Source: an uncultured Hungatella sp.
Lineage (GTDB): Bacteria; Bacillota; Clostridia; Lachnospirales; Lachnospiraceae
Assembly: GCA_947066955.1 (NCBI GenBank)
Contig: CAMTAF010000008.1
Location: forward strand, 1-55,647
Direction of reading: 5' to 3'
Length of the DNA: 55,647 nt
Shown here: positions 1 to 55,647 of the stretch, in pieces
Numbering within the stretch: position 1 is the stretch's first letter
Layout of the letters: every line of letters begins with the position of its first letter
Translations under genes and position numbers: made by a program
Notes under the pieces: model-generated
What the model was told of the DNA's origin: nothing
The model's input: the letters and a program-made list of their open reading frames with translations, nothing else
Database searches by the model: none

Positions 1-990
1 ACATTTAAAGTTGTATTCGGCGCCGTGTTCGGTGTCATTTATGCCCCTCTGGTCATCACGGGACTTCACCATATGTCCAATGCCATTGATTTGCAGCTGA
101 TTGCGGACTACGGCGGAACCATGCTGTGGCCTATGATCGCGTTGTCAAACATTGCCCAGGGATCTGCGGTTCTCGGAATGGTCTGGCTTCAGAGAAAGGA
201 TCCGGAAGCACAGGAAGTCAATATTCCGGCATGTATCTCCTGCTATCTGGGCGTCACGGAACCGGCGATTTTCGGTGTAAATTTAAAGAAAGGATTTCCC
301 TTTGTCTGCGGGATGATCGGCTCCGGTATCGCGGCGGTTGTATGCGTAGCCGCGGGAATCACGGCCAACGCTATCGGTGTAGGCGGTATTCCGGGTATCT
401 TGTCTATCCAGCCTCAGTTTATGGCTTACTTCGGGATCTGCATGGTAATTGCCTTTGCCGTTCCCTTCTTATTGACCACTGTTGTAGGAAAGAAGCGTCT
501 GGCGGCGGACGGGGAAAATGAGACAGCACAGCCGGCAGGAACATTGAGGGCATTTTTATCAGGGAAGGCGATTCCCCTGGCGGAAGTGGGAGACGGTGTT
601 TTCTCGGCAGGAGTTTTAGGTGACGGTATGGCGATCATTCCGGAAAGCGAGACGCTGTATGCGCCGGCAGATGCGCAGATTGCGGCATTGATGCCGGATT
701 CATGCCATGCCTGCGGATTAAGGCTGCAAAACGGCATGGAAGTCCTGTTACATATCGGGCTGGACACTGTAGATATGAAGGGCGACGGCTTTGAATACCT
801 GGTGGAGGAAGGCCAGACGGTCAGCGCCGGAACGCCTCTGATCAAATTTGACCGGGCAAAAATTAAGGCGGCAGGCCACCGCGACGTGACAATATGCGTG
901 ATCAGCAATATGGGAACAGCCGGGGAGATTCAGTTCCATACCGGAATACATACAGAGGCAAACGAGACGGCAGTGGCAACATTTAAATAA
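1..990 (+). CDS. treP: PTS trehalose-specific EIIC-EIIA permease, 5'-truncated by window edge
   Basis: This is the membrane permease that imports trehalose and phosphorylates it to trehalose-6-phosphate. The frame is open from the first base, so the gene enters from outside the window; the IIB domain and most of IIC are missing. What is visible is the end of the IIC membrane domain, with hydrophobic helices and the sugar-permease-type GVTEPAIFGVN motif. A short linker follows, then a C-terminal glucose-type IIA domain (about the last 150 residues) with the LLHIGLDTV motif that carries the phospho-accepting histidine. Trehalose specificity is inferred from the adjacent trehalose-6-phosphate hydrolase gene, 17 bp downstream. 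A fused IIA domain means the permease may not need a separate IIA-Glc protein. Confidence 0.9.
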   Translation, partial: TFKVVFGAVFGVIYAPLVITGLHHMSNAIDLQLIADYGGTMLWPMIALSNIAQGSAVLGMVWLQRKDPEAQEVNIPACISCYLGVTEPAIFGVNLKKGFPFVCGMIGSGIAAVVCVAAGITANAIGVGGIPGILSIQPQFMAYFGICMVIAFAVPFLLTTVVGKKRLAADGENETAQPAGTLRAFLSGKAIPLAEVGDGVFSAGVLGDGMAIIPESETLYAPADAQIAALMPDSCHACGLRLQNGMEVLLHIGLDTVDMKGDGFEYLVEEGQTVSAGTPLIKFDRAKIKAAGHRDVTICVISNMGTAGEIQFHTGIHTEANETAVATFK

Positions 991-1007
991 GCGAGGAGGC
1001 AGCAGAC

Positions 1008-2720
1008 ATGGCAGATTTCAGCAATAAGATTGTGTATCAAATATACCCGAAATCCTTTCGGGATACCAACGGGGATGGTTTTGGAGACATCCCCGGTGTA
1101 ATCGAAAAATTAGATTATCTCCAGGGATTGGGTGTGGATTATCTGTGGCTGACGCCGTTTTTTCCGTCGCCGCAAAATGACAACGGGTATGACGTGGCGG
1201 ATTACTGCGCTATAGATCCCAAGTTTGGAACCATGGAGGATTTTGAAGAGCTGATTGGTCAGAGCGAAAAGAGAGGTATGGGGATTATGCTGGACATGGT
1301 ATTTAACCACACCTCTACCAGCCATGAGTGGTTTCAGAGGGCTCTGGCAGGGGAGGAAAAATACCAGAAGTATTATATGTTCAAAGAGGGCACGCCGGAG
1401 CGCGTCCCCACAAACTGGCAGTCAAAATTCGGCGGTTCCGCGTGGGAATATGTACCGGACTTAAAGAAATGGTATCTCCACTTATTCGATGTGACCCAGG
1501 CGGATTTAAACTGGGATAACCCGGAGGTTCGGGAAGAACTAAAAGAGATCATTCGGTTTTGGAAGGGAAAAGGGGTTAGGGGATTTCGGTTTGACGTGGT
1601 CAATCTGGCTTCTAAGCCGGAAGTGATGGAAGATGATTTTGAGGGAGACGGACGAAGGTTTTACAGTGACGGTCCCCACATCCATGAATATCTGAAAGAG
1701 CTGGTAAGGGATACGGGGATTGAGGATCTTGTGACCGTGGGAGAGATGTCCTCCACATCTCTTGAACATTGTATCCTCTATTCCGCGCCAAAAGAGAAAG
1801 AGCTCTCTATGTGCTTTAACTTCCACCATCTGAAAGTGGATTATCGGGACGGGGACAAATGGGCTCTTATGGACACAGATTACAAGAAATTAAAGGAACT
1901 TTTTGTGGAATGGCAGATGGGGATGCAGAAAGGGGGCGGCTGGAATGCTCTGTTTTGGTGCAACCATGACCAGCCCCGAATTGTAAGCCGGCTGGGGGAC
2001 GAACACCACTTTTGGAAGGAGTCGGCGAAGATGCTGGCCGGTATGATTCATCTCATGAGGGGAACCCCTTATATCTACCAGGGAGAGGAGATCGGGATGC
2101 TGAATGCCCACTATCCCTCCATAGACCAGTACCGGGATGTGGAAAGCCTGAATTATTATAGGATTCTCCTGGAGCAGGGAAAGACAGAGAAAGAAGCCCT
2201 TGAAATTTTAGCGGCCAGATCCCGGGATAACAGCAGGACTCCCATGCAGTGGAACGGGGAAAGGTACGGCGGATTCTCCCAGGCCAAGCCGTGGCTTCCT
2301 ATGTCTGCCGAATTTAGGAAGGAGATTACGGTAGAGGCCCAGGAAAAGGACGATGATTCTGTTCTCGCTTTTTATAAGAAGCTGACTGCCATGAGAAAAA
2401 GGTATCCGGTGATCGCGGATGGGGAAATCTCATTTCCGGAGACAGGAACGAATCTGGTGATGGCATACAGGAGGGTGCTGGGCGAACAGGAGATGCTGGT
2501 ATTCTGCAATTTAAGCAGCATGGAGCAGAACATTCGCGGGGACAAGAGATGGAAAGAATATGAGGTGCTGCTGGAAAATTATACCTTGCCCCAGGGGGGC
2601 TTCCTGTCCCTGGAAGGCATGGACTGCAGTGTGGCCCACAGCCGTGAGAAATCGGAAGAAGGAGTCTATACATTGAAACCTTATGAGTTTATGGTTCTTG
2701 GAAAGAATGTGGAAGGATGA
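1008..2720 (+). CDS. treC: alpha,alpha-phosphotrehalase (trehalose-6-phosphate hydrolase), GH13
   Basis: This cytoplasmic enzyme splits trehalose-6-phosphate, the product of the upstream PTS permease, into glucose and glucose-6-phosphate. It is 570 residues, the usual length for TreC/TreA. GH13 landmarks are visible: an N-terminal IVYQIYPKSFRDTNGDG start, the DMVFNHTS region, the nucleophile Asp in GFRFDVVNLAS, the acid/base Glu in TVGEMSS, and the transition-state Asp in CNHDQPR. The C-terminal beta-sandwich domain ends the protein. The ATG follows a GAGGAGG ribosome site and the gap to the permease is 17 bp, so the two are surely co-transcribed. Related GH13 oligo-1,6-glucosidases look similar; the PTS neighbour favours the phosphotrehalase call. 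Confidence 0.92.
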   Translation: MADFSNKIVYQIYPKSFRDTNGDGFGDIPGVIEKLDYLQGLGVDYLWLTPFFPSPQNDNGYDVADYCAIDPKFGTMEDFEELIGQSEKRGMGIMLDMVFNHTSTSHEWFQRALAGEEKYQKYYMFKEGTPERVPTNWQSKFGGSAWEYVPDLKKWYLHLFDVTQADLNWDNPEVREELKEIIRFWKGKGVRGFRFDVVNLASKPEVMEDDFEGDGRRFYSDGPHIHEYLKELVRDTGIEDLVTVGEMSSTSLEHCILYSAPKEKELSMCFNFHHLKVDYRDGDKWALMDTDYKKLKELFVEWQMGMQKGGGWNALFWCNHDQPRIVSRLGDEHHFWKESAKMLAGMIHLMRGTPYIYQGEEIGMLNAHYPSIDQYRDVESLNYYRILLEQGKTEKEALEILAARSRDNSRTPMQWNGERYGGFSQAKPWLPMSAEFRKEITVEAQEKDDDSVLAFYKKLTAMRKRYPVIADGEISFPETGTNLVMAYRRVLGEQEMLVFCNLSSMEQNIRGDKRWKEYEVLLENYTLPQGGFLSLEGMDCSVAHSREKSEEGVYTLKPYEFMVLGKNVEG

Positions 2721-2754
2721 AAAAATAATATCATACCAGTGGATCAAAAAGGGG

Positions 2755-2782
2755 TTGTCCAGGTTGTAAATCCTGCTATAAT
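2755..2782 (+). promoter_or_regulatory. Promoter of the LacI-family regulator gene
   Basis: TTGTCC (2755-2760), a 16-bp spacer and a perfect TATAAT (2777-2782) lie about 75 bp before the regulator start. This suggests the regulator is transcribed separately from the trehalose genes upstream. Confidence 0.6.
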
Positions 2783-2856
2783 AGATGGCAGAGAAAACCG
2801 CGCCCCAGGCAGGAGGGCAGTGAGAATCCGCCGGGCGCGGACAGGGGGTGTGAAAC

Positions 2857-3855
2857 ATGAACATCGCGGAGATTGCCAGGCGGGCAGGGGTATCCAGCGC
2901 GGCGGTATCCCGCTATTTTAACAATGGCTATATATCGGAGGAGAAGAGGGAGCAGATCCGCAAGGTAGTGGAGGAGACCGGCTACCGGCCCTCCCTCCAG
3001 GCCCAGACGCTGAGGACCAGAAAGACCAGGCTCATAGGTGTGATCCTGCCAAGGATCGATTCCGCCGCAGCCATGGGAAGCGTGGTGGCGGGGATTTTGT
3101 CGGTGATCAACGACAACGGCTATCAGATGCTGTTGGCGGACACCCAGAGCGACCCCAAAAAGGAGCTGGAGTATCTGACATTTTTCAATGAAAAACAGGT
3201 GGACGGGGTGATACTGGTGGCCACGGTGTTCACCGGCGGGCACAAGAAGGCCCTGAAGGATATGACCGTGCCCGTGGTCATCGTGGGGCAGATGCTTGCC
3301 GGCTATCACTGCGTGTACCATGACGATTATCACGCGTTCTACGACATAACCCGGCTGCTGCTGGAGAAGGGACGCAGGAGGCTGGGGTATGTGGGGGTCT
3401 TTCACCAGGACAGGGCTGTGGGACAGGAGCGGTACCAGGGGTACTTTGACGCGGTGAGGGATGAGGGGCTGGAGGAGCTGGCGCAGCGCCACGCCACGGC
3501 GGATTTCACCATAGAGTCCGGATATGAGAAGGCGGGAGAACTGTTTGAGCGGTATGGGGAGCTTGACGGTCTCATCTGCGCCACAGACTCCATCGCCATC
3601 GGGGCCATGCAGTGGCTGAAGGAGAAAAATATTCAGATCCCCCAGACCGTCATGGTGACGGGGCAGGGAGACTCTACCCTCTCCCAGGTAGTGTCCCCGG
3701 CGCTGACCACTATCCGCTACTCCTATGTGGAGAGCGGAAGCCTGGCGGCCTCCATGCTCCTGGGGCTGCTGGATAAGAAAGAGAGCGCCATGAAGGAGAT
3801 CAAGATGGGGTACTCCATTGTGGAGAGAATGTCCACAGAGGCCAGGCTGGAGTGA
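2857..3855 (+). CDS. LacI-family transcriptional regulator of sugar genes
   Basis: This is a sugar-responsive DNA-binding repressor of 332 residues. The N-terminal LacI helix-turn-helix reads NIAEIARRAGVSSAAVSRYF (residues 2-21), followed by the hinge helix region and a periplasmic-binding-protein-like effector domain that begins around IGVILPRIDS. The position between the trehalose genes and the amylosucrase operon leaves two candidate effectors, a trehalose-derived or a sucrose-derived sugar. The sequence alone does not settle which. A LacI-type palindrome lies at the start of the next operon, so control of that operon is the simplest inference. It has its own promoter and no terminator is obvious before the next promoter. 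Confidence 0.85.
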   Translation: MNIAEIARRAGVSSAAVSRYFNNGYISEEKREQIRKVVEETGYRPSLQAQTLRTRKTRLIGVILPRIDSAAAMGSVVAGILSVINDNGYQMLLADTQSDPKKELEYLTFFNEKQVDGVILVATVFTGGHKKALKDMTVPVVIVGQMLAGYHCVYHDDYHAFYDITRLLLEKGRRRLGYVGVFHQDRAVGQERYQGYFDAVRDEGLEELAQRHATADFTIESGYEKAGELFERYGELDGLICATDSIAIGAMQWLKEKNIQIPQTVMVTGQGDSTLSQVVSPALTTIRYSYVESGSLAASMLLGLLDKKESAMKEIKMGYSIVERMSTEARLE

Positions 3856-3910
3856 CAGAATCACTAAAAACGCACACAGAACTTTGTGAAATATGACAGG
3901 GGGAAAACCA

Positions 3911-3939
3911 TTGCCACAAACACAGGACTGTGGTAGAAT
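3911..3939 (+). promoter_or_regulatory. Promoter of the HAD-amylosucrase operon
   Basis: TTGCCA (3911-3916), exactly 17 bp, then TAGAAT (3934-3939) form a good SigA-type promoter. Transcription should start near 3946, inside the operator described next. Confidence 0.7.
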
Positions 3940-3945
3940 CATTAA

Positions 3946-3959
3946 TGAAATCGATTACA
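3946..3959 (+). promoter_or_regulatory. cre / LacI-type operator overlapping the transcription start
   Basis: TGAAATCGATTACA is a near-perfect palindrome with a central CG. It fits the CcpA cre consensus TGWAANCGNTNWCA at every position, and it is also the shape of operators used by other LacI-family proteins. It begins at the predicted +1 of the promoter just upstream, a place where binding would repress. Either CcpA or the LacI-family protein encoded immediately upstream could be the ligand. Confidence 0.65.
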
Positions 3960-3988
3960 TATCTTAAGGCTTCTATTGGGAGGACAGG

Positions 3989-4816
3989 ATGAAGAAAGCG
4001 ATATTTTTGGATATTGACGGGACCCTGACAGAGCCGGGATGCAATGTTCCGCCGGAATCGGCCATAAAGGCGGTGAGGGGCGCCCAGGAAAACGGCCACT
4101 ATGTCTTTTTGTGCACAGGGCGCAATTACGATATGCTGTCCCCGCTTTTGTCTCTGGGATTTGACGGGGTGGTGGCCAGCTGCGGCGGGTATGTGCGGTT
4201 CGGAGACCAGGTGATCTACGACTGCCCCATGACCAGGGAGCAGACGGACAAGGCCATGAAGGTGTTAAAGGACAGCGGAGTGTTCCGCACCGTGGAGTGT
4301 CTGGACGGCTCCTACACAGACGAGGGTTTGAAGGAATTTCTTAAAAGCCACGACCGGGATGGGGCCAACAGCGAGCTTTTGCGGTGGAGGAACCAGATCG
4401 AGCAGTCCCTAAATATCCGCCCCATGGCGGAGTACAAAGGGCAGCCGGTGTACAAAGTGGTGGTGATGGCCCGCAGCAGGGAATGTTTCAGGGAGCCGGA
4501 GAAGGCGCTGGGGGAGGAGTTTGAACTGTGCCTTCAGGAGCCGGACCAGTTCGGCTATATCAACGGGGAGCTGGTGAACCGGAAGTTTGACAAGGGAAAA
4601 GGGATCTTAAGGGCCTGCGAGTACCTGGGGATTTCCGTGGGGGACACCGTGGGCTTCGGCGACAGCATGAACGACGAGGCCATGCTGAGGACCGTGGGCT
4701 TAAGCATCTGCATGGCCAACGGAAGCGAGAAGATGAAGGAGCTGGCGGACGACGTGTGTCCGGCTGTGACAGAGGATGGGCTGTACCAGGGGTTCGTAAA
4801 GCACGGGCTCTGCTAG
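3989..4816 (+). CDS. Cof-type HAD-superfamily sugar phosphatase
   Basis: This is a 275-residue cytoplasmic phosphatase of the Cof/HAD-IIB type. Motif I is FLDIDGTLTEPG (residues 6-17), with the two catalytic aspartates. The cap domain lies in the middle. The C-terminal motif GFGDSMNDEAML (about residue 228) supplies the Mg-binding aspartates. GGGAGGACAGG precedes the ATG. It is the first gene of a probable two-gene operon with the amylosucrase-like gene 64 bp downstream. Members of this family dephosphorylate sugar phosphates and cofactors with broad specificity. The context suggests a sugar phosphate, but the substrate cannot be read from the sequence. Confidence 0.85.
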   Translation: MKKAIFLDIDGTLTEPGCNVPPESAIKAVRGAQENGHYVFLCTGRNYDMLSPLLSLGFDGVVASCGGYVRFGDQVIYDCPMTREQTDKAMKVLKDSGVFRTVECLDGSYTDEGLKEFLKSHDRDGANSELLRWRNQIEQSLNIRPMAEYKGQPVYKVVVMARSRECFREPEKALGEEFELCLQEPDQFGYINGELVNRKFDKGKGILRACEYLGISVGDTVGFGDSMNDEAMLRTVGLSICMANGSEKMKELADDVCPAVTEDGLYQGFVKHGLC

Positions 4817-4880
4817 GGCAGGGATGGGGAGGCTTTATGCCCCCCCTGGCGGATTCAATGAATAGGAAAGCGGGGAGATC

Positions 4881-6755
4881 ATGATGGAGAAGAGCAAAGA
4901 GAAAGATCAGGCAGTACAGGCAAAGCCCGACGGGCAGTACAGGAAAAGATTTGACCGGCATTTTGACGAGATGAAATGGCTCTACGGGGAACTGTATGAT
5001 AACGATTCCATGTTCGCGGAGCTCTGCGATCATATGGAGCAGTTCTACGTGGAGCGGAGCCGGGACTTGAAGGTCTCAGACGCCTGGCGGGAGGAGCATC
5101 CGGACTGGTACAGGCAGAACGACCTGCTGGGCATGATGCTCTACATCGACAATTTCGCGGGAAATATGAAGGGCGTGGAGAAGAAGCTGGATTATCTGGA
5201 AAAATGCAGTGTGAACTATGTGCATCTCATGCCGTTTCTGGACACTACGGAGGGCAAGTCTGACGGCGGGTACGCGGTCTCTGATTTCAGGAAGGTCCAG
5301 GAAAAGCTGGGGACCATGGAGGACCTTGACAGCCTGACTCAGTCCTGCCACAAGAGAAATATCAACGTGTGCATGGACTTTGTCATGAACCACACCTCCG
5401 AGGACCATGAGTGGGCCAGGAGGGCCAGGCAGGGGGAGGGAGAGTACATGAGCCGGTACTTCTTCTTTGACAACGACTCCATCCCCAACCAGTACGAGCA
5501 GACGGTTCCCCAGGTATTTCCCACCACGGCTCCGGGGAATTTCACCTGGCTTCCCGACGCGGGGCACTATGTCATGACCATGTTTTACCCCTACCAGTGG
5601 GATCTGAATTACAAGAATCCCAGGGTGTTCAACGAGATGATGTACAATTTCCTGTACCTGGTGAACCAGGGGATCGACATTGTGCGCCTGGACGCGGTTC
5701 CCTATATCTGGAAAGAGCTGGGCACGCCCTGCCGGAACCTTCCCCAGGTCCACACCCTTGTCCGCCTGATGCGCATGATCAGCGAGATCGTCTGCCCCGG
5801 AGTCCTGCTTCTGGGCGAGGTGGTCATGGAGCCGGCCAAGGTGGTTCCCTATTTCGGCACCGTGGAGAAGCCGGAATGCCACATGCTCTACAACGTGACC
5901 ACCATGGCTACCACCTGGCACACCGTGGCCACCAGGGAGGTGAGCCTGTTAAAGAGGCAGCTGGATATCGTCAACAGCCTGCCAAAAGAATATGTATTCT
6001 TAAATTACCTCCGGTGCCACGACGACATCGGATGGGGGCTGGATTACGACACCCTTCGGCTGTCCGGCATTGAAGAGAGGCCCCACAAACAGTACCTAAA
6101 CGATTATTTCCTGGGCCTTGCCGGGAACAGCAACAGCAGGGGACAGCTGTACAACGCAGACCCGGTGACAGGGGACGCCAGATTCTGCGGCACCACGGCC
6201 TCCCTGTGCGGCATCGAGAAGGCAGGGTTTGAGCAGGACGCCCAGGCCATGGAGAGGGCGATCCGCCTGGATGTGACCCTCCACGCCTACATGTTCATGC
6301 AGTCCGGCATCCCTGTGCTCTACAGCGGAGATGAGATCGGCCAGGTCAACGATTACAGTTATGAAAATGACCCCAACAAGGCGGCGGATTCCCGGTACAT
6401 CCACAGAGGCGCCATGCGGTGGGAGCTGGCCGCCCAGGCGGACGACCCGGATACCGTGGAAGGGAAGATCTTCGGGAGGCTGAAACAGCTGGAGGAGATC
6501 CGAAAGAGGGAGAAGGCATTTGTATCCTACGCCGACGCCTGGACCGTGGAGACCTGGGACCCCTCGGTGCTGTGCATCGCGAGGCACTGGGAGGGAGAGA
6601 AGATTCTGGGAATTTTCAATTTCAGCGAGTTCGACAAGACCGCCTGGATCAACGAGAGGGACGGCATGTATGAGGATATGATCTCCAGAGGGGAGATGGC
6701 GGCAGCGGGAGTCAATATCCCGGCCTATGGATTTTACTATCTAAAAAGAAAATAA
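4881..6755 (+). CDS. Amylosucrase-like GH13 glycoside hydrolase
   Basis: This is a 624-residue alpha-amylase-superfamily enzyme that resembles amylosucrase (GH13_4), which transfers glucose from sucrose to alpha-glucan or hydrolyses sucrose. It has a long N-terminal helical region (residues 1-90) typical of amylosucrases. The catalytic triad follows: nucleophile Asp in DIVRLDAVPYIWK, acid/base Glu in LLGEVVM, and Asp in LRCHDDIGW. The segments LGTPCRNLPQVH and TWHTVATREVSLL match the amylosucrase pattern closely. No signal peptide is visible, so it is cytoplasmic. No sugar transporter accompanies it in the operon. Sucrose hydrolase is an alternative that cannot be excluded. A strong terminator follows immediately. 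Confidence 0.8.
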   Translation: MMEKSKEKDQAVQAKPDGQYRKRFDRHFDEMKWLYGELYDNDSMFAELCDHMEQFYVERSRDLKVSDAWREEHPDWYRQNDLLGMMLYIDNFAGNMKGVEKKLDYLEKCSVNYVHLMPFLDTTEGKSDGGYAVSDFRKVQEKLGTMEDLDSLTQSCHKRNINVCMDFVMNHTSEDHEWARRARQGEGEYMSRYFFFDNDSIPNQYEQTVPQVFPTTAPGNFTWLPDAGHYVMTMFYPYQWDLNYKNPRVFNEMMYNFLYLVNQGIDIVRLDAVPYIWKELGTPCRNLPQVHTLVRLMRMISEIVCPGVLLLGEVVMEPAKVVPYFGTVEKPECHMLYNVTTMATTWHTVATREVSLLKRQLDIVNSLPKEYVFLNYLRCHDDIGWGLDYDTLRLSGIEERPHKQYLNDYFLGLAGNSNSRGQLYNADPVTGDARFCGTTASLCGIEKAGFEQDAQAMERAIRLDVTLHAYMFMQSGIPVLYSGDEIGQVNDYSYENDPNKAADSRYIHRGAMRWELAAQADDPDTVEGKIFGRLKQLEEIRKREKAFVSYADAWTVETWDPSVLCIARHWEGEKILGIFNFSEFDKTAWINERDGMYEDMISRGEMAAAGVNIPAYGFYYLKRK

Positions 6756-6760
6756 TGGAA

Positions 6761-6806
6761 AAAGCCCTGGCATCTGTTTCGAGGAAGCAGATGCCGGGGC
6801 TTTTTT
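6761..6806 (+). terminator. Rho-independent terminator after the amylosucrase gene
   Basis: A long stem (AAAGCCCTGGCATCTG against CAGATGCCGGGGCTTT, around a short loop) ends in a run of six T. It closes the HAD-amylosucrase operon. Confidence 0.9.
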
Positions 6807-6875
6807 ACGTTGAAGTCCGCTGCCGGGCGCTAAAGGTTTAGAATGAGAAAATAAGGGGAAAATAAGGCCTGACTA

Positions 6876-7078
6876 GCCGTCAGGCGATCTAAATTCAGGT
6901 ATGCCAAGTGCGCCCGCCAGATTTTCATGGGACGGCGGCGTACTCGCAGACCGGGCGCACGCAGGTTTACCTTGAAAGGTTCATCGCCGTCAGGCGATCT
7001 AAATCAGGTATGCCAAGTGCGCCCGCCAGACATTTATAGGTTGGTGGCGCATCCGCAGGCCGGGCGCATGCAGGTTTA
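6876..7078 (+). repeat. Two direct ~93-bp structured repeats upstream of the PBP gene
   Basis: Copies at 6876-6969 and 6986-7078 share their start (GCCGTCAGGCGATCTAAAT) and their end (GCAGGTTTA), with variation in the middle. Each copy holds an internal inverted repeat: GTGCGCCCG against CGGGCGCAC in copy 1, and in copy 2 the same stem with one G-C changed to G-U. Preservation of the pairing while the loop drifts suggests a folded RNA or DNA element. The second copy ends 16 bp before the penicillin-binding protein start, so both lie in its likely leader. No coding sequence was recognised between 6807 and 7093. Confidence 0.75.
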
Positions 7079-7093
7079 TGAGGGAGGGAGCAG

Positions 7094-10000
7094 ATGAAGA
7101 CAGGCGTGAAAAGAGCGGGAAAGATTTTTTTAAAAATGCTGGCAGGGCTTTTGGCAGCAGTTCTGGCAGCAGGGGCCGTGGCCCTGGGGGTGGGGATGAT
7201 CTGGGTGAAACGGGTGATAGAGAAAGCGCCGGACATCAGCGCCTTGAGCTTCCGCCCCCGGGAATTTGCCACAGCGGTCTATGACAGGGAGGGAAATTTA
7301 TCAGAGCGGCTGGTGATGGAGGGGGCCAACCGGGAGGAGGCCTCCTACGAGGAGATCCCCGAAGACTTAGTAAACGCATTTATCGCCATAGAGGATGAAC
7401 GGTTCTGGGAGAACAATGGCATCGACATAAGGGCGATCCTGAGGGCGGCAAAAGGACTGGTCACAGGGGATTCCTCCGCAGGGGGAGGGAGCACCATCAC
7501 CCAGCAGCTCATCAAAAATTCCGTGTTCAACGGGGGCATGGAGAAAGATTTCCGGCAAAAGCTGGAGAGAAAGATCCAGGAACAGTATCTGGCCGTGGAG
7601 CTGACAAAGCGGTCGGACAAAAAGACCATTATGACCAATTATCTCAACACCATCAACCTGGGAGCCAACACTCTTGGGGTGAAAGTCGCTGCCAGAAGGT
7701 ACTTTGACAAGGAACTGGGAGAGCTGACCCTGTCAGAGTGCGCCGTGCTGGCGGGGATCACCCAGAATCCCTCCCGCCTCAATCCCCTCACAGGGGCGGA
7801 GCAGAACGCTGCCAGAAGAAAGAGGATATTGGACAAAATGGAGGAGCAGGGCATGATCACCTCCCATGAAAAGGAGGAGGCCCTGGGGGACAATGTGTAC
7901 GACAGGATCAAGAACGTGGACACAGAGACCAGGGCAGAGGCCAGCCCTTACAGCTATTTCACCGATGAGGTCATCGGACAGGTGACAGACGCCTTGTCAG
8001 AGGAGCTGGGATACTCAAAAGAGCTTGCCAGAAAACTGATCTACTCCGGAGGGCTCTCCATCTACACCACACAGGATCCGGCTATCCAGGCCATTGTAGA
8101 CGAGGAGATCAATAATCCGGAAAATTACGGGAAGACTACCTGGTCCATGGATTACAGGCTGACGGCACGGCGGCCGGACGGAAGCGCTGCCAACTATTCG
8201 GAGAGAGATGTGCAGGCGTATCTCCAGGAGACCAGAGGCGGGTACACACAGCTGTATGAAGACCAGGGACAGATCTCCAAAGACGCAGACGAATTTCGGG
8301 AACAGATTGAGGCTCAGGGAAACGAGGTGGAGGGGGAACAGCTGACAATCGTGGCCCAGCCTCAGGTGTCATTTGTGCTCATGGACCAGTTTACAGGGGA
8401 GGTTCTGGCCATAAACGGGGGCAGAGGGGAAAAGACCGGGAGCCGCACCCTCAACAGGGCCACCGGCTCCCTGCGCCAGCCCGGGTCCGTGTTTAAGGTC
8501 CTGACGGCTTTTGCCCCGGCCCTGGATGGAAAAAACGCCACCCTGGCCACGGTCTATTACGACGAACCCTACGGATCAGGGACAAAAGACTTCCGCAACT
8601 GGTACGGGAGATTCTACGGCTACTGCAATATCCGGGAAGCCATCATGTATTCCATGAATATTCTGGCGGTCCGCTGCATGATGGAGACCGTGTCCCCGCA
8701 GATGGGGGTGTGGTATGCCAGGAACTTGGGGATCACCACATTGTCGGAAAATGACTACAACCCTTCCACGGCCCTGGGGGGGATCACGGACGGGGTGTCC
8801 AATCTGGAACTGACCGCGGCCTTCGGCGCCATCGGGGCAGAGGGAGTCTACACGGAGCCGTCCTTTTTTACAAAAGTGCTGGACCACGACGGAAATGTGC
8901 TTCTGGAGAGCAGGCAGAAGAGTCACCAGGCCCTAAAGCCGGAGACGGCATTTCTGCTGACAGATGCCATGAAAGATTCCATGAAAGGGCAGAGCAAATT
9001 CGCGGTCACCACCATAAGCCCCACAGGGAGGCGGGCGGCCCTGGACAACATGGCTGCAGCGGGAAAGAGCGGGACAACCACCAACAGCCGGGATCTGTGG
9101 TTTGTGGGGTACACGCCCTACTATACAGCCGGAATCTGGAGCGGCAACGACGACAGCCAGCCCATAGAGGGGAGCACCTCCTACCACAAGGACATCTGGA
9201 AAAAAATTATGGACAGAGTACATGAGGGGATGGAGAACAAAGACTTTGGAATCCCGGATGGCATCGCAAGATCCTACGTGTGCCGGAAGTCGGGAAAACT
9301 GGCAGTGTGGGGCGTCTGCGACGCAGACCCCAGGGGAAATGCCATATACAGCGAATATTTTGCCCAGGGAACCGCCCCCAAGGCCAGCTGCGACGTCCAT
9401 GTAAAGCTCCCTGTGTGCGCGGAGTCGGGAGGGAAAGCCACGGAATTTTGTCCGGAGACTGAGGAGAAGGTGTTTCTCATCCTGCCGGAGGGCGGAGGGG
9501 AGACAGAGGATTCCCAGTTCGCGGTTCCCGGAGAATGCCCTCTGCACTTGGGGCCGGAGGAGGGATGGGAGGACTTCCAGGAGCCTGAGCTGTGGGAATC
9601 CGGACAATGGGATTTCTGGCAGTGGCAGCAGTGGATCAATGACGAAGAGAGGGGAGATGAGACGGAATGGGAGGATGACCTGTTTTCGGGGACAGACTCC
9701 GGCCAGGGAAGACCTGGGATCGGGGAAGACGCGGGCTGGGGAGGCGGAACTGGTCAGGGGAGCGGAAACGGGAACGGTTTCGGCCAAGGAGGTGGAAGCG
9801 GCGCCAGTCAAGGGAACGGAAGCGGCTCCGGCCAAGGGAGTGGAAGCGGTTCCGGCCAAGGAGGCGGGAGTGGTCAGGGAAGCGGAAGCGGCTCCGGCCA
9901 AGGAGGCGGAGGTAGTCAGGGGAGCGGAAGCGGTTCTGGTCAAGGAGGCGGGAGTGGTCAGGGGAGCGGAAGCGGGACCAGTCAAGGAAGCGGGAGTAGT

Positions 10001-10492
10001 CAGGGGAGTGGAAGCGGCCAAGGAAGCGGAAACGGCCAGGGAAGCGGTTCCGGTCAAGGCGGCGGAAGCGGCCAAGGAAGCGGAAGTGGTCAGGGGAGCG
10101 GAGGCGGAAACGGCCAAGGAAGCGGAACTGGTCAAGGGAGCGGAAGCGGCTCCGGTCAAGGAAGTGTAAATGGTCAGGGGAGCGGAAGCGGCCAAGGCGG
10201 CGGAAGTGGTCAAGGGAGCGGAAGCAGCTCCGATCAAGGCGGCGGAAGCGGTCAAGGAAGCGGCTCCGGTCAAGGAAGCGGAAGCGGCCAAGGGGGCGGC
10301 TCCAGCCAGGGAAGCGGTTCCGGCCAAGGCGGCGGAAGCGGTCAGGGGAGCGGCTCTAGCCAAGGAAGCGGAAGCAACCAGGGGAACAACTCCGTCCAGG
10401 AAACCAGCCCACCCAGGAACCAGGAACCGTCGGACCAAGAGGAAGAGAATCCCTTCAAGGATCGATTCCCCCAGTTCCCATGGTGGTGGTAG
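7094..10492 (+). CDS. Class A penicillin-binding protein with Gly/Ser/Gln-rich tail
   Basis: This is a bifunctional peptidoglycan synthase of 1132 residues, anchored by one N-terminal membrane helix (residues 11-33). The transglycosylase (GT51) domain shows the catalytic Glu in AIEDERFWENNGID and the GGGSTITQQLIKN motif. The transpeptidase domain shows the active-site Ser in RQPGSVFKVL, the SMN motif in MYSMNILAV, and KSGTT. After an acidic linker the protein ends in about 215 residues of GSGQGSGSGQ-type low-complexity repeats, then a short PPRN...FPWWW end. The catalytic part is of normal size for PBP1a; the tail is the odd part and may span or stick to the wall. The start follows GAGGGAGGGAGC. 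Confidence 0.93.
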   Translation: MKTGVKRAGKIFLKMLAGLLAAVLAAGAVALGVGMIWVKRVIEKAPDISALSFRPREFATAVYDREGNLSERLVMEGANREEASYEEIPEDLVNAFIAIEDERFWENNGIDIRAILRAAKGLVTGDSSAGGGSTITQQLIKNSVFNGGMEKDFRQKLERKIQEQYLAVELTKRSDKKTIMTNYLNTINLGANTLGVKVAARRYFDKELGELTLSECAVLAGITQNPSRLNPLTGAEQNAARRKRILDKMEEQGMITSHEKEEALGDNVYDRIKNVDTETRAEASPYSYFTDEVIGQVTDALSEELGYSKELARKLIYSGGLSIYTTQDPAIQAIVDEEINNPENYGKTTWSMDYRLTARRPDGSAANYSERDVQAYLQETRGGYTQLYEDQGQISKDADEFREQIEAQGNEVEGEQLTIVAQPQVSFVLMDQFTGEVLAINGGRGEKTGSRTLNRATGSLRQPGSVFKVLTAFAPALDGKNATLATVYYDEPYGSGTKDFRNWYGRFYGYCNIREAIMYSMNILAVRCMMETVSPQMGVWYARNLGITTLSENDYNPSTALGGITDGVSNLELTAAFGAIGAEGVYTEPSFFTKVLDHDGNVLLESRQKSHQALKPETAFLLTDAMKDSMKGQSKFAVTTISPTGRRAALDNMAAAGKSGTTTNSRDLWFVGYTPYYTAGIWSGNDDSQPIEGSTSYHKDIWKKIMDRVHEGMENKDFGIPDGIARSYVCRKSGKLAVWGVCDADPRGNAIYSEYFAQGTAPKASCDVHVKLPVCAESGGKATEFCPETEEKVFLILPEGGGETEDSQFAVPGECPLHLGPEEGWEDFQEPELWESGQWDFWQWQQWINDEERGDETEWEDDLFSGTDSGQGRPGIGEDAGWGGGTGQGSGNGNGFGQGGGSGASQGNGSGSGQGSGSGSGQGGGSGQGSGSGSGQGGGGSQGSGSGSGQGGGSGQGSGSGTSQGSGSSQGSGSGQGSGNGQGSGSGQGGGSGQGSGSGQGSGGGNGQGSGTGQGSGSGSGQGSVNGQGSGSGQGGGSGQGSGSSSDQGGGSGQGSGSGQGSGSGQGGGSSQGSGSGQGGGSGQGSGSSQGSGSNQGNNSVQETSPPRNQEPSDQEEENPFKDRFPQFPWWW
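9740..10392 (+). repeat. Low-complexity tandem repeat encoding (GSGQG)n
   Basis: About 650 bp of short degenerate repeats (units of roughly 6-18 bp built on GGAAGCGG and GGTCAAGG) encode the Gly/Ser/Gln tail of the penicillin-binding protein. Units vary in number and order, as expected from slippage. The long open frame on the opposite strand through this region is a by-product of the repeat. Confidence 0.9.
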
Positions 10493-10512
10493 GTGATTTC
10501 CCGTCTGTAAAA

Positions 10513-10543
10513 AGTCCCGCTGCGGGCGGAACCCGGCGGGACT
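10513..10543 (+). terminator. Hairpin after the PBP gene, possible terminator
   Basis: AGTCCCGC pairs with GCGGGACT around a GC-rich inner stem, 20 bp after the stop codon. There is no clear T run, so it may instead protect the mRNA 3' end. Confidence 0.4.
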
Positions 10544-10715
10544 GTCCCAAGCACGGAGATTGACCAGCGGCGTCACAGAGGATATGACGGCGCAACAGCA
10601 AAATCGTAAGAATATATTTACAAAAACAACCAAAAAAATTCACTCATTTGCCGGGGAAATATGATAAAATATCAAAAAATATATGTTAAAATATATGCGG
10701 CAAGGGGGTTTGGTC

Positions 10716-11777
10716 ATGTTTGGGAAGCGATTTTGGGCTGCCGCTGTTCTGGCCGCGGCTCTGGTCATGGGGTCTGTGTGTACGGCGATAGCTGCGGAGG
10801 AGGCTGAGGTAAGCAGTGTATCCTTAAAGATCATGTCCCATATCCGGGCAGGCAGCGAACATGGGAAAGTGGAAGTCACCACCAGCAACAGCAGATATCA
10901 TGTAGAAGACTTTGATATAACCAATGAGCCGGAGGACGGCTGGAAGGACGACAGCAGGCCCAGGATCCGGATCACCCTGGAGGCCGAGGAGGGGTATTAT
11001 TTTAAATCCATATTCTCCAAAGACGACGTGTCCTTGAGCGGGGCGGACGCCACGGTGTTTTCCGTGAGCAGGAACAGCGACACCCGCCTTGTGATCACAG
11101 TGACCTTAAGCTCTGTGGACGGAAACAGCGGAGGGTATGACCTGGTGGTCTATGACCTCCAGTGGGATGGAGACAGCGGTTACGCCCGGTGGGGAGAGGG
11201 CAGGGATGCCAAGCGGTATGAGGTGAAGGTGTACTGCGGGGACAGCCTTCTAAACAGCGTCACCTTGAACACCACTTCCGCCAGCTACAATTTTACGGAC
11301 TATATCACGGAAGCGGGGGAATATACCTTCCAGGTGCGGGGGGTATACAATTCCTCCTACAAAGGGGACTGGGTGGCATCCGGCGTGTGGAACGTGGATG
11401 CCGGGATCCTGAGTCAGATAAAAGAATCCATCGATAACCTTCAGGCGGTCGGGACGGACAAGAGTCCGGATGATCCCTCGGCCCATTCCCCTGAGGGCCC
11501 GGCAGGCAGCGCAGGGGCATGGCTGTTTGACGGCCTGGGTTGGTGGTACTGCAATGCGGATAAAAGTTACACGATTAATGACTGGCAGGAGATCAACGGC
11601 AGATGGTATTATTTTGACAGCCACGGACACAGAGCCACAGGGTGGGTATTCTGGAACAATGTCTACTACTACTGCGGGCTTGACGGCAGTATGCTGACAG
11701 ATGCCTGGACCCCTGACGGCAGTTATGTGGATGGCAACGGGGCCTGGGTGGAAGGGATGAGCAGGCAGGAGGAATAG
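10716..11777 (+). CDS. Secreted protein with C-terminal cell-wall-binding repeats
   Basis: This is a predicted surface protein of 353 residues. The start chosen is the ATG six bases after AAGGGGGT; an in-frame ATG 33 bases upstream has no ribosome site. A signal peptide follows (FGKRFWAAAVLAAALVMGS, cleavage near AIAA). The middle contains beta-rich sequence resembling fibronectin-like domains (around YDLVVYDLQWDGDSGYARW and YEVKVYCGD). The last ~90 residues are choline-binding/glucan-binding-type repeats: GLGWWYCNADKSY, INGRWYYFDSHGHRATGW, NVYYYCGLDGSM. These repeats usually anchor proteins non-covalently to the wall. The same module type ends the giant protein at 45 kb. The function of the middle region is unknown. 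Confidence 0.8.
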   Translation: MFGKRFWAAAVLAAALVMGSVCTAIAAEEAEVSSVSLKIMSHIRAGSEHGKVEVTTSNSRYHVEDFDITNEPEDGWKDDSRPRIRITLEAEEGYYFKSIFSKDDVSLSGADATVFSVSRNSDTRLVITVTLSSVDGNSGGYDLVVYDLQWDGDSGYARWGEGRDAKRYEVKVYCGDSLLNSVTLNTTSASYNFTDYITEAGEYTFQVRGVYNSSYKGDWVASGVWNVDAGILSQIKESIDNLQAVGTDKSPDDPSAHSPEGPAGSAGAWLFDGLGWWYCNADKSYTINDWQEINGRWYYFDSHGHRATGWVFWNNVYYYCGLDGSMLTDAWTPDGSYVDGNGAWVEGMSRQEE

Positions 11778-11823
11778 GCCAGAGCCATGTTCGTCTGCCC
11801 GCCGGAGCGTGACAGATGAGAAA

Positions 11824-11853
11824 GGGATCCTGCGCCAGCAGGATTCTTTTTTG
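11824..11853 (+). terminator. Rho-independent terminator after the cell-wall-binding protein gene
   Basis: GGATCCTGC pairs with GCAGGATTC across a four-base loop and is followed by a run of six T. Confidence 0.85.
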
Positions 11854-11882
11854 TTTACGGACCATGGAATTTATGCTATAGT
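11854..11882 (+). promoter_or_regulatory. Promoter of the SseB-toxin/antitoxin-recQ cluster
   Basis: TTTACG (11854-11859), a 17-bp spacer and TATAGT (11877-11882) lie directly after the terminator, about 95 bp before the SseB-like start. Confidence 0.55.
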
Positions 11883-11975
11883 TAGGAAGGATTACACAAA
11901 CCAATAGGAATTTATCGTGACTGTGGGATCAGGAGCAGCCGCGAAATAACAAGTTATGAGAAGAGAGGATAGAGT

Positions 11976-12827
11976 ATGGCGGTAGATCACGGATTGATCA
12001 TTAAAAAATTACAGGGGCTGGAGACTTTGTATGTCTCATTTTCACAGGCAACCAGGATGCCTTATGTAGAGTGCGACCCGGAGACATTTGACGACCAGGT
12101 GTACTTATTCGCAGAGGAAGAGGGGGCAAAACAGTGGGCCGAGGAGTGTAAGGAAAAACAGATTCCCCTGGCCACGGCAAAGGTTGAGAAGAATCAGATG
12201 ATCATGTTCTATACGAGCCTGTATCTGATCGGTGTCAACCGCTTAGTATTCAACAACGGCGCCGGTTTCACCTATCTGCCCATCGAACAGGTGGTGACCA
12301 TCAAAAGGCCTGAGACACAGGACGATGCCATCCCCAGGGAGAATGCCACTTTGCAGCTGACCATGATCTACTTCCTTCAGGAGCTGCGCAGGCCCGGGCA
12401 GTCTCCCGATGATATGGAGCGGAGAAAACAGCTGCGGGAGATGGAGCAGGAGATGATCGTGAATCTGATGCGCGCCAAATATATTATGGCTATCGACGTC
12501 TCCAAGGTGGAAGGGGAATTTGATCCCAAGAAGCCGGGGCAGAACATCCAGATCCCCTACTTAAAGAACCAGCAGGGAGAGATCATGCAGCCGGTGTTCT
12601 CCGACATGTGGGAGTTCCAGAAGTTCAGCAGCAATTACGCCTCCAAGCTGCGCATTGCCTCTGTGTCATTTATGGGCCTTCTTCCATCCCTTATTAAAGA
12701 CGCGAAAGGATATGTGCTGAATCCGGCTGGAGTCAACCTGGTGCTGCTGCGGGAGAAATTAGAGCAGCTGACAAAATCCATGGAAGCCGCAAAACCCCAG
12801 GGAGAGCAGCAGAATCGTGGGGAGTAG
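11976..12827 (+). CDS. SseB-family protein of unknown function
   Basis: This is a 283-residue soluble protein with no signal peptide or membrane segment. The C-terminal half (QNIQIPYLKNQQGEIMQPVFSDMWEFQKF) resembles the SseB N-terminal domain, in which a conserved 'P.F.D..E...F' pattern recurs. The family was named after a sulfurtransferase-linked protein and a secretion protein in enterobacteria, but in Firmicutes its role is not known. A GAAGAGAGGA ribosome site precedes the ATG. It is the first gene of a cluster with the toxin-antitoxin pair and recQ. Confidence 0.6.
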   Translation: MAVDHGLIIKKLQGLETLYVSFSQATRMPYVECDPETFDDQVYLFAEEEGAKQWAEECKEKQIPLATAKVEKNQMIMFYTSLYLIGVNRLVFNNGAGFTYLPIEQVVTIKRPETQDDAIPRENATLQLTMIYFLQELRRPGQSPDDMERRKQLREMEQEMIVNLMRAKYIMAIDVSKVEGEFDPKKPGQNIQIPYLKNQQGEIMQPVFSDMWEFQKFSSNYASKLRIASVSFMGLLPSLIKDAKGYVLNPAGVNLVLLREKLEQLTKSMEAAKPQGEQQNRGE

Positions 12828-12850
12828 AATGAGAAAAGAGGGAGATCTGT

Positions 12851-13093
12851 ATGACAATGCTCCAGGAGCAGGCGATTGAGATGATCAAAAGGATGCCGGA
12901 TGAAAAAGTTTCTTATGTAGTTAATATTCTTGAAGGTATCGAAGGATTATACTCAGACCAAACGGCTAAAGAGACAAAGGCGCAAAAGGCCTATCAGAAT
13001 CTGCAGCGTTTTAGGAAAAGCGGTTTAACAGAGAGAGATTATAAGAAAGAGTTGGCGGAGGCGCTGGAGGCTAAGTATGAAGGTATTGGTTGA
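12851..13093 (+). CDS. Putative antitoxin of a PIN-domain toxin-antitoxin pair
   Basis: This is an 80-residue charged protein, largely helical by appearance (MLQEQAIEMIKRMPDEKVSYVVNILEGIEGLY), and rich in Lys and Glu towards the C-terminus. It overlaps the start of the PIN-domain gene by 17 bp, the usual arrangement of an antitoxin gene ahead of its toxin. No clear DNA-binding motif of the AbrB or RHH type is visible, so the antitoxin call rests on position and size. GAGGGAGA precedes the ATG. Confidence 0.65.
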   Translation: MTMLQEQAIEMIKRMPDEKVSYVVNILEGIEGLYSDQTAKETKAQKAYQNLQRFRKSGLTERDYKKELAEALEAKYEGIG

Positions 13094-13529
13094 TACGAAT
13101 GTGTTGATTGATGCCTTGGCTGGGAGGGAGCCATATTTTGAATATGCAGACGCTATACTAAGGATGAGTGCCGAGAACAAGATAGAAGGATATATGGCCG
13201 CTCATTCTATTCCCAATATGTTTTACATTTTGCGGAAAGATCTGTCGGTTGATGAAAGAAAAGAAGTTTTATTAAATTTATGTGATATTTTGAGTGTGGA
13301 AGGTATTGATTCAGAAAAGATCATGGCATCTTTAAAAAATAGGTCTTTTACAGATTTTGAAGATTGCCTGCAAGAACAATGTGCTGTAGCAATCCAGGCA
13401 GATTACATTATAACCAGAAACATAAAAGATTTTGCCAACGCTAAGGTGAAGGCAGTGGAACCGGAAATGTTTATAAACATGATGGACCAATTAGAAAAAG
13501 GACAGAATAACGAAAGTGGACAAATTTGA
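13077..13529 (+). CDS. PIN-domain ribonuclease toxin (VapC-like)
   Basis: This is a 150-residue PIN-domain protein, a family of Mg-dependent ribonucleases that act as toxins paired with an antitoxin. Acidic active-site candidates are visible: Asp6 in VLVDTNVLIDAL, a Glu in the middle, and the aspartates of TDFEDCLQ, with the family-typical ITRNIKDF near the end. The gene overlaps the antitoxin by 17 bp and recQ by 14 bp. Its base composition is clearly more AT-rich than SseB and recQ on either side, which suggests that the pair was inserted into an existing operon. Confidence 0.85.
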   Translation: MKVLVDTNVLIDALAGREPYFEYADAILRMSAENKIEGYMAAHSIPNMFYILRKDLSVDERKEVLLNLCDILSVEGIDSEKIMASLKNRSFTDFEDCLQEQCAVAIQADYIITRNIKDFANAKVKAVEPEMFINMMDQLEKGQNNESGQI

Positions 13530-15366
13530 AATTTTAAAGAAATATTTTGGCTACGACACCTTCCGGGATTCCCAGGAGACCCTGATCGACAGCATCCTGG
13601 CGGGGAAGGACACCTTAGGGATCATGCCCACAGGGGCGGGAAAATCCCTGTGCTACCAGATACCGGCGCTGATGATGGAGGGGATCACTCTGGTGATCTC
13701 CCCTTTGATCTCCCTGATGAAGGATCAGGTGGGAAGCTTAAACCAGGCAGGGATTCACGCGGCTTTTTTAAACAGCTCCCTGACACCCAATCAGTACTAC
13801 AAGGCTCTGGGCTTTGCCAGGCAGGGGCGGTATCCCATCATCTATGTGGCGCCGGAGAGGCTGGTGACAGAGGAATTTCTGGATTTTGCCGTCAACAGCC
13901 CCATCGCCATGGTGGCGGTGGACGAGGCTCACTGCGTGTCTCAGTGGGGCCAGGATTTCAGGCCCAGCTATCTGAAGATCTTAGAATTCATTGAAAAATT
14001 GCCCCGCCGCCCTGTTGTCAGCGCTTTCACGGCAACAGCCACAAAGGAGGTGCGGGACGACATCATCGATATCCTTCAGCTTCGGGAGCCCACGGTGGTG
14101 ACCACGGGATTTGACAGGAGCAATCTGTATTTCGGCGTCATGACGGTGAAGGACCGGTACGGGGCCATACGCAATTACTTAGAGACCCACAGGGGGGACA
14201 GCGGGATCATCTACTGTCTGACCCGCAAAAATGTGGAGGAGATGTGTGAACGGCTGACAAAGGACGGATTTCCCGTGACCCGATACCATGCAGGCCTTGG
14301 GGATGAGGAGCGGAGAAGAAATCAGGACGATTTTATCTACGACAGAAGCCCCATCATGGTGGCGACCTCGGCCTTTGGCATGGGGATCGACAAGTCCAAT
14401 GTCAGGTTCGTGCTCCACTGCGGCATGCCCAAGAACATAGAGTCCTACTACCAGGAGGCAGGAAGGGCCGGGCGGGACGGGGAGCCGGCGGAATGTATTC
14501 TGTACTACGCGGGACAGGATGTGGTCACCAATCAGCTTTTCATTGACCACGACCAGGACAACCAGGAGCTGGACCCGGTGACAAGGCAGATCGTCAGGGA
14601 GAGGGACCGGGAGCGGTTAAAGAAGATGACCTTCTACTGCTTTACCAACGAGTGCCTGAGAGATTACATATTAAAATATTTCGGCGAGTACAAGAGCAAT
14701 TACTGCGGCAACTGTTCCAACTGCATGACCCAGTTCCAGGAAGTGGATGTGACGGAAACGGCCAGAGCCCTCATGGGCTGTGTGGACAGCAGCAGGCAGA
14801 GGTACGGCGCCACCGTGATTATCGATACTGTTCACGGGGCGGATACGGCAAAGATCCGGAATTACCGGATGAACTCCAACCCATTTTACAGTGTATTGGC
14901 TAAGATTCCCACCTACCGGATCCGGCAGGTGCTCAACTACCTGCAGCTGGAGGAGTATTTGTACGTGACCAATGACGAGTACGCGGTGGTGAAGCTGACG
15001 GAGAAATCCAGAGAAGCCATGAAGGATGGCCGGCAGTTTGTCATGAAACTGGCAAAAGAGACAGAGCGGGCGCCGAAGGAGACCGCCTCCAAAGGGAGAA
15101 AGAAGACCCAGCCGGGGCATGAGAGCTTTACGGACAGAGAGACCGCGCTGTTTGGCAGGCTGCGGGCCCTGCGCACCGAGATCGCCAGGGAGGAGAAGGT
15201 GCCGCCCTACATCGTATTTTCCGACAAAACCCTGACCCACATGTGCGTGGTAAAGCCCAGAACCAGGGGGGAGATGCTCAGTGTGTCCGGAGTGGGGGAG
15301 TTTAAATTTGAAAAATACGGGGAGCGGTTTCTGGCCTGTATCGGCGCGGCACTGGAGAATACATAA
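13516..15366 (+). CDS. recQ: ATP-dependent DNA helicase RecQ
   Basis: This is a 3'-5' DNA helicase for recombination and replication-fork repair, 616 residues, a normal RecQ length. Helicase motifs are clear: Walker A MPTGAGKSLCYQIPAL, DEAH box AVDEAHCVSQWGQDFRPSY, motif VI QEAGRAGRDG. A zinc-binding RQC region has YCFTNECL and NYCGNCSNC. The C-terminal ~80 residues (LRALRTEIAREEKVPPYIVFSDKTL) form an HRDC domain. The start is a GTG inside the end of the toxin gene, implying translational coupling. Confidence 0.94.
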   Translation: MDKFEILKKYFGYDTFRDSQETLIDSILAGKDTLGIMPTGAGKSLCYQIPALMMEGITLVISPLISLMKDQVGSLNQAGIHAAFLNSSLTPNQYYKALGFARQGRYPIIYVAPERLVTEEFLDFAVNSPIAMVAVDEAHCVSQWGQDFRPSYLKILEFIEKLPRRPVVSAFTATATKEVRDDIIDILQLREPTVVTTGFDRSNLYFGVMTVKDRYGAIRNYLETHRGDSGIIYCLTRKNVEEMCERLTKDGFPVTRYHAGLGDEERRRNQDDFIYDRSPIMVATSAFGMGIDKSNVRFVLHCGMPKNIESYYQEAGRAGRDGEPAECILYYAGQDVVTNQLFIDHDQDNQELDPVTRQIVRERDRERLKKMTFYCFTNECLRDYILKYFGEYKSNYCGNCSNCMTQFQEVDVTETARALMGCVDSSRQRYGATVIIDTVHGADTAKIRNYRMNSNPFYSVLAKIPTYRIRQVLNYLQLEEYLYVTNDEYAVVKLTEKSREAMKDGRQFVMKLAKETERAPKETASKGRKKTQPGHESFTDRETALFGRLRALRTEIAREEKVPPYIVFSDKTLTHMCVVKPRTRGEMLSVSGVGEFKFEKYGERFLACIGAALENT

Positions 15367-15483
15367 GACGGAAAAGAAAACCAATATGCAGTTTTGCCTG
15401 TTATCTTCCCAGAGGCATCACCCAGTTTAAAGCAGTCTATCTTCTGGCAGGGATGGGAGCGCCTCTGGGGCTTCGCCATTGTC

Positions 15484-16401
15484 TCAATCAGTGCGCAAGG
15501 CGGCTGGCAGAGGGGGAAGCAGGTCAGGGGGCAGGGAGGCGCCGGGAACCTGGATGACAGCGGAGGCCACCTGGTTGGCATAGGACACGGCCTGCTCCAA
15601 GGGAAGACCCATGGTAAGGCAGGCCAGCACCGCGCCCGCATGGGCGTCGCCCGCGCCGATGGTATCCGCGATGCAGGCAGCAGGGATGGCAGGAGAATGA
15701 AAAGAACTGCCATCTTTTTCTATGCAGTAGGCACCCTTTTCCCCCAGGGTGACCAGAACCGTGTTCCCAGTCTTTTGGCGGAGCATGGCGGCGGCTTCTA
15801 AGTAGTGGGAGGCGCCGGTTAAGTCCAGGGATTCCTGCTCATTGATGTGAAGCATGGGATGGAGCGCCATGAGGCGGGCGGTTTTCTCCGGAGAGACGCG
15901 GCATCCTCTGGGACCCGGCGCATAGAAGATGTCAGGCCCGGGATTCTTCTCCAGCCAGGAGATCAGGTTCACCCCCGTGGGCTCCTCCACCTCCAGGCCG
16001 CATACGTACACCAGGCCGAAATCAGCGGCATCGCAGGGCTCCATCCAGGCTTCCTGGAAAGTGTACTCCACGCCGTGGTAGGACAGGAAGGTGCGCTCGC
16101 CGGAGGCCTCCACCAGGCAGTAGCAGCAGCCATTGTCCCTGTCCGGGATCCGAACCGGTATGGGGACCCCCGCCTGGGCGAGACACTGGGCCACATAGTT
16201 GCCGTACATGCCCGTGCCCACAGGGCTTATGAAAGTGTGGGGAGCGCCTAAGAGCCTCACCATATAAGCTGCATTGTAGGCGCAGCCTCCTAAGGCCATG
16301 GACTGGGAGGAAGGGTGTAAGTCCTCCGCCGTGACGGGAAGATGGTCCAGATGTATGATAATGTCCACGCAGGTGGAGCCGATGATCAGGGCTGGTTTCA
16401 T
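15484..16401 (-). CDS. PfkB-family carbohydrate kinase
   Basis: This is a ribokinase-like sugar or nucleoside kinase of 305 residues. The N-terminus has the family GG motif (MALGGCAYNAAYMVRLLG). PfkB signature 2 is near the C-terminus (DTIGAGDAHAGAVLA), with the catalytic Asp in GAGD. An AAAGGAGA ribosome site precedes the ATG. It lies 93 bp downstream of the AraC-family regulator on the same strand and is probably its target or operon partner. No transporter or isomerase sits nearby to reveal the substrate. Confidence 0.88.
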   Translation of the reverse strand: MKPALIIGSTCVDIIIHLDHLPVTAEDLHPSSQSMALGGCAYNAAYMVRLLGAPHTFISPVGTGMYGNYVAQCLAQAGVPIPVRIPDRDNGCCYCLVEASGERTFLSYHGVEYTFQEAWMEPCDAADFGLVYVCGLEVEEPTGVNLISWLEKNPGPDIFYAPGPRGCRVSPEKTARLMALHPMLHINEQESLDLTGASHYLEAAAMLRQKTGNTVLVTLGEKGAYCIEKDGSSFHSPAIPAACIADTIGAGDAHAGAVLACLTMGLPLEQAVSYANQVASAVIQVPGASLPPDLLPPLPAALRTD

Positions 16402-16494
16402 GGTATGGAAAAATCTCCTTTCGTGTGTGATGGCGCGTCCGGGGCCGCCAGGCTTTCGCGGAGCGGTAACAAGTTGGCAGCCGGGCGCAAAGGC

Positions 16495-17349
16495 TTACTG
16501 CACATAAGGATTATTCTGGCTCATTTTCCGAAGCTCCCGGGGAGTGCAGTGAAAAATTTCCTTAAACTGTTTGTAGAACATCTTGCTGTTGAAGATCCCA
16601 TTGCTCTCCATGATCTCCTGGATGCTGCCATCCTTGTACAGAAGGTCCTGGTAAATGTGGTTCAGCCGCACATGGCTGACATACTGGAGAAAGGACATGC
16701 CGGTGTTCTTCTTGAAAAAGCGGCAGAAATACTCCTTGTTAAGGCCAAGCTCATCCGCGGCCGTCTGAAGCTCAATAGGCTCTCTGTAGTGCTGCTCCAC
16801 ATACTGAAAGATCTGTTCCACGCGGCTTAGCTGACTGTTCCCCGCGGCAGCCACGCACTCCGGCACAGGGCCGGCGAACTCATCCACCAGCACAGCCATG
16901 ACGGACAGGATCACAGCGCTGCTGGAAAAGGGATAGCTTGGCTTCTGGACAAAGTACAAAAGCGTCAGGTCCTTCAGATATTCACACAGCCGGTTGTAAC
17001 TGTCCTGCTGGCCCGGATGCAGCTTTTGGGGGCAGCAGGTAATGTGCAGCAGTTCGATGTCAGGCATATATCGGCGGAGGGCGGATTTTGAAATGTGGAT
17101 ACTGATCCCCATGGTCTGGGGAAGCTCATAGACCACCTCGTGGATCATGGAGGAATCCACCACCATGAGATCCAGAGGCTTTACGCGGTAACTCTCCCCT
17201 TCCATGGTCAGCACAGCGCTTCCGTTTAAAATATAGAGGATCTCCATCTCCCGGTGCCAGTGAGGCGGAGAGTTGCAGCTCATAGTCACAAACTCAATCT
17301 GAAACCCCGTATCCGGCAGTACATTCGTCTCTTTAAAAATCTTTTCCAT
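16495..17349 (-). CDS. AraC-family transcriptional regulator with cupin sensor domain
   Basis: This is a 284-residue regulator. The N-terminal cupin (residues 15-90) shows NSPPHWHREMEILYILNG, typical of sugar-sensing AraC proteins. The C-terminal ~100 residues hold two helix-turn-helix motifs (ELQTAADELGLNKEYFCRFFKKNTGMSFLQYV and the following IQEIMESNGIFNSKMFYKQFKEIFHCTPRELR). It probably controls the PfkB kinase gene downstream. There is no ribosome binding site, and the -10 box is only 7 bp from the ATG, so its mRNA is probably leaderless. Confidence 0.9.
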   Translation of the reverse strand: MEKIFKETNVLPDTGFQIEFVTMSCNSPPHWHREMEILYILNGSAVLTMEGESYRVKPLDLMVVDSSMIHEVVYELPQTMGISIHISKSALRRYMPDIELLHITCCPQKLHPGQQDSYNRLCEYLKDLTLLYFVQKPSYPFSSSAVILSVMAVLVDEFAGPVPECVAAAGNSQLSRVEQIFQYVEQHYREPIELQTAADELGLNKEYFCRFFKKNTGMSFLQYVSHVRLNHIYQDLLYKDGSIQEIMESNGIFNSKMFYKQFKEIFHCTPRELRKMSQNNPYVQ

Positions 17350-17356
17350 GATATTG

Positions 17357-17384
17357 ATTATACCGGTTTTTGGGTGATTTTCAA
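17357..17384 (-). promoter_or_regulatory. Promoter of the AraC regulator, predicted leaderless
   Basis: On the minus strand TTGAAA (17384-17379), a 16-bp spacer and TATAAT (17362-17357) precede the ATG at 17349. The expected +1 is at or one base before the A of the start codon. Confidence 0.6.
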
Positions 17385-17390
17385 GGGAAA

Positions 17391-17404
17391 AGTCAATATT
17401 GACT
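17391..17404. promoter_or_regulatory. Perfect 14-bp palindrome upstream of the AraC promoter
   Basis: AGTCAATATTGACT is its own reverse complement and sits 7 bp upstream of the -35 box. The position suits an activator or autoregulatory site. The ligand is not known. Confidence 0.45.
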
Positions 17405-17479
17405 ATATTTTGGATAAAATCACGCCTTTTATCTTCCTTATTTTTCCTGTATCATAGGCAGTGCCAGTTGAGAAACTGT

Positions 17480-17570
17480 TTAGGATAGAGGAGGAAGGCA
17501 AACGCGCAAGCGTTTTTAGGATGCCTTCCGACGAGCTGGCAGGTGACGCGAAGCGTCGCGTGCCGATACC
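17480..17570 (+). repeat. Dispersed leader-like repeat, copy 1
   Basis: This ~90-bp element recurs in inverted orientation at 44545-44637. The core TTTTTAGGATGCCTTCCGAC is identical in both. It can fold: GGAAGGCA pairs with TGCCTTCC around an inner AAACGC/GCGTTT hairpin, followed by a GACGC/GCGTC hairpin. In both copies an A-rich ribosome binding site and a gene start follow at once: here a 39-codon membrane peptide, there the TIR-domain gene. The frame reading FRMPSDELAGDAKRRV is kept in the second copy, mostly through third-base changes, so a translated leader is possible. Confidence 0.7.
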
Positions 17571-17588
17571 AAAAAGGAGGAGAATACT

Positions 17589-17708
17589 ATGGTTAAGAAT
17601 ATCAATAGATTTTGGAATGAACAGAGCAGGAACATCGGGGCAGCCGCCTTTGCTGTGGCTATGACCGTGCTGATCGTGACCATGCGGTATGTGAGCTATT
17701 TTTCATAA
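17589..17708 (+). CDS. Small single-pass membrane protein, 39 residues
   Basis: The start follows a strong AAAAAGGAGGAG ribosome site with 7-bp spacing. The product begins MVKNINRFWNEQSRNIG, then has one hydrophobic helix (AAAFAVAMTVLIVTM) and ends RYVSYFS. A clean terminator follows 42 bp after the stop, so this looks like a complete small transcription unit. I do not recognise the family. Possibilities include a membrane regulator peptide or a type I toxin-like peptide; nothing in the sequence decides. Confidence 0.6.
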   Translation: MVKNINRFWNEQSRNIGAAAFAVAMTVLIVTMRYVSYFS

Positions 17709-17749
17709 AAAGATGAGGCTCTTGCCCTGGAGCATGGACGCAAAAAATA

Positions 17750-17791
17750 AGAACAGCAGAAGGAGGAATCCGGATCTGCTGTTCTTTTTTT
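17750..17791 (+). terminator. Rho-independent terminator after the small membrane protein gene
   Basis: AGAACAGCAGA pairs with TCTGCTGTTCT and is followed by seven T. Confidence 0.9.
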
Positions 17792-17798
17792 ATGCGCA

Positions 17799-17960
17799 GG
17801 CCCGTGCAGTGGAAGTTTGCCGCTAAAGCGGCGCACGGGCCGCGCGGCGAGTAGGGGAAAGACCTCCCCTACTCGATTGTACATGGGGCGGAAAGGAAAT
17901 ATGGCCGCTTGCGCAGCCCGTCCCAGTGCGGCGAGTAGGGGGAAAATCTTACCCTGCTTG
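17799..17960. repeat. Cluster of inverted repeats in a gene-free stretch
   Basis: Three structures follow each other. GGCCCGTGC pairs with GCACGGGCC (17799-17841) around an inner GCCGCT/AGCGGC hairpin. CGAGTAGGGGA pairs with TCCCCTACTCG (17848-17875), a perfect 11-bp stem. A decayed copy of the second one (GCGAGTAGGGGG...CCCTGCTTG) lies at 17930-17960. The repeated GCGAGTAGGGG start suggests duplication. No gene was recognised between 17709 and 18024. Confidence 0.55.
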
Positions 17961-18024
17961 ATTCTGTCAATCTTCAAGGGTTTGCTGAAGGTTATGGGCT
18001 GTTTTCTGTAACTTTTCTTTCTCT

Positions 18025-18804
18025 TTGCCATCTGCCATGGTTTCCAGGACTTCTTTTATATCATCTAAAACAAAACTGACAAAACCTTTGAAGCAAGAAA
18101 AAATATGTGACGTGTGTGTGATCACTTTTTCTTATAAAGTGATTCAGTGGGCTTTGCGGCATTTGAATTGCCAGGCAGTGGCAGAGATCGGATGCAGCAA
18201 TGGAAACCACCCCATCTATCTTACAGAGTGGAAAGGGAAAAAGATCGCGTTCTATATGACGCTGGTCTCAGCCCCCGCAGCGGCGGCCTGTCTGGAAGAA
18301 GCTGTCTGCCTGACGGGATGCAGGGATTATGTGGTGTTCGGCTCCTGCGGGACTTTAAACAGCCAGTTGACAGATGGAAAGATGATCGTACCAACCTGGG
18401 CCTATCGCGATGAGGGACTGTCCTACCATTATATAGCTGCATCGGAATATATTGAGATGAAAGGATGGAAAAAGGTTGCAGCTTTTTTTGAGGAGAAAGA
18501 GGTCGCTTATGCGGCTGGGCGCACATGGACTACAGACGCAGTGTACCGTGAAACCTCCGGAAAAGCCGAGAAATTGAGAAAAGCCGGATGCATTGCCGTG
18601 GAGATGGAGCTTGCAGGGATGCAGGCTGTATGTGAGTATCACGGATTAGGCTTGAGAGCATTTTTATTTGCCAGCGACTGTCTTGAATCAGAAGAATGGC
18701 ATAATAAATTGCTGGGAGGCGAGGGCGAGTGGGATATGCAGGTGGGATGTTTTTTGCTGGCGCTGGATTTGGCATTGCTAATAGAGGAACAGGAGGGCAT
18801 TTGA
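18025..18804 (+). CDS. Nucleoside phosphorylase-like protein
   Basis: This is a 259-residue protein of the purine/uridine phosphorylase superfamily, which splits nucleosides with phosphate. Visible family features are [11 protein letters not shown] (phosphate-binding Gly-rich loop), [29 protein letters not shown], and [13 protein letters not shown], with the conserved ribose-binding Glu in VEME. The start is unsure: the longest frame begins with TTG and no ribosome site is visible. The first ~25 residues still resemble homologues, so the true start may be non-standard, or the 5' end may have been damaged next to the hairpin cluster. It is followed after one base by the DUF3990 gene. Confidence 0.7.
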
Positions 18805-18805
18805 A

Positions 18806-19081
18806 ATGATTTTGTACCACGGAAGCAATGTAACCGTAGAACATCCGAAACTCATCCGGCAAAATCGTTATCTGGACTTTGGTTTTGGATTCTACACCAC
18901 AACCAATCGGGCTCAGGCTGTGAACTTTGCTCAAAGAGTCACACGGCGGCGTAAAACAGGTGCCGCTACTCTGAACATCTATTCAGTAGATGAGGCTGTG
19001 GCATTACAGCCCCATGACCCTGTATACCATGTATCAGGATGAGCTTTTGGCAGGCACCTATGATTACCCGGAGGAGGCGTG
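18806..19081 (+). pseudogene. DUF3990 protein, truncated and frame-disrupted
   Basis: The first 78 codons encode a recognisable DUF3990 N-terminus: [16 protein letters not shown] and [16 protein letters not shown]. This family is usually about twice as long, and its YHGS...FGFYTT pattern recalls ADP-ribosyltransferase folds (inference). The frame stops at 19042. The +1 frame then continues without a stop as [21 protein letters not shown] to 19081, directly before the DUF3791 gene. An internal deletion that joined two reading frames explains this best. A good AGGAGGG ribosome site remains. Confidence 0.55.
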
Positions 19082-19085
19082 AGCG

Positions 19086-19307
19086 ATGAGTAAGGAATCA
19101 AACTTTCTGATTTATTGTATGGAGCGATACCGCTATTTCAAAGGACTTTCTGGCGCGGATGTGGCAAAAACCTTTGATGAATATGGCATCTATGGGTACA
19201 TTACGAAATATTTTGAATCCCTGCATACAATGGGCGACCATTGCATCGTGCAGGATATTGACGATTATATCAGCAGTATAACAGGTGACGGCAGGATTAA
19301 GGCGTAA
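19086..19307 (+). CDS. DUF3791 small protein
   Basis: This 73-residue protein matches the DUF3791 pattern: FLIYCMERYRYFKGLSGADVAKTFDEYGIYGYI...YFESLHTMGDHCIVQDIDDYI. GGAGGAGG precedes the start with good spacing. DUF3791 genes are commonly found beside DUF3990 genes in Clostridia, which suggests a functional pair, perhaps toxin-antitoxin-like. That is inference, and here the DUF3990 partner is broken. Confidence 0.7.
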   Translation: MSKESNFLIYCMERYRYFKGLSGADVAKTFDEYGIYGYITKYFESLHTMGDHCIVQDIDDYISSITGDGRIKA

Positions 19308-19473
19308 TTTGCCTGCATGATATTCCCAAAGGGACAGCTTTTCACCCTATCAATGGTACGTTATATTGACTGTATTAGAACGGACAGACAGACTTAGATG
19401 TCTGTTTCCACTGCCAGAGTATACATTTTTTTGTACAAAATACAAAAATAGTTCCTTATATAGCCATATCATC

Positions 19474-19503
19474 TTGACACAGAATGATTTGAGACGATAC
19501 TAT
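19474..19503 (+). promoter_or_regulatory. Promoter of the LytTR two-component operon
   Basis: TTGACA (19474-19479), an 18-bp spacer and TACTAT (19498-19503) lie 43 bp before the response regulator start. Confidence 0.65.
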
Positions 19504-19545
19504 AAAGAGAGTAAATCTGATTTCATTTACAAAAGAGGTGGCCTA

Positions 19546-20268
19546 ATGTATCGGATAGCGGTCTGTGATGATGAGCCTAGGTATCTGGAGCTGGTAGACA
19601 AGAGACTGAAAAAATATTGTGAACAGAGGAATTTAATCATAGCCATAAAGCTGTACAGGGAATGTGACACCGTGATCGAGGAGGCGGAGAACGGAAAGCT
19701 GTATGATGTCTATATCATGGATATCGAGATGGCTGGCTCCTCCGGCATGGAGGCGGCCCGGGCGATTGGAGAGAGCTCATCTATGGCTTGTATCATTTTT
19801 CTCACAGCTCATGAAGCATACGCCGTGGAGGCCTGCGGACTGAATATTTTCCGCTATATATTAAAAGACAGGATGGACCATGAGCTTGAAAATGTATTAG
19901 ATGAACTGTTCTCTAAATTGGACAAGATGAAAGATGACGGAGTCTATACCATCAGCAATCAGCGGAAATACGTGAAGATGCTTCGGAGAGATATTGTCTA
20001 TATCTATAAAAGCCAGAAAAATATTGTGTTTGTCTTGAGGGACGGAACAGAAGAGGGAGAGAGAACAACCCTGAAAGAAGCTTATGAGAAATTAAAAAGC
20101 AGAGACATGTTTTTTCTGGACAGGGGGATTATCTTGAACCTGTTTCATGTTCAGAAGATCACCGGGGACACCGTCAGGCTTACAGGAGAACATCATATTT
20201 CCACCACAATGGAACACATCATGGAACTGAAGAGAGCTTTGGGAAAATACTGGGGGGAGATTCTGTGA
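19546..20268 (+). CDS. LytTR-family response regulator (AgrA-like)
   Basis: This is a 240-residue DNA-binding response regulator. The start chosen is the ATG after AGAGGTGG; a longer frame exists upstream but lacks a ribosome site and would cross the promoter. The receiver domain (residues 1-120) has the acidic pocket CDDE and the phosphorylated Asp59 in VYIMDIEMAGSSGMEAA. The C-terminal LytTR domain (about 135-238) includes KYVKMLRRDIVYIYKSQKNIVFVL and FFLDRGIILNLFHVQKI. Such proteins bind pairs of 9-bp direct repeats; a fitting pair lies at 21626-21656. It overlaps the sensor kinase gene by 4 bp (ATGA). Confidence 0.9.
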   Translation: MYRIAVCDDEPRYLELVDKRLKKYCEQRNLIIAIKLYRECDTVIEEAENGKLYDVYIMDIEMAGSSGMEAARAIGESSSMACIIFLTAHEAYAVEACGLNIFRYILKDRMDHELENVLDELFSKLDKMKDDGVYTISNQRKYVKMLRRDIVYIYKSQKNIVFVLRDGTEEGERTTLKEAYEKLKSRDMFFLDRGIILNLFHVQKITGDTVRLTGEHHISTTMEHIMELKRALGKYWGEIL

Positions 20269-21545
20269 TGATCTTTCAGGCAGTGGAACTGCTGGCTACC
20301 TTTGCGGAGGCTTTGGCAGGAATGATGATTATCGGGAAGATATCAGGAGAAGGCGCGGTTAAATGGAGAAAAAGCCTGGCGGCCTCGGCAGGTCTCTCGG
20401 TGGTTGTGTGGATGTTAAATCAATACAAACTGTTTTCCCCCTGGATAGCGGTGGTCTCTGTGGCGGGTTTTGTAATCAATGCCATTATAATATACAAAAC
20501 AGAGCTTGCGGAAGCAATGCTCATAGCGGTCACTTACGTGATGCTGCTGTACATCATTGATTTTTTATCAATCGCTGTTTTGGGCGTGATATTCCAGAGA
20601 GAACAGGTGGCTGATCTATTGATAAATTCGTTTTCTTTTGAACGGATCGGTCTTATAATTTTGGCAAAGGCCTTGCTGGGTTTTATCTACATTATTTTGG
20701 AAAGATACATTTTGCGTGATATGCGCTTTCGCACATGGAAAGCGTGGATCGGCGTTTTGATTGGGCTGGGGCTGATATACTGGTTTATGAACAATACGTT
20801 GTCAAAGGCAGACGGAAATATGGTTTTGACAGGAGCAATCCTATTGGCCTTGCTGTTGTTGGGGGCGTACGCAGCCAGCGAAAGATTGTCCCATGTGAGA
20901 GAAAAAGGCGAACTGACCGTGGTTGTGGAGAGAAGCAGTATCATGGCAGAGGACTACAGAGAGGCGACAGAGAATTACCGGAAAAATCAGATTTTCTACC
21001 ATGATCTGAAAAACCATCATCTGATCATAGAGGAATATCTGAAAAATGGGGAATATGAGAAAGCAAGGCAGTATATGGAAGCCCTGGAAACCGCGGAAGG
21101 AACAGAACTGCCCAAAAGGTGGACAGGGATCGACGCTTTGGATATTTTACTGGAATATAAGAAAAAGGAGGCAAAGACGCTGGGGATCAAAGTGGAGATT
21201 ACCGCGGTTCCGATTTGTTTGGATCTGTCTGAACAGGAGATCACAGCTGTCCTGGGAAATGCCTTTGACAATGCTATTGAGGCTTGCAGGGAGGTGAAAA
21301 ACGGGGAGAAATGGATTGGGATTAGTATCCGTAAGGTCAGAGAAATGACCTTTATCAAAGTATCCAACTCCTGTGAAGAAGAGCTGGAAGGGGAAAGAGG
21401 AAGGTTGGTGTCTAAAAAGCAGGACAAATCCTTGCACGGCCTGGGAATGATCAGCATGGAACAGGTGGTCAGCAAGTACGGCGGAATTATGGATATCAAA
21501 TGGGAAGACGGGATATTCTGTGTTGTATTTTTATTTTTTTGTTAG
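20265..21545 (+). CDS. GHKL-type sensor histidine kinase (AgrC-like)
   Basis: This 426-residue membrane kinase is the partner of the LytTR regulator. The first ~205 residues contain about six hydrophobic helices. The phospho-accepting His246 is in IFYHDLKNHHLIIEEYL. The ATPase domain shows the N box NAFDNAIEACREVK and a degenerate glycine box near LHGLGMISMEQVV. This is the AgrC class, which usually senses secreted peptides. No agrB/agrD pair is present, so the peptide source, if there is one, is not visible here. A perfect terminator follows. Confidence 0.9.
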   Translation: MMIFQAVELLATFAEALAGMMIIGKISGEGAVKWRKSLAASAGLSVVVWMLNQYKLFSPWIAVVSVAGFVINAIIIYKTELAEAMLIAVTYVMLLYIIDFLSIAVLGVIFQREQVADLLINSFSFERIGLIILAKALLGFIYIILERYILRDMRFRTWKAWIGVLIGLGLIYWFMNNTLSKADGNMVLTGAILLALLLLGAYAASERLSHVREKGELTVVVERSSIMAEDYREATENYRKNQIFYHDLKNHHLIIEEYLKNGEYEKARQYMEALETAEGTELPKRWTGIDALDILLEYKKKEAKTLGIKVEITAVPICLDLSEQEITAVLGNAFDNAIEACREVKNGEKWIGISIRKVREMTFIKVSNSCEEELEGERGRLVSKKQDKSLHGLGMISMEQVVSKYGGIMDIKWEDGIFCVVFLFFC

Positions 21546-21551
21546 GGGATA

Positions 21552-21595
21552 AAAGAAGTGCCTCTTCGAGATATAGAAGAGGCACTTCTTTTTTT
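21552..21595 (+). terminator. Rho-independent terminator after the sensor kinase
   Basis: AAGAAGTGCCTCTTC pairs perfectly with GAAGAGGCACTTCTT and is followed by T5. It separates the two-component operon from the exporter genes. Confidence 0.93.
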
Positions 21596-21625
21596 GATAA
21601 TAAAAAGAGGGAAACTCGGCATTTT

Positions 21626-21656
21626 GAGGACAAAACACCTATGATTAGAGGACAAA
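21626..21656 (+). promoter_or_regulatory. Probable LytTR-regulator binding site (two direct 9-bp repeats)
   Basis: GAGGACAAA occurs at 21626-21634 and 21648-21656, 22 bp apart, about two helical turns. Pairs of 9-bp direct repeats with 12-13-bp spacers are the standard binding layout of LytTR regulators. The site lies just after the two-component operon and ahead of the first exporter gene, with a TATACT -10 candidate about 35 bp downstream and no good -35 box, as expected of an activated promoter. Confidence 0.55.
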
Positions 21657-21722
21657 GTGACAGGAATGTGTTCCCATAAGTTATACTTACTATATGAAAA
21701 CTTTTTGGGGGAAAGGTATAAA

Positions 21723-23477
21723 GTGTATAAAAGTTTACGCTTTGTCTATGGCTTTATAAAATCTTATATAAAGAGACTTTTACTAATATTTTTTGTCATT
21801 ATAGTAACAACGTATATTGTAGCAATGTATCCATATCTTTATGGAAAAATGATTGATACGCTATTTTATCAAGGTGATATATATGATTTTTTAAATTATA
21901 TAGGACTCTATTTTTTGATCTTTGTAGTAAATCAATTGTTACATTTTATTTTGGATATGACAACAGTAAAAACCCGTACAAGTCTTCAAAAAGACATCAA
22001 ATGCTATATATTCCGGAAAACATTATCTTATAAAGGAAATGTTTTAAGTAATATTAAGTCTGGAGATGTTATTTATCGGATGAATCATGATGCTGATGAG
22101 TTTATGAATTTGATATATAGTGATTTCTTTTATGGGATTTCAGCATTATTTGATCTTATTCTCTGCATTGGTATGACAGCATTAATAAATATGCCTTTAG
22201 CATTTGTTTCGGCGTTTTTGGTTATAATGACTTTTCTTATTGGAAAATATTTTGCTGGCCAGGTGAAAGCAATAAGAAAAAAGGTGGTAACGCATCTCGC
22301 GGAAAACCAATCATGGCTTTCAGAATGTTTACAATGTATGCAGGATATAAGATTGTTGTCAGCCACAAAAATCATTGTGAATAAATATATAAAAAAAGAT
22401 ATTATCTCAATCCGATTAGGAATAAAACAGGCAAAATGTGAAGTTATTTCTGATAGAAGTAACGCGGCTATGCAATATTTTTGTACAATTTGTCTGTATG
22501 TTATTTCAGCGATATTAATATCAGCTGGAACTATGACTTTAGGAGGAATGATAGCTTGCATTGATTACTATGAGCGAATCGTTTTGATGTTAAGTAGAAT
22601 AAGTAAACGATTCCTTACAGTTCCTAATCGTTTAGTTGCAATAGAAAGAGTAATGTCAGTGGGAAAAGTTGACTTAGAGGAATATAATGATTATTTGCCT
22701 GAACAACCTATCAAATATGGCGAAATACATATAAAAAACGTATCTTTTTCGTATGATGGTGAAAAAGAGATTCTTAAAGGAGTATCTTTGGATATATTTT
22801 CTGGAGAGTGTTTAGCTTTGGTAGGAAAAAGTGGAGAAGGAAAGAGTACAATAGCACAATTACTTTGCCGATTGTATGAGGCCTATGATGGGGAAATTAC
22901 AATTGACGATATTCCTATAAATAAATATAACCTGCACAGTCTAAGAAAGCAAGTAGGCATAGCTTACCAAGATGCGATGCTATTTCAAAATACTATTCGT
23001 TATAATTTGATTTTTTCTAATAGTAAAGACAGGGATGAAGAAATTTGGACAGTACTTGAGAAGATTAAATTTGCAGATTTTGTCCGTAGCTTACCACAAG
23101 GGCTGGATACTAGACTTCTATCATCAGAAAGATTACTGTCAGGTGGACAAAAACAGCGTATTGCGATAGCTAGGATATTATTAAAAGATACGCCAATAGT
23201 TATATTTGACGAGTCAATGTCCTCTTTGGACCGGGAAACTGAGAACGATATCTTAAATACATGGAACGATTTATTAAAAGAAAAAACTATTTTGATAATT
23301 GCTCATCGGTTGGCAACCATTATCCATGCAGATAAAGTGGCCTTTTTGGAGAATGGTCGAATAATTGGTTGTGATAGACATGAAAGGCTCCTTGAAAATT
23401 GTGTACCATATAGGCAATTATTTTTAGCCCCAAATATGGCAGAAGAAGGGGGGATTGAGCATGGAGATGATGTTTAG
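21723..23477 (+). CDS. ABC exporter half-transporter 1 (membrane domain fused to ATPase)
   Basis: This type I exporter half has about 584 residues from a GTG start that follows GGGGGAAAGG; an upstream in-frame start lacks a ribosome site. The N-terminal ~310 residues hold six hydrophobic helices. The ATPase domain shows Walker A GKSGEGKST, Q loop GIAYQDAMLF, signature LLSGGQKQRIA, Walker B VIFDESMSSLD and the H loop IIAHRLATI. No peptidase domain is present. It overlaps the second half-transporter by 17 bp, so the two probably form a heterodimer. The gene is very AT-rich compared with the flanking chromosome. The substrate is unknown; peptide or lipid-like molecules are the usual cargo. Confidence 0.88.
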   Translation: MYKSLRFVYGFIKSYIKRLLLIFFVIIVTTYIVAMYPYLYGKMIDTLFYQGDIYDFLNYIGLYFLIFVVNQLLHFILDMTTVKTRTSLQKDIKCYIFRKTLSYKGNVLSNIKSGDVIYRMNHDADEFMNLIYSDFFYGISALFDLILCIGMTALINMPLAFVSAFLVIMTFLIGKYFAGQVKAIRKKVVTHLAENQSWLSECLQCMQDIRLLSATKIIVNKYIKKDIISIRLGIKQAKCEVISDRSNAAMQYFCTICLYVISAILISAGTMTLGGMIACIDYYERIVLMLSRISKRFLTVPNRLVAIERVMSVGKVDLEEYNDYLPEQPIKYGEIHIKNVSFSYDGEKEILKGVSLDIFSGECLALVGKSGEGKSTIAQLLCRLYEAYDGEITIDDIPINKYNLHSLRKQVGIAYQDAMLFQNTIRYNLIFSNSKDRDEEIWTVLEKIKFADFVRSLPQGLDTRLLSSERLLSGGQKQRIAIARILLKDTPIVIFDESMSSLDRETENDILNTWNDLLKEKTILIIAHRLATIIHADKVAFLENGRIIGCDRHERLLENCVPYRQLFLAPNMAEEGGIEHGDDV

Positions 23478-25194
23478 AAATAATAAGAGGTGGCTATATT
23501 TAAAAGAACTATGCCCATTTATTTATAAAAATAAGAAAAATGCTATATTAATTGTTACGTTTAAATTAGGGATTACTTTGATTGTGATAGGCTCTCCTTT
23601 AATATATCGTTATTTTATCAATGATATTATTATTGACGGAAACTTAAATAATCTTTTTTGGATTGTAAACGGTTATCTTATACTATATTTCTTCCAGAGT
23701 CTTTTCCTTATACAGTTTACAATTTTTGATAATAGATTTAAAAATCTTTTGCATGTTGATTTACGCAAGAAGTTACTATACTCTTATTCTACTATTTCTA
23801 TGGAAAAATATAATAAGATGAGTAAAGGAGATATAAGGAATGTCATAGAAGAGGATACCCAAAAACTGCAGGAATTATATAGCGAATCTGTAAACGTAAT
23901 TTTTGGCATAATAACGGTCATTGTCCTTCAAATAATTATGGTAATTATGGATTGGCGTTTGACATTGTTTGGCCTTTTAATGATTTTATGTTCATTTATA
24001 TTGACGCGCTTTGTTGGAGATAAGGTAAAAACAGTATCAGAACAATATAGGAAAGGTGTAGGAGAACTTGACAGTGTAGTACATCATTTATTACAAAATT
24101 GGAAAGAAATAAAGGCAAATAATTTAGAAGAACAAGCTGAGAATGAAATTAGTTTGAAATGGCAAGAGATTTCTTCGTTTACAATCAAGAGAACATTTTA
24201 CGAATATTTGGCTGGAGCATTAGCAGTATTGAATCTTTTAGTTATAACAAGGACAAGCTTGTATTTTTTTGGCGGCCTTTTGATTTTTAATGGTATGACA
24301 ACGGTTGCGACCATGCTGGTGTTTATGAATTACTATCAACAATTGAATCAGCAGATGACAAATTTAACGGGTTTAATGGTAAAATTTAAATCTGATGAAA
24401 GCCAGATAGTAAGAGTGATAGATACATTGAAGATGAAAGCAGAAAAAACAACAGCCGTACTTGCAAATGGAGACATTGTATTAAAGAATGTAAGTTTTTG
24501 TCACCAAGGTTTTTCTGAAATGACTTTAGATCATATTAATATGATAATCCCACAAAAGAGCCGTATTGCGATTGTAGGAAAAAGTGGAAGTGGAAAATCT
24601 ACTTTAGCGAAATTATTGTTAGGAATAGTACAGCCAACAGAAGGGAATATTTATATAGGCCAAACAGAAATCAGAGACATTTCAGAACAGGAAGTAAATA
24701 AAAAAATTAGTGCGGTTATGCAGGAACCACAATTTTTTAATATATCCATTGCGGAAAATTTACGTTTAGCAAAAAAAGATGCTACTATGGCGGAGCTGGA
24801 TAATGCATGTTCTCAGGCTAATATATATGATTTTATACAAAGTTTGCCTGACAGGTATGACACTATTATCGGAGAGCGTGGAGTTAAATTGTCAGGCGGG
24901 CAGAGACAGAGATTGGCCATAGCTAGGATACTGCTGGCAAATCCAGAGGTGATTATATTTGATGAAGCAACTTCTTCATTAGATAGTGAAAATGAAAAGG
25001 AGATTATGCAAGCGATCCGAACTATTTCGCAGGAAAAAACAATAATAACAATTGCACATCGTTTTGCGACAATTGCTGATTCTGATTATATTTTCTTGTT
25101 AAAGGAAGGTAGGTTAGCCGCACAAGGAACTACAAAGGAAATGTTCTCGGATAATATAGAAATGAAGCAATTGTTTCAAATGAAATTAGGATGA
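23461..25194 (+). CDS. ABC exporter half-transporter 2 (membrane domain fused to ATPase)
   Basis: 577 residues from the ATG that follows AGAAGGGGGG. Six hydrophobic helices occupy the first ~310 residues. The ATPase domain has Walker A GKSGSGKST, Q loop AVMQEPQFFN, signature KLSGGQRQRLA, Walker B IIFDEATSSLD and H loop IAHRFATI; all catalytic motifs look intact. The overlap with half-transporter 1 implies coupled translation and a heterodimer. It shares the AT-rich composition of the island. Confidence 0.9.
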   Translation: MEMMFRNNKRWLYLKELCPFIYKNKKNAILIVTFKLGITLIVIGSPLIYRYFINDIIIDGNLNNLFWIVNGYLILYFFQSLFLIQFTIFDNRFKNLLHVDLRKKLLYSYSTISMEKYNKMSKGDIRNVIEEDTQKLQELYSESVNVIFGIITVIVLQIIMVIMDWRLTLFGLLMILCSFILTRFVGDKVKTVSEQYRKGVGELDSVVHHLLQNWKEIKANNLEEQAENEISLKWQEISSFTIKRTFYEYLAGALAVLNLLVITRTSLYFFGGLLIFNGMTTVATMLVFMNYYQQLNQQMTNLTGLMVKFKSDESQIVRVIDTLKMKAEKTTAVLANGDIVLKNVSFCHQGFSEMTLDHINMIIPQKSRIAIVGKSGSGKSTLAKLLLGIVQPTEGNIYIGQTEIRDISEQEVNKKISAVMQEPQFFNISIAENLRLAKKDATMAELDNACSQANIYDFIQSLPDRYDTIIGERGVKLSGGQRQRLAIARILLANPEVIIFDEATSSLDSENEKEIMQAIRTISQEKTIITIAHRFATIADSDYIFLLKEGRLAAQGTTKEMFSDNIEMKQLFQMKLG

Positions 25195-25219
25195 TAGGGC
25201 CAGGGCATGGAGGGATTCT

Positions 25220-25525
25220 ATGAAATATAAACTGTTTCTAAGATGTGTTTATATATGTATCTTGGCAGGTTTCCTCGTTAACCTGCGATCAATCACATCG
25301 TTCCTTGACGCAGACATGATGGAAATGATCTTGAGCAAAGGTTTTGGAACATCTCTGATGAGCATGGGAAATACTATACAAAAGTTCTTGATTCCCGGAC
25401 TTGCCGCCGGGTTTGTTGGGCTGATGATGAACCGGCAATTACGATTGTGGCAAGGCTGTTTGCTCTGTTTATTTCTTCCACTCTTTCGGTCTTTTTTATT
25501 GCTATGGTCTTCTACGGTATTTTAA
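25220..25525 (+). CDS. Small membrane protein of unknown function
   Basis: This is a 101-residue protein with about three hydrophobic segments: LRCVYICILAGFLVNL, KFLIPGLAAGFVGLMM and LCLFLPLFRSFLLLW. It starts 25 bp after the second exporter half and is probably in the same operon. I do not recognise the family. An accessory subunit of the exporter or an immunity-type membrane protein are possible guesses. Confidence 0.6.
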   Translation: MKYKLFLRCVYICILAGFLVNLRSITSFLDADMMEMILSKGFGTSLMSMGNTIQKFLIPGLAAGFVGLMMNRQLRLWQGCLLCLFLPLFRSFLLLWSSTVF

Positions 25526-25528
25526 CAT

Positions 25529-25618
25529 ATGGAAAATAAAACAGATGGAGTGGGAATACCAGAAGGAGAGCAAACAAAAGTAAATTTCGCAAAAGAAGGA
25601 ATAAAGGAATATGAGTAA
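25529..25618 (+). CDS. Possible 29-codon ORF overlapping TPR lipoprotein 1 start
   Basis: The frame begins MENKTDGVGIPEGEQ and ends KEGIKEYE. Its stop overlaps the lipoprotein ATG by 8 bases. A near-identical ORF precedes TPR lipoprotein 4, and a remnant ending EGIKEYE precedes TPR lipoprotein 3. No ribosome site is visible, and three of the four base differences between the two full copies change the amino acid, so coding selection is not supported. It may just be the leader of the lipoprotein gene that was duplicated along with it. Confidence 0.25.
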   Translation: MENKTDGVGIPEGEQTKVNFAKEGIKEYE

Positions 25619-26684
25619 AAAAATATTGTTATTAATATTATGTTTATTAGCGGCATCAGGCTGCCAAAGGGAAAAGGAAGTGCGAATTGAGATATCTCTA
25701 GAACGGCCTCTTTATGATTTTGCGAAAATATATTATGAATTAAATGATTATGAAAATGCCGTATTGATCTACAAAAAAATATTGTTGGATATAGAGACAC
25801 AAGAAGATGGACAGAACATTGATAAGTATTGGATAGAGGGAATGATAGCGAGAATCTATCTGGAGATGGAAGAATATGATCTTGCAAAGGTGTATATTGA
25901 AGATGCAATCAAGGGATATCAAGAATGGGGAGAGACAGAGGAAGGATATGCATTTGCCTGTCAGACAGAAGGAATCTATTTTGAACAAGTAGGACAATAT
26001 GAAAAAGCAATAGAATGCTTCGAAAAATCTATAGAGTATACAGATTTAGAGGATGATCACTCTGTAAGAAGCTATATAGAAATGGGCCTTTCCTATGGGT
26101 ATTTGGATAACGAGAAAACACAGCTGGAATGTTATGAGAGAGCATTGGAATATAGCGAGAGTAAAAAGGATAATGAGGATCTTTACCAAGTATGTAATAT
26201 TTTAGGGGTTTATTATACTGAAAAGGGAGATTTAAAAAAAGGAAAGGAACTATTTGAAAAAAGTTTAAATTGCGCAAAAGAAGCTTGGGGAAAAGAATCT
26301 TCCCAGGTTGCTAAAGTATATCAAAATCTTGCGCAAAATAGTAGTTTAAAAGGTGAAAATCGAAAAGCGATTCGGTATTTAAAAAAGGCGTTAGACATTG
26401 TATTAAAATTAAAAGGATATTATGAAGAGGATATCGCTACAATATATAATGATTTGGGATATATAAACATGAAATTAAATCATGATACTGTCGCGCTGGA
26501 AATGATGAAAAAATCCTATAATACTGTAAAAGAAAATGAGAAGAGTAAGGTTATTTCTGGATTTTATAAAGATGAATTAAGCATAAACATAAAAGCGCTA
26601 TATGATAAGACAGCAGCTGATGAAATAGGATATGATGAATGGTTCAAGCAGAATTTTGAAACTTATGTAGGGGATACAGAATAG
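25611..26684 (+). CDS. TPR-repeat lipoprotein 1
   Basis: This is a 357-residue surface lipoprotein. The signal peptide MSKKILLLILCLLAASGC ends in a lipobox with Cys18 as the lipidation site. The rest is a helical TPR array of roughly seven units, for example YEKAIECFEKSIEYTDLEDD, TQLECYERALEYSES, RKAIRYLKKALDIVLK. The C-terminal motif ALYDKTAADEIGYDEWFKQNFE is shared by all four paralogues. TPR arrays bind peptides or proteins; here the array would face outwards. GAAGGAATAAAGGAAT precedes the start. Confidence 0.85.
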   Translation: MSKKILLLILCLLAASGCQREKEVRIEISLERPLYDFAKIYYELNDYENAVLIYKKILLDIETQEDGQNIDKYWIEGMIARIYLEMEEYDLAKVYIEDAIKGYQEWGETEEGYAFACQTEGIYFEQVGQYEKAIECFEKSIEYTDLEDDHSVRSYIEMGLSYGYLDNEKTQLECYERALEYSESKKDNEDLYQVCNILGVYYTEKGDLKKGKELFEKSLNCAKEAWGKESSQVAKVYQNLAQNSSLKGENRKAIRYLKKALDIVLKLKGYYEEDIATIYNDLGYINMKLNHDTVALEMMKKSYNTVKENEKSKVISGFYKDELSINIKALYDKTAADEIGYDEWFKQNFETYVGDTE

Positions 26685-26832
26685 ACTGATATGGAAAATA
26701 AAACAGGTGGAGTGGGGGGGATCATCCAGGGATTATGTATGGGGTTCGAAATAGAGCAAATGAAAAATCTGAGACGATAAATGTAGACCAAGCAAGCACT
26801 TTTCAAGATATAATAGGGGGGAATAAAAGGAT

Positions 26833-27909
26833 ATGAATAAAAAAATATTGATATTTATACTTGGCTTGCTGATTATATCAGGTTGTCAGGAGAAAGAGAT
26901 AGTGCGGCTTGGTATATCTATAGGATCCTCCCCCTATGATACGGCAATGGAGTATTATAAAGAAGGGGATTATGAGGAGGCTATAGAAATATATAAAGAA
27001 ATATTAACTGATATAGAAAAAGGAGTGGCGGAAGGCGGGATTGATGAGTATTGGGTAAAGGGCATGATAGCAAGGTCATACTTGGAGATAAATGAGTATG
27101 ATTTCGCAAAGCCATATATAGAAGAAGCAATAACGGGATATATGGATTATCAGGAGACAGGAGAAGGGTATGCTTTTATTTGTCAAACAGAGGGTATTTA
27201 TTTTAAACAAACAGGGCAGTATGAGAAAGCAATAGAGAGCCTTGAAAAATCTATAGAGTATACAGACGAGAAAAATGACCATTCCGTCAGAGGCTACATA
27301 GAAATGGGGTTTGTTTATGAGTATTTAAATGAAGAAAATAAACAGCTTGATTGTTACAAAAAAGCACTGAACCATGCTGAGAAAATAAAGGATTATGTGG
27401 ACTTATATCAAATATACACATTTTTGGGAATTTATTATGCGGAGAGGGGAGATGTAGAAAAAGGAGAAGAGATGTTCTATAAAAGTTTAGATAGTGCCGA
27501 AAAAGCATGGGGAAAAGAATCAGCAGGAGTTGCGGATGTGTATCATAGTTTAGCGGCAAATTTTAATCTAAAGGGACAATATGAAGAGGCAATTCAATGT
27601 TCGGAAAGGGCATTAACTATTTATTTAAATTTGGAGAAAAAAGTATATAGTAAAAAGATAGCTTCTTTGTATAATAATCTGGGAATTTTTTATTTAAAAC
27701 TGGAACAAGAAGAAACTGCTATGACAATGATGAGAAAATCTTATGAGATAGTAAAAGAAAATCAAGAAAAAAAGAATATATCTGAGTTTTATGAAAATGT
27801 GCTGAGTGTAAATATAAAGGCTTTATATGATAAGACAGCAGCTGATGAAATAGAATATGATGAATGGTTCAAACAGAATTTTGAATCATATGAAGGCGTA
27901 GTAGAGTGA
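26833..27909 (+). CDS. TPR-repeat lipoprotein 2
   Basis: 358 residues, a paralogue of the preceding gene. The signal peptide MNKKILIFILGLLIISGC has the lipobox LIISGC. TPR units include YEEAIEIYKEILTDIEKG, YEKAIESLEKSIEYTDEKND, YEEAIQCSERALTIY. The C-terminus carries the shared LYDKTAADEIEYDEWFKQNFES motif. The 148-bp gap before it starts like the leaders of copies 1 and 4 (ATGGAAAATAAAACAGG) and then diverges. AAAAGG precedes the start. Confidence 0.85.
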   Translation: MNKKILIFILGLLIISGCQEKEIVRLGISIGSSPYDTAMEYYKEGDYEEAIEIYKEILTDIEKGVAEGGIDEYWVKGMIARSYLEINEYDFAKPYIEEAITGYMDYQETGEGYAFICQTEGIYFKQTGQYEKAIESLEKSIEYTDEKNDHSVRGYIEMGFVYEYLNEENKQLDCYKKALNHAEKIKDYVDLYQIYTFLGIYYAERGDVEKGEEMFYKSLDSAEKAWGKESAGVADVYHSLAANFNLKGQYEEAIQCSERALTIYLNLEKKVYSKKIASLYNNLGIFYLKLEQEETAMTMMRKSYEIVKENQEKKNISEFYENVLSVNIKALYDKTAADEIEYDEWFKQNFESYEGVVE

Positions 27910-27958
27910 TTTTAGAAGGAGCAATGTGGAATGGGGAATCTGGAAGGAATAAAAGAGT

Positions 27959-29047
27959 ATGAATAAGAGAATATGGCCATTATTAATAATTATATTGATT
28001 ATATCGGGCTGTAAGAAAGAAATGACTATAGGGTTTTATCTTCCGGCAGGAACAGAAGAAGGGGAAACACCATATGAGATGGCTATGAACTATTATGAAA
28101 AAAGGGATTTCAAAAACGCCATAAATTCTTTTGAAAGAGTTCTAGCTGATATGGAAATAGGGTTGACAGAAAAGGGAATCAATGAATTTTGGATTAAAGG
28201 AATGATAGGAAGAACGTATCTGGAAATGAGTGAATATGATCTTGCGGGAGGCTATATAGAAGACGCGATAGAGGGATATAAAGAAAATAAAGAGACAGGA
28301 AGAGGGTATGCGATTATTGCTCAGACAGAAGGGATTTATTTTAGAAACATTGGAGAAATAGAAAAGGCGATACAGAGCCTGGAAGAATCTATAAAATATA
28401 CAGATTTAGAAGATGATAATTCGGTAAGAAGTTATATAGAATTAGGATCATGCTATGAGGAAATAGGTGAGGAAGAAAAGCAGGTAGAGTGTTATCAAAA
28501 AGCCATGGAACATGGTGAGAAACAAGGGGATTACGCTGCATTGACACAGCTATATAATAGCTGGGGCATTTATTACGCAGAAAGGGGAGATACACAAAAA
28601 GGGGAAGAGCTGTTCAAAAAAAGCCTTGAATGTGCACGCAGCGTGTGGGGGGAGGAGTCTGCCGGAGTTGCGAATGTATATCAAAAGTTAGCGTCAAACT
28701 GTAACTTGGAAGGACGATATGAAGAGGCAATCCAATATTCAGAAAAAGCACTGCATATTTTTGAAAATATTGCGGGCCATTATGAGAGAGATATAGCATC
28801 TATATATAATAATATGGGATGTCTAAATATGGAATTGGATGATGATGACACGGCTTTATTAATGATGAGAAGGTCATATGAGATTGTAAAAGAGAGCAAT
28901 GGAGAAGATAAAGATATGTCCAGGTTTTATGAGAATGTATTAAGTGTGAATATAAAAGATTTATATAACAAGACGGCGGCTGACCAAGAAGAATATGGGG
29001 AATGGTTTGAACAGAATTTTGAATCCTATGTAGAGGATACAGAATAG
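27959..29047 (+). CDS. TPR-repeat lipoprotein 3
   Basis: 362 residues, third paralogue. The signal peptide MNKRIWPLLIIILIISGC has the lipobox LIISGC. TPR units include FKNAINSFERVLADMEIG, IEKAIQSLEESIKYTDLEDD and YEEAIQYSEKALHIFEN. The C-terminal motif differs slightly (LYNKTAADQEEYGEWFEQNFESY), making it the most diverged copy at this end. Only 49 bp separate it from copy 2, with a short remnant of the leader ORF ending in KEYE. Confidence 0.85.
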   Translation: MNKRIWPLLIIILIISGCKKEMTIGFYLPAGTEEGETPYEMAMNYYEKRDFKNAINSFERVLADMEIGLTEKGINEFWIKGMIGRTYLEMSEYDLAGGYIEDAIEGYKENKETGRGYAIIAQTEGIYFRNIGEIEKAIQSLEESIKYTDLEDDNSVRSYIELGSCYEEIGEEEKQVECYQKAMEHGEKQGDYAALTQLYNSWGIYYAERGDTQKGEELFKKSLECARSVWGEESAGVANVYQKLASNCNLEGRYEEAIQYSEKALHIFENIAGHYERDIASIYNNMGCLNMELDDDDTALLMMRRSYEIVKESNGEDKDMSRFYENVLSVNIKDLYNKTAADQEEYGEWFEQNFESYVEDTE

Positions 29048-29053
29048 CCTGAT

Positions 29054-29143
29054 ATGGAAAATAAAACAGGTGGGATGGGAATACCAGAAGGAGAGCAAAC
29101 AAAAGTAAATTCCGCAAAAGAAGGAATAAAGGAATATGAGTAA
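29054..29143 (+). CDS. Possible 29-codon ORF overlapping TPR lipoprotein 4 start
   Basis: This is the second full copy of the leader ORF (MENKTGGMGIPEGEQ...KEGIKEYE), with the same 8-base overlap with the lipoprotein start. It differs from the copy before lipoprotein 1 by four bases. The same doubts about translation apply. Confidence 0.25.
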   Translation: MENKTGGMGIPEGEQTKVNSAKEGIKEYE

Positions 29144-30323
29144 AAAAGTATTGTTATTAATATTATGTCTATTAGCGATATCAGGCTGCCAAAGGGAAAA
29201 GGAAGTGATAATTCAGATATCTCTAGAACGGCCTCTTTATGATTTTGCAAAAATATATTATGTTATGAATAAAAGAATACTATTAATCCTGGTGAGTATG
29301 TTGATCATAGCAGGTTGCCAGAAGAAAGAGACAGTACAATTCGGTATAGTACTTGGGCCTTCTCCTTATGATATCGCAAAAGAATACTATGAAGAAGGAG
29401 ATTATGAGAACGCCATAATAACATATAAAAAAATACTATCAGATATACAAAAAGGCATAGCGGAAGGAGGACTCAATGAGTATTGGACAAAATGTATGAT
29501 GGCGAGATCATATCTGGAGATAGGCGAGTATGACTTAGCGGGATCCTATATAGAGGAAGCAGCTGCTGGATATAGGGAGTACGGGGAGACAGGGCAGGGA
29601 TATGATTTTATCTGTCTAACAGAGGGAACATATTTTCAAGAAACAGAACAGTATAAGAAAACGATCCAAAGCTTTGAGGAATCTATCAAATATATGGATT
29701 CCGAAGATGACTGGTCTGTGATTAGTTATATAAGGTTAGGACAGTGTTATGAGAGTATGGGAGAAGAGGAAGAGCAGATAGAGTGTTATAAAAAAGCGTT
29801 AGAATATAGTAAAGAAAGAAATGATTACGTGGATATGGCGGACATCTATAGTGTCTTGGGAATTTACCACGCACAGAGAGGCGATACAGATAAGGAGGAG
29901 GAGTTGTTAAAAAAAAGCCTTGAGTACGCAAAAAAAGCATGGGGAGAAGAGTCCGATGGAGTTGCGGGTATATATCAATATCTGGCATCAAATTGTAACT
30001 TGAAAAAAGAGTACCAAGAAGCAATTCGGTATTCAGAAAGAGCCTTAAATATTTATTTAAATTCCGAAAACGTTGATAATCAAAGAGATATAGCTTCTCT
30101 ATATAATAATATTGGATTTTTTAATTTAAAATTAGGAAATACAAATGATGCCTTGTCAATGATGGAAAAATCTTATGAGATAGTAAAAGAAAATCAAGAA
30201 AAAAAGAATATATCTGAATTTTATGAAAATGTGCTGAGTGTAAATATAAAGGCCTTATATGATAAGACAGCAGCTGATGAAATAGGATATGATGAATGGT
30301 TCAAGCAGAATTTTGAATCATAG
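29136..30323 (+). CDS. TPR-repeat lipoprotein 4, chimeric with two tandem lipoprotein signal peptides
   Basis: 395 residues. The first 43 codons copy the N-terminus of lipoprotein 1 (MSKKVLLLILCLLAISGCQR, then SLERPLYDFAKIYY). They are fused in frame to a second, complete lipoprotein start (MNKRILLILVSMLIIAGC, Met44, lipobox Cys61), then a TPR array such as YENAIITYKKILSDIQKG and YQEAIRYSERALNIY. The C-terminal ~50 residues are nearly identical to copy 2. Met44 has no ribosome site, while the upstream start has one, so the fused precursor is probably what is translated. Recombination between paralogues explains the fusion. Confidence 0.8.
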   Translation: MSKKVLLLILCLLAISGCQREKEVIIQISLERPLYDFAKIYYVMNKRILLILVSMLIIAGCQKKETVQFGIVLGPSPYDIAKEYYEEGDYENAIITYKKILSDIQKGIAEGGLNEYWTKCMMARSYLEIGEYDLAGSYIEEAAAGYREYGETGQGYDFICLTEGTYFQETEQYKKTIQSFEESIKYMDSEDDWSVISYIRLGQCYESMGEEEEQIECYKKALEYSKERNDYVDMADIYSVLGIYHAQRGDTDKEEELLKKSLEYAKKAWGEESDGVAGIYQYLASNCNLKKEYQEAIRYSERALNIYLNSENVDNQRDIASLYNNIGFFNLKLGNTNDALSMMEKSYEIVKENQEKKNISEFYENVLSVNIKALYDKTAADEIGYDEWFKQNFES

Positions 30324-30398
30324 GAGGAATCAGCGATGTCAATTTCAAAAATCGATTATTGAAAACAGGCAAATTCTAAGAAATTCCCGCTTTCAGGG

Positions 30399-30428
30399 TT
30401 TCCATTCTTTTCCTAAATCCATTATAAT
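30399..30428 (+). promoter_or_regulatory. Promoter of ABC exporter gene 3
   Basis: TTTCCA (30399-30404), an 18-bp spacer and a perfect TATAAT (30423-30428) lie about 90 bp before the gene. Between lipoprotein 4 and this promoter a well-placed AGGAGGAAT leads only to a nine-codon frame (ATG at 30336), perhaps the stub of a lost gene. Confidence 0.5.
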
Positions 30429-30515
30429 AGTCTTGTCTGCAACAATGCCGCAGATGTACAAACACCAGAGAAAGGAGTCTTTTGAAATTTACACAAGGAG
30501 AGAATAGAGAGGCAT

Positions 30516-32042
30516 ATGAATAAAAAAATTCAGACTTACATTTGGGGAGTAAAATTAGCCTGGAAGATCGATAAGAAAATGCTTATGTATTGGGGATTTA
30601 TCAGTGTTATGATTTCTGTTTTTCCGGCATTGATTTTATTATATTATCGTGATGTTTTGTCGGTTATATCAGAATTTATGAAAAAGGAGACCAGTGACGA
30701 TTTCTTTGCCGCAATATCAAGGTGCGGATCCCTGATAGATTTGACAAGCTCAAGCTGTGCTCTGCTGGGAAGCATTGTTTCTATCACATCGATTCTTGTG
30801 GTAGCAGCTGTCGTGTCTCCGCTTATCTGTATTTTCGCGTTAAGTTATGTTATCTTTGTGTTGGGCGTCAATGTCATGGCCTCTGAACGTGTAAGAGTAG
30901 TTTGGAAGGAATTGAGGGAACATCTGCGCAAGGCGGATTATATTAGAAATTTGGTTCAAGAAGGCGATACCGCAAAAGAAGTCCGCATTTTTCATAACGT
31001 TGATATGCTGAAAGCCAGTTGGGAGGCAGCGCGGGGCAAAGCAGATAAAATGAAATTACAGCAGACGGTATGGACCGCGAGGATTAATCTGATCTGTCAG
31101 GCAGGCTATTATATTTTTTTGATAATTATTATGGGAGCATCGCTGCTGAGACTCAGCGAAGGAATTATAAAGCCGGATATTTTGCTGATGCTTTTTACGT
31201 TGGGAACACAGATTGGGGAAAATGCAGAAAAAATCCCATATGCCTATCAGCGTCTGGATTACGGCATTTATGGGCTGGAACTTCAAAAAAGCTTTTTTGA
31301 ACAGACTCCGTCAGCAGCGCCGGAGACAGAGGCTTTGAAAACGGAGGCGCCTGCAGATGAGGAGGTTTGCTTCCAGGCAGAACATGTATCTTTCTCGTAT
31401 CCCGGAGGAAAGAAAGTATTGGACGATATATCTTTTTCGATCAATCGGGGAGAGACCATTGCTCTTGTGGGAATAAATGGAAGCGGGAAGACCACATTGC
31501 TGAAACTGCTGATGGGATTATATCATCCTGCTTCCGGAAAACTAAAATTTCAAGGAAGAAACTATGACGAGTATTGCCAGGGATATCTTATCAAGAAGGT
31601 AGGTTCATTCTTTCAAGATTTCGCTCTGTTCCATCTGACGGTAAAGGAAAATGTGGGGTTGGGAAATATTGACTGCATGGACGATGAGAAAATGATTTGG
31701 AATGCCTTGAAGAAGGGAGGTGTTGCGGATCTTGTAGCTTCCTGGGAAAATGGAATCAATCAAAAGCTTATGAAAAATGTCTATCGTGACGGCATTATCT
31801 TATCCGGAGGAGAAAGCCAGAGGATAGCGGTCGCCAGAACACATATGAGCGACAGGGAAATTTTGATTTTTGACGAACCTGCATCTATGTTGGACCCGAT
31901 TGCGGAATTAGAGCAATTTCGGCATATCAAGGAGAAGATACAGGGTCACACCTCTATACTGGTCAGCCACCGAATCGGATTTGCGCAGTTGGCAGACCGC
32001 ATTTTCGTATTGAATCAGGGAAAGATTGCTCTGCCTCTGTAG
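30516..32042 (+). CDS. ABC exporter half-transporter 3, shortened at the C-terminus
   Basis: 508 residues against about 590 for the family. Membrane helices occupy the first ~240 residues, but a stretch around the second helix looks missing (RCGSLIDLTSSSC joins two hydrophobic segments directly). The ATPase domain keeps Walker A GINGSGKTT, signature ILSGGESQRIA, Walker B LIFDEPASMLD and the H loop LVSHRIGF, then stops abruptly after FVLNQGKIALPL, where homologues continue for ~40 residues. The stop lies at a junction with the headless next gene, so a deletion probably fused the two. Function is doubtful. Confidence 0.75.
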   Translation: MNKKIQTYIWGVKLAWKIDKKMLMYWGFISVMISVFPALILLYYRDVLSVISEFMKKETSDDFFAAISRCGSLIDLTSSSCALLGSIVSITSILVVAAVVSPLICIFALSYVIFVLGVNVMASERVRVVWKELREHLRKADYIRNLVQEGDTAKEVRIFHNVDMLKASWEAARGKADKMKLQQTVWTARINLICQAGYYIFLIIIMGASLLRLSEGIIKPDILLMLFTLGTQIGENAEKIPYAYQRLDYGIYGLELQKSFFEQTPSAAPETEALKTEAPADEEVCFQAEHVSFSYPGGKKVLDDISFSINRGETIALVGINGSGKTTLLKLLMGLYHPASGKLKFQGRNYDEYCQGYLIKKVGSFFQDFALFHLTVKENVGLGNIDCMDDEKMIWNALKKGGVADLVASWENGINQKLMKNVYRDGIILSGGESQRIAVARTHMSDREILIFDEPASMLDPIAELEQFRHIKEKIQGHTSILVSHRIGFAQLADRIFVLNQGKIALPL

Positions 32043-32043
32043 A

Positions 32044-33522
32044 GTACAAATACATAGAGAATGAAAATAATTATCAGAAAAAACTGACATTTATAGAACA
32101 ATATGGGGCGGAAAGAGTGGCCGGAAGCATGAATATAACGGTAGATATGCTCCATTATTTTGTGACATTTGTGACAGTAACTTTGTCTATGATTGTGATC
32201 GACTGGCGTTTGCCGATAATCCTTTTGATAACATGCATTCCCGCGGTATTGATTTCCCATGCCCAGAATGACGAAAACTATCGGTATAATACAAAGACTA
32301 TGAAAGAAGCCGCCATGTCTGTCCATCTTTTTTACATAGCAGCCGGAGCTCAGAACCACTGTAAATCAATGAATACTGTGCGGTTTACAAGATCATATCC
32401 CTGGATAAAGAAAAAATGGAGAGAAGTTTCCGATGATTTTATAGAGAAGAAAAAGAAAATCTCAAAGAAATACCTTTTATGGAACATAATTGCTGATTGT
32501 CTGCGAAATGGAGTTTACCTGGCCGTGCTTTTAATTGTCGCCCGAAGACTATATCAGAATCCGGATTTGGGTCTCGGCGTTTTCACGTCTGTCTATTTAT
32601 TGTCAAGACAGCTGCAAAATACAGCCGGAAATATGCTGATCAGCGGAAGCACGCTGATCGGGGACATTCCATATATCAGAGATTTTCTTGAATTACAGAA
32701 AATTCCAAAAGAGCCCCAGGAAGAAACGGATACGCAAATTCAAAATGCGGAAATAGTATGTGACCATGTGAGTTTTTCTTATCCGAATGCGAAAAAAGAG
32801 GCGCTTCATGATATAAATGTGGTGATCCGCCAAGGAGAAAAAATCGCGATTGTAGGCCATAATGGTTCTGGAAAGTCCACGTTTGTGAATCTTTTATGCG
32901 GCATGTACGAACCGACGAGCGGAAAAATGACAATTGACGGTAGACGGATTTACGACATCCTGCAGTCTGCCCGCGATATAATTTCAGTAGTTTTCCAGAA
33001 CTTTGGACGGTACGAGACTTCTCTGCGGACTAATATTACAATAGGGGACATAAAAAGAAAATCACAGATGAAGAGATTTTGTCGTTGGTCGAGAAAACCG
33101 GTGCCAGCCAGATTATTGAGGCGCAGCCGTCAGGTTTGGATGAAGAGGTTGGGTCTTTCAGCGAAAAAGGCAATGATTTATCTGGAGGGAAGTGGCAGAA
33201 GATTGCGCTGACGAGAGCGCTGCTCCGAAAGAAAAGCCGGATTATCATATTAGATGAGCCTACAGCAGCCCTTGACCCGGTTGCGGAGGCAAATTTATAT
33301 CAGGATTTTGCGGAGCTGACAGGCGATAAGACTACTTTATTGATTTCCCACAGATTAGGATTTTCTACAGTCGCGGACCATATTTTGGTATTCGAAGACG
33401 GCAGGATTGTGGAAGACGGGAGCCATAAGGAGTTGATGAAGATGCGGGGAGTTTATGCTAAACTTTATGAAGCGCAAGCTGTGTGGTATAAAGATGGTAT
33501 AAAAACCATCGTCAAACATTGA
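32044..33522 (+). pseudogene. ABC exporter half-transporter 4, N-terminally deleted and frameshifted
   Basis: The frame is open from the stop of the previous gene (EYKYIENENNYQKKLTFIEQYG...) and starts in the middle of a membrane domain; the first ~100-150 codons are absent. The ATPase domain has Walker A GHNGSGKST and Q loop VVFQNFGRY. At about 33054-33062, in an A-rich run, the frame shifts. The continuation KITDEEILSLVEKTGASQII, signature DLSGGKWQKIA, Walker B IIILDEPTAALD and H loop LISHRLGF lies in another frame that ends at 33522. The two frames together would make one normal C-terminal half. Confidence 0.8.
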
Positions 33523-33523
33523 G

Positions 33524-34070
33524 AACGCGACTTCTCTTTTTGTCTCTGTTTTGCCGCGGTTTTCCCCGCGGTTCTCTCCCTCGGCGATGCCTGCGTCATA
33601 AACGTAGTCGTGTGGGAAAATAAGTACCCTTCCGCCCATGTCGGCAACTCCTTTCCTAATATTATCTTCTTTCGCCGCTATATAATTAAGCAGCATTTCA
33701 ATAAGCACTTTCAATTCTGCCAGCAACTGGCTTAATCGTTTCTTGTCCTCATTAATTTGACGCAGTGACTTCTCGTATTTCATGATGTAATAAGGAAGAA
33801 GGCACAACAGCCGTTTAATGAAGATCTCCTCCAGTCCATATTGCTGTACCTTTATGACAGGCGTTTTATAATCAACCGTTTTACCATCGGGAAAATGAAT
33901 ATGAACCGTGAGAAGATCAGGAGTTGGCTGGGTGTGCCTGAGGTAGAGGACACAGGATTCCCCCGTCGATCAGGGGAATCAGTAAATGAGGCATTCGATC
34001 CACAATGGTTCCGTCATATGTCGTCATAAGGAGTATTATACTCCAACAGTTGTATGTCCTGATTGCTCAT
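33524..34070 (-). pseudogene. Rpn/PD-(D/E)XK nuclease-family transposase remnant
   Basis: Reading the minus strand from an ATG at 34070 with an AAAGG site, the N-terminus MSNQDIQLLEYNTPYDD is typical of Rpn-like recombination-promoting nucleases. It then jumps, near 34025, into a late part of the protein (TYDGTIVDRMPHLLIPLIDGG), so the catalytic core is deleted. A one-base loss in the C run at 33960-33964 shifts the frame to ESCVLYLRHTQPTPDLL, HFPDGKTVDY, VIKVQQYGLEEIFIKRLLC, LPYYIMKYEKS and the Gly/Glu-rich tail. The tail ends at the 3' end of the ABC pseudogene. The gene is clearly dead. Confidence 0.7.
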
Positions 34071-34090
34071 GATATTTTATCCTTTTTTTA

Positions 34091-34126
34091 AGGTATCGGC
34101 ACGCGCCGTTGCGCGTGCCGATACCT
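34091..34126. repeat. Perfect 16-bp inverted repeat
   Basis: AGGTATCGGCACGCGC and GCGCGTGCCGATACCT are perfect reverse complements around a CGTT loop. The right arm matches the end of the dispersed element at 17480-17570 (CGCGTGCCGATACC). It lies between two pseudogenes and may mark an insertion or recombination end. Confidence 0.7.
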
Positions 34127-34246
34127 GATTAGGTTGTAACAGTTCAGATAGGTCTGCGCACTTGCTGCGCTGACCATACGAAAACATAGTGGCCGGATGG
34201 CATCGCCCCATCGCGCAGCGATTTTTATGGCAGATGTCGTAACAGT

Positions 34247-34785
34247 TCAAGGGTCATCTGAACTGTTACTTTGCGTTTTCGGTTCCATGAATTTATATTT
34301 GCCCCGGCCCAGCCCGACAGCTGCCTCAATTAAGCCAACTTCTTTAAGCTTCTTTATCATTTTACCAGCCGAGGAAGGTGCTGAATTACAGATTCGTATA
34401 ATGTCCAAACGCGAGAAGGCTCTTTTGTATTCAAAGTTGTCAAATAGCGCAAGTGCCTTTTCTTTCGTGGGCGCATTGATCTTAAGATCAGAAAGGGAGA
34501 GTTCAAACGCTACCTTTTCCTGCTCAAACGCTACTTTTTCTATTTCAATAGCCACCTTTTCACTTGCTCCATAATTCAAATTATATAGCGTAACTTGAAA
34601 TGACGCAGCATCAGAATAGAACTTTGGCTCCAACTCTGGGCGGTAGTTATGTGCCGTATGATAGGCGTCAGTGATTTTCTTAAATCCGCTGCCTTGCCGC
34701 TCCATATAGCCTAACCGTCCGAATATGTCAGCTAAGACAGGATTGCGCCGGGTGGAGGAAATATTGGACAGATCCCTTATATAAT
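34247..34785 (-). pseudogene. Fragment of an AlbA_2/RecG-like ATP-binding protein (C-terminal part)
   Basis: The minus-strand frame reads RDLSNISSTRRNPVLADIF and GRLGYMERQGSGFKKITDAY, the conserved C-terminal region of predicted ATP-binding proteins with an AlbA_2 domain. It continues through YRPELEPKFYSDAASFQVTLYNLNYG to a winged-helix-like tail (KEKALALFDNFEYKRAFSRLDIIRIC). Upstream the frame hits a stop at about 34788, and the N-terminal ~300 residues are absent. The in-frame Met at 34705 lies inside a conserved motif and is not a real start. Confidence 0.65.
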
Positions 34786-34907
34786 TTTATGCCTTACATA
34801 TGACGTTCTTATGATTAGGTGTATGCTATACTCTTCCCATCAAGAGGCATTTGCCTAAGATGGCTGTTCCCACAGTGAATTCACGATATAGGAAAGAAGG
34901 GAACTAT

Positions 34908-34997
34908 ATGGTAGAATTAGACAAATGGATGGATTCCCAGGACTTTGCCAGATATCTTCTGGCCGGATTTAAAAAGAGAGGAGAGAGGTTATGTTAG
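34908..34997 (+). CDS. Small ORF (29 residues) translationally coupled to rtcB
   Basis: It begins MVELDKWMDSQDFARYLLAG after a strong GGAAAGAAGGG ribosome site. Its stop overlaps the rtcB ATG by seven bases. I do not recognise it. It could be a leader peptide that couples translation to rtcB, or the end of a shortened gene. Confidence 0.45.
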   Translation: MVELDKWMDSQDFARYLLAGFKKRGERLC

Positions 34998-36229
34998 AGA
35001 TTAAAGGACAGGTAACTACAGCGCTGTGTTATGCCGAAACCATTGAGGAAGATGCTGTCACGCAGATCCGGAAAATGTGTGACCAGGAGTTTACCAGGGG
35101 AAGCCGGGTCCGCATCATGCCGGATGTGCATTTTGGAAAAGGGTGTACCATCGGCACGACCATGACCGTGACAGACAAGGCAGTCCCCAATGTGGTGGGG
35201 GTGGATATCGGGTGCGGCATGTATACGGTCTGCCTGGGAAAAGAGGAGCCGGACATGGAAAGGCTTGACAGGGCGGCTCACTGGATCCCCTCGGGCAGGG
35301 AGGTGTGGAAGGGACGGCAGACCCGCTTTGATTTACAGCCCCTTAAGTGCTATCGTTCCCTCCGGGATTCTAAAAAAATGGTGCGGAGCCTGGGAACTTT
35401 AGGAGGGGGAAACCATTTTATCGAGGTGGACCGGGGGAGTGACGGAGTTTATTATCTGGTGATCCACACGGGGAGCCGGAACCTGGGCAAGCAGGTGGCG
35501 GAGTACTATCAGAATCTGGCGGTGGATCTTCACAGAGGGAAGGAGGAGTATTTTAAGAAAAAAGATGCCCTGATCGCGGAATATAAGGCAGCGGGGAGAA
35601 GAGATGAGCTGGAAGAGGCCATCAAAGCCCTGAGATGGACCAGGAAAGAGCTGACGATTCCGGAGGAACTGTGCTACTTATATGGCAGCTATTTTGAAGA
35701 CTATCTCCATGATGTGGAGATCTGCCAGGAATTTGCCAGGAGAAACCGGGAGCTGATCGCTGAAATTCTTCTGGATCAGGCTGGTTTAAAAGGAGGAGAC
35801 GCTTTCCATACAGTGCACAACTATATTGATGTAGGAGAGGGGATTTTGAGGAAAGGGGCCGTGTCGGCCAGAAAGGGTGAGCGGCTTCTCATTCCCATCA
35901 ATATGCGGGACGGAAGCATTCTGGCGGTGGGAAAGGGCAATCCGGACTGGAATTATTCGGCGCCCCACGGGGCAGGGCGGGTTATGTCCAGGCTGGAGGC
36001 AAAAAGGACGCTGACCATGGACGAGTATTGCCGGTCCATGGAAGGAATCTATACCACGTCGGTCAATGAACACACTCTGGATGAGGCGCCCATGGCGTAT
36101 AAATCTTTAAGAGAGATTGAGGAAGCCGTCCGGGAGGCGGTAGAGGTGGTGGATGTAATGAAACCGGTGTATAATTTTAAATATCATGGCTGGCAGGGGG
36201 AAGACAAGGATGAAGCGCCGGAGCTGTGA
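34991..36229 (+). CDS. rtcB: RtcB-family RNA ligase
   Basis: A 412-residue GTP- and Mn-dependent ligase that joins RNA 2',3'-cyclic phosphate or 3'-phosphate ends to 5'-OH ends, acting in RNA repair. Metal-binding residues are visible: Cys75 in GVDIGCGM, His in GGGNHFIEV, His in LVIHTGSRNLG and His in DAFHTVHNYID. The guanylylated His is expected in SAPHGAGR. Length fits the short bacterial RtcB2-like class. It starts within the overlapping 29-codon ORF. A two-HTH protein is encoded convergently next door. Confidence 0.9.
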   Translation: MLEIKGQVTTALCYAETIEEDAVTQIRKMCDQEFTRGSRVRIMPDVHFGKGCTIGTTMTVTDKAVPNVVGVDIGCGMYTVCLGKEEPDMERLDRAAHWIPSGREVWKGRQTRFDLQPLKCYRSLRDSKKMVRSLGTLGGGNHFIEVDRGSDGVYYLVIHTGSRNLGKQVAEYYQNLAVDLHRGKEEYFKKKDALIAEYKAAGRRDELEEAIKALRWTRKELTIPEELCYLYGSYFEDYLHDVEICQEFARRNRELIAEILLDQAGLKGGDAFHTVHNYIDVGEGILRKGAVSARKGERLLIPINMRDGSILAVGKGNPDWNYSAPHGAGRVMSRLEAKRTLTMDEYCRSMEGIYTTSVNEHTLDEAPMAYKSLREIEEAVREAVEVVDVMKPVYNFKYHGWQGEDKDEAPEL

Positions 36230-36240
36230 CCCGGCGCGAG

Positions 36241-36315
36241 AATCCGGCCAGAGGGAATCCGGCCAGAGGGAATCCAGCCAGCGGAAATCCGGCCAGAGAG
36301 AATCCTGTGGGCGGG
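36241..36315 (+). repeat. Five tandem 15-bp repeats downstream of rtcB
   Basis: The unit AATCCGGCCAGAGGG repeats at 15-bp steps: two exact copies, two with one to three changes and a decayed fifth. It lies 12 bp after the rtcB stop, in the gap before the convergent regulator. There is no spacer between units, so it is a minisatellite, not a CRISPR. Confidence 0.85.
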
Positions 36316-36382
36316 TATCCTTCTGGCGGGTATTTTGTGAGAGGGACCGGATCAAGGGGACAGATGGGGCAGATGCGGGATT

Positions 36383-37012
36383 TTATGAGACAGCCCACGG
36401 ATCATCAAATTCGTCTTCGATCAAATCTTTGATCACATAGGCTTTGTACTCGGGGCGGTAGGTGATGGTGTAGCCGGCCTTGGATAGGGTCTGAAAATCC
36501 CGCTGCAGCGTCCGCAGGGAGAGCCCGGGAAAGAGGGTCTCATATTGTGCCTTTATGTCTGGAAAATCAGGCAGCTTGGGCGGGTCCTCGATCTCGTCGG
36601 GAGGGAAGGCCTCAGGGTCCTCCTTAGAATCCTGAAGGGAACATTCATAGTCATGCAGGGCGGTTTCATAGCTGTCCAGTTCTTCCAAGTCCGGCCCTTC
36701 CAGGCAGGTCATCAGGGTACAGAGGCGGCGGAGGCGGAGAAGATGTTCACGGCGTCTGGGTTTGATGGCCTTCTGGGTAAAGGAGGCCTCTCCGCCATGG
36801 ATATAATTTTTCTCTTTTTTATTGTATTTGAGTTTTAAAAGCCCGGCGTCCCGGATATCTTTTAAGTCCCGCTGAATCATCCGTGTGTCGGCGGAGAGGA
36901 AATGCTTCAGTTCCGCCGGACCCCGATAGCCTTCTTTGTGCCGGACAAGATAGTGATAGAGACGGATTTGGCGAAAGATCCTGGTGCCTGGGGGCCAATG
37001 CTCATTTTTCAT
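36383..37012 (-). CDS. Protein with two helix-turn-helix domains, probable regulator
   Basis: 209 residues. The N-terminal domain (RGPAELKHFLSADTRMIQRDLKDIRDAGLLKLKYNKK, about 30-68) is a DeoR/HTH_11-like winged helix, as found at the start of WYL regulators. The C-terminal domain (LFPGLSLRTLQRDFQTLSKAGYTITYRPEYKAYVI) has the same pattern, so the protein has two related wHTH domains joined by an acidic, Pro-rich linker, with no WYL domain. It is convergent with rtcB; a regulatory link is possible but not shown. Confidence 0.6.
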   Translation of the reverse strand: MKNEHWPPGTRIFRQIRLYHYLVRHKEGYRGPAELKHFLSADTRMIQRDLKDIRDAGLLKLKYNKKEKNYIHGGEASFTQKAIKPRRREHLLRLRRLCTLMTCLEGPDLEELDSYETALHDYECSLQDSKEDPEAFPPDEIEDPPKLPDFPDIKAQYETLFPGLSLRTLQRDFQTLSKAGYTITYRPEYKAYVIKDLIEDEFDDPWAVS

Positions 37013-37142
37013 ATGGGGTTCTCCTGGTATTTTTTGAGGTTATTATACGATACAAGCCGAGGGATTGTAAAGGTGTTTGTGGGAAGCCGCCGAAGAGAAG
37101 AAAGTAACAGTTCTTTTCTCTGTCCCGCATTTTAATATTAAG

Positions 37143-37171
37143 TGTCAATAATCTTGAGAATGTGGTACAAT
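37143..37171 (+). promoter_or_regulatory. Promoter of rarA
   Basis: TGTCAA (37143-37148), a 17-bp spacer and TACAAT (37166-37171) lie 41 bp before the start codon. Confidence 0.5.
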
Positions 37172-37212
37172 AAAACAGAGAATCACAAAACCAATGAAAA
37201 GAGTGAACTTTC

Positions 37213-38538
37213 ATGGAACAGCAATTATCTTTTTTTGACAATCAAGAAACCTACCGTCCCTTAGCCAGCCGCATGAGGCCGGAGACTTTGGAGGAATTCA
37301 TAGGACAGGAACATTTAATCGGCCAGGGCAAGGTCCTGCGCAGGCTCATTGAGCAGGACCAGATCCCGTCCATGATCTTCTGGGGGCCGCCGGGGGTGGG
37401 AAAGACCACTTTGGCGGGGATTATCGCAGGCAGGACCCACGCCAGGTTTATCAACTTCAGCGCCGTCACAAGCGGCATCAAGGAGATCAAGGAGGTTATG
37501 GCCCAGGCGGAGAGCAGCCGCAGGGTGGGGGTCAAGACCGTGGTGTTTGTGGACGAGATCCACCGCTTCAACAAGGCCCAGCAGGACGCGTTTCTCCCCT
37601 ATGTGGAAAAGGGGAGCATTATCCTCATCGGGGCCACCACGGAGAACCCCTCCTTTGAGATCAACAGCGCTCTTTTATCCAGGTGCCAGGTTTTTGTGCT
37701 CCAGGCCCTGTCCCCGGAAAATGTGGCTGAGCTTCTTCGGAGGACATTGAAGAGTCAGAAGGGATTCGGATATCTGAATATCGACATAACCGACGACATG
37801 ATTGAGACCATCGCCAGGTTTGCCAACGGCGACGCCAGGACGGCCCTCAATGTGCTGGAGATGGCTGTGACCAACGGGGAGATCAGCGCGGATAAGACCA
37901 CCATCACTCCGGAGGTGCTGCGCCAGTGCGTGGGCAAGAAAAGCCTTCTCTACGATAAGAAGGGGGAGGAGCACTACAATCTGATCTCTGCCCTTCACAA
38001 GTCCATGCGCAACACGGACCCGGACGCTGCCGTGTACTGGCTGGCCCGGATGCTGGAGGCGGGGGAGGACCCGCTGTATGTGGCCCGGCGGCTGGTGCGG
38101 TTTGCCAGCGAGGATGTGGGCATGGCGGACAGCCAGGCCCTCCAGGTGGCAGTGGCCGCTTATCAGGCCTGCCATTTCCTGGGCATGCCTGAGTGCAATG
38201 TGCACTTAAGCCACGCGGTGATCTACCTGTCCATGGCGCCCAAGTCCAACTCCGCCTACATGGCCTACGAGAAGGCAAAGGAGGACGCGAAGGATATGCT
38301 GTCAGAGCCGGTGCCGCTGGTGATCCGCAATGCCCCTACCGCCCTGATGGGACAGCTTCACTACGGGGAGGGGTATGTATACGCCCACGACACTCAGGAG
38401 AAGGTGGCGGCCATGCAGTGTCTCCCCGATAACCTTGCGGGGGTCCAGTACTACCAGCCAGGGGATCAGGGAGCGGAGAAGGAGACTGCCAGAAAGTTAG
38501 AGCAGGTGAAGGAGTGGAAACGGAAGCGTACGACATAG
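37213..38538 (+). CDS. rarA: Replication-associated recombination protein A (AAA ATPase)
   Basis: A 441-residue clamp-loader-like ATPase that acts at stalled replication forks (RarA/MgsA). Walker A is WGPPGVGKTTLAG, Walker B is VVFVDEIHRFNKAQQDAFLP, sensor 1 is IGATTENPSFE, and the arginine finger is in LLSRCQVF. The C-terminal tetramerisation domain (SALHKSMRNTDPDAAVYWLARMLEAGEDP and LPDNLAGVQYYQPGDQG) is complete. The N-terminal QLSFFDNQ resembles clamp- or SSB-interaction peptides. It is monocistronic, followed by a terminator. Confidence 0.95.
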   Translation: MEQQLSFFDNQETYRPLASRMRPETLEEFIGQEHLIGQGKVLRRLIEQDQIPSMIFWGPPGVGKTTLAGIIAGRTHARFINFSAVTSGIKEIKEVMAQAESSRRVGVKTVVFVDEIHRFNKAQQDAFLPYVEKGSIILIGATTENPSFEINSALLSRCQVFVLQALSPENVAELLRRTLKSQKGFGYLNIDITDDMIETIARFANGDARTALNVLEMAVTNGEISADKTTITPEVLRQCVGKKSLLYDKKGEEHYNLISALHKSMRNTDPDAAVYWLARMLEAGEDPLYVARRLVRFASEDVGMADSQALQVAVAAYQACHFLGMPECNVHLSHAVIYLSMAPKSNSAYMAYEKAKEDAKDMLSEPVPLVIRNAPTALMGQLHYGEGYVYAHDTQEKVAAMQCLPDNLAGVQYYQPGDQGAEKETARKLEQVKEWKRKRTT

Positions 38539-38663
38539 CCGGCAATGATATAGCGAGAAGTTCTCTCGTGATGACAGTATTATAGCTGTGCTGGCAGCAT
38601 AAAGGCACCCCCACATAAAGTAACGCCCTGCCTTTTGAAAGAGCGTCCTGATCACTCTGTGAG

Positions 38664-38692
38664 AAATCCCTCTGAGGAGAGGCCGGATTTTT
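38664..38692 (+). terminator. Probable terminator after rarA
   Basis: AAATCCCTCT pairs with AGAG and GGATTT with a small bulge, followed by five T. Confidence 0.6.
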
Positions 38693-38706
38693 GTAAAATT
38701 CTGCCG

Positions 38707-38735
38707 TAGACAAACAATAAGTTTTTCACTAAAAT
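38707..38735 (+). promoter_or_regulatory. Promoter of the MarR-MATE operon
   Basis: TAGACA (38707-38712), a 17-bp spacer and TAAAAT (38730-38735) precede the MarR gene. Downstream of the -10, TGACAATTTAGATC and TGACTTGACAATC form imperfect direct repeats that could be the MarR operator. Confidence 0.55.
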
Positions 38736-38794
38736 GTTAGAGTGCTGACAATTTAGATCTGACTTGACAATCTTTGCGAAAGGGACGCGGTTCC

Positions 38795-39223
38795 ATGGAG
38801 ACGGAGCATATAGGATTTGAGATCCGCACATTGTCCAACATGATACGCCGTAAGATCAATGAGATGGTGGCTGAGGAGGAGGAAACCCTTACCGCCCACC
38901 AGGTCTGGGTGCTGAACTTTCTGGTGCGCCGGGGGGAGAGGGAGGTTGTTCAGAGGGATATTGAGAAGGAGTTCTCCATACGCCGCTCCACGGCCAGCCA
39001 TATGCTGACCCTGATGGAAAACAGCGGCTATATCAGGAGAGTTCCGGTTCCACAGGACGCCAGGCTTAAGAGGATCCTTCTTACGGAAAAGGGCATTGAG
39101 GCTCAAAAGAGGATGGTGGACAGGCTCGCCAGGTTTGAGCACATGCTTCAGAGCGGGATGACAGACGAGGAGACAAAATTTTTGTTGGATATCATCCGGC
39201 GGCTGGAAGAGAATCTTCAGTAA
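38795..39223 (+). CDS. MarR-family transcriptional regulator
   Basis: 142 residues from the ATG (an upstream in-frame TTG is less likely). The winged helix is clear: GEREVVQRDIEKEFSIRRSTASHMLTLMENSGYIRRVPVPQDARLKRILLTEKG, with the MarR-typical DxRxKxxxLT pattern in the wing. It lies 183 bp upstream of a MATE efflux gene, the usual MarR-transporter arrangement, and probably represses it and itself. Confidence 0.9.
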   Translation: METEHIGFEIRTLSNMIRRKINEMVAEEEETLTAHQVWVLNFLVRRGEREVVQRDIEKEFSIRRSTASHMLTLMENSGYIRRVPVPQDARLKRILLTEKGIEAQKRMVDRLARFEHMLQSGMTDEETKFLLDIIRRLEENLQ

Positions 39224-39406
39224 ATGCTGACGAAATCAGCGGAGTAACAGCTGGTTGGTTGGCATTCTTTTTGTACCGCAAACATTTGGCGCAGTTTGAC
39301 TGTGGAGAGATCCACCGGAGGACTGAATTTTTTTTGCGGAAAATTTGTCAGTGTGCGAACGACCTGGCAGGTGCCGCAATTCTAAAAGAAGGAGGAACAG
39401 GAATCT

Positions 39407-40762
39407 ATGAAAGACAACAGGCAACTATTTGAAGAAGCCCCTGTGGCGAAAGCGGTGGCGGTCATGGCCATCCCGACCATGATCTCCATGCTGGTGGTAG
39501 TCATCTACAATATGGCAGATACTTTTTTCATCGGGCAGACAGGAGATCCCATGCAGGTGGCTGCAGTCTCCCTGGCAACCCCGGTGTTTATGGTGTTCAT
39601 GGCTCTGGGCAACCTGTTCGGCATCGGAGGAAGCTCGGCGATCTCCAGGGCTCTGGGAGAGAAGAAAGCGGAGCGGGCAAGGAACATCTCTTCTTTCTGC
39701 TGTTACGGTTCTTTGGGGCTGGGGATAATCATGGCCGCGCTTTTCCTTTTTGGGATGGATGGGATCCTGAAACTTATCGGGGCCAGTGAAAATACGGTGG
39801 GGTATGCCAGGGATTACTTGACCTACATCGCTTTCGGCGGCCCGTTTATTATGTTCGGAACCGCTTTCGGCAACATCCTGAGGGGCGAGGGCGCCGCCAA
39901 GGAGTCCATGATCGGCAATATGATCGGAACCATCACAAACATTGTGCTGGACCCTGTGATGATTCTGGGCTTTGGATGGGGAGTGGTAGGCGCCGCCGTG
40001 GCCACAGTCATTGGAAATATGGCGGCCAGCGGGTTTTATCTTCTGTATTTTCTCAGGAAAAAATCCAGCCTGTCCATCCGTCTCAAAGACTTTAAGGCAG
40101 GGGAGAGGATCGCGGCGGGGGTTATGTCCATCGGAATTCCGGCCTCCCTCAACAATATTCTCATGAGCTGCGCCAACATTGTGCTGAACCATGTGCTGGT
40201 GAGTTACGGGGATACCCCGGTGGCTGCCATGGGAGTTGCCATGAAAGCCAACATGCTGGTGGTGCTTCTGCAGATCGGGCTGTGTTCCGGGATTCAGCCC
40301 CTGATCGGATACAATTACGGCGCCAGGAACAAGAAGCGGCTTTTGCAGGTGTTCCGATTTACAGGGATGTGCGCGGTGGTTTTGGGAACCGTGTTGACCG
40401 TGATCATGGTTCTGGCCAGACAGGCGGTGATCCAGGCGTTTATCAATGATCCGGAGGTTATCGCCTACGGGATCCAGATGGTGATCGCCCTGCAGATGTC
40501 AGGGCCGGTGCTGGGAATTCTGTTTTTGTGTATCAACACCATACAGGGGATGGGAAAAGCGATTCCCTCCCTGGTGCTGACCATCTGCCGCCAGGGGCTT
40601 ATCTTTATCCCTCTGGTATTTATCTTAAACGGAATCTTTGGCCTGGACGGGGCCATCTATGCCCAGCCCACGGCGGACTTTATCTCCATTGTGTTGTCTT
40701 TGGTGATCTGTCTGGGGATATTCCGGAAGATTGACAAGGAGAGATCCGGGGCAGAGGCCTAA
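39407..40762 (+). CDS. MATE-family multidrug efflux transporter
   Basis: 451 residues with about twelve hydrophobic helices. The MATE pattern is visible in both halves: TMISMLVVVIYNMADTFFIGQ at the start, GTAFGNILRGEGAAKESMIGN, and NIVLNHVLVSYGDTPVAAMGVAMK in the second half. The family exports cationic drugs using Na+ or H+ gradients; this one resembles the MepA subgroup. GGAGGAACAGG precedes the start. Control by the MarR protein upstream is likely. Confidence 0.92.
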   Translation: MKDNRQLFEEAPVAKAVAVMAIPTMISMLVVVIYNMADTFFIGQTGDPMQVAAVSLATPVFMVFMALGNLFGIGGSSAISRALGEKKAERARNISSFCCYGSLGLGIIMAALFLFGMDGILKLIGASENTVGYARDYLTYIAFGGPFIMFGTAFGNILRGEGAAKESMIGNMIGTITNIVLDPVMILGFGWGVVGAAVATVIGNMAASGFYLLYFLRKKSSLSIRLKDFKAGERIAAGVMSIGIPASLNNILMSCANIVLNHVLVSYGDTPVAAMGVAMKANMLVVLLQIGLCSGIQPLIGYNYGARNKKRLLQVFRFTGMCAVVLGTVLTVIMVLARQAVIQAFINDPEVIAYGIQMVIALQMSGPVLGILFLCINTIQGMGKAIPSLVLTICRQGLIFIPLVFILNGIFGLDGAIYAQPTADFISIVLSLVICLGIFRKIDKERSGAEA

Positions 40763-40820
40763 AACGCAATGGGGCGCAGCGGCCGCGGTGCTGGAATGGC
40801 AGAGCTATTTCATAAAGGAA

Positions 40821-40849
40821 GTGACATTTTCTCCATTTAATGATAGAAT
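40821..40849 (+). promoter_or_regulatory. Promoter of the ferritin gene
   Basis: GTGACA (40821-40826), a 17-bp spacer and TAGAAT (40844-40849) lie 50 bp before the ferritin start. Confidence 0.6.
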
Positions 40850-40898
40850 ACCCATGGGAGGCAAAAAATGCCAATATAAAAACAAAGGAGGATCCATT

Positions 40899-41411
40899 AT
40901 GTTAGACACAAAAGTAGCTGAGCTTCTGAACACACAGGTGAACAAGGAATTTTATTCCGCGTATTTATACCTGGATTTTTCCAATTATTACATGGATAAC
41001 GGGTTGGAGGGATTTGCCAACTGGTACAAGATCCAGGCCCAGGAGGAGAGGGACCACGCCATGCTGTTTATGCAGTATCTGCAGAACAACGGCTGCAAAG
41101 TGACCCTTGACGCCATTGACAAGCCGGACAAGGAGCTGAAGAACTTTGCGGATCCCCTCCATGCGGGCTATGAGCATGAGCAGTATGTGACAAGCCTGAT
41201 TCACACCATCTATGAGGCGGCGAACGATGTGAAGGATTTCCGCACCATGCAGTTTTTGGACTGGTTTGTGAAGGAGCAGGGCGAGGAGGAGACGAACGCG
41301 GATGGGCTGATCAAAAAGTACGACCTGTTTGGCTCTGACCCCAGGGCCCTGTACATGCTGGATAATGAACTGGGAGCCAGAGTGTACTCCGCGCCGTCTC
41401 TTGTTCTGTAG
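40899..41411 (+). CDS. Ferritin (non-haem iron storage)
   Basis: 170 residues, the usual size of FtnA. The start chosen is the ATG after a perfect AAAGGAGG; the longer frame upstream overlaps the MATE gene and crosses the promoter. Ferroxidase ligands are visible: Glu in NKEFYSAYLYLD, EERDH (Glu and His) and Glu in VKEQGEEE. It stores iron as a 24-subunit shell in the cytoplasm. It is followed by an iron-sulfur flavoprotein gene. Confidence 0.94.
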   Translation: MLDTKVAELLNTQVNKEFYSAYLYLDFSNYYMDNGLEGFANWYKIQAQEERDHAMLFMQYLQNNGCKVTLDAIDKPDKELKNFADPLHAGYEHEQYVTSLIHTIYEAANDVKDFRTMQFLDWFVKEQGEEETNADGLIKKYDLFGSDPRALYMLDNELGARVYSAPSLVL

Positions 41412-41510
41412 AATCCGGCGCGGCAAGAGCACAGACCTGTTTCGAGGCGGAATCCTGCTGCTCCAGAGCGGCGCGGCGTCCGCTGTCAGGAGACCATATG
41501 GGGGAAGAAG

Positions 41511-42305
41511 ATGAGAGTATACACGATGAGTTTCAGTCCCACCGGCGGGACCAAAAAGATCCTTGATATTCTGGCAGAAGAGCTTGGGACGCCGGAGGAG
41601 TTAGACTTTTCCCTTCCTGGGAAGAATTATGGGATGTACCGGTTTGAGCCGGGAGACGTGTGCCTGGTGGGAGCGCCGTGTTTTGGGGGAAGGATTCCCG
41701 AGACGGCCATAAAGAATTTTACCAAAACCAGAGCCAGGGACGCGGCGGCAGTGGTAGTGGTTTCTTATGGGAACCGGGCTTATGAGGATGCCCTTCTGGA
41801 GCTGAGAAAGGCCATGGAAGGATGCGGCTTTAAAGTGATTGCAGCCGTGGCCGCGGTGGCGGAGCATTCCATCATGCGCCAGTATGGCCAGGGCAGGCCC
41901 GACGAGGAGGACTGCCGGGACTTGCGGGCCATGGCCCGGGATATCAGGCGGCTTCTGCTAAAGCCCGATTCCTGGAAAGATTTCTATGTGCCGGGGCGTT
42001 TCCCTTATAAAGAATACCACACCATCCCCATGGTTCCGGAGACCGATAAATCCTGCAGAAGCTGCGGGAAGTGCGCCGGCCTTTGCCCGGCAGGGGCGAT
42101 CCCTTTGGACAATCCCTCCGCCACGGACAGCGGGCGGTGCATATCCTGTATGAGGTGCGTGAAGATCTGCCCGGAACATGCCAGGAGTGTGAACAAGATG
42201 ATGCTTTTCGGAGCTTCCATGAAGCTGAAAAAAGCCTGCTCGGGACGCAAGGAAAACCAGATGTATCTGTCGTCTTCCCAGTGGGTAGGATTTCCGCCGA
42301 TTTAA
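41511..42305 (+). CDS. Flavodoxin-like protein fused to a 2x[4Fe-4S] ferredoxin domain (EFR1-type)
   Basis: 264 residues. The N-terminal half is flavodoxin-like (MRVYTMSFSPTGGTKKI is the FMN phosphate loop; VCLVGAPCFGGRIPETAI follows). The C-terminal half has two 4Fe-4S clusters: CRSCGKCAGLCP and CISCMRCVKICP. Such fusions are electron-transfer proteins common in anaerobes. GGGGGAAG precedes the start. A terminator follows. Confidence 0.88.
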   Translation: MRVYTMSFSPTGGTKKILDILAEELGTPEELDFSLPGKNYGMYRFEPGDVCLVGAPCFGGRIPETAIKNFTKTRARDAAAVVVVSYGNRAYEDALLELRKAMEGCGFKVIAAVAAVAEHSIMRQYGQGRPDEEDCRDLRAMARDIRRLLLKPDSWKDFYVPGRFPYKEYHTIPMVPETDKSCRSCGKCAGLCPAGAIPLDNPSATDSGRCISCMRCVKICPEHARSVNKMMLFGASMKLKKACSGRKENQMYLSSSQWVGFPPI

Positions 42306-42328
42306 TTTTTATATTTCTTATGAGTATG

Positions 42329-42371
42329 AAAAAACATGCTGGAGATACAGGATATCCCAGCATGTTTTTCT
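42329..42371 (+). terminator. Rho-independent terminator after the ferredoxin fusion gene
   Basis: AAAAACATGCTGG pairs with CCAGCATGTTTTT, ending in T-rich sequence on both strands. Confidence 0.88.
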
Positions 42372-42444
42372 TTTTCCCGGGGCAGATTAATAAGGCAGCG
42401 CGGATATGGCAACTGTACAGAATAAGTGACAGGAGGAGATCGAT

Positions 42445-42618
42445 ATGAGTCCTAAAGAATTAAGCTATATTGAAGATGCCTTAGGGCATGAGAAGTTTTT
42501 AAAGACCCAGTGCCAGGAGGCAGTGAAAAATCTGCAGGATCCGGAGCTTAAAAACTGCGCAGAACAGCTTTCCCAGACACACCAGCAAATCTTTGACAGC
42601 ATTTACAGCCTGATTTAG
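42445..42618 (+). CDS. Small spore-coat-associated protein, 57 residues
   Basis: The ATG follows AGGAGGAG. The helical product (MSPKELSYIEDALGHEKFLK, then a second helix with CAEQLSQTHQQIFDSIYSLI) resembles half of a CotF-type coat protein. It lies 14 bp upstream of a CotF-like gene; paired small coat genes of this type are common in Clostridia. Role in the coat is inferred from this pairing. Confidence 0.65.
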   Translation: MSPKELSYIEDALGHEKFLKTQCQEAVKNLQDPELKNCAEQLSQTHQQIFDSIYSLI

Positions 42619-42632
42619 AGGAGGAAGGAGAG

Positions 42633-42884
42633 ATGGACATGGACGACAGATGTATTATGGAAAACCTGCTTCTAACTACCAAGGGAGTGTGCGACCTGTA
42701 TCTTCACGGTACGATCGAGTCCTCCACCCAGAATGTGCATCAGACGTTTGACCAGGCATTGGACGACAGCCTGTGCATGCAGGATGACATCTATAAAAAG
42801 ATGTCCGCCAAGGGCTGGTATTCAACGGAGACCGCGGAGCAGGAGAAAGTGCTCAAAGTGAAAAATCAGTTCGCCGGCATGTAA
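42633..42884 (+). CDS. CotF-family spore coat protein
   Basis: 83 residues with the CotF pattern: DRCIMENLLLTTKGVCDLYLHGTIESSTQNVHQTFDQALDDSLCMQDDIYKKMSAKGWY. It would be made in the mother cell and placed in the spore coat. GAGGAGGAAGG precedes the start. It forms an operon with the 57-residue gene upstream. Confidence 0.85.
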   Translation: MDMDDRCIMENLLLTTKGVCDLYLHGTIESSTQNVHQTFDQALDDSLCMQDDIYKKMSAKGWYSTETAEQEKVLKVKNQFAGM

Positions 42885-42900
42885 GCATTCCGGCGCCAAG

Positions 42901-42940
42901 CAGGCCCCGAAGGGAGCAATTATCGTCCTTCAGGGCCTGT
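42901..42940. terminator. Hairpin between convergent coat and TIR genes
   Basis: CAGGCCC and GAAGG pair with CCTTC and GGGCCTG around a loop. It could end transcription from both sides, though T runs are short. Confidence 0.5.
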
Positions 42941-42967
42941 TTGCGCACACGGGGCGGAAAGGAAATT

Positions 42968-44527
42968 TTAATCCTCAAGATAGGATTTTGACTGCTTTTT
43001 TCTGCTTCCTTTTCCCGCAGCAGGAAGTTCATTTCCCTGGATCTCAAGGTCCTCTCTGTTCTCGCCGCAGATGGAAAAGAGTCTGGCGATCTGTTTTAAT
43101 TTCTCCCCCATGCCAAAGGAGGTGCCTACGCTGTACACAGTGCCGTTGGCCTCAAAAGCGCGAAAGGCTCTGAAATAGCTGGGCCTTTCCAGGCGGGGCA
43201 CCAGGGAGTAATCCCCCTTTGCCACACTGAGCAGGCTGTTCTCCAGCTGGTCCAATTTGTCAGGGTGCCTGGCGATGACCTGCTTAAAGATGTCGTACAT
43301 CATGTCCGCCTGGCTGGAGGTGGCGGTCTTTCCGTATAAAGTATATGTCACCTGGCCGCCGGTCTCAGGGGAGGCGGCTTCTTTGGGTTTTCTCGGCTTC
43401 AGCGCCGGAAGCGCCAATTCATCTGACTGAAAGACAGACCGGTCCTCCCCGCAGTACTCCAGCAGCAGGGCGATCTTTCTCATTTTTTCCCGGATATCGT
43501 AGGCCGTCCCTATGGACACCGACTGGCCATTGTCAAAGGAGAAGTGTTCACAAACCCTGAAGTAGCTGGGCATCTGATCTCCCCGGTTTTCCTCCAGTGT
43601 GTAATCCACGGCGGAAGCGCAGTTCATCCCCGTATAGTCGGGAAGCCCCGCCACCTTGTCCTGATGGCGCTTGAGCACCTGGGCGAATACCCGGAGCATC
43701 ATGGCGGATTGATTTTCCGTATATTCTTTTCCGTAGATGCTGTAGGACACATCTCCCTTAAATACTTTTTTAGCTTTTTTTGCAGGAACACTCTTTACAG
43801 GGGTGTTCTCTATAGAGCTGTTCTCTGCGGGCTGTGTCTCTGGTTTCTCTGGTCCGGCAGAGGTTTCCATCCTGGCCGTATCCGGCTTTGGCGCCGGGGG
43901 CACAGGCGCGGCCGGGTTCCTCATTTCTGTCGGAAAAGAGGAGATGATATCCCGGTAATACCGCTCCGGATTGCGGTCAGAGGACAGGGCGCGGATGCGC
44001 ACCCGCTCATTGTTGCTGTTAAAGAATTGCTCAATAAAGCTTTGGGACAGGCGCACCTGATTCAGCACATTTTCATCGCTCTCCTCCCCGTTCCTGAGCC
44101 TGTCCACCAGTTCGCGGTGAAGCTCTTTCTGATATTCAACGATATTTTTTACAGGTTCCACCTCCAGGGCTAGGAATCCTAACTCGGAGCCTGAGTGAAA
44201 GATCTTGGAAATTTCCGATCGGGTGGCATTCATCTCATTGAAACAGGGCTCACTGATCAGAGAGTTTTTGCTGACATAAAAGATCAACAGGCGGCAGTGT
44301 ACTTTTTCGATGGTCTTGACGGCCTGGGTTTTCCAGGAAGGCTTTGTCTTGGCTAAGTTTTTCTCGTCAAGCCATATATTGAATCCCCGCTTCTGGAGTT
44401 CTAAAACATCGGGATAAACCACATGTTTGTCTCTGCTGCTGTAGCTGACAAAGATATAATCTTTTGATGTGTCGCAGGGCCGGATCTCCTCAAGTATTTT
44501 GTCAAGATTCCTCTGTACATCTCCCAT
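42968..44527 (-). CDS. TIR-domain protein with a duplicated C-terminal domain
   Basis: 519 residues. Residues ~22-160 form a TIR domain: DYIFVSYSSRDKHVVYPDVLELQKRGFNIWLDEKN, LLIFYVSKNSLISEPCFNEMNAT. The Glu in CFNEMN is in the place of the catalytic Glu of TIR NADases. A Pro/Glu-rich linker (about 210-255) follows. Then come two copies of a ~110-residue domain: the first runs from SYSIYGKEYTENQ to IALLLEYCGED, the second from TYTLYGKTATSSQ to IARLFSICGEN, both with PSYFR in the middle. I do not recognise that domain. TIR proteins of this layout often act in phage defence or signalling; no partner gene is adjacent. The leader holds the dispersed element. Confidence 0.8.
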   Translation of the reverse strand: MGDVQRNLDKILEEIRPCDTSKDYIFVSYSSRDKHVVYPDVLELQKRGFNIWLDEKNLAKTKPSWKTQAVKTIEKVHCRLLIFYVSKNSLISEPCFNEMNATRSEISKIFHSGSELGFLALEVEPVKNIVEYQKELHRELVDRLRNGEESDENVLNQVRLSQSFIEQFFNSNNERVRIRALSSDRNPERYYRDIISSFPTEMRNPAAPVPPAPKPDTARMETSAGPEKPETQPAENSSIENTPVKSVPAKKAKKVFKGDVSYSIYGKEYTENQSAMMLRVFAQVLKRHQDKVAGLPDYTGMNCASAVDYTLEENRGDQMPSYFRVCEHFSFDNGQSVSIGTAYDIREKMRKIALLLEYCGEDRSVFQSDELALPALKPRKPKEAASPETGGQVTYTLYGKTATSSQADMMYDIFKQVIARHPDKLDQLENSLLSVAKGDYSLVPRLERPSYFRAFRAFEANGTVYSVGTSFGMGEKLKQIARLFSICGENREDLEIQGNELPAAGKGSRKKQSKSYLED

Positions 44528-44544
44528 AAACAGGGTCCCCCTTT

Positions 44545-44637
44545 TTCGTGATATCGGCCGTCACGCGCCGTTTTGCGTCACTTGCCGGTTCGTCGGAAGG
44601 CATCCTAAAAATGCTGTGCGTTTGCCTTCTTCCTCTA
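44545..44637 (-). repeat. Dispersed leader-like repeat, copy 2
   Basis: This is the inverted second copy of the element at 17480-17570. It lies 18 bp upstream of the TIR-domain start. The outer stem AAGGCA/TGCCTT is kept, while the inner hairpin is weaker. The frame FRMPSDEPASDAKRRV is conserved with four silent and two replacement changes over 11 codons after GAC. Confidence 0.7.
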
Positions 44638-44880
44638 ACGTTTATTTTAACTGAAATTCTGTTAAAAAGCAATCTTTGGACGACGGAGCTGCCCTGAACA
44701 CGGGGCATAATCAGTGGTTTTGATAATATACACAATGAAAAAATACCAATTCTTCCCAATATACAGAAAATTGCATATAAATTCAATGTTTATAAGATGA
44801 TATCTATGCAAATAGACGGCATATTGTGAAAAAAATGTTAAAATCGTGCTTAAAATGTTAAAAGAATCCTGTAGAAATTT

Positions 44881-44910
44881 TTGGGAATTTCCGGTAAAAT
44901 AGATTATACT
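44881..44910 (+). promoter_or_regulatory. Promoter of the giant surface protein gene, with a long leader
   Basis: TTGGGA (44881-44886), an 18-bp spacer and TATACT (44905-44910) give a transcript with a leader of about 140 bases. The leader contains GC-rich hairpins (for example TGCCC/GGGCA near 45003) but matches no riboswitch class I know. Between 44638 and 44880 I saw only AT-rich, non-coding sequence. Confidence 0.5.
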
Positions 44911-45058
44911 CCGGTGATTTAAGCACCTTTTGGGTTGCCGGTTGCAGCTATAGGCGGAATACTCTTAAAGTGTTCCAGATACAAGCGTGTTGAGAAAATT
45001 TTGCCCAGGGGGGCAGAACATTTCAAAGACATGTTACACAAAGCTAGGAGGAATGCAT

Positions 45059-48000
45059 ATGAATTTGCGGCACATCAAAAGAAGATGCGCATGGCTTCTG
45101 GCCGTGACCGCGGCGATCACGGCGGCGGTTCCCACGGGGGCCATGGCGGACATCAGGACAGGCAGCACTCTCAGAACCCTTACGGTGCCCAGAGAAGAGG
45201 CAAATTCACCGGAAAGAGCCGATTTGGAGGACACAGCGGCCGCCAAATCTACACCGTCCAATGCCCACGTAAAGGCGGTGGAGTCGTTCAACAAGAAAGT
45301 GACATTTGTGGGGATTGACGGCAAAGAACTGACAGGGGATGAATTGAACATCCCGGAGACGGAGGACAGCTTCCCCTATCTAAGCCAGGGACCCGGCCGG
45401 ACAAAGGGAAACATTGATTTAAAGTCCTACGGATACACGGAAAAAGAATTTTTCTTAAAGGGCACGGCCAATGTGTACAGTGCCGAGAATAAGGTTCTCA
45501 AGGTAGAGAAGAAAGACAAGGAGTATGTAAACCGCATCATCATGTTCCAGCCAGAGGACATGGCGGATTTCTCCGGCGTGGTTTACATTGACATCCTGAA
45601 TGCCAGCAGCAAGGTGGACCTTCCCGACATCTGGAGAAGAAGCTACGACTACTATATGCGCAGCGGCCACATTTACATAGGAATCACTTCAAAAGATGTG
45701 AATGTTGAGAGCCTGAAGCGGTTTGACCCGGAGCGGTACGAGGCCCTGACCTGGGAAGTGGATGGGGCGAATGAGAACGGCCTATTCTGGGATATGCTGG
45801 CCCAGGTGGGCTCCACGCTGAAGGCTGAGAACTCTCCTCTGCTCTACGGCGGAAAGTACACAGGCGATGTGTGGACCTATGTCACCGGCCAGTCTCAGTC
45901 CGGCTTCTATGTGAACACCTTTGTCAACAACTTCGCTGTGGCCAACCACATGCCCGAGGCCCCGGAGGATATCGAGGATCCGGAGTATCTGATGACAGAG
46001 GAGTATAAAGACACGCCCCATATTTTCGACGGTTTCCTCAACATGGTAGGAGGCATGACCAGCGCGGCTATCAACTCCGGCTCCCAGGCGGTCAGGACTT
46101 CCGAGCCAGTGGCCCAAACCGATGTTCCCTTTATCCTGATGGTGGGCGAGAATGACTACAATCCGGCACCAGTGAGGGATGATTCCGATGAGGAGGATAA
46201 CTTATACCGCCACTATGTGGTAGCAGGAGCATCCCACTCCCAGAAGATCTTCCTCCCGGATATGACCGACGAGATTCAGATCAGAGCGGGACGACCGGCG
46301 GGAGAGTACCCGGCATTTAAGGTGAGGGACGACGGAAAGCCCCACACTGTGAGTGACATGAACATGGATGTGTTTGTCAACGGAGCTCTCTGGAACCTTC
46401 ACCAGTGGGCGTCTGAGGGCATCAAGGCGCCTTACGGCCCGTCTACGGATGAGATTGAGGGAAAAGTGGAGTCCAGGCGCTTTATACCGGACCGGGATGA
46501 GTACGGCAACATGACCACGGGAATCATGTCTCCCCAGCTGCTGGTGCCGGTGGCTTCCTACTACGGCGGCGCTAACGGTGCGTTCTCCACGGACGGCGGC
46601 TCCATGGTCTATCTTGACCCGGAGGTCATCGGGGAGCTCTACAGCAGCAGAGAAGACTATCTGGAGAAATATGAGGCAGCTCTTGACAAGGTCATCGAGG
46701 AAGGCTGGATTCTGGAAGAGGACAAGGACCTGATGATGGAGCTGGCCCAGTCAGAGCCCATTTTCGGAAATCCCGTGAAGCATACCCAGTTCATCGAGGA
46801 GGCCATGGCGGCGGTTCCCGGGAAGGAAGAACTGTCAAAGGCTACCGCCAGCGCGGAAGGAAAAGCGTACACGGACTCCGAGTACCTGCTGACAGGCGAG
46901 GCCAACATGTACGGCGTTCTCCGTGCCAATGAGATCTACAGAAGAAGAATGTACTCCATGCCATACACCAACTACGCGAGAGTCTGCGTTCCCGAGGATT
47001 TCACCGGCGAGGTGGTTATTGACCTGATCGGTGAAGGGGAGGAGAAGGCTGATGTCACAGAATTGATGAAGGCAGGGAAGGCCTATGTGGGCATCACCGC
47101 GGACCCGGCGGCAGCGGCGGCCAAGGGCGGCAGCTGGGAGATTCCTTTCGGCGGCCTGGGCAAAGACCCCACCAGACCGGAGCTGGGACTGGTGTGGGAT
47201 ATCATCAGCCAGACCGTAAACTCTGTGCGCCAGGATGGCCTTGTAGGCGGCAGCAGAGCCAGCGACCTAAAAGTCACTCTGGGATACGGCGAGAAGGACC
47301 AGGTTATTGCTTACACTTACGGCATCGTGTTTGAGAACTTTGACGGATACGCTGTGGACAGCATTGCCAGCGGGGAAGTGAAAGAGGCCATGGCTCTCAA
47401 CAGCCTGGATACCACGGTTCCGGTAAGCGAGGATGCCTCCATTGACGACAACCAGAAAGTTACAGGCGCCCACGTAAAGGCGGTGGAGTCGTTCAACAAG
47501 AAAGTGACATTTGTGGGGATTGACGGCAAAGAACTGACAGGGGATGAATTGAACATCCCGGAGACGGAGGACAGCTTCCCCTATCTAAGCCAGGGACCCG
47601 GCCGGACAAAGGGAAACATTGATTTAAAGTCCTACGGATACACGGAAAAAGAATTTTTCTTAAAGGGCACGGCCAATGTGTACAGTGCCGAGAATAAGGT
47701 TCTCAAGGTAGAGAAGAAAGACAAGGAGTATGTAAACCGCATCATCATGTTCCAGCCAGAGGACATGGCGGATTTCTCCGGCGTGGTTTACATTGACATC
47801 CTGAATGCCAGCAGCAAGGTGGACCTTCCCGACATCTGGAGAAGAAGCTACGACTACTATATGCGCAGCGGCCACATTTACATAGGAATCACTTCAAAAG
47901 ATGTGAATGTTGAGAGCCTGAAGCGGTTTGACCCGGAGCGGTACGAGGCCCTGACCTGGGAAGTGGATGGGGCGAATGAGAACGGCCTATTCTGGGATAT

Positions 48001-51000
48001 GCTGGCCCAGGTGGGCTCCACGCTGAAGGCTGAGAACTCTCCTCTGCTCTACGGCGGAAAGTACACAGGCGATGTGTGGACCTATGTCACCGGCCAGTCT
48101 CAGTCCGGCTTCTATGTGAACACCTTTGTCAACAACTTCGCTGTGGCCAACCACATGCCCGAGGCCCCGGAGGATATCGAGGATCCGGAGTATCTGATGA
48201 CAGAGGAGTATAAAGACACGCCCCACATTTTCGACGGTTTCCTCAACGTGGTGGGCGGCATGGCCAACGCGGCCATCAACTCCGGAACCCAGGTAAATTA
48301 TGCTGAGGCCTTCAAGCCTGTGGCTGACACCGATGTTCCCTTTATCCTGCTGGTTGGCGAGAACGACTACAACCCGGGACCGGTGAAAGACGATTCCGAT
48401 GAGGAAGGCAACCTGTACCGCCATTATGTGGTGGCAGGAGCCTCCCACTCTCAGAAGATCTTCCTCCCGGATATGACGGACGAGATTCAGATCAAAGCGG
48501 GACGTCCCGCGGGAGAGTACCCGGGCTTTAAGGTGAGAGACGACGGAAAGCCCCACACTGTGAGCGACATGAACATGGATGTGTTTGTCAACGGAGCCCT
48601 GTGGAATCTTCACCAGTGGGCGGCCAAGGATATCCCGGCGCCTTATGGCCCCTCCAAGGACGAGATCCAGGGAAAGCTGGTGTCCATGGGAGCGTTTGGA
48701 ATCTTTAGCCCAGAGCGTGATGAGTACGGCAACATGACCACAGGAATCCTGTCACCCCAGCTGACCGTGCCGGTGGCTTCCTACTACGGCGGAGTCAACG
48801 GCGGGTATTCCACAGACGGCGGCTCCATGGTCTATCTTGACCAGGAAGTCATTGAAGAGCTTTACAGCAGCAGGGAGGACTACCTGGAGAAATATGAGGC
48901 AGCCCTTGACAAGGTGATCGAGGAAGGCTGGATTTTGGAAGACGACAAGGAACTGATGATGGAACTGGCCCAGTCAGAGCCCATTTTCGGAAATCCTGTA
49001 AAACATACGGAATTCATCGAGGAGGCCATGGCGACGGTTCCCGAGAAAGAAGAACTGTCAAAGGCTTCCGCCAGCGCGGATGGAAAAGCGTACACGGACA
49101 GCGAGTACCTGCTGACAGGCGAGGCCAACATGTACGGCGTTCTCCGCACCAATGAGATTTACAGAAGAAGAATGTATTCCATGCCTTACACCAACTACGC
49201 GAGAGTCTGCGTTCCCGAAGATTTCAACGGCCAGGTGGTCATCGATCTTCTGGGCGAAGGGGAAGAGAAGGCTGATGTCACGGAATTGATGAAGGCAGGG
49301 AAGGCCTATGTAGGCATCACCGGGGATCCGGCGGCAGTAGCGGCCAAGGGCGGCAGCTGGGAGATTCCCTTTGGCGGAGTTGATAAACCGGCTACCAGGC
49401 CGGAGCCGGGACTGGTGTGGGATATCATCAGCCAGACCGTAAACTCCGCACGTCAGGATGGCCTTGTGAGCACCGGCAGAGCCGGAGACTTAAAGGTTAC
49501 ACTGGGATATGACGAGAAAGATCAGGTTACCGCGTACACCTACGGCATTGTGTTTGAGAACTTTGACGGATACGCCGTGGACGACATTGCCTGCGGGGAA
49601 GTGAAAGAGGCCATGTCCCTCAACAGCCTGGACACCACGGTTCCGGTAAATGAGGACGCTTCTTTCGGCGGCAATGACCAGAAGGTTACAACCGCCCATA
49701 TCAAGGCGCTGGAGTCTTTCAACAAGGAAGTGGTATTCGTGGGAACAGACGGCAGAGAGCTGACAGGAGAGGAGCGGAACATCCCCGAGACAGAGGACAG
49801 CTTCCCCTACTTAAGCCAGGGACCCGGCCGGTCAAAGGGCAACATTGACTTAAAGTCCTACGGATACACAGAGAAAGAATATTTCCTGAAAGGCACTGCC
49901 AATGTGTACAGCACCGCAGACGGAGTCCTCAAGGTGGACAAAGAGGATGCGGAGTATGTGAACCGCATTATCATGTTCCAGCCGGAAGACATGTCGGATT
50001 TCTCCGGTGTGGTTTACATTGACATCTTAAACGCCAGCAGCAAAGTAGATCTTCCCGATGTCTGGAGAAGAAGCTATGATTACTATATGCGCGGCGGTCA
50101 CATTTACATCGGAATCACTTCAAAGGATGTGAACGTAGCCAGCTTAAAGAGATTTGACCCCGACCGCTACGATGCCCTGACCTGGAAGGTAGACGGGGCA
50201 GATGAAAACGGCCTGTTCTGGGATATGCTTGCCCAGGTGGGTTCCATGCTGAAGGCCGAGAAGTCTCCTCTGCTCTACGGCGGAGAGTACACAGGCGACG
50301 TGTGGACCTATGTCACCGGCCAGTCCCAGTCCGGTTTCTATGTGAATACCTTTGTCAATAACTTCAGCGCAGCCAACCACATAGCGGCAGCGGAAGATAT
50401 TGAAAATCCGGAGTACTTGCTCTCAGAGGAATATAAAGAGACGCCCCACATTTTTGACGGTTTCCTCAACGTGGTGGGCGGCATGGCCAACGCTGCCATC
50501 AACTCCGGCACTCCGGTAAATTACGCGGAGGCCTTCAAGCCTGTTGCCGAGACGGATGTTCCCTTTATCCTGCTGGTGGGCGAGAACGACTACAACCCGG
50601 GACCGGTGAGAGACGATTCCGACGACAAGGACAATCTGTACCGCCATTATGTGGTGGCAGGAGCCTCCCACTCCCAGAAGATTTTCCTCCCGGATATGAC
50701 CGACGAGATTCAGATCAGGGCAGGACGCCCCGCGGGAGAGTACCCGGGCTTTAAGGTGAGGGCAGACGGAAAGCCCCACACTGTAAGCGACATGAACATG
50801 GATGTGTTTGTCAACGGAGCTCTCTGGAACCTTCACCAGTGGGCGGCAAAGGATATCCCGGCGCCTCACGGCCCCTCAAAGGATGAGATCAAAGGAAACC
50901 TGGTATCCATGGGAGCATTCGGAATCTTTAGCCCAGAGCGGGATGAGTACGGCAACATGACCACAGGAATCCTGTCTCCCCAGATTACCGTGCCGGTGGC

Positions 51001-52357
51001 CTCCTACTACGGCGGCGTCAACGGCGGATACTCCACGGACGGCGGTTCCATGGTATATCTTGACGAGAACGTGATCCAGGAACTTTACAGCAGCAGAGAG
51101 GATTACTTAGAGAAATATGAGGCAGCCCTTGATCAGGTGATCGAGGAAGGCTGGATTCTGGAAGACGACAAGGAACTGATGATGGAACTGGCCCAGTCAG
51201 AGCCTGTTTTCGAAAATCCTGTGAAGCATACAGAGTTCATCGAGGCAGCCATGGCAGCGGTTCCTGAGAAGGAGAAATTGTCAGGTGTTTCCGCCAGCGC
51301 GGATGGAAGAACGTACACGGAAAGCGAATACCTGTTAAAGGGCGAGGCCAACTTCTACGGCGTTCTCCACACCAACAAGATTTACAGAAGAAGAATGTAC
51401 TCCATGCCTTACACCAACTACGCGAGAGTCTGCGTTCCCGCCTTCTTCACCGGCAATGTGGTCATCGACCTCATAGGAGAAGGGGAAGAGAAAGCGGATG
51501 TGACACAGCTGATGAAGGCAGGCACGGCCTATGTAGGCATCACTGCGGACCCGGCGGCAGCGGCGGCTAAAGGCGGCAGCTGGGAGATTCCCTTCGGCGG
51601 AGTTGACAAACCGGCTACCAGGCCGGAGCCGGGACTGGTGTGGGATATCATCAGCCAGACCGTAAACTCTGTGCGCCAGGATAACCTTCTCAACGCCCGC
51701 AGCGCGAGAGGCTTCAGCGTTACTCTGGGCTGCGACGAGAACGATCAGGTTGCTGCCTACACCTACGGTATCGTGTTTGAAGACTTTGACGGATACGCCG
51801 TGAACAAGATTGCCTGCGGAGAAGTGAAAGAGGCCATGGCTCTCAACAGCCTGGACACCACGATTCCGGTAAATGAGGCAGCTTCCTTTGGCGGCGGGGA
51901 CGACAAGCCCACCGGCGGCATCACAGGCGGCGGTTCCGGTTCCGGGTCCAGCGGCGGCGGAAGCCGGGGTTCTTCCTCCTCCTCAAGGCAGGAGAGAAAG
52001 GGCAACCGCGACGACCAGTGGAAGATGGATGAGAACGGATGGTGGTTCCGGTTTGACGACGGAACATGGCCCTCAGACCAGTGGGTGCTGCTGGATTGGA
52101 ACGGGACCAGCCTTTGGTACTATTTCAACGCCCAGGGCTACATGGTGACAGGATGGTTTGAGCAGGACGGCAATTGGTATTACCTCCACGCCGTGTCAGA
52201 CGGAAGCCTTGGCGGCATGTACACCGGATGGCATCAGATCGACGGCCAGTGGTACTATTTCCACGACATCTCAGACGGAACCAGAGGAAAACTTCTGGTG
52301 AACACCACTACACCTGACGGATATCAGGTGGGAGCTGACGGAGCTTGGGTTCAGTAA
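45059..52357 (+). CDS. Giant secreted protein: three tandem alpha/beta-hydrolase domains plus cell-wall-binding repeats
   Basis: About 2432 residues from the ATG seven bases after AGGAGG (upstream in-frame starts lack a site). A signal peptide (RRCAWLLAVTAAITAAVPTGAMA) is followed by three repeats of ~735-740 residues starting at residues 69, 804 and 1546. Each resembles the Abhydrolase_10 domain: GPGRTKGNIDLKSYGYTEKE, IYIGITSKDVN, the nucleophile elbow VTGQSQSGFYVNTFVNN, and a likely catalytic His in VVAGASHSQKIF. A Gly/Ser linker leads to choline-binding-type repeats (GWWFRFDDGTW, SLWYYFNAQGYMVTGWF, QWYYFHDISDG). It is probably a wall-attached esterase-like protein of unknown substrate. Confidence 0.85.
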   Translation: MNLRHIKRRCAWLLAVTAAITAAVPTGAMADIRTGSTLRTLTVPREEANSPERADLEDTAAAKSTPSNAHVKAVESFNKKVTFVGIDGKELTGDELNIPETEDSFPYLSQGPGRTKGNIDLKSYGYTEKEFFLKGTANVYSAENKVLKVEKKDKEYVNRIIMFQPEDMADFSGVVYIDILNASSKVDLPDIWRRSYDYYMRSGHIYIGITSKDVNVESLKRFDPERYEALTWEVDGANENGLFWDMLAQVGSTLKAENSPLLYGGKYTGDVWTYVTGQSQSGFYVNTFVNNFAVANHMPEAPEDIEDPEYLMTEEYKDTPHIFDGFLNMVGGMTSAAINSGSQAVRTSEPVAQTDVPFILMVGENDYNPAPVRDDSDEEDNLYRHYVVAGASHSQKIFLPDMTDEIQIRAGRPAGEYPAFKVRDDGKPHTVSDMNMDVFVNGALWNLHQWASEGIKAPYGPSTDEIEGKVESRRFIPDRDEYGNMTTGIMSPQLLVPVASYYGGANGAFSTDGGSMVYLDPEVIGELYSSREDYLEKYEAALDKVIEEGWILEEDKDLMMELAQSEPIFGNPVKHTQFIEEAMAAVPGKEELSKATASAEGKAYTDSEYLLTGEANMYGVLRANEIYRRRMYSMPYTNYARVCVPEDFTGEVVIDLIGEGEEKADVTELMKAGKAYVGITADPAAAAAKGGSWEIPFGGLGKDPTRPELGLVWDIISQTVNSVRQDGLVGGSRASDLKVTLGYGEKDQVIAYTYGIVFENFDGYAVDSIASGEVKEAMALNSLDTTVPVSEDASIDDNQKVTGAHVKAVESFNKKVTFVGIDGKELTGDELNIPETEDSFPYLSQGPGRTKGNIDLKSYGYTEKEFFLKGTANVYSAENKVLKVEKKDKEYVNRIIMFQPEDMADFSGVVYIDILNASSKVDLPDIWRRSYDYYMRSGHIYIGITSKDVNVESLKRFDPERYEALTWEVDGANENGLFWDMLAQVGSTLKAENSPLLYGGKYTGDVWTYVTGQSQSGFYVNTFVNNFAVANHMPEAPEDIEDPEYLMTEEYKDTPHIFDGFLNVVGGMANAAINSGTQVNYAEAFKPVADTDVPFILLVGENDYNPGPVKDDSDEEGNLYRHYVVAGASHSQKIFLPDMTDEIQIKAGRPAGEYPGFKVRDDGKPHTVSDMNMDVFVNGALWNLHQWAAKDIPAPYGPSKDEIQGKLVSMGAFGIFSPERDEYGNMTTGILSPQLTVPVASYYGGVNGGYSTDGGSMVYLDQEVIEELYSSREDYLEKYEAALDKVIEEGWILEDDKELMMELAQSEPIFGNPVKHTEFIEEAMATVPEKEELSKASASADGKAYTDSEYLLTGEANMYGVLRTNEIYRRRMYSMPYTNYARVCVPEDFNGQVVIDLLGEGEEKADVTELMKAGKAYVGITGDPAAVAAKGGSWEIPFGGVDKPATRPEPGLVWDIISQTVNSARQDGLVSTGRAGDLKVTLGYDEKDQVTAYTYGIVFENFDGYAVDDIACGEVKEAMSLNSLDTTVPVNEDASFGGNDQKVTTAHIKALESFNKEVVFVGTDGRELTGEERNIPETEDSFPYLSQGPGRSKGNIDLKSYGYTEKEYFLKGTANVYSTADGVLKVDKEDAEYVNRIIMFQPEDMSDFSGVVYIDILNASSKVDLPDVWRRSYDYYMRGGHIYIGITSKDVNVASLKRFDPDRYDALTWKVDGADENGLFWDMLAQVGSMLKAEKSPLLYGGEYTGDVWTYVTGQSQSGFYVNTFVNNFSAANHIAAAEDIENPEYLLSEEYKETPHIFDGFLNVVGGMANAAINSGTPVNYAEAFKPVAETDVPFILLVGENDYNPGPVRDDSDDKDNLYRHYVVAGASHSQKIFLPDMTDEIQIRAGRPAGEYPGFKVRADGKPHTVSDMNMDVFVNGALWNLHQWAAKDIPAPHGPSKDEIKGNLVSMGAFGIFSPERDEYGNMTTGILSPQITVPVASYYGGVNGGYSTDGGSMVYLDENVIQELYSSREDYLEKYEAALDQVIEEGWILEDDKELMMELAQSEPVFENPVKHTEFIEAAMAAVPEKEKLSGVSASADGRTYTESEYLLKGEANFYGVLHTNKIYRRRMYSMPYTNYARVCVPAFFTGNVVIDLIGEGEEKADVTQLMKAGTAYVGITADPAAAAAKGGSWEIPFGGVDKPATRPEPGLVWDIISQTVNSVRQDNLLNARSARGFSVTLGCDENDQVAAYTYGIVFEDFDGYAVNKIACGEVKEAMALNSLDTTIPVNEAASFGGGDDKPTGGITGGGSGSGSSGGGSRGSSSSSRQERKGNRDDQWKMDENGWWFRFDDGTWPSDQWVLLDWNGTSLWYYFNAQGYMVTGWFEQDGNWYYLHAVSDGSLGGMYTGWHQIDGQWYYFHDISDGTRGKLLVNTTTPDGYQVGADGAWVQ
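45263..49693 (+). repeat. Near-identical 2.2-kb tandem repeats within the giant gene
   Basis: Unit 1 (45263-47467) and unit 2 (47468-49693) are offset by 2205 bp. By eye 45263-46020 and 47468-48225 have no difference over 758 bp, after which they diverge to family-level similarity. Unit 3 (from 49694) is more different throughout. The sharp edge of identity points to recent gene conversion, or to an assembly effect. Confidence 0.85.
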
Positions 52358-52376
52358 AAAAATAGACAGTCCAAAG

Positions 52377-52424
52377 CAGGGGACGATGTGATTCATACGA
52401 GTCACACCGTCCCCTGAAATTTTT
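52377..52424 (+). terminator. Rho-independent terminator after the giant gene
   Basis: CAGGGGACGATGTGA pairs with TCACACCGTCCCCTG with one mismatch, followed by AAATTTTT. Confidence 0.88.
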
Positions 52425-52451
52425 ATATTAAAAGATTTTTTGATCCGGGTA

Positions 52452-52480
52452 TTGCAAGCAATTCTGATTTAAAATATAAT
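52452..52480 (+). promoter_or_regulatory. Promoter of the FapA-like gene
   Basis: TTGCAA (52452-52457), 17 bp, then TATAAT (52475-52480). The most upstream in-frame ATG of the next gene lies inside this -10 box, which rules it out as the start if the promoter is real. Confidence 0.65.
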
Positions 52481-52553
52481 GAAAGAAGAAATAGGGCAAG
52501 AGGTAAACGTGTTTTTCAGTCTGGACCGATCATGGGAAGAAAGAGAGAATGGT

Positions 52554-54161
52554 ATGGGGATATTTGATTTTTTTAAGAGGAACGAGACCGCAGTGGGGGA
52601 AACGCCAAAACCAGAACAGAGAGAAACTGGAGAATCTGAGCTTCTGCGAATGCTGAGAGAGATCCGGACCCACCAGAACGAGGAGCTTCAGGGGGATAAG
52701 GAGCAGGAAGAGGAGCGGGGGGCGTTCTACAGGATCCTGGAAAAAGAAGTGAAAAAGTACGTGGAAAGAAAGAAACAGGACAATTCACCAATAGATGCAA
52801 TGCCGTTGTTTTATGTTTCCGAGGACTGCATGCGGGCGTTGGTCTGTATCCTGCCCCCTGCCAATGAAGGCAAAGACATCGAGCAGGAGCGCTTCTTGGA
52901 GGATATGCACTATGAAGGAATCGTGGCCGGCGTTGACATGGATGCGGTAGAGAGGCTGATCGCTGACAAGGTGTATCTGCGTATCCGGCAGGTTGCGCAG
53001 GGGAAAGAGGCCCGGGATGGGCTGGACGGAGCGCTGGAGGAATTATACGAGCGCAGGTATGAGCAGAAGGCGGAGTTAGATGAGGAGGAGCTGCTCCAGG
53101 GACAGGACTTTAGACAGAGGAATCTGATGCAGATCGTCCAGGAGGGGGAGATCTTGTGCCGGGTCACTCTGCCGGTTCCGGTTGAGAACGGATTCGATGT
53201 TTCCGGGACCGTCCTTTACGGAAAGGAGGGTGTGCCGGTTCGCGTTCCCCAGGGAAAAAATACCAGTATTTCAGAGGATGGTCTGCTTCTCAGGGCAATG
53301 ATCACCGGGATTGTGGTGATGGAGGGGGATGACTTTTCCATCCAGAGCCAGAGGGTGCTGCTGCAGGATATCGACGCCAGTGTAGGCGACTTAAAATTCG
53401 ACGGTGACATCTACATACAGGGGGATGTGACAGACGGGGTGGCCATAGAGGCCACCGGCAATGTGATGATCCGCGGCAATGTCCGGAGCGGAAAGATCAT
53501 CTCCGGCGGCACCATCTGCGTTCAGGGGGATGTGAAAGGCCCTTCCGGGATATCCCTGAAAGCTGTCAGGCAGATTCAGTGCATGATCCTGGAGAATGTG
53601 TCCGCTGCGGCCGGAGGAGATATCTGCGCGGGGATCATTGCCAATAGTGAGGTGACCAGTGAAGACGGTTCCATTTACGTGCTGATGGGCAGGGGGCTGA
53701 TCTTCGGCAGCAGCGTGACAGCCAGCCGATCTGTCCACGCCAAGAAGATTGGCAATATCTCCGGCTGTGTCAATAACATCACCCTGGGCCAGGAGGATAG
53801 GATAGAGAAGCAGAGGGCATCTGCCATGGGAGAGATGGAGGAGATCGACCGCACTCTGGAGCAGATCCGGAAAAATATTTCCACCATGCAGATTGCAGGC
53901 GCGAGCCACCGTCCGGACATGCAGGAGGAATATAAGAACTTGATGGAGCAGCGCGCCATATACGGAGACTTGAAACGGCAGAAGTTCGAAGAACTGGAAG
54001 AACTGAAAAATGCCATGTATTTTATTCAGACAGGCAGCATCTGCTGTGAAGAGATTTATCCGACGACCAATATCCGGATCGAACGGCAGAACCTGGCCAT
54101 CGACCAGAAGGAGACAGACTGTAATATACGTCTGATGGGAGGAAGCATTCTGTTAAGGTAG
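52554..54161 (+). CDS. FapA/DUF342-family polymerisation protein
   Basis: About 535 residues from the Met of MGIFDFFKRNE, a typical N-terminus for the family; a start 75 bases upstream overlaps the promoter. The middle has FapA features: VPVENGFDVSGTVLYGKEGVPVRVPQGKN, then a right-handed beta-helix rich in Gly and Val (KFDGDIYIQGDVTDGVAIEATGNVMIRGNV, SGGTICVQGDVKG). A coiled coil (MGEMEEIDRTLEQIRKN...KFEELEELKNAM) is near the C-terminus. The family is annotated as flagellar assembly protein A, but no flagellar genes are nearby. Its molecular role is unclear. Confidence 0.82.
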   Translation: MGIFDFFKRNETAVGETPKPEQRETGESELLRMLREIRTHQNEELQGDKEQEEERGAFYRILEKEVKKYVERKKQDNSPIDAMPLFYVSEDCMRALVCILPPANEGKDIEQERFLEDMHYEGIVAGVDMDAVERLIADKVYLRIRQVAQGKEARDGLDGALEELYERRYEQKAELDEEELLQGQDFRQRNLMQIVQEGEILCRVTLPVPVENGFDVSGTVLYGKEGVPVRVPQGKNTSISEDGLLLRAMITGIVVMEGDDFSIQSQRVLLQDIDASVGDLKFDGDIYIQGDVTDGVAIEATGNVMIRGNVRSGKIISGGTICVQGDVKGPSGISLKAVRQIQCMILENVSAAAGGDICAGIIANSEVTSEDGSIYVLMGRGLIFGSSVTASRSVHAKKIGNISGCVNNITLGQEDRIEKQRASAMGEMEEIDRTLEQIRKNISTMQIAGASHRPDMQEEYKNLMEQRAIYGDLKRQKFEELEELKNAMYFIQTGSICCEEIYPTTNIRIERQNLAIDQKETDCNIRLMGGSILLR

Positions 54162-54324
54162 CCGGAGCAGGATCTTTCAACTAGTGTGCTGACACGCTCA
54201 TTTTCAGTCAAATGGCGCAGAATGAATTTTCAGCCTGCAAGGCGGCTGAACGAGGCGATGCGGCAGCTCCTAAGATCAATTCTCTACGAAAGTAACAGCC
54301 AGAAAGCGAGGTAATTGCATAATT
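54162..54324. other. Intergenic region with repeat-like sequence
   Basis: It includes AATTTTCAGCCTGCAAGGCG and GAACGAGGCGATGCGGCAGC, which look like the dispersed intergenic repeats common in this group of Clostridia. There is no second copy in the window, so this is only a suspicion. No gene seen. Confidence 0.3.
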
Positions 54325-55260
54325 ATGGAAATTAAATCAGAATATACACATGATGAAATGCGGGAGGGCTGTTACGTACAGCCTCTGCTGAAGCGCGTAT
54401 GGGCTGTACAGCTGGATATCTTAAAGGAAATAGACACGATTTGCATGCGCCATCATATTCCTTACTATGGGTGGTATGGAACTCTGCTTGGCGCTGTACG
54501 TCATCAGGGCTTTATCCCTTGGGACGATGATATGGACTTGGTTATGTTGCGGAAAAACTATGAACGTTTCCGTTGGTATGCCAAAACAGAGCTTCCAAAG
54601 GGATGGCGGATTACGGAAGAAATTCCTGCAAATATTTCTGTATTTCATACGGATACCATCCGTCTGGACCAGGATTTTTTGGATAAATTTCATGGATGCC
54701 CCTATATTACAGGCATTGATATTTTTTGTATGGATAATCTCCCAGAAAACAAAACCGACAGAGAAGTACACGTAAACTTGTTTCAGATGGTGTACAATCT
54801 GTGTGTCAACTGGGAACTTCCGGAAGATAATCCAAAATGGCGTGGAGACAATAAATGGGAGTTTCTTAACCAGGTGGAAGAACTTACCGGCCAACACATC
54901 GATCAGCAGTCCCCAATTAAGAAACAGCTGTATTTCCTTGCAGACAGAATAGCGGCTATGTATTGGAATGAGGAATCAAAAGAAGTGGCCTTTATGCCCG
55001 ATTTGTATAAAAATCCCAATTATCGAATTCCCATAACCTCTTTTGAGCGGGTGATTAAAAAGCCTTTTGAAACAATATCCCTTCCTGTTCTCGAGGACTA
55101 TGATTCGATATGCCGGCTCGAGTACGGAGCGAATTACATGACTCCTGTGAAAACAGAAGGCCACATCTATCTGAAAAAACAGATAAATTTTCTGCGTGAA
55201 TATTTTAATAACCGGGGAGAAGCATTTCCAACATGTTACGACATGCACTTTGACTCATAG
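54325..55260 (+). CDS. LicD-family phosphotransferase
   Basis: 311 residues with the LicD nucleotidyltransferase-fold motif YGTLLGAVRHQGFIPWDDDMDLVM (residues 52-75; the DDDMD aspartates bind metal), preceded by LLKRVWAVQLDILKEIDTICMRHHIPYYGWYG. LicD proteins transfer phosphocholine or similar groups to surface glycans or teichoic acids. This could supply ligand for the choline-binding-type repeats on the surface proteins encoded nearby, which is inference. The ribosome site is weak (GCGAGGT). Confidence 0.85.
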   Translation: MEIKSEYTHDEMREGCYVQPLLKRVWAVQLDILKEIDTICMRHHIPYYGWYGTLLGAVRHQGFIPWDDDMDLVMLRKNYERFRWYAKTELPKGWRITEEIPANISVFHTDTIRLDQDFLDKFHGCPYITGIDIFCMDNLPENKTDREVHVNLFQMVYNLCVNWELPEDNPKWRGDNKWEFLNQVEELTGQHIDQQSPIKKQLYFLADRIAAMYWNEESKEVAFMPDLYKNPNYRIPITSFERVIKKPFETISLPVLEDYDSICRLEYGANYMTPVKTEGHIYLKKQINFLREYFNNRGEAFPTCYDMHFDS

Positions 55261-55597
55261 CAGGAATATTCCGTATTAGATATTAGGAGATAGTATATAA
55301 AAAGCAGATAAATGTTACTACTATTCACAGCCAATGTCAGTTTTCAGGGGGAGCTTTGGAAAAAGAAACTTCATCAGAGAGAAAATAAAAATATTTCAGT
55401 AGTTCATGACTGATGCCGCCACTTTCCTTGAACGAGAATAAATGGATCAGATGGACAACCCAGGCTTGTGGTTGCGCGTAAAATTTTTACGGGGTCATAT
55501 TTTGGTGTTCAAAAATTAAAAAGTTGTAAACTGGTGTATATTAAAGAATAGTCAAGAGATAGCCACACAGAAAGCAAAAGACCGAGGAGGATTAAGT
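55261..55597. other. Gene-free stretch at the right edge
   Basis: AT-rich, stops in all frames. TTGTAA near 55523 with an AT-rich -10 candidate (AATAGT) may be a promoter for whatever begins at 55598. Nothing else recognised. Confidence 0.4.
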
Positions 55598-55647
55598 TTG
55601 AAACTTAAACGTAGTGGTTAGAAAATAAAAAAGGGTACGTTTCACAA
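55598..55647 (+). pseudogene. Possible start of a gene cut by the window edge, with an early amber codon
   Basis: A strong CCGAGGAGG ribosome site precedes a TTG start. The frame reads MKLKRSG, then TAG at codon 8, then KIKKGTFH to the window end. A basic N-terminus of this kind fits a signal peptide. The TAG could be a TGG mutation, or the real start may lie downstream. Too short to decide. Confidence 0.25.

Follow-up and report, generated by a model that had tools for sequence, protein, structure and literature searches.

The window analysed here, 55,647 nucleotides of a contig from an uncultured Hungatella sp., a bacterium of gut type, contains a two-component regulator pair followed by ABC exporter genes and a tandem array of genes for tetratricopeptide repeat (TPR) proteins. 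The features of this region are the following:

19546..20268, forward strand: AgrA-like response regulator, receiver and LytTR DNA-binding domain (PF00072, PF04397)
20268..21545, forward: AgrC-like sensor kinase with several membrane helices (by eye) and a GHKL ATPase (PF14501)
21551..21592, forward: hairpin and U tract resembling an intrinsic terminator (-27.9 kcal/mol, z -8.5)
21626..21656, forward: LytTR-type direct repeat GAGGACAAA-N13-GAGGACAAA, 22 bp period, core shared with relatives
21657..23477, forward: ABC1, exporter half (PF00664, PF00005)
23467..25194, forward: ABC2, exporter half (PF00664, PF00005), 26% identical to ABC1
25220..25525, forward: small membrane protein of 101 aa, without family assignment
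25611..26684, forward: T1, TPR lipoprotein (PF13424, 7.6e-26), signal ending ASGC
26833..27909, forward: T2, TPR lipoprotein (PF13424, 6.7e-28), AlphaFold2 model with mean pLDDT of 85
27959..29047, forward: T3, TPR lipoprotein (PF13424, 1.7e-38)
29052..29262, forward: 211 bp copy of the T1 leader and 5' end (25527-25737), 94% identical
29265..30323, forward: T4, TPR lipoprotein (PF13424, 4.7e-38)
30516..32042, forward: ABC3, damaged exporter half, 508 aa, 62.6% identical to an L028 ORF over residues 51-502
32043..33522, forward: ABC4 pseudogene, lacking the N-terminal part and with a broken frame; its two frames are 53% and 68% identical to one 670 aa L028 ORF

An agr-type regulator pair

The sequence-only reading of this DNA described an AgrA/AgrC-like pair, and the domain content bears this out: the response regulator matches PF00072 (3.6e-13) and PF04397 (4.2e-5), and the kinase matches the GHKL family PF14501 (8.6e-23). 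In a tree of kinases, the window kinase forms one clade with those of three other genomes, G420, G283 and G012 (support 100/98), and the regulator is 43, 42 and 39% identical to the respective regulators of these genomes. In G420 and G283, AgrB (PF04647) and AgrD (TIGR04223, at or above the cut-off) are encoded 3' of the kinase. Judged by this placement, the window kinase is of the agr type and belongs to a clade of four that includes two loci with AgrB and AgrD.

No AgrB was detected in the window or anywhere in the source genome, which is 92% complete, and no AgrD was found beside the pair; the six-frame AgrD motif search, which covered the window alone, yielded one match, at 35.7 kb within a long frame that is unrelated. 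The pair seems to be a quorum-sensing switch that has lost its own signal genes; agrBD may lie elsewhere in the source genome. The four AgrB loci read in G402 contain neither the exact repeat core discussed below nor an ORF matching ABC1-4 or T1-T4.

No peptide substrate or toxin gene is recognisable in the block; the earlier reading saw no substrate gene either. A signal could, in principle, be produced within the block in place of agrBD, with a short frame or the 101 aa membrane protein exported and then bound by T1-T4. A frame of 29 codons stands before each of T1, T2 and the T4 copy, and ABC1/ABC2 could serve as the exporter, but these frames have no ribosome-binding site, what they have in common is repeated spacer DNA, and the copies at T1 and T4 represent one recent duplication. 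Such a self-made signal is, in our estimate, very improbable, and the 29-codon frames were rejected as signal genes for want of a ribosome-binding site.

A direct repeat shared with related kinase loci

The LytTR-type repeat pointed out previously is present between the kinase gene and ABC1, in front of the exporter genes and behind the strong terminator-like hairpin. None of 200 shuffles folded as well as this hairpin in the folding-energy comparison; the hairpin is absent from the list produced by the terminator consensus scan. Among 26 genomes of the genus, the exact full repeat occurs in the window only, and with up to two mismatches allowed, it has 10 matches compared to 28 for the reversed control, so that the exact core and where it lies carry the argument. 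This core, GGACA-N17-GGACA, follows the kinase in every member of the clade of four and in G401, and was found at 5 of the 25 distinct kinase places examined (34 are listed), with the first site 8 to 83 nt past the kinase stop. Six distinct core sites were seen in the 284,619 bases read, against 0.54 expected if composition is uniform and overlapping loci are counted in. Because the pair is of the agr type and the repeat occupies the same place in relatives, the exporter operon is the likely target of the regulator pair, with binding to the repeat predicted.

The genes behind the kinase site are not the same in the relatives. In G420, they begin with one for a TIR-domain protein, and in G283, there is an ABC pair unlike that of the window.

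The exporters and the continuity of the block

ABC1 and ABC2 are type-I exporter halves by their PF00664 domains. The start of ABC1 is more likely at 21723, where a Shine-Dalgarno-like stretch is visible by eye. No C39 peptidase is among all the Pfam matches of ABC1 (6) and ABC2 (14) at 0.01, and this pair thus differs from bacteriocin exporters with an N-terminal leader peptidase. The 101 aa membrane protein has no Pfam or NCBIfam match at 0.01. The second exporter pair has a different status. The sequence-only reading combined two intact and two damaged ABC halves in one system; all four are present, and two are intact, but the damaged pair, by comparison with a congener, is a separate cassette outside the proposed unit. 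In that genome (G397), ABC3/ABC4 are intact (606 and 670 aa), and the 19 kb read around them contain no match to the regulator, the kinase or T1-T4.

The AT-richness of the block, also noted earlier, is confirmed by its composition. GC3 is 0.55 in the regulator and kinase genes, 0.25-0.32 in ABC1-ABC2 and T1-T4, and 0.44-0.50 in ABC3/ABC4, and by this measure, the region shows at least three parts. The ABC1-T4 block is foreign-looking, and since the GC3 of the small membrane gene (0.45) differs from that of its neighbours, it was possibly stitched from several sources. ABC1, ABC2 and T1-T4 are all on the same strand, with 25 to about 150 nt between genes (as many as 217 if T4 begins at its inner start) and no regulator gene between the exporters and the lipoproteins; order and strand suggest a single, putative operon. 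A weak terminator-like match lies at 25394-25411, inside the small gene, between the exporters and the lipoproteins, in a scan with 6 matches vs 7.9 by chance, that is, not above chance. The TPR genes also contain promoter-like matches; the scan that listed them gave 64 in all vs 52.9 expected (sd 8.4), not clearly more than by chance.

These internal matches, the patchwork composition, the damaged ABC3/ABC4, a truncated DUF3990 gene on the left of the block, and the absence of the set from every other sampled genome at the cut-offs used are all compatible with an accessory island in which the orphan regulators, the two exporter halves and the lipoproteins are neighbours by chance and share no function. 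We consider this unlikely, given that the repeat core stands before ABC1, where relatives carry it behind the kinase, that ABC1, ABC2 and T1-T4 have composition and strand in common, and that the gaps are of the sizes given above.

Four TPR lipoproteins

In the alignment, each of T1-T4 begins with a signal sequence whose last residues are Gly-Cys; the lipobox was assigned by eye. These signals argue against a cytoplasmic location, and T1-T4 are probably surface-anchored, with an outside location predicted. The earlier description of four paralogous TPR surface lipoproteins is, to that extent, upheld, with the start of T4 requiring redefinition. The T4 frame also opens at 29136, with the first 43 codons being a copy of the T1 5' end; this copy continues in frame into a complete T4 with a possible start at 29265, and translation could begin at either position. 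The last ~60 codons of T4 are 95-96% identical to T2 at the DNA level. All four genes are intact, with window means of pN/pS of 0.17-0.57 in a comparison in which pS is saturated. Thus judged, T1-T4 are paralogs under constraint, and sequence has recently been copied between them.

Diversifying selection on T1-T4 was considered and not seen (pN/pS <0.6). Under a crude repeat phasing, positions in the groove have 2.11 residues per column vs 2.25 at other surface positions (p 0.42), and a groove no more variable than the rest of the surface counts against a diversifying immunity array.

The closest folds to the T2 model, among the best 50 of 1674 rows of the fold search, are the TPR domains of LGN and kinesin light chain, and by both profile and model, the TPR part resembles such peptide-binding superhelices. 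The RRNPP receptors (Rap, PlcR and kin) are TPR superhelix peptide receptors as well, and the sequence-only reading drew a link to them and proposed a structural comparison with Rap/PlcR. A fold of the peptide-binding type was recovered; the link itself was not, with no RRNPP protein among the 59 TPR profile matches at 1e-4 or the best 50 of the 1674 fold rows. T1-T4 share the superhelix with these receptors but differ in carrying a lipoprotein signal, and no DNA-binding or phosphatase part is seen.

TPR scaffolds often bind partner proteins, and T1-T4 might accordingly be membrane-anchored docking or chaperone proteins for the substrate of ABC1/ABC2, with no role in immunity. The strand and composition common to ABC1/ABC2 and T1-T4 and the undiversified groove fit such a role, which we nonetheless regard as doubtful: no substrate gene is recognised in the block, such exporters, to our knowledge, usually work without lipoproteins, and the presence of four copies would be left unexplained.

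Distribution

No other sampled genome carries T1-T4 at the cut-offs used. Hence no other sampled genome keeps the exporters and the lipoproteins together, which the earlier reading would have taken as evidence against a joint system; the result is an empty one, and conservation of the unit provides no test, because the lipoproteins themselves are found in no other sampled genome. Among genome contigs, the T2 query produced 7 pattern matches and the TPR alignment 81, with none confirmed; the same holds for viral contigs (147 pattern matches for the TPR alignment, 2 for ABC1, 48 for the small protein and 26 for ABC2). Phages gave no matches to the T2 protein or to the DNA of 21600-30500. In plasmids, there was none by megablast and none for the small protein; T2 matched only distant TPR proteins (14 records at 21.6-27.7% identity), and the matches of ABC1 at a threshold of 1e-60 were two multidrug exporters of Staphylococcus (31%).

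Weaker TPR matches are present in 14 of 397 genomes of the family at 1e-10, including the source genome. The TPR loci inspected in 5 of the 13 others (G242, G176, G394, G053 and G173) encode cytoplasmic-looking proteins, by their ORF starts, with a best identity to T1-T4 of 24-32%; the remaining 8 are known by open frames of 235 to 1140 aa. One of the five inspected loci adjoins a TIR-like fragment (by eye). PADLOC reported only ABC-ATPase-like and general TPR matches, and among the literature matches listed, there is no report of TPR lipoproteins behind an agr-type pair.

A putative extracellular peptide-binding system

Our preferred reading, to which we assign a probability of about 0.4, is that an orphan agr-type pair controls an acquired operon encoding an exporter and extracytoplasmic lipoproteins that would bind peptides or proteins. 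The kinase would sense an extracellular peptide, probably cyclic and autoinducer-like, which is probably made by other cells because no AgrB was found in the source genome. As the shared site and its position suggest, the phosphorylated LytTR regulator would bind the 22-bp-period repeat at 21626-21656 and, as suggested by order and strand, activate the genes from ABC1 through T4, the small membrane gene included. A dimer of ABC1 and ABC2 would export a substrate, and T1-T4, on the outer face, would bind an extended peptide or protein. Most likely, they would catch an antimicrobial peptide that is then kept off or pumped away, in an immunity-like role; less likely, they would escort the exporter's own product. 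Of the extracellular peptide-binding or immunity system envisaged from the sequence, the agr-type pair, the repeat and the peptide-binding-like TPR proteins are supported; the RRNPP link and the inclusion of the second exporter pair are not supported, and neither is a diversification of the groove. Eavesdropping, whereby the orphan pair hears the cyclic peptides of neighbours and raises an exporter and surface TPR lipoproteins that bind those same peptides outside, appears distinctly improbable. It would be the first TPR peptide-binding system known to us that works on the outer face of a Gram-positive membrane.

In lantibiotic immunity, an ABC-2 type transporter, LanFEG, and a small surface lipoprotein, LanI, are produced under a two-component system. 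The block shares this combination of transporter, surface lipoprotein and two-component system but has type-I exporter halves instead of an ABC-2 type transporter and four TPR lipoproteins in place of a single small LanI; no lantibiotic families are among the Pfam matches of the block proteins scanned. The resemblance to agr quorum sensing lies in the AgrC/AgrA-type pair, with AgrB/AgrD kept in two clade members, and in the direct-repeat site behind the kinase, to which binding is predicted. Unlike in agr, the window pair has no AgrB/AgrD beside it, no AgrB was found in the genome, and the repeat fronts an exporter/lipoprotein operon. In Clostridium acetobutylicum, CA_C0082 is situated 88 bp past agrA, is under Agr control and acts as an Agr effector (PMC10301443). 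There, too, a target gene directly follows the regulator pair, which in that case controls it; the target, however, is a lanthipeptide synthetase-like protein, and both agrBD and agrCA are present and complete (PMC10301443).

If the preferred reading is correct, an agr receiver has lost the link to its own signal and come to control surface cargo that was acquired. The kinase clade, with its differing cargo, would then be a ready set to test how quorum receivers gain outputs, and would also suit testing whether TPR arrays act outside Gram-positive cells.

A regulator-exporter-TPR block and its agr-type kinase

The window, a single contig of a 4.2 Mb draft genome, contains at 19.5–33.5 kb a block headed by the genes for a response regulator of the LytTR type and a GHKL kinase. 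Two ABC exporter halves, both intact, come next, followed by a membrane protein of 101 aa, four proteins with TPRs and, last, another exporter pair, which is damaged. The gene content described in the sequence-only reading is fully present:

19546..20268, AgrA-like regulator
20268..21545, AgrC-like GHKL kinase
21657..23477 and 23467..25194, intact exporter halves ABC1 and ABC2
25220..25525, small membrane protein
25611..30323, + strand, TPR lipoproteins T1–T4
30516..32042 and 32043..33522, damaged exporter halves ABC3 and ABC4

The third-position GC is 0.55 in the regulator and kinase genes, 0.25–0.28 in ABC1 and ABC2, 0.27–0.32 in T1–T4, 0.45 in the small membrane gene and 0.44–0.50 in ABC3/ABC4; the overall GC of the window minus 17.3–34.8 kb is 0.53. 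Left of the regulator (18806–19307), a truncated DUF3990 gene (78 aa, matching only model positions 1–64 of 152) is followed by DUF3791, which we take to be a toxin-antitoxin-like remnant. The gene at 44987–52357 encodes a protein of 2456 aa in which the Abhydrolase_10 domain recurs and the C-terminus carries choline-binding repeats.

In a tree of 11 kinases that we chose from 25 kinase places, the window kinase forms one clade (support 100/98) with its closest relatives, those of genomes G012 (39% identity), G420 and G283 (33–34%). In G420 and G283, AgrB and an AgrD-like peptide gene (19.0 and 25.2 bits; family cut-off 19) are located 3' of the kinase, so that the AgrA/AgrC-like identity proposed for the pair holds, and its descent is agr-type. 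Unlike these loci, the window carries neither AgrB nor AgrD 3' of the kinase; none was seen by eye in the 1.4 kb that remain up to the contig end in G012. AgrB matched in 3 of the 26 genus genomes and had no match in the window's own genome, from which it is likely, rather than proven, to be missing because this genome is 92% complete. Given that neither AgrB (sought in the genome) nor AgrD (sought in the window) was found, we class the locus as a variant of agr-type signalling and do not regard it as a complete agr system.

A common site with exchanged cargo

The predicted LytTR-type repeat, GAGGACAAA-N13-GAGGACAAA, was located at 21626–21656, downstream of a strong terminator-like hairpin; by eye, a -10-like TATACT and the start of ABC1 both follow it. 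The repeat's 22 bp period agrees with LytTR sites. The core GGACA-N17-GGACA is present in 5 of the 25 distinct kinase places with locus sequence (among 34 listed), namely, the window, G420, G283, G012 and G401, the first site in each lying 8 to 83 nt 3' of the kinase stop; the 20 places lacking the core include several where the locus is short or the kinase more distant. G420 has a second core site ~870 nt 3' of the kinase stop and ~300 nt upstream of a TIR-domain gene. Altogether, 6 distinct core sites were seen, whereas chance would give 0.54 over the full set of bases read, which includes overlapping loci. Counting against the site, a search of the 26 genus genomes for the full repeat with up to 2 mismatches gave 10 matches versus 28 for the reversed control, so the loose pattern carries no genus-wide meaning, and it is the exact core, together with where it lies, that supports the argument.

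The genes behind the site differ. G420 (L061 6447–13606) has AgrB, AgrD and then genes beginning with a TIR-domain protein; G283 (L096 8644–15138), AgrB and AgrD after regulator and kinase, then a low-GC ABC pair without close likeness to ABC1/ABC2 (21–23%); G401 (L100 3108–8729), regulator, kinase, repeat core, then what by eye is a lipoprotein-like gene, with an ABC transporter cassette; and G012, a NUDIX-like gene (by eye). Thus, across the clade of the window kinase and its kin the site is retained and the cargo varies. Of the two direct-repeat sites in the agr locus of G420, the second lies upstream of the TIR-led genes; this is possibly a quorum-controlled defence cassette.

Extent of the unit

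The exporter, small and TPR genes lie closely spaced on one strand. A consensus scan yielded one terminator-like match within the small gene (25394–25411; 6 in total versus 7.9 expected), and the TPR genes contain matches of the promoter-like class (64 in total versus 52.9 expected, sd 8.4). Given the common strand, the close spacing and these totals, a single transcript is plausible.

ABC3/ABC4, previously counted as part of the system, falls outside it. In the window, ABC3 is missing an internal stretch; in ABC4 the frame is broken and the N-terminal part absent. At 1e-70, ABC3 matched in 2 of 26 genus genomes, the window's own and the congener G397. There, the pair is intact (606 and 670 aa), and the 19 kb read there gave no match to the window's regulator, kinase or T1–T4 (tblastn, 1e-3), which sets the pair apart from the unit.

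The TPR lipoproteins

T1–T4 share 51–64% pairwise identity, and all four open with a signal sequence whose last residues are Gly-Cys (alignment; lipobox by eye). AlphaFold2 on the four-row alignment (mean pLDDT 85, pTM 0.77) predicts seven helical hairpins plus a pair of helices at the C-terminus. Among the best 50 of 1674 Foldseek matches (lowest E 1.1e-8; TM-scores over the query reach 0.66), the TPR domains of LGN/Pins and kinesin light chain, for many of which peptide-bound structures exist, are closest and no RRNPP entry occurs; a profile search agrees. A link to RRNPP/Rap proteins finds no support among these matches.

The paralogs appear to be under constraint (pN/pS window means 0.17–0.57, with pS saturated) and recombine: the leader and start of T1 recur as a 211 bp copy upstream of T4, and across the last 60 codons T2 is 95–96% identical to T4. 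The T4 frame (29136–30323) has two tandem signal sequences, the outer one from the copied T1 start; by eye, a ribosome-binding-like stretch is present only at the outer start. Groove positions, assigned by crude repeat phasing, show no sign of diversification among T1–T4 (2.11 residues per column versus 2.25 at other surface positions, p 0.42).

Relatives of the TPR proteins were found only in the window's own genome among 397 family genomes (1e-25) and 391 class genomes (1e-20), as was ABC1 among 299 family genomes (1e-110; four best candidates scored per listed genome); these samples overlap. At 1e-8, TPR matches occur in 8 of 26 genus genomes including the own one, the other seven at 1e-9 to 1e-10 in frames of 593 to 1163 aa.

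Proposed role

Beyond the observed gene content, agr-type descent, common site and place, composition and paralogy, control of ABC1 through T4 by the regulator pair is suggested. According to PMC10301443, CA_C0082 of C. acetobutylicum lies immediately 3' of agrCA and is controlled by it, a precedent for such an adjacent target. T1–T4 would be located outside, where they may bind a peptide or protein in an immunity-like role.
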